Assembly (NCBI RefSeq): GCF_014205015.1 | Contig: NZ_JACHMO010000001.1 | Span: 3,844,001-3,908,000 of the forward strand | Source: Saccharothrix ecbatanensis | GTDB lineage: Bacteria > Actinomycetota > Actinomycetes > Mycobacteriales > Pseudonocardiaceae | Direction: 5' to 3' | DNA: 64,000 nt | Part shown: positions 1-64,000 of the stretch, in pieces | Position numbering within the stretch: position 1 is the stretch's first letter | Layout of the letters: each line of letters begins with the position of its first letter | Notes under the pieces: model-generated | Told to the model about the DNA's origin: nothing | Databases searched by the model: none | Seen by the model: the letters and a program-made list of their open reading frames with translations, nothing else | Position numbers and translations under genes: made by a program

Positions 1-110
1 CGGTGGCCGGTGCTCGCCCGTCGCCGATCTTCACCTATCCCCATTCAACGACGACAAGTTTAGGCTCGGCACCCGGTGGTTCCCGCTCGGTGCGCCTGGG
101 AGGTGTGGTG

Positions 111-2996
111 ATGCGTCGAAGTGGCGTGTCGTCGGAGTGGCACGGTCGTTGGTTCCGGACCAGCTCACCCGTCCTCATCGGGCGCCGCGAGCACCTGGCC
201 ACGCTGCGTGAGCTCGTCGTGCGCCACCCCGCCGTAGTCCTGGTGGAGGGCGAGGCGGGGGTGGGCAAGAGCAGATTGGTGTCCGAGTTGCTCGCCGGGG
301 ACCTCGGCGCGGTGCTGCCGTTGGTCGGGTATTGCCGGCAGGTCGGCGAGCCGTTCTTCTACGGCGCACTGCTGGAGGCGCTGCGGGACGCAGGGGCAAG
401 GCTGGCCGGGCAGCGGGAGCTGAATCCCGTGATCGGGGCTCTCGCCCCGCTGCTGCCCGAGATCGCCGCTCAGCTGCCCGCCCCGTTGCCACCGATCGGC
501 GACCCGTGGGCCGAGCGGCACCGGCTTTTCCGTGCCGTGCGGGAACTCCTGGCCGCGGTTGGTCCGGCGCTGCTCGTGGTCGAAGACCTGCACTGGGCCG
601 ACGACGGCACACGCCAGCTCCTGCGCTTCCTGGCCGAAGGACCGCCGGCCAACCTCAGCATGGTCCTCACCTACCGGCGCGAGGACCTGCCCGGCGGCAG
701 CCCGTTGGGCGCGGAGTTCCGGTCCGCCATCGGCGGCACCGTTGCGGTGCTGGAGATCGAACCGCTCGACGTCGACGGTGTGCGCCGCCTGACCGAGGCG
801 ATCCTGGGTGTGGAAGGGGTTTCGGCACAGTTCGCGGCCCACCTGCACGAGCGGACCGCGGGCATCCCGTTCGTGGTCGAGGAGACGCTGCGCGCCCTGC
901 GCGACCCGGAGGGCGCGGTGCACGCGGGCGGCGCGCGAGCCACGCGGCTGCTCGACGCCGTCAAGGTCCCCGTGCTGCTGCGCGACGCGATGGCCAATCG
1001 CCTCGCCACCCTGCCCGCCGCCGCCGTCCGGCTGGTCGAGGCGGCCGCAGTGCTCGGAGCCCCCGCGTCCGCCGCGTTGCTCGCCGAGGTCGGGGGCGTC
1101 CCGGCGAACCACACGAGGGCGGCGCTCACGCACGCCATGGACGGGCACGTCCTGCACGAGGTGGACGGGTTGCGGTACGGCTTCCGACACATGCTGGCCC
1201 GCCAGGCCGTCTACGACACGATCAGCGCTCCCGACCGTGCCGCCCTGCACGACCGCGCCGTCGACGCGCTGGAACACGTGGAGCCGAAACCACTGGTGCA
1301 GTTGGCCGGGCACAGCGAGCGCGCAGGCCGGACGGCGGACTGGTTGACCTACGGAGAGGCAGCGGCGGACCGGGCGATCGACTCCGGTGACGCGGCGACC
1401 GCGACCACGCTCCTCCAGCGGTTGCTCGCAGTGCCGGTGCTGCCCGCCAACGCGGTAGACCGGCTGGCGATCAAGCTCGGGCGCATCGCCAACACCGGGC
1501 TGGACCAGCGCGACCCGACGGAGACGCTGGAACGCCTGCTGGCGGACCCGCGGCTGGCCACGCCGGCGCGCGGCGAGGTGCGCCTGCAACGCGGTTTCCT
1601 GCTGCTCCGCCGGATCGGTCACATCCAGGAGGGGCGGGCCGAGCTGGAACGCGCGATCGACGAGTTGGAGAGCAGGCCGGACCTCGTCCCCCGCGCCGCC
1701 GCGGCACTCGCCATGCCGACCAACGGCATCGTCCCTCCCGACGTGTCGCGCCGGTCGCAGGATCTCGCCAAGGCACACCGGATGACCGCGACGGGCGAGC
1801 TGCGGATCTACCTGCTGGCCAGCGAAGTCGGGTCCGTCATGTACCACGGGCACATGGCATGGCTGGCCGAGGTGCCGGAACGCGCGGACACGCCCGGCGG
1901 CCGGCGACCCCTCGCCCGGCTCCGGTGCAACGTCGCCGATATCTGCGTGTGGCTCGGCCACCTCGACCTGGGCGCCCGGTTCCTGCGCAACGGATTGCGG
2001 CTCGCCACCGAGAGCGACGCGGCGTTCGTGACCAGCACCGGCAGGACCACCGAGGCGCGGCTCGACTGGATCACCGGCCGGTGGGAAGGCCTGGCCGAGC
2101 GGGCGAACACGTTCATCGAGGAATACCGCGACATCACCAGCATGACGTGTGAGCTGGAGTTGGTGCTCGGCTGGCTGGCCGCGACCCGTGGCGACTGGGC
2201 GGTGGCGGAGGAGCACTTCGGCCGGACCGGCTCCCACGACCCGTACGACGCGATCGTTCCCGTGGCGATCAGCGGCATCGCGGGCATGGCCTTGATCCTG
2301 CTGGAGCGGAAAGAGGCAGCCCAGGCAGCGGCAGAGGTCGACCGCGGACTGACCGCCGCGCGAAAGGCGAACGTCTGGCCCTGGATCGGCTTGCTGGCAC
2401 CGGTCGCGGTCGCCGCCTACTCCGCCACCGGACGGACCGCGGAAGCCGAACGGCTGGTCGAGGAGATCGCCCACGGCATCGCCGACCGCGACGCGCCCGC
2501 CGTGCTCGCCGACCTCGCGCAATGCCGAGGCGCACTGGCCGAGGCGCGGGGCGAACCCACCGAGGCCATCGATCACTTCCGGGAAGCCGCCGCGCGCTAC
2601 GAGGCGATGCCCGCGCCGTACTTCGCCGCCCTCGCGCGGCAACGGGAGGCGATGGTACTGGCGCCGTCCGATCCAGAGAAGGCCGTCGAGCTGCTCACCG
2701 AACTGGCGGCGTCCTTCGACGCGCTCGGTGCGTCGAAGGACGCCGCGCGCTGCCGTCACACGCTGCACACCCTCGGCAGTGTGAAACCCGCTCGGAGAGG
2801 ACGGCGCGGGTACGGCAACGACCTCTCGCCCCGGGAGGTCGAGATCGCGCGCATGGTCGCGGCCGGGCAGACCAACCGCGAGATCGCCAAGCACCTGTTC
2901 CTGTCCTCGCGGACGGTCGAGCAGCACGTGGCGCGACTGTTCCGCAAGCTCGGCATCAACTCGCGCGCCGAACTGCACGCCGACCGCCTCCACTGA
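111..2996 (+). CDS. LAL-type (large ATP-binding LuxR family) transcriptional regulator, copy 1
   Basis: Predicted 961-residue cytoplasmic regulator. The N-terminal AAA/STAND ATPase shows a Walker A motif GEAGVGKS near residues 47-54 and a Walker B-like LLVVEDLHWADD near residue 155. A long helical TPR-like middle follows. A C-terminal LuxR helix-turn-helix (about residues 900-955) carries SPREVEIARMVAAG and SRTVEQHVARLFRKLG. The ATG at 111 is chosen because GGGAGG lies 7 bases upstream and because the paralogue at 40033-42918 starts at the equivalent MRR and has exactly the same length. An upstream in-frame extension to the window edge has no support. LAL regulators usually respond to a small inducer and activate catabolic or antibiotic genes; the target here is not shown by the sequence. 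It converges on the subtilisin gene. Confidence 0.9.
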   Translation: MRRSGVSSEWHGRWFRTSSPVLIGRREHLATLRELVVRHPAVVLVEGEAGVGKSRLVSELLAGDLGAVLPLVGYCRQVGEPFFYGALLEALRDAGARLAGQRELNPVIGALAPLLPEIAAQLPAPLPPIGDPWAERHRLFRAVRELLAAVGPALLVVEDLHWADDGTRQLLRFLAEGPPANLSMVLTYRREDLPGGSPLGAEFRSAIGGTVAVLEIEPLDVDGVRRLTEAILGVEGVSAQFAAHLHERTAGIPFVVEETLRALRDPEGAVHAGGARATRLLDAVKVPVLLRDAMANRLATLPAAAVRLVEAAAVLGAPASAALLAEVGGVPANHTRAALTHAMDGHVLHEVDGLRYGFRHMLARQAVYDTISAPDRAALHDRAVDALEHVEPKPLVQLAGHSERAGRTADWLTYGEAAADRAIDSGDAATATTLLQRLLAVPVLPANAVDRLAIKLGRIANTGLDQRDPTETLERLLADPRLATPARGEVRLQRGFLLLRRIGHIQEGRAELERAIDELESRPDLVPRAAAALAMPTNGIVPPDVSRRSQDLAKAHRMTATGELRIYLLASEVGSVMYHGHMAWLAEVPERADTPGGRRPLARLRCNVADICVWLGHLDLGARFLRNGLRLATESDAAFVTSTGRTTEARLDWITGRWEGLAERANTFIEEYRDITSMTCELELVLGWLAATRGDWAVAEEHFGRTGSHDPYDAIVPVAISGIAGMALILLERKEAAQAAAEVDRGLTAARKANVWPWIGLLAPVAVAAYSATGRTAEAERLVEEIAHGIADRDAPAVLADLAQCRGALAEARGEPTEAIDHFREAAARYEAMPAPYFAALARQREAMVLAPSDPEKAVELLTELAASFDALGASKDAARCRHTLHTLGSVKPARRGRRGYGNDLSPREVEIARMVAAGQTNREIAKHLFLSSRTVEQHVARLFRKLGINSRAELHADRLH

Positions 2997-3024
2997 CGTC
3001 GCATCGGGGCATGGGGAGGTACCT

Positions 3025-4784
3025 CTAGAACGTCATCGGGATGCAGAAGGTCATGTACGGGGAGCCGTGGCACCGGATCTGCTTGCCGATGGTGCTCTTG
3101 TTGTCGAAGCTGTCGGTCACGGTGAGCTTGGCGGTGTAAACGATCGATTGCGGTCCACTCGGATAGGTGTGGCCGGTCTTCACACCGGCGGCGGTCTTGC
3201 CGTCACCGAAGTCCCACGCGTAGGAGACGATGTCGTCGTTGGGGTCGCTGGACGCGCTGCCGTCGAAGGAGCACACGTCCTTCTGGCAGGTCACGCTGAA
3301 CGACGCCCGCGGCGGCTGCGGACCCGCGAGAGCCCTCCTCGACGTGGTGGCGGTCTTGCCGCTGTTGTCGGTCACCGTCAGCTTCACGGTGTAGGTGCCG
3401 TTCTTGCTGTACTTGTGGGACGGCTTGACGCCGGTGCCGGTCGTGCCGTCACCGAACTCCCAGGCGTACGAGGAGATCGTGCCGTCCGGGTCCGACGAGC
3501 GCGACGCGTCGAAGGTGCAGTCCGGGGTCGTCTCGGAACAGGTCGACGTGAAGGACGCCAGCGGCGCGCCGGGATCGCGGGCGCCGAGGTCGTCCACGTA
3601 CAGCAGCCGGTTCGGCGAGTCCATCGGGTCGGAGATCACGTTGGTCGTCGCCGTGTCGAGCACCAGGGCGTTGACGTCGGCCACCGAGATGCCCGGCTCA
3701 GCGCTCGTCACCAGCACCACAGCGCCGGCCACGTGCGGGGTGGCCATCGACGTGCCGTTCCACGCGGCGGTCTTGCCGTCCTGGGTGATGGAGGTGACGT
3801 TGCTGCCCGGCGCGAACAGCTCGACGCATTCGCCCCAGTTGGACCCCTTGGTGCCCCACAGGCTGCGACGGTCCTCGCTGTCCGACGCGCCGACGGTCAG
3901 CACGCCCGGCGCGGAGGCCGGACTGACCTCACAGGCATCCTTTGCGTCGTTGCCCGCCGCGACGGCCCACGCGACACCCGCCTCGACCGATGCGGCCACG
4001 GCGTCGTTTACCGAGGTGCTCCGGCTGCCGCCGAGGCTCATATTGCCCACCGCGGCCTCCGGGGCGTTCTCGGTCACCCAGTCGACGGCCGCGATGACCT
4101 GGTCCCAGGAGCCACTGCCGCCGCAGTTCAACACCCGGACCGCGACCATGTCCACGTTCTTCGCGATGCCGTAGGTCTTGCTGCCGATCGTGCCGGCCAC
4201 GTGGGTGCCGTGACCGTGGCAGTCACTCGCGTCGCTGTCGTTGTCGATGAAGTCGTAACCGCTGGTCGCCCGACCCTCCAACTCGGGGTGGTCGAACGCG
4301 ATGCCCGTGTCGACCACGTAAGCCGTGACACCGGACCCGTCGTTCGGCGCCGCGTAGCTGTCGTCCAACGGCAAGTCACGCTGGTCGACGCGGTCCAGAC
4401 CCCACGTCTCCGACGTGCGCACCACCCCGTTCCGCTCGACGTAGCGCACCGCCGGGTCCGCGGCGAGCCGCTTCGCCTGCCGCTCGCTCATCCGCACCGA
4501 GAACCCCGCAACGCCGACGAGTACACGTGCGCGACCTCGCCACCGTACTGACCGGCCAGGTCGGTGGCCCTCGCCGAGACCGCCGCCTGAACGCTCACCG
4601 CCGACGACGGCGCGCTGTCCAAGGCCACGATGTAGCTGCCTTCGACGGCGTCCTGGGCACCCGCGCCCAAGATATGACCCTCAGCCGCCTCTGCGACACT
4701 GACGACGTTCAACGTCAGCGCGATGGACGCGAGGCCGGCACACAGACCGGCCATGAGCGTTCCTCGCCCTTGTGATGTGGACAT
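3025..4784 (-). pseudogene. Secreted S8 (subtilisin-like) serine protease with two PKD domains, frameshifted
   Basis: The ATG at 4784 opens a signal peptide (hydrophobic AGLCAGLASIALTLNVVSVAEA) and an I9-type propeptide containing SYIVALDSAP. The reading frame then breaks in a C-run at 4504-4507 (G-run on the coding strand). One extra G there would join ...YSSALRG to FSVRMSERQAKRLAADPAV in the next frame. That frame continues as a normal S8 domain with the catalytic triad in VVDTG (Asp), HGHGTHVAG (His) and NGTSMATPHVAG (Ser), plus the oxyanion-hole Asn in AAGND. Two PKD repeats follow, each with YAWEFGDG or YAWDFGDG. If the shift is real, the product ends inside the propeptide. A base-call error in the homopolymer is equally possible. 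GAGGAG lies 11 bases upstream of the start. Confidence 0.85.
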
Positions 4785-5747
4785 GTTTGATCGAACTCCT
4801 CGGTCGTAGCAGGGAAACGACTGCAACCGGCACCGTCGCGGCAGGGTGACGTGCCCTTGACGGCTTCGTGTGCTGCCCGACGTTCCGTCAGGCAGCACAC
4901 GCGGTCCACTGCACCGCAGCGCCACGCCACGTCAGGCGGGCGCCGGCCGGCAACACCCCCACACCTCGTCGGGGACATCGCCGACCCACCAAGAATCAGG
5001 CATAAACGCCGAACAAACAATCAGTATTAGAGTTCGTGCGTATATGCAATTATTGTTTCAGTAACCCAATTGGCCGATCAAGCCGGACACCGGATACCCG
5101 GACGACCAATAAAACAGATTACGTCACCAGTGTTGGATTATCACATCACGGACGCGCCACATGGCTGTAACCCTGGGGTGACCATGGCGGCGGCCTATCG
5201 GTCCAGGCGTGATGCCCGGGCACGTGCGGTTTGTGCCCGCTGCCTTGGCGCCGAGGCAGAGCACGCTCGCCGAGATGGTGCGCGAGGTGCTCGATAGTGC
5301 CGCCGGTCCACAGGTCGGTCAGGGAGAACGAATCCCCGGACAGACCGATCTACGCCGCGGTGGTGGATATGGTTGCCGTGCTGTCACGGCGGTTGAACAG
5401 TTGACGTCGACAACGTTGCCCAGTCCCGACATCACCTGCCAATCAGGCCACCACGTTCATCGACTCATCGACGGCCTCGGGACCGAACCGCTTCTCCTCC
5501 GACTCGGCGTGGAAAGCAGTGCCCAGCGACCACGCTCGCGATCCGATTTCGTCGAGCACGGTCTGGTGCGGCCGTTGCCACAATGCCGCCATGGTCCAGT
5601 CGACGGACCGCCGGTGCACGGTCGGCACAGTCACCCCGAACTACGGCGGCAAGCCCCCAATTGCCGATCTGGACGCGACGGACAGGCAGGCACACTGCTC
5701 AGTGCGCCCGCCCGCTGTGCCACGCCCGCCGCGCGATGTTCGGGCCG
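4785..5747. other. 963-bp stretch without a recognisable gene
   Basis: Upstream of the subtilisin gene. The part around 5000-5170 is conspicuously AT-rich for this genome and contains AAACAAT ... ATTGTTT as a loose inverted repeat near 5020-5060, so it may hold a promoter. Several small reading frames exist between 5200 and 5750 on both strands (for example a 63-codon frame at 5443-5634 minus), but none has a family signature, good codon pattern or ribosome binding site. It may contain remains of an old gene. Confidence 0.4.
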
Positions 5748-8093
5748 CTACTTCCGCACGCCGGTCGCGCTGAACTCCTGTACGCCGATCCTTCCGTTTT
5801 GGTTGCTGTTGCGTACGTAGAGCCGGATGTTGGTGGTGGCGACGTCGGCCGGCGGCCGGTAGACAACCGGCGCCGCCGTGTTGATCGCCTGGTAGGGCAT
5901 GATGTCGATCCAGGCGTCCTGGCTGGCGCTCCACCGCTGCACCTTCCAGTGGGTGGTCATCCAGGTGCAGCAGTTGTCCTGCTGGAGCGTGAAGGCGAAC
6001 CGCTTGTAGTCGGCGCCGAGATCGAACTGCACCCAGGACTCGTTGACGTTGGAGCCGGCCTCGCCGGTCTCGGTGACACCGTCCCAGAGCTTGCCGAGGC
6101 CGCTGTCCCAGGCACTGCGCTGCGACACGGTGGAGTGGTCGGCCAGATTCTCCCTCGGCACCTTCCACCGCAGCCCGGCGTAGCCCGGTTCCAGGCCCGC
6201 CTCTTTCATGATGGTCTGCGCCTCGGCCGGCCACGCACCGTCTGTCACCACGTGTGGTTTCCCGTCACCGTCGTAGATTGCCCCGCTGAGCCGGTTGTCG
6301 GCGAAGTCGGTGTAGTTGTGCGAGGAGTACACCGACAAGGGATCACGGTAACGCGGGGAGAAGTCGAACCGCCCGCTCAGCCCGACGTTGTAGTCCCAGC
6401 GGGTCTGGTGACTCTGGTTGTCGCTGTAGTAGTTCGAGACCGACGTCGTGTGGTGCGTGTAGTTGTGGCTGATCACGCTGCCCGGCCACGTCCCGAACGT
6501 GTAGATGGCCCCCGAGTCGTGCACCCCCCAGGACACCTTGGACGTGGCGTTGTACACCTCGTTGTGGCTGATCGTCGTCTTGCCGATCCCGTCCACCTCG
6601 TCGAGGAGGCTGTACTCCTCCGCCTTGCGCTGATGGACGCCCATGTACGCGGTGTCGTAGACGAGGTTGTGGGTGACCGCCACGTTGTACGTGTTCATCA
6701 GGCTGATCCCGGTTGCCGGGAAGAAGTCGTCACCGGTGTCGGTCACGACGTTGTTGCTGATCGTCACGTTCCTGGTGCGCTCGGAGTCGTCGACGTGCAC
6801 GTCCATCCACCGGCCGGCGATGACCCCGGCGGCGGTCAGGTTGTAGAAGAGGTTGCCGGTGACGGTGACGTCCTCGGCTCCGGTCAGCAGCTGCAGTCCG
6901 CCGCTGCCCATCTTGCGCACGGTGTTGTTGGTGAAGGTGATGCCCTTGGTGTTGGTCAGCTTGATCTGACCGGGCACCTCGCCGCCGTAGCCGTCGTAGT
7001 TCGGATCTTCGAATGGGTCGTCCGCGTACTGCGCCTCGGCTTGGGTGCCGCCGATGAACCGGTCGCGCGGCAGCAGCCAGTTTCCGTGCTCGAACGTGAT
7101 GCCGTCGAACGCGATCGCACTCGCCTTCGCGGACGGGCTGGACCCGGCCACGTTCACCAGCGTCTCCACCACTGGCACGTACGCCCCGGCCTGGTCGACG
7201 TCCTCTCCCGGCCGCGGGTAGTAGTACAGCTTGTTCGTCTCCCGGTTCAGGTACCACTCGCCGGGGGAGTCCAGCTCCTCGAACGCGTTGAGCACGTAGA
7301 ACGTGTGGTTGTAGTTCAGCGAGGAGCCGTCGTCGCGGTTCAGCCGCGCCTGGAAGTGCGGCTGCGCCAGGCGCACCCGCTTGTCGGCGCCGCTCGCGCT
7401 GATGTCGACGACCGGGAAGTAGTCGATCTTGAAGCCGACCGCGACGTGCAGCAGCCGAATGTCGCTGACGTTGGTGTACGCCGGAATCCCGGCCGCCGGG
7501 AACTCCACGCCGTCGTAGGAGCGGGCCGGTCGGTCCGGGTTGGCCGGCGGGTTGGGGATCGACGCCTCGTCGAAGAAGCCGGTGCCCACGATGCCCTTGC
7601 CCATCGCCAGCTGAGCCCGCCGGCCGCCGACGTAGAGCTGCCGGAAGTAGTCGGCGTAGCCCGCCGACTCCGGCACGTCGGCCACGACGTAAGGCCGGTC
7701 GGCTACCTGGTTCCAGTCTCCGACGGCCTTACCGCCGTCGATGATGGGTGTCTCACGCGGAAACGCCCGGTAGACGACCTTGAACCCATTGGAACCCGAG
7801 TCCGCCTCGGACAGGGTGAAGGTCGCTGTCCGAGTGTGCCGACCCCCGCGCAGACAGACGCCTAGGTCGGCCTGCATGTCCTTGTTGAGCCCGTTCAGCC
7901 GGATGTGGTCCCGCGCCCGCTCCAAGGTCGCCCAGGCGCTATTTGGTGAGGTTCCGTCGTTGTCGTCGCTGCCCGACGCGGAGACGTACAAGGTGCACGG
8001 TTCTGCCGCGTGCGCCGGTCCGACGGACACCAGGCCCGCTGCTAGCACGACTCCGGCGACGGCCGCCACGGCTGCTCGCCTACTTGTGTCCAT
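5748..8093 (-). CDS. Secreted right-handed beta-helix glycosidase (GH141-like) with C-terminal discoidin-like domain
   Basis: Predicted 781-residue exported enzyme. A signal peptide ends near residue 29 (GPAHA-A). The mature N-terminus LYVSASGSDDNDGTSP and the segment DSGSNGFKVVYRAFPRETP match the start of the parallel beta-helix proteins grouped in GH141, whose characterised members include an alpha-L-fucosidase and a xylanase. The middle has many Asn-rich helix turns such as ISNNVVTDTGDD. The last about 140 residues (WVQFDLGADYKRFAF ... IRLYVRNS) look like a galactose-binding/discoidin fold. AAGGAG lies 9 bases before the ATG. It is the last gene of a minus-strand operon that begins with an enolase-superfamily enzyme and a sugar transporter, so its product is probably imported by that transporter. 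The exact substrate is unknown, and a pectate-lyase-like role is the alternative. Confidence 0.75.
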   Translation of the reverse strand: MDTSRRAAVAAVAGVVLAAGLVSVGPAHAAEPCTLYVSASGSDDNDGTSPNSAWATLERARDHIRLNGLNKDMQADLGVCLRGGRHTRTATFTLSEADSGSNGFKVVYRAFPRETPIIDGGKAVGDWNQVADRPYVVADVPESAGYADYFRQLYVGGRRAQLAMGKGIVGTGFFDEASIPNPPANPDRPARSYDGVEFPAAGIPAYTNVSDIRLLHVAVGFKIDYFPVVDISASGADKRVRLAQPHFQARLNRDDGSSLNYNHTFYVLNAFEELDSPGEWYLNRETNKLYYYPRPGEDVDQAGAYVPVVETLVNVAGSSPSAKASAIAFDGITFEHGNWLLPRDRFIGGTQAEAQYADDPFEDPNYDGYGGEVPGQIKLTNTKGITFTNNTVRKMGSGGLQLLTGAEDVTVTGNLFYNLTAAGVIAGRWMDVHVDDSERTRNVTISNNVVTDTGDDFFPATGISLMNTYNVAVTHNLVYDTAYMGVHQRKAEEYSLLDEVDGIGKTTISHNEVYNATSKVSWGVHDSGAIYTFGTWPGSVISHNYTHHTTSVSNYYSDNQSHQTRWDYNVGLSGRFDFSPRYRDPLSVYSSHNYTDFADNRLSGAIYDGDGKPHVVTDGAWPAEAQTIMKEAGLEPGYAGLRWKVPRENLADHSTVSQRSAWDSGLGKLWDGVTETGEAGSNVNESWVQFDLGADYKRFAFTLQQDNCCTWMTTHWKVQRWSASQDAWIDIMPYQAINTAAPVVYRPPADVATTNIRLYVRNSNQNGRIGVQEFSATGVRK

Positions 8094-8219
8094 TGCATTC
8101 CACTCCTTGCTCGGTGGGTTGCGTTTGCGGAGGGAGGTGACCCGGATGGAACTCGGCGATTGCCTGGCGAGGATGTCGGGCCGTGCGCGTGATCGCCGTC
8201 GCTCGTGCGATCCGAACGG

Positions 8220-9134
8220 CTACCCCTTCGTCGCCCCGGCTGTCATGCCCGAGACCAGTGCGCGCTGGGAGAAGAGGAAGACGATCAGGACCGGGATGCT
8301 GGTGAGCACGGCAGCCAGCGCCAGCTCGGGCCGGAGGATCTCCGAGATGCCGCTCGACGAGTTGAACATCGGAGAGGCGGTCAACAACGTGTTCAGCCCG
8401 ACTTGGGCGGGATACTGCTCGCTGTCTGGCAGCATCACGAACGGCAGGAAGAAGTTGTTCCAGCTGTGCACGAAGCTGAAGAAGGCGACCAGAGCGACCA
8501 CCGGCCGGGCCAGGGGCAGCGCGATCCGCCGGAAGACCATCCACTCGCTCGCGCCGTCCATGCGGGCCGCGTCCAGCAGGTCGCCGGAGACGGTGGTGGC
8601 GTAGTAGATGTAGGTCAGGTACACCCCGAACGGGAAGAACGAGAGCGGCAGGATGACGCTCAACCGAGAGCCGGCCAGGCCGAGCGCGTCCATCTCGAGG
8701 TACAGCGGCAGCACCAGGGTGGCGTTGGGCATCAGCATCACCATCAGGGTGGCCGTCAACAGCACGACCCTCCCTCGAAACCGGGCTGTCGCCAGCGCGT
8801 AGCCGGCGGGCACAGCGGTGACCAGCGTGATGGCGAGCGCCGAGAACGAGTACAGCGCCGAATTGCTTACCCAGGTGACGATCGCGTGCGACTGGAAGTC
8901 GTACAGGTGCTGCCAGCCGGCCACGAGGTCGTCCAGCGAGCCGAAGGTCAACGGAGCACCGTGCACGATTCCCGCGTCGCTCCGGGTCGGGGCGAGCAGC
9001 ATCCAGGCGATCGGCAGGGCGAAGAAGCACAGGAAGACGCCGACGACCATCACCCAGGCGACGCGGGCGGCCAGTGACGTGGCTCTTGCCCGGTTCCGGC
9101 CGGAGACCCGGCTCGCGATCGACGGATTGGTCAC
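8220..9134 (-). CDS. Carbohydrate ABC transporter permease, MalG type (CUT1)
   Basis: 304-residue inner-membrane permease with six predicted transmembrane segments. The first lies at about residues 24-46 (VAWVMVVGVFLCFFALPIAWMLL). The ATPase-docking EAA loop reads DAARMDGASEWMVFRRIALPL. The C-terminus GMTAGATKG is typical of MalG-type proteins. Its start overlaps the stop of the MalF-type gene by 4 bases, so the pair is translationally coupled. No ATPase gene lies in the operon; actinomycete CUT1 importers usually share an MsiK-type ATPase encoded elsewhere. Confidence 0.9.
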   Translation of the reverse strand: MTNPSIASRVSGRNRARATSLAARVAWVMVVGVFLCFFALPIAWMLLAPTRSDAGIVHGAPLTFGSLDDLVAGWQHLYDFQSHAIVTWVSNSALYSFSALAITLVTAVPAGYALATARFRGRVVLLTATLMVMLMPNATLVLPLYLEMDALGLAGSRLSVILPLSFFPFGVYLTYIYYATTVSGDLLDAARMDGASEWMVFRRIALPLARPVVALVAFFSFVHSWNNFFLPFVMLPDSEQYPAQVGLNTLLTASPMFNSSSGISEILRPELALAAVLTSIPVLIVFLFSQRALVSGMTAGATKG

Positions 9135-10075
9135 GAGTGGCCCCTCTCGAACAGCCCGGCCTTGAACACGGCGGCTGCGGCGCAGCCGAGGCTCAGCACG
9201 AGCAGGACGATCGCGATGGCCGCCGCGCCGTTGAAGTCGGCGGCGACGAACGCGTACTGGTAGCTGAGTTGGTTGGGCGACCAGTCATCGGGCACCTGCC
9301 CGAAGCTTGCCGTGCCCACGAGTTGCGGTTCGACGAACAGTTGGGCCCCGCCGGCGAAGGCGAGGATCAACATGTACGCGATCCACTTGCGCAACATCGG
9401 GAGCTGTATCCGAAGTGCGATCTGCACAGCGCCGGCCCCGTCGATCCGGGCCGCCTCGATGACCTCGTTCGGGATACCGTTGAGCGCGCCGTACATGATG
9501 ACGATCCAGCTTCCGGCGCCCGTCCAGAAGGCGATGATCGTGAAGATCACCGGCAGGTTCTCCGGCACCATGACCTGCGCCGCGCTGTTCCAGCCGACTG
9601 CCCGCAGCAGCGGACCGATCGGACTCGCGACCGGGTCGAGCAGGATCAGCCAGATCAGAACGCTCGACGCTCCGGCGAAAGCGCCCGGTAGGTAGCAGAT
9701 GAACCGGACCACCGCGCTCGTCCGCTTCAGTCGGCCGTGCAGCATCAGGGCCAGGGTCACCACCAGCACCATCAGGCTGACGAGCCACAGTGTCACGTAG
9801 AGTCCGATGTGGGCGAATGCCGAGCCGAACCGGTAGTCGGCGAACACCCGGGTGAAGTTGCCCAGGCCCACCAACTGCCCGCTGGAGTTGGTCATCGACA
9901 GCCACAGGGCATAGGCCACCGGCACCACGCCGAACATCAGCAGGAGAATCGTGTAGCCAGCCACGAAGAAGTAGGCGACACGGCCGGTGCCGACACGCCG
10001 TCCGCGAGGCTTCGTCGCCCGGATACCGGGCCGGCTCGCGCCGACCCGCGCCTGGGGAGTTCCGGTCGTAACCAT
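9131..10075 (-). CDS. Carbohydrate ABC transporter permease, MalF type (CUT1)
   Basis: 314-residue membrane protein partnering the MalG-type gene downstream. A basic N-terminus of about 30 residues precedes the first membrane segment (VAYFFVAGYTILLLMFGVVPVAYAL). The EAA loop reads EAARIDGAGAVQIALRIQLPML. It lies 3 bases after the stop of the binding-protein gene and overlaps the next gene by 4 bases, so the three form one transport unit. The substrate is probably an oligosaccharide released by the beta-helix enzyme encoded at the end of the operon; this is inference from position. Confidence 0.9.
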   Translation of the reverse strand: MVTTGTPQARVGASRPGIRATKPRGRRVGTGRVAYFFVAGYTILLLMFGVVPVAYALWLSMTNSSGQLVGLGNFTRVFADYRFGSAFAHIGLYVTLWLVSLMVLVVTLALMLHGRLKRTSAVVRFICYLPGAFAGASSVLIWLILLDPVASPIGPLLRAVGWNSAAQVMVPENLPVIFTIIAFWTGAGSWIVIMYGALNGIPNEVIEAARIDGAGAVQIALRIQLPMLRKWIAYMLILAFAGGAQLFVEPQLVGTASFGQVPDDWSPNQLSYQYAFVAADFNGAAAIAIVLLVLSLGCAAAAVFKAGLFERGHS

Positions 10076-10078
10076 CGA

Positions 10079-11434
10079 TCAGTTGACCTCGTAGCCCAGT
10101 GCGGTCGCCTTGTCGACGATCGCCTGCTGCCACACGTCCATCTGCGACGAGACAGACTTGCCGGTGGAGAGCGCCGGCACCATGGTCGAGGCGTAGATCG
10201 CCTCCTGGCTGTACAGCGTGCTGACCGCCCACTTGGTCCAGATCCGCGAGGCGGCCTGTTCCAGGACCGGGCCGATGTCGTTGGCGTAGTAGCCGGACGC
10301 CTGCTGGGCCGCCAGCCAGTCGGTTGCCGCAGGACCGTAGGCGGGGTAGGTCGCCGCGGTCGCCGTGTATCCGGGATCGGTGGTGACCCAGGTGACGAAG
10401 TCGACGGCGGCCTTGAGGTTGCGACTGTGCGAGGAGACGAACCACATCCCCCCGCCGACGGCGCCGGTCCAGGTCTCGGCGTCCGCCGCGAACTTCAGCG
10501 GTGCGGCGGCCGCGATCTCTCCCGGAGGGGTGTGGTAGCCGGCGTTGAACAATGCCTGGCCGTACCAGGCGGGCCCCGGCATCATGAGGATCTTGTCGGC
10601 CTGCTCCTTGATGAAGCCGGTGTCCCACTTGTTACGGGTGCCCAGCACACCGGCACTCAGCAACGGATCGAGCAGCTGCGCCATCCTTGTGCACTTGGGG
10701 TCCTGGAGGTCGACGGTCACCGTCCTGTCCCCGGTGAGAACGCCGGCCGGGCACTGGCTGCCCCAGAAGTAGACGTGCGGCGTAGTCGGGCTTCCCACCT
10801 CACCGACCAGGTATCCCGGGTGCTCTTTGCCCACCCGCAGGCCCAGTTGCTGCCACTGCTCCCAGCTCGTGGGGACCTGGTAGCCGAACTGGTCCATGAG
10901 CTTCTTGTTGTACCAAAGCACGTTATGGGCCAGATCGTTGCGCAGGCAGTAGACCTTCCCTCCCACCGTGCATTGGTCGAGCGCGCCCTTGACGTACCCG
11001 TCGAGCACGGACTTGTCGACCAGCGTGTCGAGTGGAGCGGCGAACGGGGTCGCCCCCGTGGTCGCCCAGGCGAGGTCCTGGACGTTCGGCCAGACGACGT
11101 CGGGCCATCCTTCACCGGTACGGTCGAACAGTTCGACCTTGGTCCGCAGCTCGGTGCTTCCGTTCGCGCCGCCGCTGTAGGTGACCGCCTTGATCTTCAC
11201 CTCCGGGTGAGCCTTGCGGTAGGCGTCGACCGCGGCGGTCCGGGTCGCGTCCACCCACACAGTGATCTCGCTCGACGAATCCTGCGGCGCCGGGCTGAAC
11301 GGGCCGGCGGCCCGCTGGACGCCGTCCCGGTTGGGGTCGGCGTTCGCGCAGGCGGTGATCAGCGATGCGGCCATCACCACGGCCACCAGCGCACGGGCTC
11401 GACGCGAGCCTGGCCTGGTCGACGGGATATCCAT
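10079..11434 (-). CDS. Sugar ABC transporter substrate-binding lipoprotein
   Basis: Predicted 451-residue extracellular lipoprotein. The signal peptide ends in a lipobox-like SLITAC near residue 29. SBP family 1 features follow, including ITVWVDATRT and GEGWPDVVWPNVQDLAW. The ATG at 11434 (MDIPSTRPG) is chosen because GGAGAG lies 7 bases upstream. A start 7 codons further upstream would put that ribosome binding site inside the coding sequence. It captures the sugar for the two permeases downstream. The gene lies 47 bases after the enolase-superfamily gene. Confidence 0.88.
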   Translation of the reverse strand: MDIPSTRPGSRRARALVAVVMAASLITACANADPNRDGVQRAAGPFSPAPQDSSSEITVWVDATRTAAVDAYRKAHPEVKIKAVTYSGGANGSTELRTKVELFDRTGEGWPDVVWPNVQDLAWATTGATPFAAPLDTLVDKSVLDGYVKGALDQCTVGGKVYCLRNDLAHNVLWYNKKLMDQFGYQVPTSWEQWQQLGLRVGKEHPGYLVGEVGSPTTPHVYFWGSQCPAGVLTGDRTVTVDLQDPKCTRMAQLLDPLLSAGVLGTRNKWDTGFIKEQADKILMMPGPAWYGQALFNAGYHTPPGEIAAAAPLKFAADAETWTGAVGGGMWFVSSHSRNLKAAVDFVTWVTTDPGYTATAATYPAYGPAATDWLAAQQASGYYANDIGPVLEQAASRIWTKWAVSTLYSQEAIYASTMVPALSTGKSVSSQMDVWQQAIVDKATALGYEVN

Positions 11435-11481
11435 TCTTTCTCTCCATATGGTCATGTCGCCGCGGTGATGCGGGCGGTCGG

Positions 11482-12570
11482 TCACGGGACGCACACGTAC
11501 TCCGCGAGCGCGGCGGGATAGGCCGGCCCGGGTGCGAGGCCGATCCCGTGGTCGCGGGGCGCCAAGACCGAGCCGTCCGGTTCGACGCCCGATTCCTTGC
11601 GTACCGGGTTGGCGGTCACGAGGGACTCGTAGTACGTGGTGTTGGGGATCGCCATGCACAGGTGCCGAGCCGACTGGGTGTTGCCGTGCACCTCGGCGCG
11701 CAGCCTGTAGGCGTCCGCCAGATGGGCGATCCGCATCGCACCGGTCATTCCGCCGCGCAGGGCCGCACTCGTCCGGACGTAGGTCGCGCAACCGGAGGCG
11801 ACGAAGTCGGCCGTGCTCAGATGCGCGCCGGGGATCGTCTCGGCCACGTTGAGCGGCACGCCGACCCGCTCGGCGAGCCACCGATACGCCGTGATGCTGT
11901 ACTCCCGGATCGGTTCCTCGTACCAGAGGTAGCCACATTCGGTCAGGGCTTCGCCGACGTGCACAGCGTCCGCGAGGTCGAACGCCGCGGAGCCGTCGTA
12001 CATCAACGGGACGTCCGGACCGACGTGCGCCCGCAGCGCCTGGATCAGCTTGGTATCGCGATCGCGATCGCCCCAGGCGTGCAGCTTGATGGCCGGATAG
12101 CCGAGCGCCAAACACTGGTCCGCAACGTCGAGGTACTCCTCGATCGAATCGAAGGTCACGGTCGACGCGTACGCGGGGATGCGCGTGCGGTAGCCGCCGA
12201 GCAGTTGCCAGCACGGGGCGCCGTGCACCCGCCCGGCCAGGTCCCACAGCGCTGTGTCGACGACGCCGAGCAGGTGAATGGGCAGATACTCGGTGCGGTC
12301 GATGTTCCAGAGGCGCTCCCACAACCACTCGCGCTGCAACGGGTCGGCGCCGACCAGTTCAGGGCGCAGCACGCGGTCGACGAGCTCCCGCAGAACGACG
12401 GCGGAGCCCGGCTTGTGCGCGGTCGCCACACCGGTCGCACCCGTGTCGGTGCCGATGCGGATGATGCCGACCTGTCCGCCGGATCCGCCTCGCAACCCGT
12501 CACGCCACCGGAAGGGCGGATCCGGAGCGGCGACGTCGGCAGAAAAGGCTTCGACGTGGGTGATGCGCAC
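11482..12570 (-). CDS. Enolase-superfamily (mandelate racemase/muconate lactonizing type) sugar-acid enzyme
   Basis: Predicted 362-residue cytoplasmic enzyme. A capping domain is followed by the barrel. Candidate catalytic and metal residues are the Lys of AIKLHAWGD, the Asp of LMYDGSAAFD, the Glu of WYEEP, the Glu of NVAET and the His of EVHGN. Family members abstract the proton alpha to a carboxylate, usually as sugar-acid dehydratases or cycloisomerases. The KLH in place of the usual KxK motif leaves the substrate open. The GTG at 12570 is preferred over the GTG at 12597 because GGAG sits 5 bases before it and families of this type begin with (V/M)RITHVE. It is the first gene of the transporter operon, just after the GntR regulator gene. 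Confidence 0.82.
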   Translation of the reverse strand: MRITHVEAFSADVAAPDPPFRWRDGLRGGSGGQVGIIRIGTDTGATGVATAHKPGSAVVLRELVDRVLRPELVGADPLQREWLWERLWNIDRTEYLPIHLLGVVDTALWDLAGRVHGAPCWQLLGGYRTRIPAYASTVTFDSIEEYLDVADQCLALGYPAIKLHAWGDRDRDTKLIQALRAHVGPDVPLMYDGSAAFDLADAVHVGEALTECGYLWYEEPIREYSITAYRWLAERVGVPLNVAETIPGAHLSTADFVASGCATYVRTSAALRGGMTGAMRIAHLADAYRLRAEVHGNTQSARHLCMAIPNTTYYESLVTANPVRKESGVEPDGSVLAPRDHGIGLAPGPAYPAALAEYVCVP

Positions 12571-12843
12571 AGTGACTCCGGTCCGGATGGGCGACACCTA
12601 CGGACAATGAAGCTGGTACATCTGGTGTGATGTGTGCGACATTATCAGCCACTGACCGAAATGAGTAGGCTCCATTTGGACGCGTCCCAAGCACGATCGA
12701 CGCCAGGAAGACGCAGATCAGCCCTTTGTCCCGTCGTGCAGAACCAGGGCAAGGCTGGGCATGCGCGGCAACCACTGGACCACAGACCGGATATTAACCA
12801 GGTTCATTTGCCTCGGATGGAGCGAGTCTCAGACAAGACCAAG

Positions 12844-12859
12844 AGGCAGATATCTGCCT
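12844..12859. promoter_or_regulatory. 16-bp perfect palindrome between GntR gene and enolase-family operon
   Basis: AGGCAGATATCTGCCT is a perfect 16-bp inverted repeat 24 bases after the GntR stop codon and about 270 bases before the operon start. It has no T-run on either side, so an operator (perhaps for the neighbouring GntR protein) is more likely than a terminator. The rest of the 12571-12882 gap shows only a loose ACATC-6-GATGT repeat at 12618-12633. Confidence 0.4.
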
Positions 12860-12882
12860 GCCGGTCTGCCCCGTGCTTGCGG

Positions 12883-13668
12883 TCAGGACGACCGGAAGAC
12901 TCGCCGATCGATCTCCGCCTCGTAACTCACGCGGGTGCGCTCGACGTGCGCCAAGGCCGCGATGCCAGCCTGTTCGGCGTCTCCGCGTCGGACGGCCTCG
13001 AAGATCTGACGGTGTTCCGCCAAAGCGGTGGCGACCGGACCACCGCTGAAACCGCCGAACGCCGCCGCCACCACCCGCCGTTGCAGACCCTGAACGGTCG
13101 CGATCGAGCCGAGCAAGAACACATTGTGCGCGGCCCTGGCGACCGCACGGTGGAAGGACTCGTCGGCGTCCGCCATCACCCTCGGATCCGCGGCCTCCAG
13201 TGATCGGGCATACGCTTCGAGGGCGTCGTCGATGGCAACCAACTCGACCGGCGTGGCCCGCTTCGCGGCCAGGCCGGCCGCAGCCTGTTCCTGCACCCCT
13301 CGGAACTCGAACATAGCCATGATGTGGGTGATGTCGGTCGGCACGAACCCGGCCACCGACGACACCGGCACGTCCACCGGATCGGCGACGAAGATGCCCC
13401 GCCCGCGTTGCGTGCTGATCCGGCCGGTGGCCGCGAGGGTCTTCAGCGCGTCCTGGGTGATCGTGCGGCTGACACCGAGGATCTCCGCGAACCGCGCCGC
13501 GGTGGGTAGCCGGTCACCCGGCCCGAAGCCCTGCTCGGTGATGAACTCCAGGATCCGCTCTGCCGCCCGGGTATAACCCGGCCGGTAGGTGGCGTCCCCA
13601 TCCGCCTCCGGTACGGAGGTCTCGACCTTGACGTGACCCGTTGCACCCACTGGACGAGTATGACCCAT
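12883..13668 (-). CDS. GntR-family regulator, FadR/FCD subfamily
   Basis: Predicted DNA-binding repressor of about 261 residues. The N-terminal winged helix carries RLPTAARFAEILGVSRTITQDALKTLAATG, the sequence RGIFVADP ends it, and an all-helical FCD ligand domain (about residues 90-245) follows with FEFRGVQEQAA and DADESFHRAVARAAHN. FCD proteins bind carboxylic acids or sugar acids, which fits the enolase-family enzyme gene downstream. The start is uncertain: the ATG at 13668 and a GTG at 13671 both have GAGG upstream, and another ATG lies at 13686. The 286 bases between here and larE (13669-13954) show no gene or clear terminator. Confidence 0.85.
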   Translation of the reverse strand: MGHTRPVGATGHVKVETSVPEADGDATYRPGYTRAAERILEFITEQGFGPGDRLPTAARFAEILGVSRTITQDALKTLAATGRISTQRGRGIFVADPVDVPVSSVAGFVPTDITHIMAMFEFRGVQEQAAAGLAAKRATPVELVAIDDALEAYARSLEAADPRVMADADESFHRAVARAAHNVFLLGSIATVQGLQRRVVAAAFGGFSGGPVATALAEHRQIFEAVRRGDAEQAGIAALAHVERTRVSYEAEIDRRVFRSS

Positions 13669-13954
13669 CACATCGTCCGCCCTCATCGCGCCATATCGTC
13701 GGCGCCGTGCCGCACCACGCTCGCAGGCGATGCCGACGCCCGACTCGACGCGCCGACCATGACCGGGTCATCGCCGCCCGGAAAGATCAGCAGGGTGTCC
13801 CTGTGTCCGAGGTCATCGACCAGGCCAAGGGGGCGTCATGGCCCGACACGGGTGGAACGCCGACCGGGCCCGTCGAGCAACCAGACGCTGTCGGCCCGGC
13901 CACCCTGTGCGTCGGATGTGAAGCAGTCCAGACGCCGATCGCGGCGCACTCCGG

Positions 13955-14773
13955 TCACCGGGTCGGCTCGTGGTTGAGCACCCCGGATTGGAACACCGCC
14001 AGTTCGACGCCGTCGAAGCCCGCCGCCAGCACGACCTCGGTCAGCGCCGGCGCGATTTCCGGCCGGTCGGCCAGGTGCGGGTCGATTTCGACTCGGGCGG
14101 TGTCATCCAGGTCGCGGACGCGGAGGTCTCGGGTTGGTGTGCCGGCGTCGGCGAGCCAGGTGCGGACGGCGACCTCTGCGCGTTCGACCCTGGCCAGGCG
14201 GGCGGGGGTGATGGTGACCCCGTAGCGCACTCTGCTGGCGAGGCAGGGCATGGCTGGTTTGTCCCATGTGGACAGGTTCCAGAGTTGGCTTACCTCACGG
14301 ACGTCGGTCTTGGTCAGTCCGAGGTCGCGTAGTGGTGTGCGGACGCCGATTTCGTCGCCGGCGCGGATGCCGGGGCGGAAGGGGTCGTGTGCGTCGTCGG
14401 CGTTGACGCCGGTCGCCACCGCGGGCAGGCCGTGGTCGCGTGCGGTCTTCGTGATGGTGTCCAGCACGGTGGACTTGCAGAAGTAGCAGCGGTCGCGGCC
14501 GTTGGCGGCGTATGCGGGGTTGTCCAGTTCCGTGGTCGTGGGCGTCAGGTGGCGGACGCCGAGGTGGGCGGCGAACTCGGTGGCGTGGGTGAGTTCGGCG
14601 GTGGCGAGGCTGGCGGAGTCGGCGGTGACGGCGAGCACCGCGTCGGGGCCGAGGGCGCGTGCGGCGGCGGCGAGCACGAGCGCGGAGTCGACGCCGCCGG
14701 AGAAGGCCACGGCGACCGGGCCGATCTCGGTGAGGTGCGCGACGAGCCGGGCGGCGGCGGTGTTGGTGTCCAT
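13955..14773 (-). CDS. larE: ATP-dependent sacrificial sulfur transferase LarE
   Basis: 272-residue PP-loop enzyme (SGGVDS at residues 25-30) of nickel-pincer nucleotide (NPN) biosynthesis. LarE converts the dicarboxylated pyridinium mononucleotide to the dithiocarboxylate. The Lactobacillus plantarum type donates the sulfur of its own Cys176. Here the equivalent Cys177 is present in TWDKPAMPCLASR, so this is the single-cysteine sacrificial form rather than the iron-sulfur form. CYFCK at 96-100 is also typical. Its ATG shares one base with the larC stop (TGATG). It is the last gene of the operon. Confidence 0.93.
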   Translation of the reverse strand: MDTNTAAARLVAHLTEIGPVAVAFSGGVDSALVLAAAARALGPDAVLAVTADSASLATAELTHATEFAAHLGVRHLTPTTTELDNPAYAANGRDRCYFCKSTVLDTITKTARDHGLPAVATGVNADDAHDPFRPGIRAGDEIGVRTPLRDLGLTKTDVREVSQLWNLSTWDKPAMPCLASRVRYGVTITPARLARVERAEVAVRTWLADAGTPTRDLRVRDLDDTARVEIDPHLADRPEIAPALTEVVLAAGFDGVELAVFQSGVLNHEPTR

Positions 14774-15921
14774 CAGTGCTCCTCGGGGCTTTCGGCGGCG
14801 ATGGCGAGCACGGTGCGCAGGGGCAGGCCGGTCTGTCGGGCGACGGTGACGGCGTCGTCGTATTCGGGTTTGCCGTGGTGTGGTCCGTGTTTGCGGCGTA
14901 TCGGCAGGCCGTGGACGTGGACGGTGTCGGTGGTTCGGGGCAGCGCGGTGCGTCGCACGCTGGTCCGCCGCACGCCGAGCGAGCCGGTCTCGGCGAGCAT
15001 CCGCCGTTCGATGTCGTCCGCGGTCTCGGGCGTCGCCAACGCGTGCAGCACGTGCGCGGGCCTGCCCTTTTTCATCGTGGCGGGGATGGTCCAGCTGTCC
15101 AGTGCGCCGGAGTCGAGCAGGTGGGCGACGACGTAGCCGAGGACCTCGCCGGTGACGTCGTCCAGGTTCGTCTCCAGCACCACCAGGTCACGCACGTCCG
15201 CTGTTTCCCGGTCGCCGAGCCGGACGACGGCCACGTTGGGCCGGTCGAACAGGGTCCTGGTGCCGACGCCGTAGCCGGTGGACGCCATGCGCATTTCCGG
15301 CGGCGGGCCGTAGTCGGCGCCGATCGCGCGCAGCAGTGCCGCGGCGGTCGGCGTCACGGTCTCCCCCGACAGGCTCGTGCCGACGACGCGTGCGCCGTGC
15401 AGCAGCGCCGAGGTGGCCGGGGCCGGACAGGGCAGCACGCCGTGGGCCGTGCGGACCGATCCGGCGCCGATCGGCAACGCTTCGCAGTGCACGGTTCGCA
15501 CGTCCAGGGCGTGCAGCGCGGCGGCCACGCCGACGATGTCCACGAGGGTGTCGTGGCCGCCGAGTTCGTGCAGGTGCACCCGGTCGGGGTCTTCGCCGTG
15601 CAGACGGCCCTCGACGTCGGCGATCGCTTGCAGCGCGGCGACCGCGGTGTCCGCCACCGCCCGATCCCGCACGCGGCCGGCCATGGCGATCAGCTCTCCC
15701 GCACTGCGGCTCGTGGCGTCGTCGGTCACCGTCACGACGGCCCGGCTGCCGGTGAGTCCGTGGGTGAGAACCGAAGTGACGGTGAGGTCCCAGCCGGTCA
15801 GTCCGGTGTCGGCCACGGCCGCGCGGATAGCGTCCAGCGGTGCGCCGGCGTCGACCAGCGCGGCCAGCAGCATGTCGCCGGCCAGCCCGGTGAACGGCGA
15901 GATGACGCAGACGCGGCTCAC
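14773..15921 (-). CDS. larC: Nickel insertion protein LarC (nickel pincer cofactor synthase)
   Basis: 382-residue CTP-dependent nickel insertase that completes the NPN cofactor of LarA. The N-terminus ISPFTGLAGDMLLAALVDAG is the hallmark of the family. HLHELGGHDTLVDIVG and ETNLDDVTGEVLGYV are further conserved segments. In L. plantarum the protein is made by a programmed frameshift between larC1 and larC2; here both halves are in one uninterrupted frame. It starts with GTG and overlaps larB by 4 bases (GTGA) and larE by 1 base. Confidence 0.93.
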   Translation of the reverse strand: MSRVCVISPFTGLAGDMLLAALVDAGAPLDAIRAAVADTGLTGWDLTVTSVLTHGLTGSRAVVTVTDDATSRSAGELIAMAGRVRDRAVADTAVAALQAIADVEGRLHGEDPDRVHLHELGGHDTLVDIVGVAAALHALDVRTVHCEALPIGAGSVRTAHGVLPCPAPATSALLHGARVVGTSLSGETVTPTAAALLRAIGADYGPPPEMRMASTGYGVGTRTLFDRPNVAVVRLGDRETADVRDLVVLETNLDDVTGEVLGYVVAHLLDSGALDSWTIPATMKKGRPAHVLHALATPETADDIERRMLAETGSLGVRRTSVRRTALPRTTDTVHVHGLPIRRKHGPHHGKPEYDDAVTVARQTGLPLRTVLAIAAESPEEH

Positions 15922-16604
15922 GGCGTCCGTCCGGCCACGCGGGCGAGCCGGAACGCGGCCATCGCGGCACCGAAGCCCGAGTCGATGTTCACCACCGTGA
16001 TCCCGGCGGCGCAGGACGCGTGCATCGCCAACAAGGCGGTGATGCCCTCGAGACTCGCGCCGTAGCCGGTCGAGGTGGGCACGGCGACCACCGGGCAGTC
16101 GACCAGACCACCGACCGCACTCGCCAAAGCGCCCTCCATCCCCGCCACGACGATCACGGTGTCCGCCGCCCGCAAGCGGTCCTGCTCGGCCAGCAGCCGG
16201 TGCAGACCCGCCACACCCACATCGGTGACAGTCGTGACACCGAGCCCTACAGCGGTGGCAACGGCAGCAGCCTCACGCGCCACGGGCAGGTCCGCCGTGC
16301 CCGCCGCAGCCACCACCACGCCGAACCCGGTCGGCGCGGCCGGACGCCACACCAACAAACGGGCCACGCTGTCGTACGAGCCGCCAGGCACCGCAGCCAG
16401 CACGGACGCCGCCGCATCGGACTCCACGCGCGTGGCCAGCACCGGGCCGTCGTTGTGCCGCAGCAGGGTACGCACGATCGCAACGATCTGGTCAGGTGTC
16501 TTCCCGCTGCCGTAGACCACCTCGGGCAACCCCTGCCGTGCTTCACGATCGACATCCACCCTGGCGAACCCGAGATCGACCGCGTCCGGTCCGGCCATGT
16601 TCAT
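15918..16604 (-). CDS. larB: Pyridinium-3,5-biscarboxylic acid mononucleotide synthase LarB
   Basis: 228-residue PurE-like carboxylase/hydrolase that carries out the first step of NPN cofactor synthesis from nicotinic acid adenine dinucleotide. Recognised by EVVYGSGKT near residue 29, the AIR-carboxylase core VVVAAAGTADLPVAREA, VPTSTGYGASLEG and the conserved Cys in MHASCAAG (Cys198, matching the substrate-binding cysteine of the family). The first ATG (16604) overlaps the kinase stop by 4 bases. A second ATG at 16598 has better spacing (8 bases) from AAGGA and may be the true start. Confidence 0.92.
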   Translation of the reverse strand: MNMAGPDAVDLGFARVDVDREARQGLPEVVYGSGKTPDQIVAIVRTLLRHNDGPVLATRVESDAAASVLAAVPGGSYDSVARLLVWRPAAPTGFGVVVAAAGTADLPVAREAAAVATAVGLGVTTVTDVGVAGLHRLLAEQDRLRAADTVIVVAGMEGALASAVGGLVDCPVVAVPTSTGYGASLEGITALLAMHASCAAGITVVNIDSGFGAAMAAFRLARVAGRTP

Positions 16605-17737
16605 CGTCCTTCCGCGCCGACGATGGGTGCTTGCGTGACGAGTTCGCGCCCGATCGCCGTGAGCAGCGCGGGAGCCTGTCGCATCGCGGTGTCGACGTCG
16701 CCGGTGCGCTCCAGCAGCGACCAGGCGGCGACCACACCGACGTCGCGCAGCCGTTCGGCGGAGAGCCGCACGTCGCCCGCGACCACCACGACCGGCACCC
16801 CGTGCCGCCGTGCCGCCTCGGCCACCCCGATCGGCGCCTTGCCCCGCAGGCTCTGCTCGTCGAACCGACCCTCCCCCACCACAACCAGCGAAGCCTCCCG
16901 CAACGCGTCCTCGACACCGATCTCACGCAGCACGAAGTCAGCCCCGGACGCCCGCCGCGCATCGAGCGCGGCCAACGCCGCGAATCCGATGCCACCGGCC
17001 GCACCCGCACCCGGTTTCCCGCTCACGTCCCGCCCGACCTCCGCCGCCATCACCGCCGCGAACCGGCAGAGCCCTCGCTCCAACACCTCCACGTCCCCCG
17101 CCGTCGCACCCTTTTGCGGCGCGAACACCACGGCGGCACCGTTCGGCCCGATCAGCGGATTGTCCACATCGGACGCCAACGTCACCCGCGCGAGCGCCAA
17201 CCTCGGGTCCAGCCCCGACAGGTCCACGCACGCCGCGCCGACCAACGCCTCGCCGCCAGGTCCGACCGGCTCACCCGAGGCACCGGTGATGCGCGCGCCC
17301 AAAGCACGCAGCAGACCCGCACCCCCATCCGTCGTGGCACTACCGCCCACGGCGAGAACGAGATCGCGACAGCCGCGGTCCAGCGCGGCACGGATCAGCT
17401 CACCGGTGCCGAAGGTGTCCGCCGTCAACGGCGCCAACCGGCCACCGGGCAGCACGTCCAACCCGCTGGCCTGCGCCATCTCGATCACCGCACGTTCACC
17501 GCGCACGGCTAACGCGGCCCGCACCGGTTCCCCCGTCGGACCGGAGACCTCGACCCGCACCTCGTCGTAGCCGGCACGCACCAACGCCGCCACGGTGCCC
17601 TCGCCGCCATCGGCGACGGGCATCGCCACCGCCCGACCGCCCGCGTCCGTTATGCCCTCGCTTACCGCCGAACAAGCCCGCTCAGCGGTGAGCGAACCCC
17701 GGAACTTGTCCAGGCACACCAGGACCGTCCCGTTCAC
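16601..17737 (-). CDS. Glycerate kinase
   Basis: Predicted 378-residue enzyme of the GlxK/GarK type that phosphorylates D-glycerate with ATP, normally to 2-phosphoglycerate. Motifs seen are LDKFRGSLTA at the N-terminus, PVADGGEGT near residue 45 and GGSATTDGGAG in the middle. The GTG at 17737 is chosen over an upstream ATG at 17791: GGAGGGG lies 8 bases before it and it overlaps the larA stop by exactly 4 bases (GTGA). Finding a glycerate kinase between larA and larB is unusual. It suggests that the racemase, or the pathway in this operon, produces glycerate. Confidence 0.9.
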   Translation of the reverse strand: MNGTVLVCLDKFRGSLTAERACSAVSEGITDAGGRAVAMPVADGGEGTVAALVRAGYDEVRVEVSGPTGEPVRAALAVRGERAVIEMAQASGLDVLPGGRLAPLTADTFGTGELIRAALDRGCRDLVLAVGGSATTDGGAGLLRALGARITGASGEPVGPGGEALVGAACVDLSGLDPRLALARVTLASDVDNPLIGPNGAAVVFAPQKGATAGDVEVLERGLCRFAAVMAAEVGRDVSGKPGAGAAGGIGFAALAALDARRASGADFVLREIGVEDALREASLVVVGEGRFDEQSLRGKAPIGVAEAARRHGVPVVVVAGDVRLSAERLRDVGVVAAWSLLERTGDVDTAMRQAPALLTAIGRELVTQAPIVGAEGR

Positions 17738-19017
17738 CGAAGGGTCCCCTCCACATAGGGGATGGTCTGTGGCCCTTCGGGCAGGACACACAGCCGGGCA
17801 TCCGGCCCAGCCGCCGCGAGAGCCTCCGCCACCGTCGCCGAAACGTCCGCGGTCTGCTCCAGATGCGCGGTGGCCAACTCGGCGTCGCTAAGATGGGAGG
17901 TGTGCATGACGACCCGGCACTCGGCCTGGATACGCGCCTGGATCTGCACCTGCCACTGATCGGGCACCGTCACCTCACGGGCGGAGATCTCAGCGAACAA
18001 CGCCGCCGGCGAATCAGCGGACGCCAACACCTCGCGGTACGACCCGTGGTCGGGGAAGCCGTCGCGGCACTCGGCCGCGCACACGATCACCCCACCCGGC
18101 TTCACCACCTGGTAAGCGGCCGACATGCCCTTCACCGCCTGGTAGAGGTTCTGGTCCAGCGGATAGCCGGAGTTCGTGGTCACCACCACGTCGAACAACC
18201 ACGGCACGGGCCTCATCGCCACCTCACGCGCGGTACGCACCGCCGCCGCGTGCATGCCAAGCAGGTCACCGCCGAACGCGGCGACCACCTGCTTGTCCTG
18301 GTCCAGCACCACGTCGAACCCGAACGTCACCCCCGTGGCAGCCGCGATCGCACGCACGTCGTCGTGCACCGGATTGCCCTCCACGATCCCCCACGCCGCC
18401 CGCGGATCACCGATCCGGCGCGCGTCGTGCAGCACGAGCACCGTCTCCAACGCCGCCAGACCCGGCGCGACCAACTTCGGCCCACCCGAGAACCCCGCGA
18501 AGAAATGCGGCTCCACGAAACCGGTCGTGATGCACACATCCGCGTCAACCCACTCGCTGTTGAGCCACACCGGCACACCCGCGCCGAACTCCCCCATCCA
18601 CGTCAGGCTGCTCCGATCGCGGGCGTCGTGGTTGACGATCCGCACCGAATCGACCACCTCGTCACCGAACATCCGACGCAACTCAGCCCCCGAGTTACCC
18701 CGATGCGTCCCGGTAGCCACCAACACCACGACGTCGGCCAGATCGACCAGACCGTCCAGTTCCTCCAAGATCGCCGGGATCATCAACTCCCGAGGCTGCG
18801 GACGCGTCCCGTCACACGCCGAGATCGCCACCGTCTGACCACGACGCACACGATCCCGCAACGGCGGCCCGGCAACCGGCGCGCGCAACGCCCGACGCAG
18901 GATCTCCCGGGGTGCTTCGGTGGCCCGGTGGTGCCGGGGCGTCACCACCGTGGTCAACGCCGGATCAACCCGCAGATCCAACCCCGTCTCGCCGTAAGCC
19001 AGCCGCACCGTGTCCAT
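17734..19017 (-). CDS. larA: LarA-family nickel-dependent hydroxyacid racemase
   Basis: 427-residue cytoplasmic racemase of the lactate racemase superfamily, which uses a Lys-linked nickel-pincer nucleotide to move hydride at the alpha carbon of 2-hydroxyacids. The key residues of L. plantarum LarA are all present with identical spacing: His105 (ATGTHR; His108 there), His171 and Lys181 in HFFAGFSGGPK (His174, Lys184), and His197 (VLVLH; His200). DGTRP near residue 69 is also conserved. The superfamily includes lactate, malate, phenyllactate and gluconate-type enzymes, so the substrate cannot be fixed by sequence. The operon context points to L-lactate and/or L-glycerate released by L-fucose or L-galactose breakdown. 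The ATG shares one base with the lactonase stop. Confidence 0.93.
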   Translation of the reverse strand: MDTVRLAYGETGLDLRVDPALTTVVTPRHHRATEAPREILRRALRAPVAGPPLRDRVRRGQTVAISACDGTRPQPRELMIPAILEELDGLVDLADVVVLVATGTHRGNSGAELRRMFGDEVVDSVRIVNHDARDRSSLTWMGEFGAGVPVWLNSEWVDADVCITTGFVEPHFFAGFSGGPKLVAPGLAALETVLVLHDARRIGDPRAAWGIVEGNPVHDDVRAIAAATGVTFGFDVVLDQDKQVVAAFGGDLLGMHAAAVRTAREVAMRPVPWLFDVVVTTNSGYPLDQNLYQAVKGMSAAYQVVKPGGVIVCAAECRDGFPDHGSYREVLASADSPAALFAEISAREVTVPDQWQVQIQARIQAECRVVMHTSHLSDAELATAHLEQTADVSATVAEALAAAGPDARLCVLPEGPQTIPYVEGTLR

Positions 19018-19877
19018 CAGTCCGTCCCCAACCCGTAGACACGAGCAGCCGTGCCACCGAAGACCAAGTCGCGCTCAGCGGTCGTCAGGCTTTCGGTCGT
19101 CTGCTCGGCGGTGTCGATGACCTGCTCGTAGGAGGCGGCAAGCAGGCAGACCGGCCAATCAGAGCCGACCATGAGCCGATCCGGACCGAACGCCTCCAGC
19201 GCCACGTCGACATACGGCCGCAGATCCGCCACGGTCCACCGCACCCAATCCGCCTCGGTCACCAGACCGGACAGCTTCGCGACCACGTTCGGTTCGTCGG
19301 CCAGCTCGGACAGGTGGGTCGCCCACGGCTCGACGGTCCGACCCGCGATGTCCGGCTTGGACAAGTGATCCAGCACGAACACCAGATCCGGCACCGCCCG
19401 CACCACTTCCAGCGCGACCGTCAGTTGATGCGGCCGGGTCAACAAGTCATAGACAAGACCGGCATCACGCACCGCACGCAACCCGGCCACCACGTCGGCA
19501 CGTGTCAACCACTCCGGGTCCGGCTCGGCCTGCACCAAATGCCGGATGCCGACCAGCCGCTCACCGCCGGGTCCGGAGCGGAGCCGGTCCAACTGCTCGG
19601 CGACGTCGGGCGCGGTCAGATCCACCCACCCCACGACACCCGCGATCAGGTCGGATCCCGCTGCCAACGCGAGGAACTCCACCGTCTCCTCAAGGTTGGC
19701 GAGGACCTGGACCAGGACCGTGGCGTCCACCCCGGACGGCCCGGTCACCAGACGCAGGTCCGCCTCGTCGAAGTCACGTCGGATCGGCGCCATGTGCCAC
19801 CCGTCGAGCCAGTCCTCATGCCGGGGGGCGAGGTTCCAGAGGTGGTGGTGGGCGTCGATCCGGTGCATCGTGGTCAC
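19017..19877 (-). CDS. Amidohydrolase-family sugar lactonase (L-fucono-1,5-lactonase type)
   Basis: 286-residue TIM-barrel hydrolase of the COG3618 group. The N-terminal metal motif RIDAHHHLWN, the mid-protein DHLSKPDI and the C-terminal GSDWPV (catalytic Asp) are visible. Members hydrolyse sugar lactones such as L-fucono- and L-rhamnono-lactone in non-phosphorylating pathways. It overlaps the FAH-family gene upstream by 4 bases and larA by 1 base. Together with the aldo/keto reductase it would turn L-fucose into L-fuconate. Confidence 0.85.
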   Translation of the reverse strand: MTTMHRIDAHHHLWNLAPRHEDWLDGWHMAPIRRDFDEADLRLVTGPSGVDATVLVQVLANLEETVEFLALAAGSDLIAGVVGWVDLTAPDVAEQLDRLRSGPGGERLVGIRHLVQAEPDPEWLTRADVVAGLRAVRDAGLVYDLLTRPHQLTVALEVVRAVPDLVFVLDHLSKPDIAGRTVEPWATHLSELADEPNVVAKLSGLVTEADWVRWTVADLRPYVDVALEAFGPDRLMVGSDWPVCLLAASYEQVIDTAEQTTESLTTAERDLVFGGTAARVYGLGTD

Positions 19878-20725
19878 GCTTGCCCGATCCGGTGCCGCTG
19901 CACGCCCAAGCGGTCGACGGCGACCTCGACCGTGTCACCTTCACGCAGGTAGCCGAAGTCGTTGGCGCCGAGCGCCACGCCCGCGGGTGTGCCGGTGTTC
20001 ACCACGTCACCGGGCTCCAGCACCATGAACTGGCTGAGGTACCAGATGATGTGGTGCACGCCGAACAGCATGTTCGCCGTGTTGCCGTCCTGCCGCGGCT
20101 GTCCGTTGACGCTCAGCCTCAACCTCAGTGCCTGCGGGTCGCCCACCTCGTCGGCGGTGACCAGCCACGGCCCCAACGGGTTGAACGTCTCGCAGGACTT
20201 GCCCTTGGTCCACTGGCCGCCCCGGTGGAGCTGGAAGTCGCGTTCGCTGACGTCGTCGGAGATCGCATAGCCCGCGATCACCGCCGCCGCGTCCTGCGGG
20301 CTGTCCAGGTAGCGCGCGGTGCCGCCCAGCACGACGGCCAGCTCCACCTCGTAGTCGGTGCTCACGCTTGTCCTGGGCACCAGCACGGTGTCGTCAGGTC
20401 CGACGATCGTGTTGGTGGCCTTCATGAACACCACCGGCTCGGCCGGTGGTTCCGCCCGGGTTTCGGCCGCGTGGTCAGAGTAGTTGAGGCCGATGCACAC
20501 CAGGGCACCCGGGCGGGAGACCGGCGCGCCGATCCGCATTCCCGTGATGTCCATCGCCGGCAGGTCACCGCCGGTGAGGGCGTCGCGCACCCGCGACACA
20601 CCGCCGTCGGCCAGGAAGTCACCGCCGATCCCACTCGTGATGGGCCGTAGGTCACGCGCGTGACCGGACTCGTCCAGCACCACGGGAACCTCGGATCCGG
20701 GGTCGCCCACTCGCAACAGTCGCAT
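19874..20725 (-). CDS. FAH-family hydrolase, candidate 2,4-diketo-3-deoxy-L-fuconate hydrolase
   Basis: 283-residue fumarylacetoacetate-hydrolase-fold enzyme. Metal ligands are expected in DYEVELAVVLGG, and the family signatures CIGLNYSDHAAE and NTGTPAGV are clear. In the non-phosphorylating L-fucose (and L-rhamnose) pathway such enzymes cleave the 2,4-diketo acid to pyruvate plus L-lactate; an L-galactose-derived substrate would give L-glycerate. It lies 38 bases after the aldo/keto reductase gene and overlaps the lactonase gene. Another FAH activity, such as acylpyruvate hydrolase, cannot be excluded from sequence alone. Confidence 0.82.
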   Translation of the reverse strand: MRLLRVGDPGSEVPVVLDESGHARDLRPITSGIGGDFLADGGVSRVRDALTGGDLPAMDITGMRIGAPVSRPGALVCIGLNYSDHAAETRAEPPAEPVVFMKATNTIVGPDDTVLVPRTSVSTDYEVELAVVLGGTARYLDSPQDAAAVIAGYAISDDVSERDFQLHRGGQWTKGKSCETFNPLGPWLVTADEVGDPQALRLRLSVNGQPRQDGNTANMLFGVHHIIWYLSQFMVLEPGDVVNTGTPAGVALGANDFGYLREGDTVEVAVDRLGVQRHRIGQA

Positions 20726-20763
20726 TGTCGTTCCTCATTCGTTCGAGTCTTGTCTGTTCCTGA

Positions 20764-21762
20764 TCACGGAGTCGGCACGTCGGCCGCGAGCAGTCCTTCG
20801 TCGCGCAGTTCTGCCCACAGCCCAGGGGGAGGTGGCGCGGCGAGCGCCGCGACGTTCACGCGGATCTCGGCTTCGGTACGGGCTCCGACGACCGCGCCGG
20901 TTACCGCCGGGTGTCCGAAGGGAAACCACAGCGCCGCGGTCGGCAGTGTCGTGCCGTGCCGTGCGCAGACCGCGGCGATCCGCCGAGCGCGGTCGATCAC
21001 GTCCTCCGGCGCCGCCCGATAGTCATGCGTGGCGTCGTCCGGCACCTCGTGGCGGGCCAGCAGGCCGGAGTTGAACACCCCGGCGGCGACGACGTCCACC
21101 CCGCGCTTCGCGCACAGCGGCAGGAACTCGGCCAACGCGGGCTGTTCCAGCAACGTGTAGCGGCCCGCGAGCATGACGACGTCCACATCGGACTCGCGCA
21201 CGAACCGCGCGGGCAGCTGCCACTGGTTCATGCCGACACCGACCGCGCTGATCACTCCCTGCTCGCGCAGCTCCACCAGCGCGGGCACCGCTTCACCCAC
21301 CGCTTGTTCCCAGTGGTCGTCCGGGTCGTGCAGGTAGACCACGTCCACCCGGTCGAGCCCGAGGCGTTCCAACGAGGACTCCAGGCTCCTCAGCACGCCG
21401 GCCGCGCTGAAGTCCCACACTCGGCGGCAAGATGTCGTGACGGCGAAGCCCTCCGTGTCCCGCCGCTCTCCGGCCGGATCGGGCACCAGCAACCGTCCCA
21501 CCTTGGTGGACAGCGTGAACTCCGAGCGCGGGCGGCCCGCCAGGGCGGCCCCGAGACGGCGTTCGGAGAGTCCCAGCCCGTAGTGCGGAGCGGTGTCGAA
21601 GGTCCGGACGCCGGCCTCCCACGCGGCGTCGACCACCGCGCGGGACTGGCTGTCGGTCACCTCGGTGTAGAGGTTGCCCAGCGCGGCGGCTCCGTACCCC
21701 AGCCTGGACACGGGGTTCTTGTCGCGGGCGGTCCGTTCGGCGGCCATCGTTGTTCGATCCAC
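20764..21762 (-). CDS. Aldo/keto reductase, L-fucose (D-threo-aldose) 1-dehydrogenase type
   Basis: 332-residue NAD(P)-dependent TIM-barrel enzyme. The catalytic tetrad is visible as Asp and Tyr in FDTAPHYG, Lys in STKVG and His in VYLHDPDD. The GLSERRLG context is typical of D-threo-aldose/L-fucose dehydrogenases, which oxidise C1 of L-fucose or related sugars to the lactone. The start is uncertain: GTG at 21762 lies 4 bases after the SDR stop, and an ATG at 21747 is also possible; neither has a strong ribosome binding site. It is the first oxidative step of the inferred pathway. Confidence 0.85.
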   Translation of the reverse strand: MDRTTMAAERTARDKNPVSRLGYGAAALGNLYTEVTDSQSRAVVDAAWEAGVRTFDTAPHYGLGLSERRLGAALAGRPRSEFTLSTKVGRLLVPDPAGERRDTEGFAVTTSCRRVWDFSAAGVLRSLESSLERLGLDRVDVVYLHDPDDHWEQAVGEAVPALVELREQGVISAVGVGMNQWQLPARFVRESDVDVVMLAGRYTLLEQPALAEFLPLCAKRGVDVVAAGVFNSGLLARHEVPDDATHDYRAAPEDVIDRARRIAAVCARHGTTLPTAALWFPFGHPAVTGAVVGARTEAEIRVNVAALAAPPPPGLWAELRDEGLLAADVPTP

Positions 21763-21766
21763 GGCG

Positions 21767-22519
21767 TCAGGCGCCCGGACGCAACCGGAGGCCGTCCATG
21801 CCGCCGTCGACGGCGAGCACCGTCCCGGTGGTCGAGCCCGACAGGGGGCTCGCGAGGAACGCGATCGCCGCGGCGATCTCCTCCGCGCGGACCAGTCGGC
21901 CGTGCGGTTGCCTGGCCTCCAGCGCCGCGCGCTCGGCCACGGGGTCCGGTGCCGAGTCGAGCAGCCTCCGCACCCACGGGGTGTCCGCGGTGCCGGGGGC
22001 GACGGCGTTCACCCGGACACCCTCACGGATGTGGTCGGCGGCGAGCGCGCGGGTCAGCGCGTGCACCGCGCCCTTGCTCGCCGTGTAGACCGCCCGCTGC
22101 GGCAGGCCCGCGGTCCCCGCGATCGAGCCGGTGTTCACGATGGCGGCGGCGCGCGAGTTGCGGAGGTGGGGAAGGCAGGTGCGGGCGACCCTGGCCATCC
22201 CGAACACGTTGACGTCGAACACCCTGAGCCACTCGTCGTCGGTGGCGGCGGTGACGTCGCCCTGTGCCCCGATCCCCGCGTTGTTCACCACCACGTCGAG
22301 GCCGCCGAACTGCTCGACGACCGCCTCCACGGCGTCGCGGACGCTCTGGTCGTCCGTGACGTCCGTGCGCACGAACAACATGTCGCCGGGGAGGTCACTC
22401 GCCGCCAAGTCGAGCACGGCGACCCGCGCACCGCGGTGGGACAGCAGTTCGGCCGTGCTCCGGCCGATCCCCGAGCCACCACCGGTGACCAGTGCCACCA
22501 GTCCGTCGAAGTCACCCAT
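21767..22519 (-). CDS. SDR-family dehydrogenase, candidate 2-keto-3-deoxy-L-fuconate dehydrogenase
   Basis: 250-residue Rossmann-fold oxidoreductase with TGGGSGIG, NNAGIG, the catalytic Ser of NTGSIAG and YTASK, and the C-terminal VDGGMDGLR. In the pathway it would oxidise C4 of 2-keto-3-deoxy-L-fuconate to the 2,4-diketo acid. The ATG at 22519 (MGDFDG) is preferred because GGAG sits 9 bases before it; an upstream ATG at 22534 would place that site inside the gene. It is the first gene of the nine-gene minus-strand operon, and the 138 bases upstream (22520-22657) must contain its promoter unless it is read through from the GntR gene. Confidence 0.83.
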   Translation of the reverse strand: MGDFDGLVALVTGGGSGIGRSTAELLSHRGARVAVLDLAASDLPGDMLFVRTDVTDDQSVRDAVEAVVEQFGGLDVVVNNAGIGAQGDVTAATDDEWLRVFDVNVFGMARVARTCLPHLRNSRAAAIVNTGSIAGTAGLPQRAVYTASKGAVHALTRALAADHIREGVRVNAVAPGTADTPWVRRLLDSAPDPVAERAALEARQPHGRLVRAEEIAAAIAFLASPLSGSTTGTVLAVDGGMDGLRLRPGA

Positions 22520-22657
22520 GGTCGATCGCTCCATTCGTTCACGTGCGTGACGGTGTGATCCACTAACCCGGATCTGGCGTATTCATCGCAGGCTTCGCGG
22601 GCACCTGGCCGGCGAAGTCGTACGCCAACCGGTGCTCGGCATCAACGCTGCCGGGGC

Positions 22658-23425
22658 CTAACGTTCCAGGCGGCCGGGGTCTCCGGCGTCGCTACGACGC
22701 ACCAGCCACGCCTCGGTGATGTGGGTGAACATGGCTTCGGCGGCGCCGGTCGGGTCGTGTGCCGCGATCCGCTCGTAGATGTGGCGGTGCCCTTGGTTGG
22801 AGGCCACGCAAAGGTCGCGTTCGCTTCTGCCCATGTAGCGGGCGGTGTTGATGACCTGGCTCTCCAGGGATCGCACGACGCCACGGGCGATCCGGTTGCC
22901 CGACGCCTGCATGATCGTGTCGTGGAAGATCCCGTCCTGCTTGCGATAAGCGACCGGGTCGTCCACAAGTTGGTCCATGAGGTCCACGAGAGCACCCAGC
23001 CGGTCGACGGTGTCCTGCTCGGCGGCACGGGCGGCGACCTGGGCCATGTCCGACTCGAGCAGCCGGCGGGTGACCACCAGGTCGTCCAGGACGCTCAGGG
23101 TCTCGTCCTGGGCGATGACGGCCCCGAGGACGAGTTCGTCGAGCATGTTCCACATCGACGGCGGGGTGACCACCGTGCCCGCGCCCTGCCGGACCTGGAC
23201 CAGCCCCTTGGCCTGGAGTGCCTTCACCGCTTCCCGGATGACGGTCCGGCTCACCGAGAACATCTCGCACAGCGCGGGCTCGGGCGGCAACGACGTCCCC
23301 GAGGGGTGAACGCCGCGCGCGATGCGTTCCACGAGCTCGACTGCGACCGCGGTGGCCAGGTTCGCCGGCCGACGCACCCAGTTCGGGGTGGTGGGCGCGC
23401 TCGCACTCGGTTGCTGTGCCGCCAT
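22658..23425 (-). CDS. GntR-family regulator (FadR/FCD), probable repressor of the fucose locus
   Basis: Predicted 255-residue transcription factor. The winged helix shows SLPPEPALCEMFSVSRTVIREAVKALQAKGLV followed by RQGAGTVV, and the FCD domain has VTRRLLESDMAQVAARAA and DGIFHDTIMQASGN. The ATG at 23425 is supported by GGAGGG 5 bases upstream; a longer frame to 23476 has none. It lies between the catabolic operon (same strand) and the divergent transporter operon. A palindrome at 23493-23507 in the intergenic region is the likely operator. The effector is expected to be a sugar acid or keto acid of the pathway. Confidence 0.88.
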   Translation of the reverse strand: MAAQQPSASAPTTPNWVRRPANLATAVAVELVERIARGVHPSGTSLPPEPALCEMFSVSRTVIREAVKALQAKGLVQVRQGAGTVVTPPSMWNMLDELVLGAVIAQDETLSVLDDLVVTRRLLESDMAQVAARAAEQDTVDRLGALVDLMDQLVDDPVAYRKQDGIFHDTIMQASGNRIARGVVRSLESQVINTARYMGRSERDLCVASNQGHRHIYERIAAHDPTGAAEAMFTHITEAWLVRRSDAGDPGRLER

Positions 23426-23491
23426 CGTTCCCTCCGGTTGCGCCCGAGACCACGCGCCTCGGACGTGGATCAGCATAGCAAAAAGGACGCG

Positions 23492-23520
23492 TTGACGTCA
23501 GACGTCATACGAGTTACCTT
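23492..23520 (+). promoter_or_regulatory. Promoter with overlapping GntR-type operator upstream of the fucose ABC operon
   Basis: TTGACG at 23492-23497 and TACCTT at 23515-23520 are separated by 17 bases and resemble a sigma-70 -35/-10 pair. They point to the binding-protein gene that starts at 23582. TGACGTC-A-GACGTCA at 23493-23507 is a perfect 7-1-7 inverted repeat covering the -35 box and half of the spacer, where a repressor would block polymerase. The assignment to the neighbouring GntR protein is inference. Confidence 0.6.
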
Positions 23521-23581
23521 TTTCGCACTTCGTCGGGCCCTTCCGTCGCCCGGCCACCGTCTGAAGAAGAAGTGAGCAGCG

Positions 23582-24853
23582 ATGAAGCAGCGCACACTAT
23601 GGTCTGCTGCCCTGGTCGTGGGGTTGACGTTGACCGCCGGTTGCGGCAGCGCCGCAGGACCGAATTCCCAGTCCGGAGACTCGGGCAACAAGCTTGTGGT
23701 CTGGGACTGGAAGTCCGGTGACGAGAACGCGGCCCGCTACGTGGAGAAGGCCAAGGCCGATTTCGCCAAGAAGCACTCCGACATCGAGGTCGAGTTCGTA
23801 GCCCAACCGTTCGACCAGTACTACACCTTGCTCGGCGCGGCGATCCAGGCCGGCAAGGGGCCCGACGTCATCCTCTTCAACGGCGGCGGCCAGATCCGCG
23901 ACAGGGTCGACGCGCTGGCCCCACTGGACACCTACATCGCCGAGGACAAGCAGCGGCTGGCCGGCTGGGACGCGTTCACCAAGGACGGGAAAGCCTACGC
24001 GGCACCGGTCACCCTCCAGGGCCATCCCTTGTACTACAACAAGGCGCTCTACGAGACGGCCGGGCTGGACCAGGACTCTCCGGCCAAGACCTGGGACGAC
24101 TTCGTCAAGGACTGCGGCGTCATCACCGAGAAGACCGGCGCGAAGTGCTTGGCGCTGGGCAACAAGGAGGGCATCGGCATCCAGTTCTTCCTGTCGGCCT
24201 TCGGATCGGCGACCCTGACCCCGCAGGAGTACGACGACTGGATCGCCGGGAAGCGGAACTGGTCCTCGCCGGACGTGAAGCGGATCTTCGAGCTCTGGAA
24301 GCAGGCGAACGACGCCGGTCTGAACACCGACGGCGCCAACTCCACCGCGATGTTCAACGACGCGTTCGCGGCGTTCCAGTCCACCAAGGCCGCGAACGTC
24401 ATCGGTCTGATGTCCGATGTCGGGCACTGGAAGGACTTCACCGAGTTCCTCGGTTCGGACACGGTCGGCGTCATGGACGCGCCCCTGGTCAACCCCGCGG
24501 CGACGCCGAGCCTCCCGTACGACGGCGGGATCGGTTACGGGGTCGCGAAGTGGACCAAGGACCCGGAGGTCGCCGCAGACCTGGTGCGGTCCCTGACCTC
24601 CACCGACGCCCTGAGCGCCTTCTACGCCGATGGTGGCGCGATCGCGTCCGACACCACGATCGACCTCTCCTCGGGCGGCCCGGCCGTCCAGACGATCGTC
24701 TCGGAGGTCAAGACCGGCAAGCCCGCCCTGCACGTCGCGCTGCCGTCCAAGACGGTCGACCTGATGGGGCGGCTCTCGCAGCAGCTGCTCAGCGGCTCGA
24801 TCACCGTGGACGAGGTCGTCGCGCAGTTGGCCGCTTCCGACAAGACGGGCTGA
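23582..24853 (+). CDS. Sugar ABC transporter substrate-binding lipoprotein (fucose locus)
   Basis: 423-residue extracellular lipoprotein. The signal peptide ends in the lipobox LTAGC with Cys21. The SBP family 1 fold shows KLVVWDWKSGDE near residue 37 and GKGPDVILFNGGG near residue 97. It is the first gene of a plus-strand operon with two permeases, an enolase-superfamily dehydratase and a mutarotase, so it probably captures L-fucose or a fucosylated oligosaccharide. The gene is divergent from the GntR regulator gene. Confidence 0.9.
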   Translation: MKQRTLWSAALVVGLTLTAGCGSAAGPNSQSGDSGNKLVVWDWKSGDENAARYVEKAKADFAKKHSDIEVEFVAQPFDQYYTLLGAAIQAGKGPDVILFNGGGQIRDRVDALAPLDTYIAEDKQRLAGWDAFTKDGKAYAAPVTLQGHPLYYNKALYETAGLDQDSPAKTWDDFVKDCGVITEKTGAKCLALGNKEGIGIQFFLSAFGSATLTPQEYDDWIAGKRNWSSPDVKRIFELWKQANDAGLNTDGANSTAMFNDAFAAFQSTKAANVIGLMSDVGHWKDFTEFLGSDTVGVMDAPLVNPAATPSLPYDGGIGYGVAKWTKDPEVAADLVRSLTSTDALSAFYADGGAIASDTTIDLSSGGPAVQTIVSEVKTGKPALHVALPSKTVDLMGRLSQQLLSGSITVDEVVAQLAASDKTG

Positions 24854-24858
24854 TCAGC

Positions 24859-25845
24859 GTGACCGGACGTTCTCCGTCCCCGGTCGGCCCGGCTTCGGCC
24901 GGGCCGACCGGGGGTGCCACCATCACCGCCCCGCCACGCCGACCGCAACCGGCCCGGCCGTCGCCACCGCGCAACCGCCGCGGGCCGGGGGCCGAGCGCC
25001 TGGCCCCGTTCGTCCTGCTGGCCCCGGCTGTGCTGATCATCGTCGTGCTGCGGCTGTGGCCGCTGCTGCTCGGCGTCAACTTCTCCTTCACCGGTGACGG
25101 CGACCGCAACGGCATGTGGGTCGGTCTGGCCAACTACCTGACCTTGCTGGACGATCCGCTGTTCCGCACCGCGCTGCGCAACGTGGGCCTGCTCGTGCTG
25201 CTGCTCCCGGTGGCGGTGGCGATCCCCGGACTGCTCGCCACGTTCATCTACCTGAAGGTGCCCGGGAACCGGTTCTACCGGGCCGTCTACTTCTTCCCGG
25301 CCGTGCTCTCCCCGGTAATCGTCGGGGCGATCTTCAACCTGCTGCTCGCCTACGACGGCCCGCTCAACGCGGCCCTCGGCGCGGTGGGCCTCGGCCCGGT
25401 GGACTGGCTCGGCGATCCCGACGTGGCGATCTTCGCTGTTGTCGGCGTGCACATCTGGGCGACGTTCGGCATGGCGCTGGTCGTCTTCCTCGCCGGGTTC
25501 TCCACCCTCGACCCCTCGCTGCTGGACGCCGCCAAGGTCGACGGCGCGACGCTGCCGCAAACCATCCGGCACGTGATCATCCCGAGCCTGTCCCGCACCA
25601 TCCAGTTCGTCTTCGTGACCACCATGATCGGCATGCTGACGTCGATGTTCGGTCTGCTGTTCGTGATGACCGGCGGCGGACCCGAGGGCTCCACCTACCT
25701 GCCCGAGTACTACATCTGGGTCCAACAAGGACAGTTCAACCAGCCCGCGCTCGCGTCCGCGGCGTCGACCGCGCTGTTCCTGATCATGCTCGTCGTAGGG
25801 TTGGCCCAGATCGCCGTCCTGCGCCGCGCGGGCAAGGAGGAATGA
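24859..25845 (+). CDS. Carbohydrate ABC transporter permease, MalF type (fucose locus)
   Basis: 328-residue membrane protein. A Pro-rich, basic N-terminal stretch of about 45 residues precedes the first membrane helix (LAPFVLLAPAVLIIVVL). The EAA loop reads DAAKVDGATLPQTIRHVIIPSL. The GTG at 24859 lies 5 bases after the binding-protein stop; the frame is open further upstream but that part lies inside the preceding gene. Its stop overlaps the start of the MalG-type gene. Confidence 0.88.
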   Translation: MTGRSPSPVGPASAGPTGGATITAPPRRPQPARPSPPRNRRGPGAERLAPFVLLAPAVLIIVVLRLWPLLLGVNFSFTGDGDRNGMWVGLANYLTLLDDPLFRTALRNVGLLVLLLPVAVAIPGLLATFIYLKVPGNRFYRAVYFFPAVLSPVIVGAIFNLLLAYDGPLNAALGAVGLGPVDWLGDPDVAIFAVVGVHIWATFGMALVVFLAGFSTLDPSLLDAAKVDGATLPQTIRHVIIPSLSRTIQFVFVTTMIGMLTSMFGLLFVMTGGGPEGSTYLPEYYIWVQQGQFNQPALASAASTALFLIMLVVGLAQIAVLRRAGKEE

Positions 25846-26672
25846 TGTCCGGCACACGGTTGGCGAAGTGGGTCGTCGCCGTCCCGATGGCCGCGCTCGC
25901 GCTGGCCACGATCTACCCGCTGGTCTTCACCACCAACGTCGCCATGAAGACCCGGCGCGAGTACATCCTCGACCGGTTCTCGCTGTCCGACTCGCTGCAC
26001 TGGGACAACATCGTCAAGGCGTGGACGAGCGTCGGAATGTCCCGGTACTTCCTGAACTCGGTGATCGTCGTGGCGTGCTCGGTCGCGCTGCTGTTGCTGC
26101 TCGGGTCGATGGCCGGCTTCGCACTCGCCCGGCTGCGCTTCCGCGGCTCGTCCACCCTCTTCCTGGGCATCCTCGCCGCGCTGTTCGTCCCGTTCCAGGT
26201 GATCATGGTTCCGCTGGCGCGAATCATGGGCGACACCGGCCTCATCGACACCTACCCGGGGCTCGTCCTCGCCTATGTGGCGCAGTTCCTCCCGTTCACG
26301 ATCTTCCTGATGACCAGTTTCTACTCGACCGTGCCGCCGGAGATCGTCGACGCCGCGCGCATCGACGGCAACACCGTGTACGGGGTCTACTGGCGGATCA
26401 TGCTCCCGATGGGTACGCCGGCGCTGTTGTCGGTCGGTGTGCTCAACGCCCTGTTCTGCTGGAACGACGTGCTCATCTCCCTGCTCATGATGCCGTCTTC
26501 TGAGAACCGCACGCTCATGGTCGGTGTCACCTCGTTGCGCGGTCAGTACTCCGACGACATCCCGACGTTCGCCTCCGGCGTGTTGATCGCCGCGGTGCCC
26601 GTCCTGCTCGTCTACCTGTTCCTGCAACGCCAGATCGCCGACGGCGTCACCGCCGGGGCCACGAAGGGCTGA
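25845..26672 (+). CDS. Carbohydrate ABC transporter permease, MalG type (fucose locus)
   Basis: 275-residue membrane permease. The first helix is at about residues 9-28 (VVAVPMAALALATIYPLVF). The EAA loop reads DAARIDGNTVYGVYWRIMLPM and the C-terminus is GVTAGATKG. AAGGAGG at 25834-25840 serves the second of two adjacent ATGs (25845), which shares one base with the upstream stop. It needs an ATPase encoded outside the window, as do the other two transporters here. Confidence 0.9.
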   Translation: MSGTRLAKWVVAVPMAALALATIYPLVFTTNVAMKTRREYILDRFSLSDSLHWDNIVKAWTSVGMSRYFLNSVIVVACSVALLLLLGSMAGFALARLRFRGSSTLFLGILAALFVPFQVIMVPLARIMGDTGLIDTYPGLVLAYVAQFLPFTIFLMTSFYSTVPPEIVDAARIDGNTVYGVYWRIMLPMGTPALLSVGVLNALFCWNDVLISLLMMPSSENRTLMVGVTSLRGQYSDDIPTFASGVLIAAVPVLLVYLFLQRQIADGVTAGATKG

Positions 26673-26673
26673 C

Positions 26674-27855
26674 ATGCGCATCACCGGTTACCGGACCCTC
26701 ACCACGGTCCAGGACTGGGGCCGGCCGGTCGGCGACGCCAACGGCGTCTTCGCCGACGGCCTCATCCGGGTTCCGTTCGTCGTCGTCGAGACCGACGAGG
26801 GCATCACCGGCGTCGGGCTCGGACCACACGTGGAGATCGACTCGGTCTTCGCCGCTTTGGAGGGCGAAGACCCTCGCGGTGTCACGTCCCTCTACGACAG
26901 GATGCTGCGCCAGGTGTTCAAGGCGGGCCACGCGGGCGCGGTGTTCGGCACCATCGGCGCCCTCGACACCGCGCTGTGGGACATCAAGGCGCAGATCGCC
27001 GGCGAACCGCTGTGGCGACTGCTCGGCGGACGCGACCGCCGCGTACCCGCCTACGCCTCGGGGCTGGACATCGCGTTGGACGACGACGACCTCGTTGCGC
27101 TGTACCAGACCTACGCCGACCGCGGACTACGCTCGGCGAAGCTCAAGGGCGGCCTCGACGTCGAGCGCGACCGGCACCGTCTCACCCTGGTCCGCGACGT
27201 CCTCACCGACGCCGGCCACGGGACACGACCGGGCCTGATGCTCGACGTCAACGAGACCTGGACGCGCAAGCAGGCCGTCCGCCACGTCAGCGAACTCGAG
27301 CGAACCGTGGACCTGACCTGGATCGAGGAGCCCGTCCGGCGGTGGGACGCGCAAGGCCACGCGGTCGTCAGCAGTGGCGTGCGCGCGTCGGTCGCGACCG
27401 GGGAGAACCTCACCGGGCTCGAACAGTTCCGCCCGCTCATCGCGGCCGGAGCGGTCGACGTCGTGCAGACGGCCGCGGTCTGGGGCATCACCCACTTCCT
27501 GCGGGTGTCCGCCCTCGCACATGCCCACGAGCTTCCGGTCAGCCCCATCGGCACCACACCGGTCGGCCTGTTGCACGCCGCGACCTCGGTGCCCAACCAC
27601 CTGGTCAGTGAGCTGCAAGACCTCCGGCCACCGCTGGGGGTCTCCGTCGACCACCACGTCGAGGACGGCGCGTACCTCCTCGGCGACCGCCCCGGCCTGG
27701 GCATCCGCCTCGACGAAGAGGCGATCGCCGCGGCCCACCGTCGACTCCCCGATCCGAGGTCCGGCGGCACCCACATCCGACCGGAACGCGCCGGACACCG
27801 CCTGCACCCCGTCGAGGCGGGCAGCGAACAGAAGAGCCCCGCTCTCAACGCGTGA
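26674..27855 (+). CDS. Enolase-superfamily sugar-acid dehydratase, candidate L-fuconate dehydratase
   Basis: 393-residue cytoplasmic enzyme, the only dehydratase candidate for the pathway. It would convert L-fuconate to 2-keto-3-deoxy-L-fuconate. Visible are the KxK base motif (Lys156 and Lys158 in SAKLKGG) and metal ligands in LMLDVNETW (Asp191), WIEEP (Glu219) and TGEN (Glu244). Where mandelate-racemase-group enzymes normally carry the second base as a Pro-His pair, this protein reads VSPIG (Ile292), so the His appears to be missing. It starts 1 base after the MalG-type stop. About 40 extra hydrophilic residues at the C-terminus are unusual. Another sugar acid (L-galactonate, D-arabinonate) is possible. 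Confidence 0.8.
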   Translation: MRITGYRTLTTVQDWGRPVGDANGVFADGLIRVPFVVVETDEGITGVGLGPHVEIDSVFAALEGEDPRGVTSLYDRMLRQVFKAGHAGAVFGTIGALDTALWDIKAQIAGEPLWRLLGGRDRRVPAYASGLDIALDDDDLVALYQTYADRGLRSAKLKGGLDVERDRHRLTLVRDVLTDAGHGTRPGLMLDVNETWTRKQAVRHVSELERTVDLTWIEEPVRRWDAQGHAVVSSGVRASVATGENLTGLEQFRPLIAAGAVDVVQTAAVWGITHFLRVSALAHAHELPVSPIGTTPVGLLHAATSVPNHLVSELQDLRPPLGVSVDHHVEDGAYLLGDRPGLGIRLDEEAIAAAHRRLPDPRSGGTHIRPERAGHRLHPVEAGSEQKSPALNA

Positions 27856-27861
27856 ACCCAA

Positions 27862-27891
27862 TGCCTGCCCGGCCGCGCGGCCGGGCAGGCA
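27862..27891. terminator. 30-bp perfect inverted repeat in the gap before the mutarotase gene
   Basis: A perfect palindrome of two 15-base arms (left arm TGCCTGCCCGGCCGC) sits 6 bases after the dehydratase stop and 18 bases before the mutarotase start. In RNA it would form a very stable G/C hairpin. No T-run follows, so it may act as an attenuator or mRNA-stabilising element that lowers mutarotase expression rather than as a full stop. Confidence 0.55.
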
Positions 27892-27909
27892 GGCCCCGAG
27901 GAGACGGAA

Positions 27910-28275
27910 ATGGACCGCCCACAGCGCTACGGCATGGTGATCCGGCTACGCCCGGACCGACGCGAGGAATACCTGCGGCTGCACGCCGCGGTGTGGCCCT
28001 CCGTCGAGCGGATGCTGCTCGACGCCAACATCCGCAACTTCAGCATTTTCCTGCACGACGACCTGCTCTTCGGCTACTACGAGTACATCGGCGACGACCA
28101 CGACGCCGACCAGGCCCGCATCGCCGCCGACTCCGAGACGCAGCGCTGGTGGGCCTTGACCGAACCTTGCCAGGAGTCCTTGGACGCACCCGACTCCGGC
28201 GGCGCCGGGTGGGCGCCAATGCGGGAGATCTGGCACCTGACCGGACAACCAGGCGGGGGTCCGTCCGCCAGTTGA
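27910..28275 (+). CDS. L-rhamnose/L-fucose mutarotase family protein (RhaM-like)
   Basis: 121-residue protein of the COG3254 family, whose members are about 105-115 residues and interconvert the alpha and beta anomers of L-rhamnose or L-fucose. It shows the family start RYGMVIRLRPDRREEYLRLH, the core NIRNFSIFLHDDLLFGYYEY and the tryptophan pair in TQRWWAL. GAGGAG lies 7 bases before the ATG. Homologues occur in L-fucose gene clusters such as that of Xanthomonas campestris, which fits the remaining pathway genes. It is the last gene of the plus-strand operon. Confidence 0.9.
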   Translation: MDRPQRYGMVIRLRPDRREEYLRLHAAVWPSVERMLLDANIRNFSIFLHDDLLFGYYEYIGDDHDADQARIAADSETQRWWALTEPCQESLDAPDSGGAGWAPMREIWHLTGQPGGGPSAS

Positions 28276-28417
28276 CCGATCTGGGGCACGACCGGCAGTC
28301 CGGGGCGCTCGATCCGCGGTGGACGCAGAACTTCGTCCGGGACGGAAGTACGAGCAAGCCGGATTCGTCGTCTGCAGAAGGCAGCCGCCCCTGCTGGTGA
28401 AGTCTGCACCGAATAGG

Positions 28418-28458
28418 AAGGGCGCGGTACCCGGCGCAACGCCGGGTACCGCGCCCTT
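28418..28458. terminator. Strong hairpin terminator after the mutarotase gene
   Basis: Two perfectly complementary 19-base arms (28418-28436 and 28440-28458) are separated by only CAA. The arms are bounded by AA and TT, so the hairpin can serve either strand. It probably ends the plus-strand fucose operon. Confidence 0.8.
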
Positions 28459-28709
28459 TCCGCTGCTCCGTCGGGGTCGCGCGCCACCGAAGGTCATCCG
28501 TGCTGGGGAGGATTTCACCGCGTGGACTCCGTCCTGGCCGCCATCGTGCTCGTGCCCCTGACCGAGGATTCAGGCTCGGTGCACAACTACAGGAGCTGCC
28601 GGCTTCACCCGTACAGGAACGTCGTGCCGGTCCTGTCGCCGAGAGCCGCTGCTGCGGTCGTGATCGACAAGGTCGAGCCCTACGGGACCTACCAGCCGCG
28701 GCACACGGA

Positions 28710-28741
28710 TTCGGGGCCAGGCACTGTGGCCTGGCCCCGAA
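28710..28741. terminator. Hairpin downstream of the 1042-residue beta-helix gene
   Basis: TTCGGGGCCAGGC and its exact complement (13-base arms) flank ACTGTG. It lies 103 bases past the stop of the minus-strand gene at 28844 and is its likely terminator. The remaining bases between 28276 and 28843 show no gene. Confidence 0.65.
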
Positions 28742-28843
28742 CCTTGGTCAGGAATTCAGGTTCCTCCCCCGGTCAGCGAGGACCGGAGTTGAATCATCGT
28801 CCCGTTGTCGGCGACTTCACCGCTCACGCCGAGTAGGTGCGGA

Positions 28844-31800
28844 TCAGTTCACCCGGAGGATCTGCCATAGCTGGCTGTTGGCGCTCGTGTCCGTGTTCTG
28901 GACGAGCTGAGCACCCGATGCCGTGGACGCCTCGGACACGTCGAGGACCTTGCCGCTGTTCACGTTCTTGATCTTGGTGTACCCGTTGCCGCCGTCGACC
29001 AGTTGCCAGCGCTGGTTGGCGCCGTTCTGGTCGGTCCACTGGATGACGGTCGCACCGTCCGCAGTGGACGCGCCGGAGACGTCGAGCAGCTTGCCGCTCC
29101 TCCGGCTGGCGATCTCGAAGTCGCGCACACCCGCCGACCCGAAACTCCACTGCTGGTTGGCGGCGCTCCTGTAGCCCCACAGGTAGTCCCACTGGTGCAC
29201 CTTCGCGCCGTCCGACGTGGACGCGTCAACCACGTCCGCGACCTTCCCGCTGTTCTTGTTCACGATCTTGTAGCTGGCGCCCGGATCCCCGACCCCCACG
29301 CTGAAGAAGGCGTCCACCGCGCACACCGTGCCGGTGGAGGCGGTGTTCTTCGTGCCCTTGCACACGACCTTGATCGTGTGCGTGGCGACGGACAGGTCGG
29401 ATTTCTCGAACAGCACCGCCTGCTTCGTCGTGGTGGAGGAATAGGCGTCGATGTCCGACTGCACGAGTGTGCCGTCGAGGTAGACGTCGACCTTGCCCAT
29501 GTTGGACTGCTTCATGCCGAGGTACTGCACGCTCGTACCGGTGAAGGTGTATTCGGCGTGGTCACCCGCCCGGGAGGTGTACGACTCCGAGCCGCGGAAG
29601 TCCCGGCTGTCGTCCCAGTTGCTCCACGTGCCCCCGGCGTTGTACGTGACGCGGGTGTCCTTGTCGTCCACGCGGGTCCACTGCTGCCGGACGACCGACT
29701 TCGACTCGGCCGACCGGTTCCCTTGCGCGTCCACGACGTAGAGCCTGTAGTCGCCGAGCGCCTCCGGGATGGCGATGGAGGTGGCGTTGCCGGCAGCCTT
29801 GGTCATCGTGCTGCCGACGGCGAAGGTGGTCGTGCCCGCCGGGGCCAGCCAGATCGTCCTGCTCGCGTCGCCGGTGCTCCGGATGGGGATCGACGAGGTG
29901 CGGCCGTCGTTGAAGACGCTGGCCGGCAACACGTGGTCCGGCGTGACGGGCCGATTGCCGGGAAGGATGTTCCGGTACGCAGGCTCGATGCCGGATTCAG
30001 CGGCGATGCGGTACGCGGCCGACGGCCAGACGTTGTTCTCGTAGGCGAGCACGTCCTCGATGGTGCTGTTCGGCACGTTCTTTTCAAAGATCTTGTTTAC
30101 GGTCCCGTAGATCTGCGTCATCTTCAGGTCGTGCTGGCGTCCCCAGTTGCCGGAGTTGATGGTGTACCGCAGGTTCGGATCGACGTTCAGGACGTTGTTC
30201 TGGTAGGTGATGAAGGCCGAGCCTTCGTCCGGGTGGAGTCCGTACTTGTGGCCGCCCGGCACTCCCTGGATGTAGTTGTTGCTGATGGTGGTGCCCGGCT
30301 GGCTGCCCAACGTGTAGACGGGCGCGGAATCGCTCAACCGCTGCATCGTGTCGATGATATGGTTGTAGCTGACGTTGTTGTTCCTGGCCGTGGTGGTCGG
30401 TTTGTCCGGCACGATGGACCCTGAGGACCCGTCGAAGTTCCACCACCCCCAACCGAGCGTGATCCCGGCCCACGGCGTCTTCTCGATCACGTTGTGCTGC
30501 ACGGTCACGCTGTCGACGAAGTAGGCCGACACGGGGCTGTGCGCGTTGAACAGCACCGCGGTGTCGTAGAGGTAGTTGTTCTTGATCTCGATGTTCTTGA
30601 CGACCCCTTCGACGCCCACCGGGTACTTCTCGCGGTTCGTGGTGGTGTAGTCCCCGATGTAGACGTGCTGGGGGTGCCCCACAGTGATCGCGGACCCGCC
30701 GATGTCGTTCGTGCGGTTCCCGATCACCCGCGAATCCGTCACGTCGTTGAGCAGGCTGATGCCGTCGGCACCGGTGTGCTGCACCGTGTTGCGCTCCAGC
30801 ACGATGCCGTCGGCGTTCTCGACCTGGACGATGCCCGGCGCGATGTCGACATTGCGGTAGAAGTAGTGGTGGAAGTTCTTCTGCCCGTACGAGTGCGCGG
30901 CGGTGCTGCCCTGCGTGGACTGCTTGAACACCGAGCCCGCCACCTCGGTCAGGTTCCAGTCGGAGTGCTCGACCGTGAGTCCCGAGAACGTGAGGTTGCG
31001 GACGTGGCCGGTGGTGGAGGTGCCGGCGACCTTGAGCACCGTGGCCACGTTGTTCGGCGCCCACACCGTCGCCGTCGACATGTTGTCGGAATCGGCCTTG
31101 TAGTAGTACACCGTCTTGCCGGCCCGGTCGAAGTAGAACTCGCCCGGCGTGTCCAGGAACTCGTAGGCGTTCATGAACTTGTGGCTGCCGCCGGGCTGGA
31201 AGGGCGCGTAAGCCGCACCCTGCGCGATGGCCGCGCCGGGTTGCTGGAACAGGGCGACGCGATTGGCGCCGTCACCGGTCGTGGTGACCTCCCGAACCCC
31301 GACGATGGCAGTGGACCAGGTCGTCCGCGTCTCGATCTCGAGATCGGAGTGGTTGTTGGCGACGGCGGGCAGATCGGTCAGGCTGTACTTGGCTCCGTCG
31401 CACTCGGAACCGGACTCCCACGCCCAGGCGGCCTGACCGGCCGTGACGGTGTACGTCCCGTGACAGCCCGCCGAGTTGATCGTCTTCGTCGCCATGTGCG
31501 CGCGCTTGTCGTTGACGTAGAGCGCACGCAGCTTGTTGGCGCGATTGAGCGGCGCCTTCCACACGTTTCCGCTGTGCTGCGTCCACCCGGGCACCTGGAC
31601 ACCGGCGTTGAGAACCGGCGTCTCGTTCGGGTACGCGGAGTAGAGCACCCGATACCCGTTCGTGCCCGAATCGCGGGGGGTGAACTCGATCGTGCTCGTC
31701 ACCGGGTAGTTACCGCCCCGGAGGTACACCTGGATGTCTCCGGTCATATCGCTGTTGACCGTGCGGACGACGTCCCGCGCGCGCTGCACGGTCCGGAAAG

Positions 31801-31972
31801 GCGACGTGATCGTCCCGGGGTTGTCATCCTTGCCCGTGGGTGAAACGTAGTAGGTCGCCTGAGCGGCGGCCGAAGCCGGCGTGTAGGCCGAGGATCCCAT
31901 GAGGTAGAGCCCGATCATGGCTATGGCCAGCGCTACTGACAGCGCCCGTCTGGGGAGAAATGGTGACGTCAC
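28844..31972 (-). CDS. Secreted GH141-like beta-helix glycosidase with C-terminal ricin-type lectin domain
   Basis: Predicted 1042-residue exported enzyme. A signal peptide ends near residue 36. The beta-helix catalytic part (about residues 40-720) starts YYVSPTGKDDNPGTITSPF and has DSGTNGYRVLYSAYPNETP, paralogous to the protein encoded at 5748-8093. A beta-sandwich module of about 150 residues follows (TRVTYNAGGTWSNW ... THTIKVVCKGTKN). The last about 140 residues are a ricin/CBM13 beta-trefoil with three repeats (NKNSGKVADVVDAST, SRRSGKLLDVSGAST, NVNSGKVLDVSEAST). GH141 contains an alpha-L-fucosidase, so the gene may supply L-fucose to the adjacent catabolic locus; this is inference. It starts with GTG after AGGAGAGG at 7 bases. 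Confidence 0.78.
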   Translation of the reverse strand: MTSPFLPRRALSVALAIAMIGLYLMGSSAYTPASAAAQATYYVSPTGKDDNPGTITSPFRTVQRARDVVRTVNSDMTGDIQVYLRGGNYPVTSTIEFTPRDSGTNGYRVLYSAYPNETPVLNAGVQVPGWTQHSGNVWKAPLNRANKLRALYVNDKRAHMATKTINSAGCHGTYTVTAGQAAWAWESGSECDGAKYSLTDLPAVANNHSDLEIETRTTWSTAIVGVREVTTTGDGANRVALFQQPGAAIAQGAAYAPFQPGGSHKFMNAYEFLDTPGEFYFDRAGKTVYYYKADSDNMSTATVWAPNNVATVLKVAGTSTTGHVRNLTFSGLTVEHSDWNLTEVAGSVFKQSTQGSTAAHSYGQKNFHHYFYRNVDIAPGIVQVENADGIVLERNTVQHTGADGISLLNDVTDSRVIGNRTNDIGGSAITVGHPQHVYIGDYTTTNREKYPVGVEGVVKNIEIKNNYLYDTAVLFNAHSPVSAYFVDSVTVQHNVIEKTPWAGITLGWGWWNFDGSSGSIVPDKPTTTARNNNVSYNHIIDTMQRLSDSAPVYTLGSQPGTTISNNYIQGVPGGHKYGLHPDEGSAFITYQNNVLNVDPNLRYTINSGNWGRQHDLKMTQIYGTVNKIFEKNVPNSTIEDVLAYENNVWPSAAYRIAAESGIEPAYRNILPGNRPVTPDHVLPASVFNDGRTSSIPIRSTGDASRTIWLAPAGTTTFAVGSTMTKAAGNATSIAIPEALGDYRLYVVDAQGNRSAESKSVVRQQWTRVDDKDTRVTYNAGGTWSNWDDSRDFRGSESYTSRAGDHAEYTFTGTSVQYLGMKQSNMGKVDVYLDGTLVQSDIDAYSSTTTKQAVLFEKSDLSVATHTIKVVCKGTKNTASTGTVCAVDAFFSVGVGDPGASYKIVNKNSGKVADVVDASTSDGAKVHQWDYLWGYRSAANQQWSFGSAGVRDFEIASRRSGKLLDVSGASTADGATVIQWTDQNGANQRWQLVDGGNGYTKIKNVNSGKVLDVSEASTASGAQLVQNTDTSANSQLWQILRVN

Positions 31973-32450
31973 ACTAGGTCCTCTCCTGAATCATGACAGA
32001 TATGAGCCCAGGCTGCGGATGTCCGATTCCGGGATCGCCTGAATCGTCACCTTGCGACGAGGGTGACCGCGAGAACGGGTCGGCGCACGCCTGACCCTTT
32101 TCCATGATGTTGCCGAGCAGGCGCGCGCGGCAGTCGCGGAAGCAGCCCTACTGGTTGGGGGATCGACCGGGCCGCGGTTGTAGGAGACAAGCCGGATGCC
32201 GCTCCCCGTCAGATACGACAGCGCCCGATGATCGGCGCGACAGCAGTGCCGTGGTGCTTCGTGTACGCCTCATCGCTGGGCCTATCGTCGACGTATCCGA
32301 CTGCGGTGTGGGTCAAAAACCTCATGAGTGGTGCTGTGAGCGTGCGGTGGACGAAACATAAGACGTATGACAACTGATGTCAACGTTACATCTCGGTAAC
32401 AGGTGGCAGTGGGACCCCGCCATCCGCTCGCTGAGCGATCGCTTCGACAT
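31973..32450. other. Intergenic stretch, no recognised gene
   Basis: 478 bases between the beta-helix gene and the transposase remains. It should hold the promoter of the beta-helix gene. A short open stretch on the plus strand near 32100-32180 (reading roughly AEQARAAVAEAALLVGG) looks protein-like but has no start or family match. Confidence 0.35.
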
Positions 32451-32454
32451 TTCT

Positions 32455-33480
32455 TGATCAACCAGTCCCACCGACGCGTCCGCAGCGCTCCGCCTGGCGG
32501 GGTTTCCCAAGGACGGGAGCTCCTCGCCTGGGGTGGCGCGGATGTACTGCGGGGCGTTGGGCAAGACCGCGAACTGCCAGGTCGTGGTCAGCGTGCACGC
32601 GGTGACGGACTGGCGTCGGCGGCGCTGGACTGGCGGTTTTTCCTGCCCGAGTCCTGGGACGACCGCAAGGCCACCGGCCCGGACCAGGTGGCCGAAGTCC
32701 GGCACAGGCGGCAACGGTGCTCAATCCCCCGACGAGGCGAGGCATCGCGAGAAGTGGCGGGCTGGCGCTGGACATGATCGACGAGCTTGCCGAGTGGGGC
32801 CTGCCGGCGCGGCCCGTGATGGCCGAAGCCGGCTACGGCGACGCCGCCGACTTCGGCCAGGGGACTCACCGACTGTGGACTGACCTACGCGGTGGCGGTC
32901 AACCCGATCGCCACCACCCGCCCCGCCACGGCGGTGCCGGTGACGCCCGCCTACGGCGGAATCGGGCACCGACCCGAACCCCGCTACCCGGATCCGCCGA
33001 TCGATCTGAAGACGCTGGTGACGGCCGCGGGCCGGTCGGCGGGCCGGTTCGTGGTCTGGCGCCACAGCTCCCACAAGAGCACGGCCAACTCGACCGGGCG
33101 GATGCGGTCGCGGTTCCTGGCGTTGCGGGTACGCCCGGCCAACCGGCACATCCCGAGAGCCGCGGACGGCAGCCTTGCGGAGTGCTGGCTGCTCGCGGAA
33201 TGGCCCACCGGCGCGCCGAGCGCACCGACTACTGGCTGTCCACCCTCCCGCCCGACATCCGCCTGCGCGATCTCGTCAAGATCGCCAAGGTCCGTTGGCG
33301 CATCGAGCACGACTACCGCGAACTCAAGGACGGCCTCGGTTTCGGACCACTTCGAGGGCCGCTCCTGGCTCGGCTGGCACCGCCATGTCACCCTCGCATC
33401 CGTCGCCCAGGCGATCTGCACCAAGCTCCGCCGCACCCCAAAGCCCCTGCGCAGGACTGACGCTCTACGCCGTCCTGCGC
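32455..33480 (+). pseudogene. Degenerate IS701-type DDE transposase
   Basis: Fragments of one transposase are readable only by switching frames several times: GFPKDGSSSPGVARMYCGALGKTANCQVVVSVHAVTD, then DWRFFLPESWDD, then IDELAEWGLPARPVMAEAGYGDAADF, then TYAVAVNPIATTRPATAVPV, then TDYWLSTLPPDIRLRDLVKIAK followed by RWRIEHDYRELKDGLGF, then DHFEGRSWLGWHRHVTLASVAQA. The order and motifs match IS701-family transposases (DDE superfamily endonuclease). The start is missing and at least four frame changes are present, so it is inactive. No terminal repeats could be defined. Confidence 0.75.
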
Positions 33481-33589
33481 CACCTCCTCCCGCCAACCAT
33501 GCTCTGGCCAGGTTGGTGTGTCGGAACACCGTCCTGGCCAACTGCGCCTCTCTGGGCAGCACCGCCCAGACCATCAAGGCCACCAGACC

Positions 33590-34000
33590 AAACGCACACC
33601 CGACCGACCCCGATGGCGGCGAGACCGTCTACCTGCTGGCGGGCCGACTCCACTGCGGGGTGTGCGGACGAAAGATGGACTCCCACCGCTCCCACGGACG
33701 CGCCGCCTACCGCTGCCGCCACGGCCACACCACCGCACGCACCCAACCAGCGGGCGCACCGCGCAACCTCTACCTCCGCGAGGACCACCTACTCCCCCAC
33801 ATCACCGCACACCTCACCACCGCAGGCCTCGCCGACAACCCCGACCCCGAACAGACCGCACGGCTGATCGACGAACTCGGACTCGCCTTCCGCTGCGACG
33901 CCACCGGCGTCACACTCCTCGACCGCGGCACCATCATGCGAGCACGCACACCACGCAGACGCCCCACACCGCAGCCTGTCCACCACATGCATGGGAACGA
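33590..34000 (+). pseudogene. C-terminal fragment of a serine recombinase (zinc-ribbon region)
   Basis: The frame reads TVYLLAGRLHCGVCGRKM and then AAYRCRHGH, a Cys4-type zinc ribbon found after the catalytic and recombinase domains of large serine recombinases. NLYLREDHLLPHI and RLIDELGLAFRCDATGV follow, as in the C-termini of that family. The catalytic domain is absent, so this is a 3' relic, probably left when the neighbouring elements inserted. The frame stays open into unrelated sequence up to 34430. Confidence 0.65.
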
Positions 34001-35480
34001 AGACCGTGGACGGACAGGCAGACAGCTCCTGCTGGCCCTGAGCTACAAGACCGCCTCAGAAGCCGACCAGCCCGACACACCCACAAGCCATAGCGATGCG
34101 AAGGCTCGCGAAGCCCGCCCCATCCGACACCCTCACCAGGCACACACCCGCCCAAGTCGCCCCGCCACGCCACAGCGGCACCACCACCGCCCCAGGATCC
34201 ACGGCGCCGCCTTCAACACCGCCCGCTTCCGCGACGCTTCCCATGCCCCCACAAACGACCCACCGCCGTACGACCACCCGGACAGCCACGGTCAACAGGA
34301 CTGCGCACGCAAAGCCGGGCGCCGCCCGCTCCTCTTGCCGGCACACCGGCACACCACCCACGAGCAACGTTCGACGGGTAGGTTCGACGCGATGACGGAA
34401 ACACGAAACCCCACGACGCAACCCAGCTGACCTGGAATTACATCGTGGGGCAAATTATGTGTCCGATCGCCGCGATGATCTTGTGTGTTCCCCGTCCGCC
34501 ATGGGGACGTGTCACACGAAGAACGTAGCACAGACGATCTTCCGCTGTCACACCGTCCACAGTGGGCGGTGTGACATGGTGGTGCCACTGTCCCGATTGC
34601 TTTCTTGGTGGGCGAACTTCTACGACGACGCTGCGCATCGGACGAGATGCGGTTCGGCCAACGCATCGTTGTCCGCCGGTAATCGCGGTGAGCGCTGCGT
34701 TCAGTTTCGAGATGACTACTTCGTCCGCCCGCCGGCACCCATCCCCGGAACCGCAGCATCTACCACCCAGGCTGGTCGGCGGTCCCCAAGCACCGCACAC
34801 CGTTGCAGACCACTCGTGATGCCGCTATCGCGTTCGACGACGCGACGCAGCGGACCGGTGTAGGACAAGGGCGTTCACCAGGCCTGGGAGCTCACGACAA
34901 CGGCTTGGCGGACTGGACCGGGGCCCGCGATCTGGCCCACGAACACCCGGACCGGTGCACGAGCCGCAACGCCAGTTCCTCATCCGGACCACCCAACACA
35001 ACATGCTCCCGCTGCATGACCGCTCGTCCGAGCGGATGCAGCCCGAGATGAGCGGACGGCCCACGCCAGCCGGCGACCAGCAACGGCTGCCGCCCAGAAT
35101 GAGCGGCCTGCTCGGACAGCACGTCGTCAACCGGCCGCAAACGCACCTGGACCCTCACGTCTCAAGTGGACATTACAGAAAGCGGCGCGCACAGCGTCAT
35201 CCTCAACCTTGGCGGCCAAGGCGGCTACCCGGCGGAACCGGGACCCCCTCGCACGACGCCACGCAGACCGACCCCTCGATGCGTGGCCGGCAAGCTCTCA
35301 TTCCGCGAGCAGCACGGCATCCCGAGTAGGACTGGGGCACCCAGTCGTTTCCAGCGGTCGCGACACCCGCACTGTTCTCGCCACCCTGCTCCGCAACCAC
35401 AGGGACGAAGACCGGCAAGGTGACCAGTGAGGAGGTGAGGTGTCCGAGTCGGGGTTCCACGCCTGAAGAGACCGGGCACC
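34001..35480. other. About 1.5 kb of unassigned sequence between transposon relics
   Basis: Many short overlapping frames occur on both strands but none shows a family signature, a credible start or consistent third-position GC. It is best read as decayed accessory DNA. Confidence 0.4.
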
Positions 35481-35489
35481 GTCGGCGCG

Positions 35490-35961
35490 GTCGGTGCGGC
35501 ACGCCTGGCTGACCGACCTCATCGTGCGGATTCACTCCGCCGCTCGTGGGGTATACGGAGCCCGTCGGGTGCATGCCGAGTTGGCCCTGTGCCATGGTGT
35601 CGTCGTAAGTCACGGCACGGTCGAGTTACTGATTCAACGTGCGAACGTGCTGGCGTAAAAGGCTTTCGGCAACAGGGGTCGACGTCCGCGTCCCGAGGTG
35701 CCCACCGCCGCCGACCTGGTCGACCGCGACTTCACCCGTGACGCGCCGAATCGGCTCTGGGTCCCCGACATCACCGAGCACCGCACTCGTGAGGGCAAGG
35801 TCTACTGCGCAGTGGTATTGGACGTCTTCTCCCGCAAGGTTGTCGGGTGGTCGATCGACAGCCGCCAAGACGCCGCGCTGGTGACCAACGCGCTCGGCAT
35901 GGTCATCCACAACCGCGAGCGCGCGGACAGCACGGTGATCCACTCCGACCACGGAGTGCAA
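35490..35961 (+). pseudogene. 5' part of an IS3-family transposase (OrfB) interrupted by IS30
   Basis: Reads LTDLIVRIHSAARGVYGARR, then a TAA stop codon near 35657, then the catalytic core RDAPNRLWVPDITEHRT (first Asp) and TVIHSDHGVQ (second Asp), where the IS30 insertion begins. Because of the internal stop and missing start, this copy was probably already dead before the insertion. The continuation is at 37450-37734. Confidence 0.8.
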
Positions 35962-37449
35962 GGCGAGTTCAACTGGTCGTCGCAACACTTCGATGACGGA
36001 GGTGTTGGATGGGATGGCGGAGGAAGCAGGTGCCGCAGGCACCGAGCGGGGCTCGACATCAGTCGGCTGCGGATAGGGCGACGCGGGCGCCGATGCGCTC
36101 ACCCGGGCGGCCGGAGCCGTCGCGGGCGGTTCAGCGGGACTTCTGGCGCCTGATCGCCTCCGGGGTCACCACGGTCCAAGCCGCGGAGGGAGTCGGCGTG
36201 TCGTCACCGGTCGGGATCCGCTGGTTTCGACACGCCGGCGGGATGACGCCGCTGACCCTCGACGATCCCACTCGCCGGTACTTGTCGTTTGTCGAGAGGG
36301 AAGAGATCGCGCTGCTGAGGGCTCGGGACAAGGGCGTGCGTGAGATCGCCCGCATGATCGGCCGCGACCCTGGGACCGTGTCTCGTGAGCTGCGGCGCAA
36401 TGCCGCGAGCAGGGGTGGCAAACCGGTCTATCGCGCCGTGGTGGCCCAGTGGAAGGCACAGCAGGCAGCGAAGCGCCCGAAAACGGCGAAGCCGGCGAGG
36501 GACGAGCGGTTGCGTGAGTACGTGCAGGACCGGCTCGCCGGCAATGTCCGTCGCCCTGACGGCACGGTCGTCGCGGGCCCCAGGACGCCGCCGTGGAAGG
36601 GGTTGAACAAGCCGCATCGTCAAGACAGGCGCTGGTCGACGGCGTGGAGTCCGGAGCAGATCGCGCATCGTCTGAAGGTCGACTTCCCCGATGACGAGTT
36701 CATGCGCATCAGCCACGAGGCGGTCTACCAGTGCCTGTTCATCGAGGGGCGTGGTGCGCTCAAGCGTGAGCTGGTCACGTGTCTGCGCACGGGCCGAGCG
36801 CTGCGAGAGCCGAGGGTCCGGTCGCGGAACAAGCCGCAGGGACACATCACCGCCGATGTCGTCCTCAGCGAGCGCCCCGCCGCGGCTGAAGACCGAGCCG
36901 TCCCCGGCCACTGGGAAGGCGATCTGATCACCGGGACGGGCCGCTCGGCGATCGGCACGCTCATCGAGCGCAGCAGCCGCTCCACGCTCCTGGTGCATCT
37001 GCCGCGGTTGGAGGGCTGGGGCGAGAAACCACTCGTGAAGAACGGCCTGTCGCTCGGCGGCTACGGCGCCGTCGCGATGAACGCTGCCCTGATGGTGTCG
37101 ATGACGAAGCTGCCTGAGCAGCTCCTCAAGACCCTCACCCGGGACCGAGGGAAGGAACTGTCCGCGCGCGCTCAGTTCGCTCTCGATACCGGCACGAGAG
37201 TGTTCTTCGCCGACCCCCACTCACCGTGGCAACGGCCGACGAACGAGAACACGAACGGGCTGCTGCGTCAGTACTTCCCCAAGGGCACCGACCTGTCGAG
37301 GTGGCCCGTCGATGACCTCGAAGCTGTCGCCCTGGCCCTGAACAACCGGCCCCGCAAAGTCCTCGGCTGGAAGACCCCCGCCGAGGTATTCAGCGAGCAA
37401 CTACAGTTGCTCCAACAGCCCGGTGTTGCATCGACCGATTGAACTCGCC
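35962..37449 (+). mobile_element. Complete IS30-family insertion sequence, 1488 bp
   Basis: The ends are imperfect inverted repeats: left GGCGAGTTCAACTGGTCGTC and, read from the other strand, right GGCGAGTTCAATCGGTCGAT, with GCAACAC following on both sides. The element is flanked by a CAA duplication (35959-35961 and 37450-37452), in line with the 2-3 bp duplications of this family. Removing the element and one CAA restores the IS3 reading frame exactly (HSDHGVQ joined to FTSWAF). Confidence 0.88.
36009..37442 (+). CDS. IS30-family transposase
   Basis: 477-residue DDE transposase. An N-terminal helix-turn-helix region contains VEREEIALLRARDKGVREIA followed by RMIGRDPGTVSRELRRN. The catalytic triad is seen as Asp in HWEGDLI, Asp in LTRDRGKE and Glu in NENTNGLLRQYFPKGTD. 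The frame is intact and fills the element, so it may be active. It inserted into an IS3-family transposase gene. Confidence 0.92.
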   Translation: MGWRRKQVPQAPSGARHQSAADRATRAPMRSPGRPEPSRAVQRDFWRLIASGVTTVQAAEGVGVSSPVGIRWFRHAGGMTPLTLDDPTRRYLSFVEREEIALLRARDKGVREIARMIGRDPGTVSRELRRNAASRGGKPVYRAVVAQWKAQQAAKRPKTAKPARDERLREYVQDRLAGNVRRPDGTVVAGPRTPPWKGLNKPHRQDRRWSTAWSPEQIAHRLKVDFPDDEFMRISHEAVYQCLFIEGRGALKRELVTCLRTGRALREPRVRSRNKPQGHITADVVLSERPAAAEDRAVPGHWEGDLITGTGRSAIGTLIERSSRSTLLVHLPRLEGWGEKPLVKNGLSLGGYGAVAMNAALMVSMTKLPEQLLKTLTRDRGKELSARAQFALDTGTRVFFADPHSPWQRPTNENTNGLLRQYFPKGTDLSRWPVDDLEAVALALNNRPRKVLGWKTPAEVFSEQLQLLQQPGVASTD

Positions 37450-37734
37450 CAATTCACGTCGTGGGCTTTTACCAGGCGTGCCAAGGAATCCGGCCTGTTG
37501 CCGTCGATGGGCTCGATCGGGAACTGCTCCGACAATGCGATGATGGAGTCGTTCTGGGGTCGGATGCAAGCCGAGCTGCCGGACCGCCGGCGCTGGCGCA
37601 CACGCATCGAACCGGCCAACGCGATCTTCGAGTACCTGGAGATATTCCACAACCGTCAGCGCCGCCACAGCGCCCTGGGCATGCTCACCCCGGTCGAGCA
37701 TGAGAGGTTTTACACCACCCCAACCGTGGCATGA
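37450..37734 (+). pseudogene. 3' part of the interrupted IS3-family transposase
   Basis: Begins with the second CAA of the target duplication and continues FTSWAFTRRAKESGLLPSMG, IGNCSDNAMMESFWGRM (catalytic Glu) and FEYLEIFHNRQRRHSALG to a normal stop at 37732-37734. It lies in the same reading frame as the 5' part at 35490-35961. The sequence after it up to 37968 shows no gene and should contain the IS3 right end. Confidence 0.85.
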
Positions 37735-37968
37735 AGTCCAACCAGCCGACTCCACGGAACTCGGGACACATCACCCTTCGGCTCAGTCCAGACCTCTGCG
37801 GGCACCCAGCCCGGTCTCGGCTACTCGTACGACTTGAGGCGCTGGCCGCTGCCCCCGCCAGGTAGGCCGATCGCACGTCCCACTGCGACTGAATGACCGA
37901 ACCTCCGGCCAATCGCCCGGTGACCTCGCCGGGTGTCCACCCTGGACACATTTACCACAACGGAAAGG

Positions 37969-38004
37969 CCCGTAGGCGGCGCCCCGGGAGACGCCGCCTA
38001 CGGG
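37969..38004. terminator. Hairpin terminator after the GH6 gene
   Basis: CCCGTAGGCGGCG and its exact complement (37992-38004) form a 13-bp stem with a 10-base loop, 42 bases past the GH6 stop. On the minus strand the stem is followed by CCTTTCC, a weak pyrimidine tract. Confidence 0.7.
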
Positions 38005-38045
38005 TGTGCGGTGCTTGTTCAGTTGTGGTTCCGGTCAGCTGATGG

Positions 38046-39833
38046 TCACAGCGCCGGGTAGGCGTTGCGCATGAGCTCCTGGAACTGGCCCGAGAACCAG
38101 TGACCGGAGAGCGGCGCGTTCGCCAGTGCACCCGACATGTTGTTGCCGTTGCGGATGTTGCCGGTGTACGTGGGATCGCACATGCGGTCGAAGCCCTTGC
38201 CCTCCTCGTTCGGGATGAGGGTGGCGGAACCGTCGGACTCACCCGGCGGCTTGATCCAGACGTAGGCGTCGATACCCGGCTTCGGAGCGGCCTTCGGACG
38301 CTCGCCCAGACCTGCGCCGGACTGGTTGCACCAGTTGCCCTTCTGGTGACGACGGTCGATGCGCGACTCGTTCACGTAGGTGGTCGGGTCGCCCGAGGTC
38401 GACTTGGCGGTGGGCCGGTTCGGGCCGCCCCAACCGTTGCGCGAGGTGTCGATCAGCATGCCGATGCCGCTGTCGAAGCCCTGCTTCACCAACTCGGTGC
38501 GGAACGCGGTGGCGAAGCCCACCTCGCCGTTGAAGTCGTTCCAGTCGACCCACTTCGAGGCCTCCTTCACCGGACGACCGCCGACGTAGTCGTCGACCGT
38601 CCAGAACGGCTCCTCCAACGGCGAGTAGTTCGCCGTGTTGGTGATGAAACCGTGGATCTTGTCCTTCGTGGCGCCGTTCTTGCCCAGCAACGTCGCGAAC
38701 AACTTCGCCGAGGCGTAGAAGTTGTCGTACTGGGGATTGTCGTCGCCCCAGCCGATCCAGCCGTGGTGGGCGGCGTCGATGTAGTTGTAGACGTTGCCGA
38801 TCGCGCCGAGCTTGCCCAGCGCGTACGAGACACCCTCGATGTAGTTGCCGTTCTGCTTCATCGTGTCGCACTCGGGCGTCGCGGTGGGACGCGGCGAGAC
38901 GTTCGTGACCAGGTTCGGCAGCGAGTCGATCTCGATCACCGACACCACGCGCAGCTTCGAGTACGCCGGCCGGGCCACGATCTCGGCGATCTTGTCGATG
39001 TACTCGGTCTTGTAACGACCGATCTCGTCAGCCTTCAACTCACCGTTCGACGCCAACGCCGCGCAGTCACGACCGGGCAGGTTGTACACCACGACCTGGA
39101 CGACCAACTGGCCGTCCGCCCGCGCCGCCCGCTGCTTCTCCGCCTCGTTCAGGTGATCCACCAGACCCATGGAGCCGGTCGTGGGCGAACCGTTGCCGGT
39201 GATCGCGCTGATCCGGTCCATCCACACACCGGTCGGCTGGTTCGCGATCCGCGACCCACCCGGCTCCGCAGCCGCCTGACGCGACCACTGCGGGTTCACA
39301 TACACACCCGCACCCACATACGGGTTGTCCACCCTCGGACCACCCGGGTTCGTGTCCGAGGAGGTCGTCGTCGTGGTCGTGGTGGTCGTCGTGTCGACCG
39401 TCCCCGTGCACACCGTGCCATTCAACCGGAACTGCGTGGGCACCGGGTTGGACCCGTTCCACGAGCCGTTGAACCCGGGCGTCGCCGAGGACCCGGTGCC
39501 CAGGTTCGCGTTCCAGGACGCGTTGCGGACCGTCACCCGCGTCCCGGACTGCGAGAAGTCACCGTTCCAACCCTGCTGGACCGTCTGACCGGCGGCGAAG
39601 TCCCACTCCAGCGTCCAACCACCGGAAATGGCGTCACCCAAGTTGGTGACCGTGACGTTGCCGCCGAACCCACCCGGCCACTGGTCACTGATCTGGTACG
39701 CCACCCGACAACCGGCGGCCGCGTTTGCGGTGGCCGTCGAAGCCACAACCCCGGCAACGGACAACGCCGCCACCGAGGTCATCGCCAACGCCCCCGTCAA
39801 TTTCCGGGAACGTACAAAAGTGCGCAGACTCAT
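38046..39833 (-). CDS. Secreted GH6 cellulase, probably cellobiohydrolase, with N-terminal CBM2
   Basis: Predicted 595-residue exported enzyme. A signal peptide (residues 1 to about 41) is followed by a CBM2 cellulose-binding domain (CRVAYQISDQWPGGFGGNVT ... NGTVCTG), a Thr-rich linker of about ten Thr, and a GH6 catalytic domain. Active-site Asp residues are seen in YNLPGRDCAAL, IEIDSLPNLVTN and WIKPPGESDG. The long segments around AGLGERPKAAPKPG suggest the tunnel-forming loops of exo-acting members. The ATG at 39833 has AAGGAGG 6 bases upstream; the frame is open further but without support. A CebR-type palindrome lies 86 bases upstream, implying induction by cello-oligosaccharides. Confidence 0.93.
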   Translation of the reverse strand: MSLRTFVRSRKLTGALAMTSVAALSVAGVVASTATANAAAGCRVAYQISDQWPGGFGGNVTVTNLGDAISGGWTLEWDFAAGQTVQQGWNGDFSQSGTRVTVRNASWNANLGTGSSATPGFNGSWNGSNPVPTQFRLNGTVCTGTVDTTTTTTTTTTSSDTNPGGPRVDNPYVGAGVYVNPQWSRQAAAEPGGSRIANQPTGVWMDRISAITGNGSPTTGSMGLVDHLNEAEKQRAARADGQLVVQVVVYNLPGRDCAALASNGELKADEIGRYKTEYIDKIAEIVARPAYSKLRVVSVIEIDSLPNLVTNVSPRPTATPECDTMKQNGNYIEGVSYALGKLGAIGNVYNYIDAAHHGWIGWGDDNPQYDNFYASAKLFATLLGKNGATKDKIHGFITNTANYSPLEEPFWTVDDYVGGRPVKEASKWVDWNDFNGEVGFATAFRTELVKQGFDSGIGMLIDTSRNGWGGPNRPTAKSTSGDPTTYVNESRIDRRHQKGNWCNQSGAGLGERPKAAPKPGIDAYVWIKPPGESDGSATLIPNEEGKGFDRMCDPTYTGNIRNGNNMSGALANAPLSGHWFSGQFQELMRNAYPAL

Positions 39834-39918
39834 GCATCGCCTCCTTGCGAGCAACCCACTACCTAAGAGCGCTCCGGTGATTACGCCGATACGGATCGGA
39901 CGCGTAACCGGAAGAGTG

Positions 39919-39936
39919 TCTGGGAGCGCTCCCAGA
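39919..39936. promoter_or_regulatory. CebR/CelR-type operator upstream of GH6
   Basis: TCTGGGAGCGCTCCCAGA is a perfect 18-bp palindrome containing TGGGAGCGCTCCCA, the operator of the cellobiose-sensing LacI-family repressors CelR (Thermobifida) and CebR (Streptomyces). The repressor gene itself is not in the window. Confidence 0.9.
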
Positions 39937-40032
39937 AGGGACCGTAATACACGATGTCCAGTGAGCGGCGAAGTCGAACAATAGATGCGCATACCCAAGA
40001 ACTCCCGGAAGCGCCGCGCTCCCTGTGAGACC

Positions 40033-42918
40033 TCAGCCGGGGCGGCCCACGCGCAATTGAGCGCGCGAATTGATCCCCAGCTTGCGGAACAGCCGGGCCA
40101 CGTGCCGATCGACCGTCCGCAACGACAGGACCAGCTTCTCGGCGATCTCGCGGTTCGTCAGCCCGGCCGCGACCATTCGTGCGATCTCGACCTCCCGGGG
40201 AGAGAGGTCGTTGCCGTACCCCTGCCGTCCCCGCCGAGCCGGTTTGGCGCTGCCGAGGGTGTGCAGGGTGTGGCGGCAGCGCACGCCGTCCTTCGACGCG
40301 CCGAGCCCGTCGAAGGTCTCCACCAGGTCCTCGAGCAGCTCGACGGCCTTCTCCGGATCGGACGGCGCCAGCACCGTCGCCTCGCGTTCCCTTGCAATGG
40401 CGGCGAAGTACGGCGCGGGCATCGCCTCGTAACGCGAGACGGCCTCCCTGAAGTGCTCGATGGCCTCGGCAGGATCGCCCCGCGCCTCGGCGAGCGCTCC
40501 CCTGCACTGCGCGAGGGCGGCGAGCACGGCGGGCGCGTCGCGGTCGGCGACGCCTCCGGCCGCCTCGTCCACCAGACGTTCGGCTTCCGCGATCCGTCCG
40601 GTGGCGGCGTACGCGGCGACCGCGACCGGCACCAGCAAGCCGGTCCAGGGCCAGCCGTCCGTCTTCCGCACGGCGGTCAGTCCACGGTCGACCTCCGCCG
40701 CTGCCCTGGCCGTCTCCTGCCGCTCCAAGAGGAGCGAGGCCATGCCCGCGATGCCGCTGATCGCCACGGGAACGATGGCGTCGTCCGGATCGTGGCCGCC
40801 GGTCCGGCCGAAGTGCCCACCCGCCACCTCCCAGTCCCCGCGGGTCGCGGCGAGCCAGCCGAGCACCAGCTCCAGCTCGCCGGTCATGGCGGTCACGTCG
40901 CGGTACTCCTCGATCAACCCGTTCGCCCGCTCCGCCAGACCGTCCCACCGACCGGTGATCCAGTCCAGCCGCGCCTCGGTGGCCCTGCCGGTGCTGGTCA
41001 CGAACGCCGCGCCGCACTCGGCGGCGAGCCGCAGGCCGTCGTGCAGCAACCGGCCGCCCAGGCCTAAGTGGCCGAGCCACACGCAGGCGTCGGCGACGTT
41101 GCACCGCAGCCGGGCCAGGTGCTGCTGACCACCGAGCGTGTCCGCGCGCACGGGCACCTCGTCCAGCCCAGCCAGGTACCCGCGGTGCAGACGGGACCCG
41201 AGTGTGTTGGCCAGCAAAGAGATCCGCAGCTCGCCCGTCGCGGTCACCCCTTGCGCTTCGGCCCGCTCCCGCCACCGGCCCAGTTCTGCGGGCGACACCG
41301 TGCCGAGGTACGGCATCGAGAGCACGGCGGCGGCACGGGCGACGAGGTCGGGACTGCCCGCGAACTCGTCGATCGCGCGTTCGAGTTCCGCTCGCCCCTC
41401 CCGGATGCGGCCGATCTGGCGGACCAGCAGCAAGGCCCGGTACAGGCGCACCTCACCGCGAACCGACGTAGCCAGCCGAGGGTCGACCAGCAGGCGTTCC
41501 AGCGTCTCCGCCGGGTCACGCTGGTCGAGCCCGGTGTTGGCGATGCGCCCGAGCTTGATCGCCAGCCGGTCGACGCCATCGCCGGGCAGCACCGGCACGG
41601 CCAGCAACCGTTGCAGCAGGGTGGTCGCGGTGGCGGCGTCACCGGAGTCGATCGCACGGTCCGCTGCCTCCTCTCCGTAGGTCAACCAGTCCGCCGTCCG
41701 GCCCGCCCGCTCGCTGTGCCCGGCCAACTGCACCAGTGGTTTCGGCTCCACGTGCTCCAACGCGTCCACGGCGCGGCCGTGCAGGGCGGCACGCTCGGGA
41801 GCGCTGATCGTGTCGTAGACCGCTTGACGGGCCAGCATGTGCCGGAAGCCGTACGTCAACCCGTCGACCTCGTGCAGGACGTGCCCGTTCACGCCGTACG
41901 CGAGCGCCGCGCTCACCTGGTCCGCCGGGACGCCGGCCACCTCGGCGAGTAGTTCGGCGGGTGCGGGCGTGCCGAGCACCGCGGCGGCCTCGACCAGGTG
42001 GACGGTGGCGGCGGGCAGGGTGGCGAGGCGATCGGCCATCGCGTCACGCAGCAGCACGGGGACCTTTACGGCGTCGAGCAGCCGTTCGGCCCGCGCACTG
42101 CCCGCGTGCACCGCACCTGCAGGGTCACGCAGGGCGCGCAACGTCTCCTCGACCACGAACGGGATGCCGGCGGTCCGCTCGTGCAAGCGGGCCGCGAACT
42201 GGGTCGAAACCCCTTCCACACCCAGGATCGCCTCGGTCAGCCCGCGCACACCATCGACGTCCAGCGGCTCGATCTCCACCACCGCGACCAGGCCACCGGC
42301 GGCCGATCGGAACTCCGCGCCCAACGGGCTGCCGCCGGGCAGGTCCTCTCGCCGGTAGGTGAGGACCATGCTGAGGTTCGCCGGCGGCCCACCCGCCAGG
42401 AAACGCAGTAGCTGACGCGTGCCGTCGTCGGCCCAGTGCAGGTCCTCCACCACGAGCAGCACCGGGCCGAGCGCACCGAGAAGTTCCCGCACAGCACGGA
42501 ACAGCCGGTGCCGCTCGGCCCGCGGATCGCCCATCGGCGGCAACGGGGCCGGCAGATCGGCGGCGATCTCCGGCAGCAGCGGAGCCAGCGCGCCGATCAC
42601 CGGATTCAACTCCCGCTGCCTCGCCAGCCTCGGCCCCACGCCGCGCAACGCCTCCAACAACGCACCGTAGGAGAACGGCTCACCGACCTGTTGGCAATAA
42701 CCAACGAGCGGCAACGCAGCACCCAGATCCCCGGCCAGCAGCTCGGACACCAGCCTGCTCTTGCCCACCCCCGCCTCGCCCTCCAACAGGACGACCGCGG
42801 GACGGCGCACGGCGACCTCGCGCAGCGCGGTCAGGTGTCCGTTGCGCCCGATGAGGACGGGTGAGCTGGTCCGGAACCAACGACCGTGGGCCGTCTCCGA
42901 ACCGTCATTCCGTCGCAT
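40033..42918 (-). CDS. LAL-type (LuxR family) transcriptional regulator, copy 2
   Basis: 961 residues, the same length as the copy at 111-2996 and nearly identical over long stretches, for example the Walker A GEAGVGKSRLVSELLAGDLG and the C-terminal HTH EVEIARMVAAG / SLRTVDRHVARLFRKLGINS. The ATG at 42918 lies 2 bases after the GH3 stop and uses the GGAGG in the last GH3 codons (7 bases before), so it is translationally coupled to the beta-glycosidase gene. That places it at the end of the GH26-GH3 operon and suggests a role in controlling mannan or cellulose genes. The effector is unknown. Confidence 0.92.
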   Translation of the reverse strand: MRRNDGSETAHGRWFRTSSPVLIGRNGHLTALREVAVRRPAVVLLEGEAGVGKSRLVSELLAGDLGAALPLVGYCQQVGEPFSYGALLEALRGVGPRLARQRELNPVIGALAPLLPEIAADLPAPLPPMGDPRAERHRLFRAVRELLGALGPVLLVVEDLHWADDGTRQLLRFLAGGPPANLSMVLTYRREDLPGGSPLGAEFRSAAGGLVAVVEIEPLDVDGVRGLTEAILGVEGVSTQFAARLHERTAGIPFVVEETLRALRDPAGAVHAGSARAERLLDAVKVPVLLRDAMADRLATLPAATVHLVEAAAVLGTPAPAELLAEVAGVPADQVSAALAYGVNGHVLHEVDGLTYGFRHMLARQAVYDTISAPERAALHGRAVDALEHVEPKPLVQLAGHSERAGRTADWLTYGEEAADRAIDSGDAATATTLLQRLLAVPVLPGDGVDRLAIKLGRIANTGLDQRDPAETLERLLVDPRLATSVRGEVRLYRALLLVRQIGRIREGRAELERAIDEFAGSPDLVARAAAVLSMPYLGTVSPAELGRWRERAEAQGVTATGELRISLLANTLGSRLHRGYLAGLDEVPVRADTLGGQQHLARLRCNVADACVWLGHLGLGGRLLHDGLRLAAECGAAFVTSTGRATEARLDWITGRWDGLAERANGLIEEYRDVTAMTGELELVLGWLAATRGDWEVAGGHFGRTGGHDPDDAIVPVAISGIAGMASLLLERQETARAAAEVDRGLTAVRKTDGWPWTGLLVPVAVAAYAATGRIAEAERLVDEAAGGVADRDAPAVLAALAQCRGALAEARGDPAEAIEHFREAVSRYEAMPAPYFAAIAREREATVLAPSDPEKAVELLEDLVETFDGLGASKDGVRCRHTLHTLGSAKPARRGRQGYGNDLSPREVEIARMVAAGLTNREIAEKLVLSLRTVDRHVARLFRKLGINSRAQLRVGRPG

Positions 42919-42920
42919 CA

Positions 42921-45287
42921 CTACACCTCCAAGGCACACGGGTCCACGGTCAACCTGTGCAGTTCATCCAGGTCGCGCACGTCGTGAGTGGTGGTCAGCC
43001 GCCGGTCGTGTCCGGGATGAGCCGGTTCACCACTCAGCCAGACGTCCGCGCTCAGCGGCAGGTCCGCTGATGACGGGCCGGTGGACAGGGTGATCCGGCC
43101 GGGTTCGACGACACGGCGACCGTCGACGCCGGTGAAGGAGAACGCGTCGGCGGGCACGTCGAAGACCACCAGCCGGGTCTGTCCGGGCTCCAGTGCGACG
43201 CGGGCGAACCCGATGAGCTGGACCGGCGGTCGCACCACCGGGGCCACCGGGTCGGACGCGTAAAGCTGCACCACCTCGTCCACGGCGCGGTGTCCGGTGT
43301 TGCGCACGACGACCCTGGCCTCCACCGACCCGGTCGTCGTCGCTTCATCACTGGTGGTGCCCAGCGTCTCGTAGCGCACGGTCGTGTAGGACAGGCCGTG
43401 CCCGAAGGGGTAGAGCGGGGTGGGGTCCAGCGCCGAAATCGCACCAGCAAGCGGATGCAGGTAGGTCGAGGGGTACGCCCACGGCTGGCGGGGAACCTGC
43501 ACCGGCAGCCGCCCGGACGGGTTGATCCGTCCGCTGAGCACCCCGGCCACCGCCGAAGCGCCTTCCACCCCAGGGAAGAACACCTGCACCACCGCAGCGG
43601 CGCGGTCGGCGTAGTCGCCCAGGGCGTAGGGCCGACCGGAGACCACAACCAGCACGGTCGGTGTGCCAGTGGCCAGCACGGCCTCGACCAGGCGATCCGG
43701 CGACCCCGGCAGGCTCAGGTCAGACACGTCACCGCGCTCGGTCCCGTCACCGGACAGGCCGGCACGGTCGCCGACGAACAGCAGGGCGACGTCGGCGAGG
43801 GAGGCGAGGTGCACGGCTTGGGTGATGCCGGCATCGTCGCCAGCCGTCACGTCGACGCCGCGTGCGTAGTGGACGGTGGACTGCGGGAACTCGGCTTCGA
43901 CCTGCTGCCTGATCGTCGCGATGGACAGACCCGCACCGCGCCCGGGACGACGGCGCAGCGCGTGATGCGGGAAGGCGTGACGGCCCAGCAGGGCGAGCGG
44001 GTCGTTCGCACAGCTACCGATGACGGCGATCCGGCTCCGCCGGGGCAGGTCCAACGGCAGCGTCGAGCGGTCGTTGGCCAGCAGCACGACCGAGCGCTCC
44101 GCCACCGTGCGGGCCAGCCACCGGTTGTCGGCGCTGTCCAGATCCACCTCGTCCGGGTTGACCGGCACGGGAGGGCCGCCGTCGAGCAGTCCCAAGTCCA
44201 CCTTCTGCCGCAGGACCCGGCGAACCGACTCGTCCACAAGGGATTCCTCGACACCGCGGGAGCGCACGTGCCCGACCAGGCGCTCTCCGTAGCCGCGGGT
44301 CTCGGGCAGTTCCCCGCCCACACGCAACGGGAGCACCCGGGGTCTTTCCTCTTCCGCGAAAGCCCGCTCCATCGAGGCCACGAACAGGATGGCCCGGTGA
44401 TCGGCCACCACCGTGCCGGTGAACGCCCACTCCTCGCTCAGCAGGTCCCGCAACAGCTCGGCGTTCGCCGCGACGGGCACACCGTCGACGTCCGTGCAGG
44501 AGCTCATCACCGACCGCGCTCCCCCCTCGCGCAACGCGGTCTCGAACGGTGGCAGGACCACATCGGCCAACTCACGCAGCCCGATGCCGACCAGGGCGCG
44601 GTTGCGAGTGGCACGGGAAGAGGCGTACGCGGTGAAGTGCCTGACCGTGGCAATGACCCCGGCCTCCTCCAACCCGCGTACGTACGCCGCGCCGAGCTGC
44701 GCCACCAGGTACGGGTCCTCCCCCAGCGTCTCCTCCACCCGATCCGACCGGTAATCGCGCACCACGTCCAGCACCGACGCCAGGGTCTGATGCACGCCCA
44801 CCGACCGCAGGTCACGCCCTATCGCCGAGCCCACCTCGCGCACCACCTCCACGTCGAAGCCGGCCGCCCAGGCCAACGGCGTCGGGTAGACGGTCGCGCC
44901 GAACGTCGCGAACCCGGCCACGCACTCCTCGTGCACGATGGCCGGGATCCCGAACCGGTTGCCCGCCACCACCCGCTCCTGGAGCGACCTCAACCGCCGC
45001 AGGCCCTCGGCGACCGTGACCGGTGCGGTGCCGAACACACGGATGAGGTGCCCGATCCCCCCGCGCACCAGGTCGTCCACGTCACCGGCCGCCGACGCGG
45101 TGAACACCTCGGGCACCGGCGCCGACCCCGTCGCCGACCCACCGCTTCCGTCCAACCACACCGAACCGAGCTGGGCGACCTTCTCCTCCAACGTCATGGT
45201 CGCCAACAGCGCTTCCACGCGATCGTGGACCGGCAGCCCGCGGTCGCGCCAAGCCGCGTCCGAGTCGGTGTTCATCAGCGATGTCAT
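42921..45287 (-). CDS. GH3 family beta-glycosidase
   Basis: 788-residue enzyme without a signal peptide, so probably cytoplasmic. It hydrolyses beta-linked di- or oligosaccharides; glucoside, xyloside or mannoside specificity is not readable from sequence. The two GH3 domains are visible (MTLEEKVAQLGSVW at the start; RSIAVIGSCANDP-like region near 400, reading RIAVIGSCAND), followed by a fibronectin-III-like C-terminal domain (about 680-788). The nucleophile is expected to be the Asp in TGTVVADHRA. AAGGA lies 5 bases before the ATG. It follows the GH26 gene by 72 bases and may finish mannan or cellulose breakdown products after uptake. Confidence 0.88.
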   Translation of the reverse strand: MTSLMNTDSDAAWRDRGLPVHDRVEALLATMTLEEKVAQLGSVWLDGSGGSATGSAPVPEVFTASAAGDVDDLVRGGIGHLIRVFGTAPVTVAEGLRRLRSLQERVVAGNRFGIPAIVHEECVAGFATFGATVYPTPLAWAAGFDVEVVREVGSAIGRDLRSVGVHQTLASVLDVVRDYRSDRVEETLGEDPYLVAQLGAAYVRGLEEAGVIATVRHFTAYASSRATRNRALVGIGLRELADVVLPPFETALREGGARSVMSSCTDVDGVPVAANAELLRDLLSEEWAFTGTVVADHRAILFVASMERAFAEEERPRVLPLRVGGELPETRGYGERLVGHVRSRGVEESLVDESVRRVLRQKVDLGLLDGGPPVPVNPDEVDLDSADNRWLARTVAERSVVLLANDRSTLPLDLPRRSRIAVIGSCANDPLALLGRHAFPHHALRRRPGRGAGLSIATIRQQVEAEFPQSTVHYARGVDVTAGDDAGITQAVHLASLADVALLFVGDRAGLSGDGTERGDVSDLSLPGSPDRLVEAVLATGTPTVLVVVSGRPYALGDYADRAAAVVQVFFPGVEGASAVAGVLSGRINPSGRLPVQVPRQPWAYPSTYLHPLAGAISALDPTPLYPFGHGLSYTTVRYETLGTTSDEATTTGSVEARVVVRNTGHRAVDEVVQLYASDPVAPVVRPPVQLIGFARVALEPGQTRLVVFDVPADAFSFTGVDGRRVVEPGRITLSTGPSSADLPLSADVWLSGEPAHPGHDRRLTTTHDVRDLDELHRLTVDPCALEV

Positions 45288-45359
45288 GGTTGTCCTTGCG
45301 GTGGGTCGGCTCTTGAACGCGGCGTCGAGACCTCCCTGGCCACCGCCCTACCGGAATGC

Positions 45360-47084
45360 TCAGGCGGTGGTGCAGGCCGGCGTGGCCGCTGACGGAGTGC
45401 CGCTGCCGATGAAGCCGAACGAAGCGCTCTCCCCCGGCCTCACCGTGCCGTTCCACGACGCGTTCTTCGCCGTCACGGTCGAGCCAGCGATGGCGAGGTC
45501 CGTGTTCCAGTAGTTGTGAACGCCCTGGCCAGCCGACAACGACCACGTGACCTTCCAGCCGGCCACCGCCGTGGTCTTCTGGTTCTTCACGGTGACCTCG
45601 GCCTGGTACCCGCCGGACCATTGGTTGATCACCCGCAAGGTCGCGGCGCAGCCGTCCGTGGGCTCCGGCGGGGTACCGGGATCCTTGAACTCGGGCAGCT
45701 CGTCCAGCGTGATCACGTTGGCGTGGTTGTAGACGCGCTGCACGAAGTCGCGCGGGTTGGTCACGCCGTCCTGGATGAACCCGCCCGACCACGTGACGAA
45801 CCAGGACCAACGGGCCTCGTAGGTCCGGACCAGGTCGGGGTCGGGGATGGAGCCGACCTCGCCCAGCGCGACCAACTTCTTGTCGCCGCCCAACTGCACC
45901 AACCGGTCGTACTGGCCGACGAGCGCGCTGTGGTCGCCCTGCGGCAGGTAGACGTCCGCGCTCACGATGTCGACCACGTCGTCACCGGGATACCAGTCCG
46001 GCGAGATCGAGTTCCACACCCAGATCAGGTTGTGCAGCCCGTGGTGCCCGACCAGCCGGTCGTGCATGATCCGCCACAACTGCTTGGCCGGGCCGGACCC
46101 CTTCGCACCCCACCAGAACCAGCCGCCTTCGGCCTCGTGCAGCGGTCGCCACAGGACGGGGACCTTGGCGTCGGCGAGGCGCTTGAGCTGCACCGCGATC
46201 GCGTCCATATCCCGGATCAGCAGCTTGTAGTCGGTCGAGGACGGGTCGGCCAGCGCCGCGGCCACGTCGAACGTGGTCGAGTCGGTGTAGAAGCCGCGCC
46301 ACCACTCCTTGCCCGGCTGGTCGATCAGGCCGGACGGCGCGTTCCAGTGCCAGGCCAGGGTGGTGATGCCGCCGCGGGCGTCGTAGGCCAGGGCGTGGTC
46401 CACGTCCCGGCCCGTCGTGCCGCGCTCGACCCGACTGGGCGAGTAGTCCATCAAGTCGTAGCCGCCCACCGCGGGCGCCTTGCCGATGTTCTGCTCGACC
46501 CAGTCGATGCTGGTCTGGTCCTGTTGTCCCGACAGGATGTTCTTGCCGTAGTTGTCGGTCAGGTACCGCATCAGGCCCTTGGCCTCGGCGGTCGCGGCCG
46601 GGTCGGTCAGCTCGCCGGTCACCTGGTGCGGCGGCCGTGACGAGCTGGGCGTCACCTTGATCGCGTCGATCAGGTACCAGCCCCAGTTGTTGGTGATGGT
46701 GATGGTGATGGTGTTGTCACCCGGCCGCAGCAGCACCTTGCCCGCCGGGATCGTGGTGAACGTCGGAACCGCGGGGAACGACACGTCACCCAGACCACTG
46801 CCGTTGAGCGACAATGAGGCGGTCTTCGCGCCGTACGGGGTGGCGTAGCGGATGGTCAGGTCGTACAGGCCGCCGAGGTTGTCCGGGATGGTGATGGCGA
46901 CCGAGTCGGGACTTTGGTCGAACCCGGCCACGTAACCCGTGCTGGAGTAACCCGCCAGGCTGGACTCGACCGCGGTTCCGTTCAGGACACCGGTCTCGGC
47001 TTCGAGCCAGGTGTCGGCAGCCGCAGCCGGGAGCGACGGGGAGAAGGCCGTTAACAGCAATGCGGCCACGAGAACAGATCGCAC
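45360..47084 (-). CDS. Secreted GH26 beta-mannanase with CBM35-like and CBM2 domains
   Basis: 574 residues. A signal peptide ends near residue 22. A CBM35-like beta-sandwich (TWLEAETGVLNGTAV ... YLIDAIKVTP) spans about 24-150. A GH26 barrel (about 155-460) has the acid/base Glu in WRPLHEAEGGWFWWG and the nucleophile Glu in LVALGEVGS. A C-terminal CBM2 (CAATLRVINQWSGGYQAEVT) follows. It cleaves beta-1,4-mannan backbones outside the cell, with CBM2 tethering it to cellulose. The start is GTG with AAGGG about 9 bases upstream. It lies 25 bases after the LPMO gene, so they are probably cotranscribed. Confidence 0.92.
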   Translation of the reverse strand: MRSVLVAALLLTAFSPSLPAAAADTWLEAETGVLNGTAVESSLAGYSSTGYVAGFDQSPDSVAITIPDNLGGLYDLTIRYATPYGAKTASLSLNGSGLGDVSFPAVPTFTTIPAGKVLLRPGDNTITITITNNWGWYLIDAIKVTPSSSRPPHQVTGELTDPAATAEAKGLMRYLTDNYGKNILSGQQDQTSIDWVEQNIGKAPAVGGYDLMDYSPSRVERGTTGRDVDHALAYDARGGITTLAWHWNAPSGLIDQPGKEWWRGFYTDSTTFDVAAALADPSSTDYKLLIRDMDAIAVQLKRLADAKVPVLWRPLHEAEGGWFWWGAKGSGPAKQLWRIMHDRLVGHHGLHNLIWVWNSISPDWYPGDDVVDIVSADVYLPQGDHSALVGQYDRLVQLGGDKKLVALGEVGSIPDPDLVRTYEARWSWFVTWSGGFIQDGVTNPRDFVQRVYNHANVITLDELPEFKDPGTPPEPTDGCAATLRVINQWSGGYQAEVTVKNQKTTAVAGWKVTWSLSAGQGVHNYWNTDLAIAGSTVTAKNASWNGTVRPGESASFGFIGSGTPSAATPACTTA

Positions 47085-47109
47085 GCGAGTGATCCCTTCG
47101 CGCCGTTGG

Positions 47110-48354
47110 TCAGGGTTGGTTTGCGGTGCAGGTGAGAGCGGGTGTGCCGGCGGTGCCGGAGCCGATGAAACCGAACGTGGCGGCCGTGCCTGCGCCCAGT
47201 GAGCCGTTGTAGGCGGCGTTGCGGGCAGTCACAGTGGAGCCGTCCGTGGTCACGTCCGCGCTCCACGCATGGTTGATCCGCTCGCCGTTGCCGAAGGTCC
47301 AGCTCACCGTCCAACCGTTGACCGGCGTGGCGTCGGCGGTCACGCGCACCTCGGCCTGGAAGCCGCCGGACCACTGCGAGACGACGCTGAAGGTGGCCGA
47401 GCAACCCGCGGAGGGGTTGTCGGTCGTGGTGGTGGTGGTCGGCGTCGTGGTGGTGGTCGGCGTCGTGGTGGTGGTCGGCGTCGTGGTGGTGGTCGGCGTC
47501 GTGGTGGTGGTCGGCGTCGTGGTGGTGGTCGGCGTCGTGGTGGTGGTCGGCGTCGTGGTGGTGGTCGGCGTCGTGGTGGTGGTCGGCGTCGTGGTGGTGG
47601 TCGGCGTCGTGGTGGTGGTCGGCGTGGTGCCACCGTCGGTGAAGTTGACGTCGCTGCACGCGTAGTAGCTCTGGTCGAGGTGGCTGGCCTGCCACACCGT
47701 GAACAGCACGTGGTGGCCGGTGCGCCCCGAGGCGTCGACCTCGACGGGCGTCCGGGGGCCCGTGGGGACCCTGCCGGTCTGGCCGACCAGTTCCAAGTCA
47801 CTCCACTTCAGGGCTTGGGTCTTGGGGTCGAAGCCCTGCTTGGTGGCGTAGACGCGGATGTAGTCGGCGCCGTGCAAGGACTGGTCGTGCAGGTTGAGGG
47901 TGAACCGACTGGGCCGGTCGGTGGTCCGCCAGTTGCCGGGCTTGTCGAAAGCGGCGTAGGTGCCGTTGTGGGTCAGACCGCCGCTGCACAGCTGTCCGTC
48001 CGGGATGGCTCCCTGGTGGTCGCCGGCGACACCCTCGCGGAACAGGCCGTTCCAGTTGTACATCGCGGAGGAGTTGGCCTGCCACGCCTGGTAGCACATG
48101 GGATCCTCGGCTGCCATCTGCTGTGACGCGCCGTTGGGCCAGTGGTGGTAGCAGCCGTAGTGGCGCGACGGCGGGTCGCTCACCGCGCCGTGGGCGGAGG
48201 CGCTGCCCGAGCCGAATGTCGCCAGCAGGGTCGCCAACAGCGCAAGGCAGGCGCCAAACGTCGCGGATGCCCGCCAGACAGCCTTCTTCGAGTTCGCCGG
48301 CGACTGTCGACGTTGGTGGGGAACGTTGTCCGGTAAGCGGTGCATGGGTTTCAC
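47110..48354 (-). CDS. Secreted AA10 lytic polysaccharide monooxygenase with CBM2
   Basis: 414 residues. A long signal peptide ends SASA-HGAV, exposing His55 as the N-terminal residue of the copper histidine brace. The second brace His is in TGHHVLFTVW and the axial residue is in CSDVNF. A linker of eleven Pro-Thr repeats joins it to a C-terminal CBM2 (CSATFSVVSQWSGGFQAEVR). AA10 enzymes oxidatively cleave crystalline cellulose or chitin; the CBM2 and the neighbouring cellulase genes favour cellulose. The start is GTG (48354) with GGAG 5 bases upstream; a later ATG at 48345 lacks spacing. It may be read from the GH9 promoter or from its own. Confidence 0.92.
   Translation of the reverse strand: MKPMHRLPDNVPHQRRQSPANSKKAVWRASATFGACLALLATLLATFGSGSASAHGAVSDPPSRHYGCYHHWPNGASQQMAAEDPMCYQAWQANSSAMYNWNGLFREGVAGDHQGAIPDGQLCSGGLTHNGTYAAFDKPGNWRTTDRPSRFTLNLHDQSLHGADYIRVYATKQGFDPKTQALKWSDLELVGQTGRVPTGPRTPVEVDASGRTGHHVLFTVWQASHLDQSYYACSDVNFTDGGTTPTTTTTPTTTTTPTTTTTPTTTTTPTTTTTPTTTTTPTTTTTPTTTTTPTTTTTPTTTTTPTTTTTTDNPSAGCSATFSVVSQWSGGFQAEVRVTADATPVNGWTVSWTFGNGERINHAWSADVTTDGSTVTARNAAYNGSLGAGTAATFGFIGSGTAGTPALTCTANQP
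47427..47626 (-). repeat. Eleven tandem 18-bp repeats encoding the LPMO Pro-Thr linker
   Basis: The unit GGTCGGCGTCGTGGTGGT (plus strand) occurs 11 times at exact 18-base spacing between 47437 and 47617 with almost no sequence drift. It encodes Thr5-Pro on the minus strand. The identity at silent positions indicates recent slippage or recombination, and unit number probably varies between strains. It is within a gene, not a CRISPR. Confidence 0.9.
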
Positions 48355-48392
48355 CAGATCTCCATTGATCGATGATGTGGGCTTCCTGAAGG

Positions 48393-48428
48393 CCGGGCCG
48401 TCGGCGCGGGGGGGTGCCGACGGCCCGG
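48393..48428. terminator. Hairpin between GH9 and LPMO genes
   Basis: CCGGGCCGTCGGC and its exact complement form a 13-bp stem with a 10-base loop rich in G. It begins 22 bases after the GH9 stop and ends 39 bases before the LPMO start. It may terminate or partially attenuate the GH9 transcript. Confidence 0.65.
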
Positions 48429-48449
48429 GGTCAGGGCATTACGCCGGGA

Positions 48450-51350
48450 TCAGCCCTTGGTGCAGGACTGGCCGTTGACGGTGAACGCGGTCGGATCGGT
48501 GTTCTGGCCGCCGTGCGAGGCGTTGAACCCGACCGAGGTCGAACCGCCCGGGGCGAGGTTGCCGTTCCACGAGGCGTTCGTGGCGGTCACGGCGGCGCCG
48601 GTCTGCGTCCAGTCGGCCGACCAGCCGTGGGTGATCTTCTGGTCGCCGGGGAAGGCGAACTTCAGCGTCCACGAGTTCCACGCGGTGGTGCCGGTGTTGG
48701 TGATCGTGACGCTAGCGGTGAGGCCGCTGGACCAGGAGGAGCTCACCGAGTAGGTGACCTTGCAGCCGCCCGTCGGGGTGTCCGGCTTGGTCCGCACGGC
48801 CGTGGTCTGCGACGCCGCGGACGTCAGGTTCGCGCCGTTGCGGGCGACGATGGCGAACGTGTAGGCGGTGTCGGGCTTCAGACCGGTCAGGGTCGCCGAC
48901 GTGCCCGACACGGTGGTGACGACGCGCTGTGCGCCGCCGTCAAGGGCGACGACGTCGTAGTTCCTGACGCCGCTCTCCGCGTCCGAGGCAGCGCTCCAGG
49001 TGAGCTTCACGCCGGTGGCGGTGATGTCGGACGCGGCCGGGGCGCCCGGCGTCGAGGGTGGGGTGGTGTCCTCGACCGGCGGCGTGCCGCCGGCCTTCTC
49101 CGCCGCCCAGTTGGCGAGCCAGGCGAGCGCGGAGTTCCAGTTGATCGTGACCTCGTTGACCGTGTACGCCTGGATGTGGTCGACGTAGCACTTCTGGGGC
49201 TTGCAGTCGGCCGGGACGAGGCGCTGGGCATGCGAGTCGCGGCCGTAGCTGTTCGGACCACCGGAGAGGGTGCCCGGCGCCGTGACCGGAAGGGCGGGGT
49301 CGAGCTGGTTGGCCCAGAACCGGTGGTGGCCGTTCTTGAACGCCCGGTCACCGTAGCCGGCGACGTAGGAGTAGCTCATCGGGTTGCGGCCCAGCAGGTA
49401 GCCCAACGCGTTGTAGACGCCGTCGCGGTACTTGGCCTGACCGGTGAAGTCGTGCGCCAGCGCCAGCACCGCGGTGTTGTTGGCCACCAGACCGTTGGAG
49501 CCCCACTCGTAGCCGCCGTCGCCCGTGCGGTACGGGGCCGGGTAGCCCAGATCGGCGATCTGGGCCAGGTGCTGGTCGGCGACGGCGGTGAACGCGGACT
49601 TGATCGCCGCGATGTCCGCGTCGGGCAGGCCGTTGGGCACGAGCGCGAGGGTGATGTCGCCCAGCGGGCCGGTGGACTGCCAGTCGTAGCCGCGCGGGTT
49701 CAGGCTCTTGCCCTTGAAGTGGGGCGAGGAGGTCAGGTCGGTGCGGTAGGACGCTTCACCGGTGGTGGTGAACATCTCCGCCGCGGCCCAGTAGAACTCG
49801 TCGGTCAGCACGTCGTCGCCGTACCCGCCGCCGCCGCTGTCGTCGGAGTTGAAGATCTTGTCCGGGTTGGCCTTCGCCGCCGCGTACGCCTTCACGGCCG
49901 CCGCCTGCGCCTTGGCCGAGAACGCCGGGTCGATCGTCTTCCAGATCCGCGCGGACTGCGCCGCCACTGCGGCCATGTTCAGCGTCGCCGCGGTGCCGGT
50001 CGCCGAGAGGTAGCGCTGGTACGGGTCCTGGTCGGGCCGCGTGGGCAGGCCGGTCCACTGCTCGCTGTGCATCTTGTGGTGCACCATGCCGTCGGGCGCC
50101 TGCATCTTCAGCAGGAACTCGACCTCCCAGCGCGCCTCGTCCAGGATGTCCGGCACCCCGTTGGACCTCTCCGGAATGGCCATCTTGCCGTCGCCCAACG
50201 CGGCGGCGTCGCCGATCAGCTTCGCGCGCTCGTAGGTGTTGAGCACCTGCCACGCCGAGATGCCGCCGTTGACGACGTACTTGCCGTGGTCACCCGCGTC
50301 GTACCAGCCGCCGCGCACGTCCAGCGTGTAACCGCAGTTGAGGTGCGCACGGCACGGCACCGCGCTGTCGCCCTTGTTCGGGGCGACGTCGATGTGACCG
50401 GCCGGACGCGAGTACTGCGTGCCGACGTACTGCGCATCGATCGGGATGCCGCTGCGGTTGTGGTAGAAGTACGCCAGCGAGTCGTAGCGCAGCTTCTTGA
50501 TCTCATCCGTCGCGATGTCGAACGGGAAGCTCGTCTCCGCGCCCACGCTGAGCGTGTAACCGGCGCCCGCCGTGTCGAACGACGAGAAGTCGATCAGGTG
50601 CGTGGAGTCGCCGGAAGCCGCGTCCACACCCTTGGGCGTCGACTCGCCGGTCGCCACCGTCGTCCCCGACGAGTTCTTCAGCACCCACGTCTGCGGCGTG
50701 GTCGCCGTCGATACCAGGGTCGCCTGCTTGGACAGACCGGGCACGTACGCGACCTGGTTGACCTGAACCTTCTTGGCCGGCGGCGTGTAGCCCTCGCCCG
50801 GCGCCTTCAACCCGCCGATCAGCGACACGTTGTCGAAGCAGATCCGGCTCTCGGCCGACTGGCCGCCGAGGTGGAAGTTCATCTGCCCGGACCCCGCGTC
50901 GGGGAAGTCCATCGTGGCGGTGAACGTGAAGGAGTGCCGCTGCTTGGTGGTGCCTAGCTGGAACTCCTGCTTGAGCATCTCCTGGTACGGCGGCACACCC
51001 TGACCGATGACGACCGCCATCGGCCGTGACGCGGTGGCGTAGGCGTCGAAGGTCATCGTGTAGGACTGCCCGGACTCGAACGGCACGCCGTTCTGACCGA
51101 GCAGGGCATCCCAGGGGTTGCCCGTGCCGGCGGCGACCGTCGCGCACATCTCACCGTTGACCACCGCGCGCGACACCTCGCCGTTGGACCACCACGGATC
51201 GGTGCTCCCGCTGTCGAACGTGCCGTTGAGGATCCTGTTGTACTCCGCCGCCTGGGCGGTGCCCGTGGCGAGAGCACCGCTCATCGCCATTGCCGCCGCG
51301 AGGGCGACGATGGCGGGGCGGCGCCACCGGGAAAGGGGACGTGATGTCAT
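48450..51350 (-). CDS. Secreted multidomain GH9 cellulase (CBM4-Ig-GH9-FN3-CBM2)
   Basis: 966 residues. A signal peptide ends near residue 34. A CBM4-like domain (NRILNGTFDSGSTDPWW) spans about 38-185. A CelD_N Ig-like domain spans about 195-285. The GH9 catalytic domain (about 290-755) has the base Asp pair in GGWYDAGDHGKYV, the GYGDRAF and HHRFW region, and the acid Glu in YTVNEVTINWNSALAWL. A fibronectin III domain and a C-terminal CBM2 follow. This order is typical of processive endoglucanases. GGAGGAG lies 9 bases before the ATG, and a 20-bp CebR-type palindrome lies 52 bases upstream. Confidence 0.93.
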   Translation of the reverse strand: MTSRPLSRWRRPAIVALAAAMAMSGALATGTAQAAEYNRILNGTFDSGSTDPWWSNGEVSRAVVNGEMCATVAAGTGNPWDALLGQNGVPFESGQSYTMTFDAYATASRPMAVVIGQGVPPYQEMLKQEFQLGTTKQRHSFTFTATMDFPDAGSGQMNFHLGGQSAESRICFDNVSLIGGLKAPGEGYTPPAKKVQVNQVAYVPGLSKQATLVSTATTPQTWVLKNSSGTTVATGESTPKGVDAASGDSTHLIDFSSFDTAGAGYTLSVGAETSFPFDIATDEIKKLRYDSLAYFYHNRSGIPIDAQYVGTQYSRPAGHIDVAPNKGDSAVPCRAHLNCGYTLDVRGGWYDAGDHGKYVVNGGISAWQVLNTYERAKLIGDAAALGDGKMAIPERSNGVPDILDEARWEVEFLLKMQAPDGMVHHKMHSEQWTGLPTRPDQDPYQRYLSATGTAATLNMAAVAAQSARIWKTIDPAFSAKAQAAAVKAYAAAKANPDKIFNSDDSGGGGYGDDVLTDEFYWAAAEMFTTTGEASYRTDLTSSPHFKGKSLNPRGYDWQSTGPLGDITLALVPNGLPDADIAAIKSAFTAVADQHLAQIADLGYPAPYRTGDGGYEWGSNGLVANNTAVLALAHDFTGQAKYRDGVYNALGYLLGRNPMSYSYVAGYGDRAFKNGHHRFWANQLDPALPVTAPGTLSGGPNSYGRDSHAQRLVPADCKPQKCYVDHIQAYTVNEVTINWNSALAWLANWAAEKAGGTPPVEDTTPPSTPGAPAASDITATGVKLTWSAASDAESGVRNYDVVALDGGAQRVVTTVSGTSATLTGLKPDTAYTFAIVARNGANLTSAASQTTAVRTKPDTPTGGCKVTYSVSSSWSSGLTASVTITNTGTTAWNSWTLKFAFPGDQKITHGWSADWTQTGAAVTATNASWNGNLAPGGSTSVGFNASHGGQNTDPTAFTVNGQSCTKG

Positions 51351-51402
51351 CGAACTGTTCTCCTCCGTCTACTCTGACGGTTGACAGCGACTTCCGAGGG
51401 GA

Positions 51403-51422
51403 TTCTGGGAGCGCTCCCAGAA
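51403..51422. promoter_or_regulatory. CebR/CelR-type operator upstream of GH9
   Basis: TTCTGGGAGCGCTCCCAGAA is a perfect 20-bp palindrome with the known core TGGGAGCGCTCCCA. It is the same site as at 39919-39936, so GH9 and GH6 are likely coregulated by a cellobiose-responsive LacI-family repressor encoded elsewhere. The remaining gap to 51671 has no gene. Confidence 0.9.
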
Positions 51423-51671
51423 AATGACTGTAAGCGCCCCATGCAAATCAAGGAAGCCGCCGATCGGCTTAATGAACAAAACTGGCTGTAGAGCGACTCC
51501 CCGACCGCGACAAGCGTTCGGAACAATAAATACACGCCGCACTGTCGGAATAACCTGCGGCCGGTTCACGGATGATCCGGGAACCGGTCCACGCACGTTA
51601 TTTCGGAATGGGCTCAGCTCTCCTGCGACATGGGGCCGGGCAGGTGCCGGTGAGTTGCCGGGATGTGGGTG

Positions 51672-53822
51672 TCAAGCACCTCCGTCCAGTGCGGTGAGTT
51701 CGAGCACCAGGGCCTGCGCCGGTGCGAGCAGTGGTGCGGCGAGTCCGGCTTGGGCCAGGACGCGGCCGGTGGCGACGGTCGTTCCGGCGGTGATCCACGC
51801 CGGTGGCCGGACGTCGAGCAGCCGGGGTGCCGGCAGTTCGTCCACCACGCGCACCGTGTACCGACGCGTCGGGTCGAGGCCGGGCAGGCGGATGGGTGGC
51901 GGCACGGCGCGGTCGCCGGAGTCGGTGCGGGACAGGCGGTACAGCGCGTGGGCGCGGTCGGGGGCGACCGCTCCGGTGAGCAGCGCTCCCCCGTCGGTCG
52001 GGGTGTCGTGGACGAGTTCCCCGGTGTGCAGGGTGGGTCGCACGCGGCGGTAGAAGTCGATCCACGCGGTCAGGACGTCCAGCTCGTCCAGGCCGCCGGC
52101 GGTGAGGTCCCATTCCAGACCAGGTGAGGCGAACAGGGTGGTGGCAATCCGGAAGCCGAGGTCGGCGTGCCGGCCGGAGGTGTGGGACCGGGGCGGGCCG
52201 ACGTGGCTGCCGATCAATTCCGGCGGCAGCAGCAATTCGGTCCAGCGTTGCAGCCGGGAGCGCTCGATGGAGTCGTTGGAGTCCGACGGCCAGACCCGGT
52301 CGGTGCGTTCCAGGATGCCGAGGTCGATGCGGGCGCCGCCGGAGGCGCACGACTCGATCTCCAGTGCCGGATACCGGGCGCGCAGGGCGTCGAGGAGGTC
52401 GTAGAGGGCACGCACCTGCGCGTCGACCCCGGCGCGACCCAAATGGGTGGCTTCGAGCAGGTCGCGGTTCTGGTCCCACTTGAGGTAGGCGATGTCGTAC
52501 TCGTCCAGCAGCGCGGACAGGTGCTTGAGCAGGTATTCGCGGACCTCCGGCAGCGCGAGGTCGAGCACGTGCTGGTTGCGCATTGTCCGTGCGCGGCCGG
52601 CGTCCGGGGTGAGCAGCCAGTCGGGGTGTTCGCGGGCCAGGTCGGAGTCGAGGTTGACCATCTCCGGCTCGACCCACAGCCCGAACTGCATGCCCAGTCC
52701 GCGCACGTGGTCGACCAGGGGGTGCAGGCCGTTCGGCCACACCGCCTCGTCCACCACCCAGTCGCCGAGCCCGGCGCGGTCGTCGCGGCGGCCGCGGAAC
52801 CAGCCGTCGTCGAGCACGAACCTCTCCACGCCGATGTCCGCGCCGATGTCCGCGAGCCGGTGCAGGGTGGGGAGGTCGTGGTCGAAGTAGACGGCCTCCC
52901 ACGTGTTCAGCACGACCGGTCGTGGCGAGGTGGGGTGGTGTGGTCGGTCGCGCAGCGAGGCGTGCAGGCGGGCCGACACCCCGTCGAGCCCGCGGTCGGA
53001 CCAGACGAAGACGCCGTCCGGGGTCTGGAAGGTCTCCCCCGCCGCCAGTTCGACCTCGCCGGTGCGGAGCAACTCCCCGACGCCGATCGCGACGCGCCCC
53101 TCGGGCAGGTCGTCGACGCGGTAGCGGGCGTCGCCGCTCCACGCGAGGTGGGCGGCCCACAGCTCGCCGTGACGGTCACCGAAGCCCGGCGTGCCCGCCA
53201 CCAACAGCATCGGCGAGTCGTGGCCGGTGCGCCCGCGACGGGACTCGCGCACCAGCGTCCCCTGCGTGCGGGGACGCCGCTGCGGCACCCGTTCGCGCGT
53301 CCAGCGACCGGAGAAGTCGAGCAACTCGGTCGCGCGGTCGTCCAGCGGCAGCACCGTGTCGGCGACGACGACGCGCACCGGGGTCGATCCCTCGTTTCGC
53401 ACCCGGTGGCGCACGCGGAGAACGCCGTGCGCGTCCAAGCCGAGGTCGATCTCCAGCACGACACCGGCGGACCACGCGGTCACCGTGACGTCGGTGGACG
53501 TGACGCCGAACCCGTCGACGTGCCAACGGGGTCGGAACGGACTGCCTTCCGACTCCAGCAGCAGACCGGGGGCTCCCGCCCACCCGTCGCCCTCGCCGGG
53601 CGCCAGGGTGAACGGCCACGGCTCGTCCAGCGCGCTGGCCGAGACCCCGCGTTCCCGCGCGATCCGGAACTGGTCGAGCTCCGCCACACCGAGCGGGCCG
53701 AGATCAGCACCCCAGTGCAGCACCTCCGGCAAGCCCTCGACCTGTGGCGCCAGCACGAGCGACACCCCGGCCGCCGCGAGGACGACCGGATGACCGGGCC
53801 ACGTCGGCCCGGTGCCGGTCAC
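51672..53822 (-). CDS. GH36 alpha-galactosidase
   Basis: 716-residue enzyme without a signal peptide. The N-terminal beta-sandwich is followed by the catalytic barrel. The nucleophile Asp is in YLKWDQNRD, the acid/base Asp is in VWPSDSND, and RFVLDDGWF, GLWVEPEMV and SCASGGARIDLG are further GH36 signatures. It removes alpha-1,6-galactose from oligosaccharides such as galactomannan fragments or raffinose-type sugars, which would complement the GH26 mannanase. It starts with GTG overlapping the stop of a GH42 relic by 4 bases, so it was once the downstream partner of a transporter/GH42 operon that has decayed. Confidence 0.92.
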   Translation of the reverse strand: MTGTGPTWPGHPVVLAAAGVSLVLAPQVEGLPEVLHWGADLGPLGVAELDQFRIARERGVSASALDEPWPFTLAPGEGDGWAGAPGLLLESEGSPFRPRWHVDGFGVTSTDVTVTAWSAGVVLEIDLGLDAHGVLRVRHRVRNEGSTPVRVVVADTVLPLDDRATELLDFSGRWTRERVPQRRPRTQGTLVRESRRGRTGHDSPMLLVAGTPGFGDRHGELWAAHLAWSGDARYRVDDLPEGRVAIGVGELLRTGEVELAAGETFQTPDGVFVWSDRGLDGVSARLHASLRDRPHHPTSPRPVVLNTWEAVYFDHDLPTLHRLADIGADIGVERFVLDDGWFRGRRDDRAGLGDWVVDEAVWPNGLHPLVDHVRGLGMQFGLWVEPEMVNLDSDLAREHPDWLLTPDAGRARTMRNQHVLDLALPEVREYLLKHLSALLDEYDIAYLKWDQNRDLLEATHLGRAGVDAQVRALYDLLDALRARYPALEIESCASGGARIDLGILERTDRVWPSDSNDSIERSRLQRWTELLLPPELIGSHVGPPRSHTSGRHADLGFRIATTLFASPGLEWDLTAGGLDELDVLTAWIDFYRRVRPTLHTGELVHDTPTDGGALLTGAVAPDRAHALYRLSRTDSGDRAVPPPIRLPGLDPTRRYTVRVVDELPAPRLLDVRPPAWITAGTTVATGRVLAQAGLAAPLLAPAQALVLELTALDGGA

Positions 53823-54250
53823 CGGCGCTCCCGCACGATGCGCACCTCGTGGCCCGGCACGACCGGTTCGTGGTCGACGGTTTCCCCTGTCACGACTTCG
53901 ACTCCCTTCAGCGCCACCTGGCGCGCCTCGTCACCGTGATTGAGGGCGAACACCCACGTGGTGCCGTCCTTCTCGCGGCGCACCACGTCCGGTCCCGCTC
54001 CGCCGCCGGGCTCCCGCAACGAGGCCCACCACCGGAAGAACAGCGCCCCGTCGGCACCACACGCGATGTGCCCGAGACTGTCCCGGACCAACTCACGGGA
54101 TGCCTTGGCCCGGTTGAGGTTGGTGGTGATCGGCGTGGTGGGGGCGAACTGGCGGATGATGTCGCGCTCGGCCTTGGAGTGGTCCAGCAGCGAGTCCGAG
54201 CAGAACCGGTCGTGGTCCGGCATCAGGGCCGTCGGCCAGTGCGTCGTCAT
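53819..54250 (-). pseudogene. Internally deleted GH42 beta-galactosidase relic
   Basis: An open frame of 143 codons keeps the normal order of GH42 segments but with large gaps. HDRFCSDSLLDHSKAERDIIRQFAP (catalytic-domain helix) and ITTNLN join directly to NRAKA. HIACGADGALFFRWWASL (core barrel strand) joins directly to the C-terminal beta domain WVFALNHGDEARQVAL. GH42 proteins are about 650-700 residues, so roughly three quarters is missing, including the N-terminal half with the acid/base. It is still in frame and overlaps GH36, which may keep its translation useful for coupling. Confidence 0.72.
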
Positions 54251-54420
54251 CCCTTGAGTCCTCCGGTCAGCAGGTCGAGCTTCCAGAACCGTTGCGGGAA
54301 CAGCACGAACACCACGAGCGGGATGATCGCGCCGGCGATGGCCGGCGATCAGAGGGCGGCCGGTGATCCCTTGGACGCCAAGGCGTGCAGCCCGACGGTG
54401 GGCGGGTAGGTGTCCTGGTC
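54247..54420 (-). pseudogene. C-terminal remnant of a MalG-type ABC permease
   Basis: Read on the minus strand, SMLSDQDTYPPTVGLHALASKGS (54349 onward) and, in another frame, AIAGAIIPLVVFVLFPQRFWKLDLLTGGLKG ending at 54247 match the last about 60 residues of CUT1 permeases. The frame changes near 54345 next to a direct repeat GCCGGCGAT (54335-54355), a likely deletion point. The rest of the permease and its partner genes are absent. The bases up to 54624 show no other recognisable gene. Confidence 0.65.
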
Positions 54421-54624
54421 GGACAGCATCGAGCGAACTCGAGCGTGACGGGTCCGTCCCCGCCGGGTGTCTCCCCGGAGCAGTCCGCCGGAACGAGGGC
54501 GGCGACCGCGCCGAGGGGGTGTGGATGAACGCGATCGCATGCGAGGCATCTCCCTTGACAGCTCCATGGTGTGCGGGTCGAGCCGATCGCCCGTGCCCAC
54601 CCACGCTAAGAGCCACGTCAGGGG

Positions 54625-54645
54625 TTTGTCAACCTCCGTGACAAA
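54625..54645. promoter_or_regulatory. ROK-type operator
   Basis: TTTGTCA-7 bases-TGACAAA is a perfect interrupted palindrome, with a third half-site TTTTGTCA at 54651-54658 overlapping the end of the ROK gene. It sits just upstream of the decayed permease/GH42/GH36 unit and resembles the TTTG...CAAA operators of ROK-family repressors. Confidence 0.65.
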
Positions 54646-54655
54646 GACCGTTTTG

Positions 54656-55819
54656 TCAGCTCAGCAGGGAGAAGATGGCGGTTCCCGCCGCTGCGCGTGC
54701 CCACTCGGAGAAGTCGAAGTCCTGCACGTCGAGCGCCGCGCTGCCGACCCCGCCTTCGGCCAGCCGGTCGATCTCGGCGTGCACGACATCCGCCGCGACG
54801 CGGTAGGTGTCCAACCCGTCGCCGGTGAGCACCACCTTCTCCGGGTCGACCGTGTTCTGGATCAGAGCGATCAGCCGCGCCAACGCCACACCGGCGGCCT
54901 CGACCGCCCGACGCTCCACACCATCCCCGGCGCGCGCCGCCTCGATGACCGCCCTGTAGTCACCGGAAGCCGAGCCGGCGTTGCGCACCACCGCGCCCTC
55001 GTTGAGCAGCCCGCTCGCGCAACCCCGATGGCCCCGTTCGCAGACCGGCCCGTCCGGGACGACGACCACGTGGTCCAACCGCCCGGCGGCACCGTGGGCG
55101 CCGCGCACCACTCGCCCGTCGACGACGAACCCGAAACCCAGCCCCGCGCCGATCGTCACCAAAGCCATCGACGACACACCGGCGCCGACCCGGCTCCACG
55201 CCTCCAACGCGGTCAGGGCGCTCACGTCGTTCTCGACCACCACCGGGAACCCCGTCGCCTCCGCGACCAACCGCCCGAGCGGCACGTCACCCGTCCAGCC
55301 GAGGAACGGCGACTGGTGGACCACCTCCGCGCCCGGGACGCCGGTCACCGCACCGGCAAGGCTGATCCCGACCGATGTCAACCGCGGGAACCGACCGCGA
55401 ACCTCTTCCACGTGGGCCGCGATCTGCATGACCACGTGATCGACGTCCTGAGCCGCGAGCGCCGCGCTCGAATGCTCCTGGACCGTCGCCGCCACGTCCG
55501 TCACGACCGCGTGCAGCGCGTCACCGGTGAGCTTGATCCCCAGGAAGTGGTGCGCAGACGCCACCACCTCCAAGACCTCCGAAGGACGGCCGGTCGTCGC
55601 CCGCAACTCGACCACGCCCTCCCGCACCAGCCCGACCTCGAGCAACTCCCGCGTCACCCGCGTCAGGCTGGTCCGCGACAACTCCAGCATGCGGGCCATC
55701 TCCGCACGCGGAAGACCGCCACGCGTCAACAACAGCCGCAACGCCGCACGGGAGGACGCGGAAAGCCGAGGCCAAGCCAGAGCGCCAACGCCTGGCGCCG
55801 CGACGGTAGGACGTGACAT
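54656..55819 (-). CDS. ROK-family transcriptional regulator
   Basis: 387-residue sugar-responsive repressor. The N-terminal winged helix (LPRAEMARMLELSRTSLTRVTRELLEVGLV) is followed by an actin-like ROK domain with SVGISLAGAVTG, VENDVSALTALEAW and TIGAGLGFGFVVDG. The zinc-binding region reads VCERGHRGCASG, lacking one of the usual Cys residues. The ATG at 55819 is preferred; an in-frame upstream start at 55852 is possible and neither has a strong ribosome binding site. It is a paralogue of the ROK gene at 63270. A matching operator lies just past its 3' end, in front of the GH36 unit. Confidence 0.87.
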   Translation of the reverse strand: MSRPTVAAPGVGALAWPRLSASSRAALRLLLTRGGLPRAEMARMLELSRTSLTRVTRELLEVGLVREGVVELRATTGRPSEVLEVVASAHHFLGIKLTGDALHAVVTDVAATVQEHSSAALAAQDVDHVVMQIAAHVEEVRGRFPRLTSVGISLAGAVTGVPGAEVVHQSPFLGWTGDVPLGRLVAEATGFPVVVENDVSALTALEAWSRVGAGVSSMALVTIGAGLGFGFVVDGRVVRGAHGAAGRLDHVVVVPDGPVCERGHRGCASGLLNEGAVVRNAGSASGDYRAVIEAARAGDGVERRAVEAAGVALARLIALIQNTVDPEKVVLTGDGLDTYRVAADVVHAEIDRLAEGGVGSAALDVQDFDFSEWARAAAGTAIFSLLS

Positions 55820-55888
55820 GACCGTCACCGTACGCGACCACGGAAGGGTCACCGCGGTGATGTCGGAGCAAGTGGGAGAGGTGTTTCG

Positions 55889-57790
55889 TCACGCCGTGGT
55901 GGTCGGCACCCAGACCCGCATCGGTCCGGGCGTCCGGTTGCCCACAGGAAGTACGGAACGGCGGCGAATGTGATCGGAGTGGAGCTGATCGCGGTGGCAG
56001 CGGCGGTGTAGAGCTTGTCGGTTGGCGGTGGTTCGACCGTGCCGCGCACGGTCAGGGCCCTGCGGGCTGCCCAGCAGGCCGGTGGTCGCAGGGCTGGTGG
56101 GCTCGATCCGGACGTCCTCCAGCATCACGTCGGCGGGCAGGTCGGCCTGTTCGACGCAGTAGACGAGGGGGCCGCGGGTCAGCGCGACGCAGCCGCGGAC
56201 GGCGTCGATGCGGGGGTGCGGTCGCACCACGCGCACAGGCATGTCCAGTTCGAGCACGACGGTCGCGCCGGCCGACCAGTCGCGCCGCAGCCTCAGGTAG
56301 CCGTTCCTGGGCACCGCGTCGACGGGTGCGCCATTGACGCGTACCCGGGTCGAGGTGCACCAGCCGGGCACGCGCAGCGACAGCGTGACCGGTGCGGAGG
56401 CGGTGACGGTCAGCTCCACGTGCCCGTGCCACGGGTAGTCGGTGCGGGTGGTGATCTCCACGGCGGTGCCGTCGACCTCGGTGTGGATGGTGCCGGCCGT
56501 GTAGAGGTGAACCTGCACGCCGTCGTGGTCGGTCGTGGTCGTGTAGCCGTGCAGGGAGGCGATCAGGCGGGCGAGGTTGGGCGGGCAGCAGGCACAGGAG
56601 TACCAGGGCAGGCGCTGCGCGGGCGCGTCCTCGTCCGAGCCGTCGTGGCCGGTGCGCACGTGCAGCGGGCTGGAGCGGAAGAAGTGCTTGCCGTCCAAGA
56701 AGGTGGCGACCGCGACCGCGTTGTACAGGGCGCGTTCCAGCTCGTCGGCGTAGCGGGACTCGCCTGTGGCCAGCAGCATGCGCCAGTTCCACTGCACCGA
56801 GGCGATGGCGGCGCACGTCGCGGCGTAGGCGCGGTCGGCGGGCAGCTCGTAGGGGTCGCCGAACGCCTCGTCCTGGTTGCGGGAGCCGTAGGCGCCGGTG
56901 ATATAGGTCTTGCTGCCGAACGCGTCGTCCCACAACCTGCCCGCCGCGGCCAGCAGTTCGTCGTCGTGGGTCTCCACCGCGACGTCGACCACCCCGGCCA
57001 GCAGGTACAGCTGCCGCACGGCGTGGCCCGCGACCTCGTCCGCCTCGCGGACCGGGACGCGGTCCTGGAGGTAGGCGGGGCCGAAGCGCTCGTCATCGAG
57101 CAGCCCGCGGCCGCGCAGGTCGATCATGCGGCGGGCGAGGTCGAGGTAGGGGCGGTGACCGGTGACCCGGTACAGCTCCACCAGGGCGGTCTCGACCTCG
57201 GGGTGCCCGTCGAGCCCGTCCGGGCCGTCGTCCGCGCCGAATGTCTCCACCAGCAGGTCGGCGAACCGCCGGGCCACCGCGAGCAGCTCCGAGCCCACGC
57301 CCGCCCGTGCGGCGGCCACGGCGGCCTGGAACAGGTGGCCGGCCACGTACAGCTCGTGACTGCGGTGCAGTTCCTGCCACCGGCGGTCGGGCTCGACGGC
57401 GGCGTAGTAGGAGTTGAGGTAGCCGTCGTCGCCCTGGGCCTTGGCCAGCAGCTCGGCGGTCGACTCGAGGAACGCCGCGAGCTTGGCGTCGCCGGGGTTC
57501 CCGGCCAGGTGCCAGGCCGCGGCTTCCAGGGTCTTGTGCACGTCGGAGTCGGCGAACCACACGTTGCGGAACTCGCCGGACTTTTCGCCTGTGACCAAGC
57601 GGAGGTTGTCCAGTGCGCCGGAAGCTGCCAGCTGCTTGACGCAGTGCGGCAGGGTGCGGGTGGCGTTGCGGTGCTGCCACTGCCCGAACAGGCTGTCCCG
57701 CTCGAAGGTGACGTCGTCCAACGCTGCCGGCCGCAGCGCGGTCCTGGCCTCCGCGGTGGGTCGCACGGGGCCGTGGTGCGGGTCGGTCAT
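55889..57790 (-). CDS. GH127 beta-L-arabinofuranosidase, C-terminus altered by paired frameshifts
   Basis: 633-residue cytoplasmic enzyme. GH127 features seen are NVWFADSDVHKTLEAAAWHL, KTYITGAYGSRNQDEAFGDPY and the cysteine cluster WYSCACCPPNLARL, which carries the nucleophile/zinc cysteines of the family. It would release arabinose from beta-L-arabinofuranosides taken up by the upstream transporter. Near the end the expected sequence (TVEPPPTDKLYTAAATAISS ... PYFLWA) lies in another frame. One extra base near 56056 and one missing base near 55940 would restore it, after which the frame returns for NRTPGPMRVWVP. About 39 residues are therefore altered. AAGGA lies 6 bases before the ATG, 28 bases after the GH51 gene. 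Confidence 0.88.
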   Translation of the reverse strand: MTDPHHGPVRPTAEARTALRPAALDDVTFERDSLFGQWQHRNATRTLPHCVKQLAASGALDNLRLVTGEKSGEFRNVWFADSDVHKTLEAAAWHLAGNPGDAKLAAFLESTAELLAKAQGDDGYLNSYYAAVEPDRRWQELHRSHELYVAGHLFQAAVAAARAGVGSELLAVARRFADLLVETFGADDGPDGLDGHPEVETALVELYRVTGHRPYLDLARRMIDLRGRGLLDDERFGPAYLQDRVPVREADEVAGHAVRQLYLLAGVVDVAVETHDDELLAAAGRLWDDAFGSKTYITGAYGSRNQDEAFGDPYELPADRAYAATCAAIASVQWNWRMLLATGESRYADELERALYNAVAVATFLDGKHFFRSSPLHVRTGHDGSDEDAPAQRLPWYSCACCPPNLARLIASLHGYTTTTDHDGVQVHLYTAGTIHTEVDGTAVEITTRTDYPWHGHVELTVTASAPVTLSLRVPGWCTSTRVRVNGAPVDAVPRNGYLRLRRDWSAGATVVLELDMPVRVVRPHPRIDAVRGCVALTRGPLVYCVEQADLPADVMLEDVRIEPTSPATTGLLGSPQGPDRARHGRTTANRQALHRRCHRDQLHSDHIRRRSVLPVGNRTPGPMRVWVPTTTA

Positions 57791-57818
57791 GGGGATTCCT
57801 TGTCAGCCCTCGTGACCG

Positions 57819-59348
57819 TCACGCCAGTGCGCCCGCAACAGTCACGAAGGAGTGCGCGGGCAGGTGCACCCGCAGTGTCGTGCCTTCGAACTTCACGCCC
57901 TCGTGCGCGCGCGGTGCCACGGCTTCGAGCGCCTCGGGCGTGTTGTGGGCCTGCAGCGTGTCGGCGGTGAGGATCGTCGCCTCGATGTCGCCCACGGTCC
58001 CGCCGCGCAGGTCGATCTCGACGTCCCGACCCGCGCCGGCGTCCAGGTTCGACAGCGAGACGAGCAGGCGGCCGTTCTTGCGGGAAGCCGAGACCGAGAC
58101 CGTCGGCAACGGCTTGCCGTCCACCTCTCGGGTCGGGATCCCGGCCGGGGTGTCCACGCGCAGCGACGCCGCGTCCTGGTGGCCCTTGTTCATCCGGAAC
58201 ACGTGGTAGGTCGGGGTGAGCACGAGCGCGCCGGAGTCCGGGTCGGTCAGGATCATCGCCTGGAGCACGTTGACCGTCTGCGCGATGTTGGCCATCACCA
58301 GGCGGTCGGCGTGCCGGTGGAAGATGTCGAAGTGGAGGCTCGCCACGAGTGCGTCGCGCATCGTGTTCTGCTGGTACAGGAACCCCGGGTTGGTGCCCGG
58401 CTCCACGTTCCACCAGGTGCCCCACTCGTCGAGCACGAGCCCGATCTCCTTGGTGGGGTCGTACACGTCCATGACGCGTCCGTGGCCGGTGAGCAGCTCG
58501 TCCGTGCGGTTGGCCTGGAGCATCGTGGCGTAGTACTCGTCTTCGGTGAAGACCGTCGCGTCGCCCTTGTCGCTCCACGTGCCGGAGATCGTGTAGTAGT
58601 GGACCGAGAGCGCCTGGTACAGCGGGCGCTCGACGCGTTGGCAGCCCAGGTGCGAGAGCTGCTTCATGAGGGTTTCGGTCCAGGCGTAGTCGAACTCCGC
58701 GGCGCCGGCCGCGATGCGGTAGAGCTTGTTGTCGCCGTAGTCGCGGCAGTAGGTCGCGAAACGGCGGGCCTCAAAGGCGTACTGCGCGGCCGACATGTTG
58801 CCGCCGCAGCCCCAGGCCTCGTTACCCAGCCCCCAGAACCGCACCGTCCACGGCTCCTCGCGCCCGTTGACCCTGCGCTCGCGCACGGCCGGGGACCCGC
58901 CCTGGCGGGTCACGTACTCCACCCACTCGCTCATCTCCTGAACCGTGCCGGAGCCGACGTTCCCGGACACGTACGGCTCGGTGCCCAGCAGCTCGCACAG
59001 CGCCATGAACTCGTGCGTGCCGAAATGGTTGTTCTCCTCGACCCCGCCCCAATGGGTGTTCACCATGACCGGCCGGTCCCCCTTGGGGCCGATGCCGTCA
59101 CGCCAGTGGTACTCGTCGGCGAAGCAACCGCCGGGCCAGCGCAGGTTCGGGATGCCGAGCGCGCGCAGAGCCTCGACCACGTCGAGACGGATGCCGCCCA
59201 CGTTCGGCACATCGGAATCCTCCCCCACGTAGAAGCCGCCGTAGATGCACCGGCCCAGGTGTTCGGCGAAGTGGCCGTACACGTGGCGGTTGATCACGGG
59301 ACCCTCGACGTCGAGGTTGACGACAGCGCGGACAGTGGCTTCGGTCAC
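57819..59348 (-). CDS. GH51 alpha-L-arabinofuranosidase
   Basis: 509-residue enzyme without a signal peptide, therefore intracellular. The start [39 protein letters not shown], the acid/base Glu in [11 protein letters not shown] and the nucleophile Glu in [11 protein letters not shown] are all typical of GH51. It removes alpha-L-arabinofuranosyl groups from arabino-oligosaccharides. The start is GTG with AGGAG 7 bases upstream. The gene lies 56 bases after the MalG-type permease and 28 bases before GH127, forming an arabinan-utilisation operon. Confidence 0.95.
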
Positions 59349-59404
59349 GAATGGCTCCTGGTGGTCGAACGTCGTATCGGGTGTTCCGGATTGGTCGTGC
59401 CGGC

Positions 59405-60298
59405 TCAGCCTTTGATGGCTCCGGCCATGATGCCCGCGACCAGTTGCCTGCCCGCGAACACGAAGAGGATGAACAGGGGGATGGTGGAGAGCAGGGCTCC
59501 GGTGAGGATGAGCGGGTAGTCGGTGTAGTACTGCGACTGGAGTCCTTGGAGGGCGACGGGCAGGGTGGCGCTCTTGCTGTCGAGGATGATGTAGGGCCAG
59601 AAGAAGTTGGTCCAGCTACCCACGAAGGTGAAGAGGAACAGCATCGCCGCGGCCGGGCGGGCGGCCGGTAGTGCGATGTGCCAGAACGTTTTGATCAGCG
59701 AGGCGCCGTCGATGCGCGCGGCGTCGATGAGCTCGTCGGGTAGCGCCCCGCGTAGGAACTGGGTCATCCAGAACACGCCGAACGCGGTGACGAGGCTGGG
59801 CAGGATGACCGCCAGGAGGCTGCCGCGCAGGTTGAGGTGGTTCATGAGCAGGAAGAGCGGGACGACGCCGATCTGGGCGGGTACGGCCATGGTGGCGACG
59901 ACCGCGACCAGCAGGGCGTTGGAGCCGCGGAACCGGAGCTTCGCGAAGGAGAATCCCGCCAGGGTGGAGAACAGGACGACCGCGAGCGCGGTCGTGGCCG
60001 AGACGAACAGGGAGTTCAGGGCCGCGGCGACGAGGTTGATGTCGGCGGTGAGGACTCGTCGGATCGAGTTGATCAGGTTGGGTCCGACGGTGAGGGTGGG
60101 CTCGTCGGAGTAGATCACGTCGTTGGTCCAGCTACCGACCACGATGGTCCAGTAGAACGGGAACGCCCCGATGGCGGCGACGATCATGAGTGTCGCGTAG
60201 GTCGCCCATCCGGGGCGGCGGGCCTCGCCGAAGGTCTCGCGGCGCTTGCCCGGGCGCGACGTGGCCCGTCGGGCTCCGGGTTGGAGGGTCGTGGTCAT
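59405..60298 (-). CDS. Carbohydrate ABC transporter permease, MalG type (arabinan locus)
   Basis: 297-residue membrane permease with a basic N-terminal segment, first helix [24 protein letters not shown] loop [21 protein letters not shown] and C-terminus GIMAGAIKG. The ATG at 60298 overlaps the MalF-type stop by 4 bases (ATGA); the frame is open further upstream but within the preceding gene. It probably imports arabino-oligosaccharides, since intracellular GH51 and GH127 genes follow. Confidence 0.92.
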
Positions 60299-61299
60299 CG
60301 CTTGGCTCCGTTCTCCGAGGCGATCTTCCGGGCGATCAGGAAGTTGATCAGTCCGATGAGGACGATCAGCAGGAGGAGGAGCCAGGCGATCGCGGCGGAG
60401 CGGCCGAGGTTGGCGTGCCGCCAGCCGACTTCCCACAGGTAGAGCGTGATCGTCTTCCACTGGCCGTCGGCGCCGCCGACGGGTCCGTTGCCGCCGGCGC
60501 CGCCGAACATGCGGGGTTCGTCGAAGATCTGGAGGTTTCCGATGGTGGTGGTGATGATCACGAAGATGAGCGTCGGGCGCAGCATCGGGATGGTCACCGA
60601 GAAGAAGCGGCGGACCCGGGTCGCGCCGTCGATGCTCGCCGCCTCGTACAGGTCGCGGGGGATGGCCTGCATGCCGGCGAGCAGGATGAGCGCGTTGTAG
60701 CCGGTCCAGCGGAAGGAGACCATCGTGGAGATCGCGACGTGGCTGGCCGTCGAGGAGCCGGTCCACTGGACCTCCGGCAGGCCGACGGTGGCGAGGAGGT
60801 TGTTGATGAGCCCGAACTGGTCGCCGAACAGGTTGGAGAAGATGATCGCCACCGCGACCGGGGCGGCCACGTAGGGCAGCAGGACGGCCATGCGCCAGAA
60901 CGTCCCGGCCCGCAGGTTCGCGTCCAGCACCGCCGCGATGAACATCGCCGCGATCAGCTGGGGCACCGCGGTGAACACGAAGATCGACAGGGTGTTGAAC
61001 ACCGATTTCCAGAACACGTCCTGGCCGAGGACCGCGGTGAAGTTGTCCAGGCCGACGAAGTCGCCCTGCCCGCCGATGGTGTGCCAATCGTGCAGGGCGA
61101 CCCATCCGGTGTAGAACATCGGCGCGAGCCCGAACAGCAGGAACAGGATGAAGAACGGCGCGATGTAGAGATACGGCGATACCCGCAGGTCGAGTCCGGC
61201 GGCCGTGACCCGTCGCCTGGAGCCGCGCTGCGGACGCCGGCGTTCCGGGGCCGGGGCATCGGTTCTGAGCCCTGGCGCCGGGTCGTGTGTGGTTGTCAT
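60295..61299 (-). CDS. Carbohydrate ABC transporter permease, MalF type (arabinan locus)
   Basis: 334-residue membrane permease. A Pro/Arg-rich N-terminus of about 35 residues is followed by the first helix (YLYIAPFFILFLLFGLAPMFYTG). The EAA loop reads EAASIDGATRVRRFFSVTIPML. It lies 67 bases after the binding-protein gene and overlaps the MalG-type gene by 4 bases. No ATPase gene is present in the operon. Confidence 0.92.
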   Translation of the reverse strand: MTTTHDPAPGLRTDAPAPERRRPQRGSRRRVTAAGLDLRVSPYLYIAPFFILFLLFGLAPMFYTGWVALHDWHTIGGQGDFVGLDNFTAVLGQDVFWKSVFNTLSIFVFTAVPQLIAAMFIAAVLDANLRAGTFWRMAVLLPYVAAPVAVAIIFSNLFGDQFGLINNLLATVGLPEVQWTGSSTASHVAISTMVSFRWTGYNALILLAGMQAIPRDLYEAASIDGATRVRRFFSVTIPMLRPTLIFVIITTTIGNLQIFDEPRMFGGAGGNGPVGGADGQWKTITLYLWEVGWRHANLGRSAAIAWLLLLLIVLIGLINFLIARKIASENGAKR

Positions 61300-61366
61300 C
61301 AGAGGTTCCGTTTCCCTCTCGTTTCCGGCGGGCCGGGCCCTGCCGGGACCCGGCCCGCCTGTCTCG

Positions 61367-62665
61367 TCAGTTGAGCGATTCGAGTTCGGAGAGGACCTGC
61401 GCCCAGGACTGGTCGACGCTCTGCGACTTGTCCACGTCGACCCGGTTGAGGCCGGCGACGATCACGTCGTGGACCTTCTTGTAGTTCGGGCCCTTGAACG
61501 GGACAACCTTGACCGCCGCGGCCCGGTCGGCCCAGATTTGGCCGGTGGGAGCGTTGTTGAAGAACGGGCTGGTCAGCGGCAGGAGCTTCGGGGAGTTCAT
61601 CGCCTCGACCTGGCTCGGGGACCCGCCGCCGTTCTTCACGGCCGCGTCCAGCGCCACCTCGGCGGAGGTGAGGTAGGCGGCCAGGTCCTTGGCCTCCTCG
61701 GGGTGCTTGCACTGGGCCGGGACGGAGAGATAGGACCCTCCCCAATTGCCGCCGCCGCCGGGGAAGACGTTGGCGATGTCCCAGCCGACGAAGTCATCGC
61801 CCGCGTTGCCCTTGATCGTGCCCGACATCCACGACGGCGCCATGACGACGGCGAAGGTGTCGTTGCGCTTGAAGGAGGCGTTCCAGTCCGAGGACCACTG
61901 CGTCAGGCCCGCGGACTGCTTCTGCTCGGTGCCGTGCTTGAGCACGGTCCGGAAGATCTTCTCGACCTCGGAGCCGGCGAGGTTCTTGCGCGTGCCGTCC
62001 TTGTTCTCGTAGGCGTACTCGACCTGGTTGACCATGCCGGTGTAGGCGCCCTGCACCGACTCGAACCAGGCCGAGTCCGACTTCGCCGTGAACTCCGCGC
62101 CGACTTCGTAGAACCGTTCCCAGGTCGCGTTGTCGCCGCCGAGGTATGCGGCGACCGCCTCGCGGTCGGAAGGCAGACCGGCCGCCTTGAACAGGTCGGC
62201 GCGGTACGCGACGGCCTGGGGGCCGATGTCGGTGCCGTAGCCGATGACCTTGCCGTCCTCGGTGGTCGCCGCCCCTGACTTCCAGTCGAACCAACGATCC
62301 TCGAGCTCGGGGTCGGACAGGTCGACGAAGCGGTCGGAGAACTTCTTGAACTCCCCGAGCCAGTCGACTTCGAGCGCTTCGACGCAGGCCAGACCCGAGT
62401 CCTGGCCGACGAAGTTGAGCAGCTTCTCGCGCTGGTCGTCGCCGCCTCCGGCGGTCGCGTACTCGACAGTGACGTTGGGGTGCTTGGCCTCCCACTGCTC
62501 GATGTAGGGGCCGTATCCCCAATCGCCGAACGTGGCGATCTCCAGGACGATCTTGCCGTCCCCTGTTGGCTTCGACCCGTCGGTCGAGCAGCCCGCGAGG
62601 ACGAGAGCAGCAGCGGTCGCGGCGGCGATGGCGGCCGACGCACGGTTCACTATCGATGTTCTCAT
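61367..62665 (-). CDS. Sugar ABC transporter substrate-binding lipoprotein (arabinan locus)
   Basis: 432-residue extracellular lipoprotein. The signal peptide ends in the lipobox LVLAGC with Cys27. The SBP fold contains IVLEIATFGDWGYGPYIEQWE and, in the second lobe, DTFAVVMAPSWMSGTIKG. The ATG at 62665 (MRTSIVNRAS) best fits the signal peptide, although only a weak GAAAGAA lies upstream; the open frame extends 18 codons further. It is the first gene of the arabinan operon, facing the divergent ROK gene about 600 bases away. Confidence 0.9.
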   Translation of the reverse strand: MRTSIVNRASAAIAAATAAALVLAGCSTDGSKPTGDGKIVLEIATFGDWGYGPYIEQWEAKHPNVTVEYATAGGGDDQREKLLNFVGQDSGLACVEALEVDWLGEFKKFSDRFVDLSDPELEDRWFDWKSGAATTEDGKVIGYGTDIGPQAVAYRADLFKAAGLPSDREAVAAYLGGDNATWERFYEVGAEFTAKSDSAWFESVQGAYTGMVNQVEYAYENKDGTRKNLAGSEVEKIFRTVLKHGTEQKQSAGLTQWSSDWNASFKRNDTFAVVMAPSWMSGTIKGNAGDDFVGWDIANVFPGGGGNWGGSYLSVPAQCKHPEEAKDLAAYLTSAEVALDAAVKNGGGSPSQVEAMNSPKLLPLTSPFFNNAPTGQIWADRAAAVKVVPFKGPNYKKVHDVIVAGLNRVDVDKSQSVDQSWAQVLSELESLN

Positions 62666-62831
62666 CGTGGTTCTTTCGTAGTGGGGATTGACGCAGGACA
62701 GGGTTGTCCGCGTCGGCATGGCGGGCTCGACTCCCGCCGTCGTGAGGAGCCGAGCCCAGGTGCTCGGTCTGGCGCTGCGGGAACGCTCACAGGCCGGTTG
62801 GGACTCGGTTGGCTGTGAGCCGAGTCCCTCG

Positions 62832-62978
62832 TCAGGCCGCGGTGCAGGAAACCGAGTCGGCTTCGCGGGCCTTGCCGGTCGCGGATCCGATGAATCCGAA
62901 CGAGAACGAGGTAGCGGGTTGGGGGTTCGGCGCCCGGCTCGTGAGCGTCGCCGTGATCGTCCGGCCGTCCTTGGTGAT
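62832..62978 (-). pseudogene. C-terminal fragment of a CBM2 domain
   Basis: The minus-strand frame ending at 62832 reads DGRTITATLTSRAPNPQPATSFSFGFIGSATGKAREADSVSC and matches the last two strands and closing Cys of CBM2 (compare TVTAKNASWNGTVRPGESASFGFIG in the GH26 protein). The first half of the domain, any catalytic domain and a start codon are absent. It is a leftover of a secreted hydrolase gene. Confidence 0.55.
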
Positions 62979-63269
62979 CCTGCGGGTTGTCCGAGAGCCC
63001 GGGGTTGGCGTGCCCGACATGGTCCGTCCTTTCACGTCCGCCGCCACGACGTGGGCCGCCCCGTGACCGTGGTCGTCGGCGAGACCAAGCGCGGTGTTGG
63101 CGGTGACCCAAACCCTTGTGTGGTGCAGGTTACGTACTCGCGCCCAGTTTGCCAACATGCGTGACTAACTAACATGGTCAAAACTGGCAAGCTCGCGGGT
63201 AACCTGGCGGTTCAACGAACCCACCGTGTCCGACCGGGATCAAGCTGTTACATATGGAGGAAGCACGGC
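62979..63269. promoter_or_regulatory. Divergent promoter region of the ROK gene and arabinan operon
   Basis: The stretch becomes AT-richer at 63130-63200 and contains TTGCCA (63149-63154) and TGGCAA (63185-63190) as an inverted pair, with the tandem ACTAACTAAC between them. These are plausible sites for the ROK regulator encoded from 63270. No gene is visible apart from the CBM2 relic at 62832-62978. Confidence 0.45.
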
Positions 63270-64000
63270 ATGGCGAGTCCCCCGGCGGCGCCGGCCACGA
63301 ACCCGACCTCGTGGCCCACCTTGAACAGCGCGGAGCGGGGCGCCCTGCGCGAGCTGCTGATCCACGGTCCGATGCCCCGGGCCGAGATCGCCCGGCGGCT
63401 CGGCATATCGCGCACGAGCCTGACCCGCGTGACCCGCGAACTCATGGAGCACGGACTGGTGTCCGAAGGGGCCGCGGAGCTCAACGGGACGGCCGGCCGG
63501 CCCGGGGAACTGCTCCACGTCCGCCCACAGGGCCGGAGCTTCCTCGGCGTCAACCTCACCGCGGACCGCCTCTTCGCCGCGGTCACCGACCTGGAGGCCC
63601 GCGTGCTCGTCTCCCACGACGAGGCCTTGGACTCGGGGGGCGTCGAGGACACCATCGCCCAGATCGGCCGCGTCCGCGAACGCCTCGTGAAGGGCCGCCC
63701 CGATATCGCGGCGGCGGGAATCGCCCTCGCCGGCGACGTGGTGACCTCGACCGGTCGCCAGATCGTCACCGAGTCGCCGTTCCTCGGCTGGCGCCAGGTC
63801 GCCCTGGCCGACCTCGCCGAACAGCGGCTCGGCGTGCCGGTCGCGACCGAGAACGACGTGCGCTGCCTGACCGCGGCCGAGCACTGGTTCGGCGTGGGCG
63901 CCGGGTTCGACTTGATGGCGCTGATCACCGTCGGCTTCGGCATCGGCTTCGGCCTGGTGGTGGACGGCAAGATCGTCACCGGGGGCCACGGCAAGGCCGG
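63270..64000 (+). CDS. ROK-family transcriptional regulator, cut by the window end
   Basis: At least 243 residues, 3' end outside the window. The winged helix reads PMPRAEIARRLGISRTSLTRVTRELMEHGLV, followed by the ROK domain with AAGIALAGDVV, TENDVRCLTAAEHWFGVGAG and TVGFGIGFGLVVDG. GGAGG lies 9 bases before the ATG. It is divergent from the arabinan transporter operon and probably represses it in the absence of arabinose-type ligands. It is similar throughout to the ROK protein encoded at 54656-55819. Confidence 0.9.
   Translation, partial: MASPPAAPATNPTSWPTLNSAERGALRELLIHGPMPRAEIARRLGISRTSLTRVTRELMEHGLVSEGAAELNGTAGRPGELLHVRPQGRSFLGVNLTADRLFAAVTDLEARVLVSHDEALDSGGVEDTIAQIGRVRERLVKGRPDIAAAGIALAGDVVTSTGRQIVTESPFLGWRQVALADLAEQRLGVPVATENDVRCLTAAEHWFGVGAGFDLMALITVGFGIGFGLVVDGKIVTGGHGKA

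Follow-up and report, generated by a model that had tools for sequence, protein, structure and literature searches.

Why should a putative nickel-dependent racemase of 2-hydroxy acids be encoded in the middle of a sugar operon, with a glycerate kinase (GK) gene overlapping its own? The locus that raises this question lies in a window of 64,000 nt from Saccharothrix ecbatanensis (contig NZ_JACHMO010000001.1, positions 3,844,001-3,908,000), which is the whole stretch of DNA analyzed here. Nine co-oriented ORFs were found on its minus strand between 13955 and 22534, in the order SDR, aldo/keto reductase (AKR), FAH-family hydrolase, lactonase, larA, GK, larB, larC and larE, in agreement with the nine-gene string described in an earlier note on this DNA. 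The end coordinate given there, 22519, is indeed an in-frame ATG of the SDR gene, but the second one; the first is at 22534. The spacings in transcription order are +4 (SDR to AKR), +38 (AKR to FAH), -4 (FAH to lactonase), -1 (lactonase to LarA), -4 (LarA to GK), -4 (GK to LarB), -4 (LarB to LarC) and -1 bases (LarC to LarE), and the overlaps of 1 or 4 bases claimed from the FAH gene onward are present at every junction through larE. This layout suggests that the string is co-transcribed.

The four sugar-pathway genes of this arm have candidate functions assigned from family models and solved relatives. The SDR (21767..22534, Pfam adh_short_C2) is a candidate L-2-keto-3-deoxyfuconate/galactonate 4-dehydrogenase (FucF-like). 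It aligns to L-KDFDH (8y11) with 140.3 bits, a score that other SDR chains equal or exceed (4dqx, 188.7 bits); the equivalents of R148, T183 and R214 are kept, while R192 is Leu in an ungapped alignment and W252 is Met. The AKR (20764..21762) is a candidate L-fucose/L-galactose 1-dehydrogenase (FucA-like), since L-galactose dehydrogenases make up its five best matches among solved sequences (8scc, 119.7 bits); no NCBIfam model matched it over its cut-off. The FAH-family protein (19874..20725) is a candidate 2,4-diketo-3-deoxy-sugar-acid hydrolase (FucG/LRA6-like), with 8gsr, an L-2,4-diketo-3-deoxyrhamnonate hydrolase, as best solved structure (236.4 bits) and NF053535 as nearest model (299.5 bits, under the cut-off of 500). 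The amidohydrolase-type lactonase (19017..19877), presumably of the COG3618 type, is a FucB-like candidate; the sole model matched was NF052480, L-fucono-1,5-lactonase (236.1 bits, under the cut-off of 400), and the best solved structure was 4dlf. No sugar enzyme reaches an NCBIfam equivalog cut-off, which counts against the reading preferred below. Activity on both sugars has precedents: a published AKR acts on L-fucose and L-galactose (PMC6336799), and excerpts of PMC11199699 report that L-KDFDH takes L-2-keto-3-deoxygalactonate with a kcat/Km of 1480 min-1 mM-1, against 7900 min-1 mM-1 for L-KDF.

Directly upstream of the SDR gene lies a GntR/FCD regulator (22658..23476, minus strand; PF00392, PF07729), likely the regulator of the operon; in relatives, a regulator 73-84% identical to it is found next to the window-type operon. 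A divergent arm on the plus strand (23582-28275), missing from the earlier note, belongs to the system by its content. It encodes a sugar ABC transporter solute-binding protein (23582..24853; PF01547, 102 bits, over cut-off), a first permease with BPD_transp_1 in its C-terminal part (listed frame 24145..25845, over-long, the true start being nearer 24900) and a second BPD_transp_1 permease (25842..26672). These are followed by an MR/MLE enolase-superfamily enzyme (26674..27855; PF13378, PF02746), a candidate L-fuconate/L-galactonate dehydratase (FucC-like) that matches known L-fuconate dehydratases weakly (2hne, 70.5 bits) and no NCBIfam model over its cut-off. The last gene encodes a RhaM-family mutarotase (27910..28275; PF05336, 100.4 bits, over cut-off), a candidate L-fucose mutarotase (FucM-like) scoring 47.6 bits against TIGR02625, under its cut-off of 99.6. 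The MR/MLE and GntR genes recur at matching places in relatives, as marked by tblastn, the MR/MLE hits being 28-30% identical to the window's other MR/MLE protein. Beyond the arm, a GH141-like beta-helix protein with a ricin-type lectin domain (28844..31972, minus strand; PF21231 GH141_M, PF14200) is possibly an alpha-L-fucosidase feeding the operon; the GH141 family holds alpha-L-fucosidases. Together, the two divergent arms provide candidates for all steps of the route 3 L-fucose pathway (FucM, FucA, FucB, FucC, FucF, FucG), plus larABCE and GK. As far as excerpts of PMC11199699 describe route 3, its clustering with an ABC transporter and a regulator and its expected products, pyruvate and an L-2-hydroxy acid, are shared, whereas larA, larB, larC, larE and the glycerate kinase gene are additions of the window operon.

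The genes for the nickel-pincer cofactor, all on the minus strand, are assigned over curated cut-offs: larB (15918..16604; NF033503, 259.6 bits, cut-off 175), larC with its LarC1 and LarC2 regions in a single frame (14773..15921; TIGR00299, 160.2 bits, cut-off 90; NF052512, 122 bits, cut-off 50; PF01969, 363 bits) and larE (13955..14773; TIGR00268, 282.7 bits, cut-off 150). C96, C99 and C177 of LarE form a CXXC-C set, the motif reported for LarE proteins of the [4Fe-4S] type, in contrast to the sacrificial single-Cys type of L. plantarum LpLarE (excerpts of PMC9283937).

LarA (17734..19017, minus strand; NF033504, 545.9 bits, cut-off 460) is predicted to belong to the lactate-racemase group of nickel-pincer 2-hydroxyacid racemases. 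By direct alignment to the sequences of solved LarA structures, its catalytic and cofactor residues are R72, H105, H171, K181, H197, Q293 and K296, the first five of which correspond to R75, H108, H174, K184 and H200 of LarA1, all kept. The lactate racemase of Lactiplantibacillus plantarum (5huq/6c1w/8ezf) shares the family, the catalytic and NPN-binding residues and the requirement for LarB/C/E, but has Thr359 where the window LarA has Gln. The solved structure closest by sequence is LarAIp (9eia, 272.8 bits), presumably from Isosphaera pallida. According to excerpts of PMC11851776, LarAIp shares Trp-Gln at both C-terminal positions of the pocket and has L-glycerate among its better substrates, yet its substrate spectrum is broad; it differs by Leu-Met in place of Phe-Phe and a broader pocket.

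The pocket residues F172, F173, W355 and Q356 agree with F, F, W, E/Q, the signature of lactate racemases given in excerpts of PMC11770544. By the description published there, LarA resembles LarAH43 of Enterocloster asparagiformis, a lactate-racemase group member with Gln at the 359 position; otherwise, pockets are said to differ little within this group. In vitro LarAH43 racemizes glycerate and lactate, glycerate slightly better (114e3 M-1 s-1, against 83e3 for L-lactate), and the Gln is proposed as the cause of this preference. The paper assigns it no physiological role as yet, whereas the window larA lies among sugar genes together with a GK gene. The same source reported glycerate racemization in 2024 for all lactate racemases tested, so the activity was already known in the LarA superfamily, contrary to what the earlier note had supposed. 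Gln at the 359 position was rejected as a diagnostic of glycerate specificity, being present in 61 of 61 actinomycete LarAs of our tree in any context. Since F-F-W-Q was found with or without GK in every full-length LarA of 75 locus rows except the distant L101, the pocket does not discriminate between the two contexts. Among 40 LarAs fetched from 46 Clostridia-type matches (the two GK-linked ones were fetched separately and four lay outside the count), the site holds Q in 13, E in 18 and C in 7, and Q alone is thus weak evidence.

The GK gene (16601..17737, minus strand; PF02595/TIGR00045) was assigned a GTG start at 17737, giving it a 4-base overlap with the end of larA; scored on the frame from the first in-frame start, 17791, the protein reaches 371.3 bits against TIGR00045 (cut-off 168.45). 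Its best solved structure is 3cwc, a putative glycerate kinase (255.7 bits). A tree was built of 29 GKs, with the one from L047 taken in and a 59-residue piece from L057 left out; the 14 lar-linked GKs fall on one side of a branch with 99% SH-aLRT and 15 others, including two from the window's genome, on the other. An L-fucose-type non-phosphorylating operon with full LarB/C/E, a lactate-racemase-type LarA and an overlapping GK gene is thereby supported, as it is by the related loci described next.

Related loci were compared in 60 scorable cases from the 75 rows, with L045 not scorable and 14 rows left out (nine same-contig duplicates; fragments L046, L047, L048 and L102; and L101). Positions of the lar genes in relatives were taken from tblastn, as a simple GC-frame gene caller gave wrong frames at some loci. 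GK comes next after larA, at most 33 bases away, in 14 loci; in 19 others the next gene is larB, at most 454 bases away, with no GK between. Three or more of the four sugar genes accompany 11 of the 14 larA-GK loci, 10 of the 19 larA-larB loci and none of the 27 others. GK lies between larA and larB in the window (with 4-base overlaps), in a second operon of the same genome, and in Pseudonocardiaceae and Streptomycetaceae records. The gene order, conservation of which the earlier note had wished to see checked, thus recurs in related actinomycetes, and the arrangement is not due to chance. The second operon (L030) is 91.6% identical in DNA to the window's from lactonase to larE and more diverged in FAH (76.7%) and AKR (66.5%), over 756-base segments; it too carries MR/MLE and RhaM genes. 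A GH29 alpha-L-fucosidase gene lies about 1.4 kb beyond its larE, and in Kribbella such a gene directly precedes larA.

At the genome level, larA-GK linkage was found in seven of 49 actinomycete genomes, all of the window's family and among the 15 with close LarA relatives; one of the seven, G019, has just a fragment of larA, at a contig end. No adjacency was seen in 34 more distant actinomycete genomes (taken from 70 non-own genomes with hits), many of them drafts in which contig breaks may hide linkage. In the separate Clostridia-type class, 44 genomes have a larA over the cut-off, and in two of these GK lies within 5 kb, against about 0.14 expected (rough Poisson P 0.009, which ignores kinship and contig breaks). 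A general linkage of larA and GK across bacteria is not supported by these counts.

We consider the locus to be probably a route 3 operon for L-fucose, and probably for L-galactose, its analogue hydroxylated at C6, which also includes a racemase module for the end product. In the pathway that we infer for sugar, hydroxy acids and direction of flux, the AKR would oxidize the sugar, the lactonase open the lactone, the MR/MLE enzyme dehydrate the acid and the SDR oxidize C4. The FAH enzyme would then cleave the 2,4-diketo acid to pyruvate and either L-lactate, when the sugar is L-fucose, or L-glycerate, when it is L-galactose. LarA, with the cofactor made by LarB/C/E of the same string, would equilibrate the L and D forms of these acids, and the lar-linked GK would phosphorylate D-glycerate, drawing it into lower glycolysis. 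Glycerate kinase acts on D-glycerate and yields 2-phosphoglycerate. Whether larA-GK-larBCE also acts as a portable module for "L-glycerate salvage", in which a nickel-dependent glycerate/lactate racemase has its own GK and bacterial L-galactose catabolism is completed through L-glycerate, D-glycerate and phosphoglycerate, we regard as evenly balanced.

The claim that LarA feeds GK stands in part. The route from L-galactose through L-glycerate and D-glycerate to phosphoglycerate can be soundly inferred, but GK is absent from the 19 larA-larB loci, 10 of them sugar-linked, and therefore LarA cannot serve GK feeding alone. These loci speak for a different and rather unlikely account, in which LarA chiefly supplies a D-lactate dehydrogenase by turning the L-lactate that L-fucose yields into D-lactate, and GK takes D-glycerate that arises otherwise, with no need of LarA, for instance directly from D-altronate-type acids or from glycosyl-glycerates. 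Fucosidase-family genes near both operons of the genome fit this account, as does an MGH1-like glycosidase that, with an enolase, adjoins one GK-linked Clostridia-type locus and could release D-glycerate directly. Over the part that was matched, the two FMN-dehydrogenase proteins of the genome reach 244 and 185 against the LldD cut-off of 550, so that an LldD-type L-lactate dehydrogenase is not established there. Against this account, GK sits between larA and larB with 4-base overlaps in the window, recurs there in the second operon and in other records, and forms its own clade; nor is lactate known as a substrate of glycerate kinase.

That the sugar is L-rhamnose, which would be cleaved likewise to pyruvate and L-lactate, seems improbable. 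The FAH enzyme is nearest to LRA6 (8gsr) and the mutarotase family takes its name from L-rhamnose, but FucG and LRA6 are phylogenetically close and share the same diketo acid as substrate (excerpts of PMC11199699). The L-fucono-1,5-lactonase model, the L-galactose dehydrogenase relatives of the AKR and the GH29 genes at the second operon and in Kribbella also argue against it. Least probable is action of LarA on another 2-hydroxy acid (malate, 2-hydroxybutyrate or gluconate), with its place in the operon a regulatory convenience: LarA-group enzymes are promiscuous among short 2-hydroxy acids (PMC11770544), but the pocket does not match the malate, hydroxyglutarate and gluconate signatures in excerpts of PMC11770544, and the malate models NF052593 and NF052595 score 316 and 291 bits, under cut-offs of 500 and 462, so that a malate or gluconate racemase was rejected.

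Keyword matching in one literature collection, which can miss papers such as PMC11770544, found no natural pathway for LarA glycerate racemization and no paper joining lactate racemase with glycerate kinase, or L-galactose with an L-glycerate racemase. PMC11851776 was discarded as a link between lactate racemase and L-fucose, since in its excerpts L-fucose is a crystallization additive. Mammalian degradation of L-galactose to L-lactate and glycerate (Chan 1979, by its title as cited in PMC13406643) follows the same cleavage logic, and that title describes no racemase or linked kinase.

The physiological meaning of glycerate racemization by LarA is stated in excerpts of PMC11770544 as still to be determined. 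If the salvage reading is true, the module would be the first natural role for this activity in the LarA superfamily. The operon offers a concrete pathway in which one of its enzymes would produce the glycerate and another would use it up, so that the question becomes testable by a growth experiment and one enzyme assay. The operon also suggests a fate for the L-glycerate from L-galactose and would tie a nickel cofactor to sugar breakdown in actinomycetes, which are presumably aerobic here.

The nine genes described in the earlier note, encoding an SDR, an aldo/keto reductase (AKR), a FAH-family candidate diketo acid hydrolase, a lactonase, LarA, a glycerate kinase (GK), LarB, LarC and LarE, were all found on the minus strand at 13955-22534, in the order and with the overlaps it had reported. 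The genome is 9.69 Mb in size and consists of a single contig. The junctions from the SDR gene to larE measure +4, +38, -4, -1, -4, -4, -4 and -1 bases in transcription order. Curated NCBIfam cut-offs are passed by LarA, LarB, LarC, LarE and GK; for the lactonase and the FAH protein, the closest NCBIfam models are those expected, with scores below the equivalog cut-offs. A GntR/FCD regulator (22658-23476) is located directly upstream of the operon. The divergent plus-strand arm encodes an ABC transporter, an enolase-superfamily MR/MLE enzyme (26674-27855, plus strand) and a RhaM-family mutarotase (27910-28275, plus strand), and beyond it lies a GH141-like protein with a ricin-type lectin domain.

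Several other features surround these genes. Downstream of larE, the minus strand at 5748-13686 encodes a GntR regulator, a second MR/MLE enzyme, a solute-binding protein, two ABC permeases and a GH141-like protein, and may represent a separate sugar-acid cluster. Genes for plant-polymer degradation (GH6, GH3, GH26, GH9, GH36 and GH127, three with CBM2) are densely arranged at 38046-57790. At 32892-34430, beside the fucose cluster, a protein carrying PF13408 (recombinase zinc beta ribbon) is possibly a serine recombinase of a mobile element.

According to the available text of PMC11199699, the non-phosphorylating L-fucose pathway proceeds through the mutarotase FucM, the dehydrogenase FucA, the lactonase FucB and the dehydratase FucC, and ends with the L-2-keto-3-deoxyfuconate (L-KDF) 4-dehydrogenase FucF and the diketo hydrolase FucG, giving pyruvate and L-lactate. 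A candidate for each of these enzymes is present in the window. The best five matches of the AKR among solved sequences are all L-galactose dehydrogenases, and the best solved relative of the lactonase is 4dlf, presumably the L-fucono-lactonase of Burkholderia. The FAH protein is closest to 8gsr, an L-2,4-diketo-3-deoxyrhamnonate hydrolase, an enzyme described as sharing its diketo acid substrate with FucG (PMC11199699, available text). No dehydratase model scored above cut-off for the MR/MLE enzyme of the window. The SDR matches the L-KDF dehydrogenase (L-KDFDH) 8y11 with 140.3 bits, ranked fifth among solved sequences, and keeps the equivalents of R148, T183 and R214, with R192 replaced by Leu and W252 by Met. 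The residue after the DGG motif is Met in each of the 27 SDR rows with a readable motif (29 rows in total, contig duplicates included). Since W252 of the published L-KDFDH holds the C6 methyl of L-KDF (PMC11199699, same text), the change to Met is compatible with a substrate bearing a C6 hydroxyl, but proves nothing. Published enzymes of the pathway accept the L-galactose series; L-KDFDH has a kcat/Km of 1480 on L-2-keto-3-deoxygalactonate versus 7900 min-1 mM-1 on L-KDF (PMC11199699, same text), and a COG0667 AKR dehydrogenase is active on D-arabinose, L-fucose and L-galactose (PMC6336799).

The LarA of the window possesses the catalytic and cofactor-binding residues, and its specificity residues are F172, F173, W355 and Q356. 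In the available text of PMC11770544, F, F, W and E/Q form the lactate racemase signature, and all tested lactate racemases racemised glycerate. LarAH43, a lactate-racemase-group enzyme of Enterocloster asparagiformis, reached 114e3 M-1 s-1 on glycerate versus 83e3 on L-lactate, and Gln359, at the last of the four pocket positions, was suggested as the cause of this preference (PMC11770544, same text). Based upon the F-F-W-Q pocket and the published glycerate activity, the protein is by inference best named a lactate/glycerate racemase. Gln alone is weak evidence, because it occupies the position equivalent to 359 in all 61 actinomycete rows of our LarA tree, and of 40 LarAs in a Clostridia-type sample 18 have Glu there, 13 Gln, 7 Cys and one each Thr and Met.

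The genes, their order, co-orientation and overlaps, the residues and the conservation are observed features. From established pathways we infer that L-fucose is converted to pyruvate and L-lactate and L-galactose to pyruvate and L-glycerate, cleavage products in which the C5 configuration is unchanged. The nickel-pincer cofactor made by LarB, LarC and LarE (the window LarE is of the CXXC-C type) would serve LarA, which would equilibrate the L and D 2-hydroxy acids, and GK would drain D-glycerate. LarA in operons without GK probably acts on lactate, or on glycerate that a kinase from another locus would phosphorylate. The two FMN-dehydrogenases of this genome score below the LldD cut-off.

A second lar-GK sugar operon in the same genome, L030, carries a larA 97% identical to that of the window and the same gene order lactonase-larA-GK-larB-larC-larE. 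Its layout differs in that the SDR gene is on the opposite strand, with the genes of an MR/MLE enzyme and of a sugar ABC transporter (RbsB-like and RbsA-like components and a permease) on that side, and that larE is followed by RhaM mutarotase and GntR genes. About 1.4 kb past larE is the gene of a GH29 alpha-L-fucosidase, which also has a ricin-type lectin domain. From lactonase to larE, L030:8875-14789 and window 13923-19861 share 91.6% DNA identity over 5,949 bases, with a peak of 99.7-100% at window 15025-14426; outside this block, identity is 76.7% for FAH and 66.5% for AKR (a 756-base piece of each). The simplest reading is that the two sugar operons are paralogous and that recent copying or gene conversion has duplicated the lar-GK block or homogenised its two versions.

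A search for related loci yielded 55, which together with the window and 19 fetched stretches gave 75 rows; 61 were placed in the LarA tree and 14 were dropped as duplicates, fragments or too distant. The gene after larA is GK in 14 rows, larB in 19 and neither in 27, with one row unscorable. The four sugar genes (for lactonase, FAH, AKR and SDR) were counted anywhere in the locus, some loci ending at contig ends; three or more of them are present in 11/14 larA-GK loci, 10/19 larA-larB loci and 0/27 loci of the third class, which includes Modestobacter, Pseudonocardia, Kribbella, some Saccharothrix and others. At the identity threshold of the count, 23 of these 27 loci have none of the four genes and four have lactonase alone. 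A few carry larC or larE near larA, and in one Kribbella locus a GH29 alpha-L-fucosidase gene precedes larA. Explaining where GK occurs on the LarA tree takes four changes, two of them forced by starred branches. LarA proteins 73-75% identical to that of the window occur in Modestobacter and kin (L078, L079, L082, L084-L089, L091, L097, L100 and L103), and tblastn found no relative of larB, larC, larE, GK or lactonase in these stretches; in L086 a phosphotriesterase-family protein adjoins LarA. In the Nocardia sp. locus L049 (13405-15381), larC appears as two tblastn pieces with starts about 1.5 kb apart, as if split by an insertion.

In the GK tree (n=29), a branch with 99% SH-aLRT separates 14 lar-linked kinases, from Saccharothrix, Lentzea, Solihabitans, Nocardia sp., Kitasatospora, Streptomyces and further genomes of the genus of the window, from 15 others, two of which come from the genome of the window. 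As this was a quick tree with long-branch warnings among the 15 hand-picked others, the separateness of the lar-linked clade holds against these sampled kinases only. Four genomes of relatives (G010, G013, G019 and G001) encode a GK scoring 443-456 bits, the best of our genome scoring 371; in G010 and G013, where the operon is without lar-linked GK, this protein is possibly a substitute kinase.

LarA matches occurred in 71 of the 396 genomes of Actinomycetota searched, 15 of them above cut-off. GK was searched in 49 larA genomes, comprising our own, 14 relatives with a close LarA and 34 of the other 70, and was present in 37. It adjoins larA in 7 of the 15 own and close-LarA genomes and in 0/34 of the more distant ones. 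In a Clostridia-type sample of 291 genomes, 44 have LarA above cut-off and 28 of these have GK, located within 5 kb of larA in two genomes versus about 0.14 expected. Both GK-linked LarAs display F-F-W-Q. In one of the loci (L123:3493-9260), the genes for GK, an MGH1-like glycosidase and enolase are consecutive and diverge from larA, an arrangement resembling a cluster for converting glycerate to PEP; in the other, larA and GK are separated by a DUF4838 gene. Though only two in number, these loci hint at a glycerate link independently and for a second time, and they show that GK may be fed D-glycerate straight from a glycoside.

The central idea of the earlier note, that LarA supplies D-glycerate to the kinase, is plausible; glycerate racemisation was also presented there as a new enzymatic activity, and this part falls, being already published in PMC11770544. 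The describers of that activity, in the available text, left its physiological meaning for later, and a word-matched literature search found no natural glycerate-racemisation pathway with a lar-linked kinase in print. The interest that remains is that glycerate racemisation would here have a natural pathway and a lar-linked kinase, within an operon recurring in related genera.
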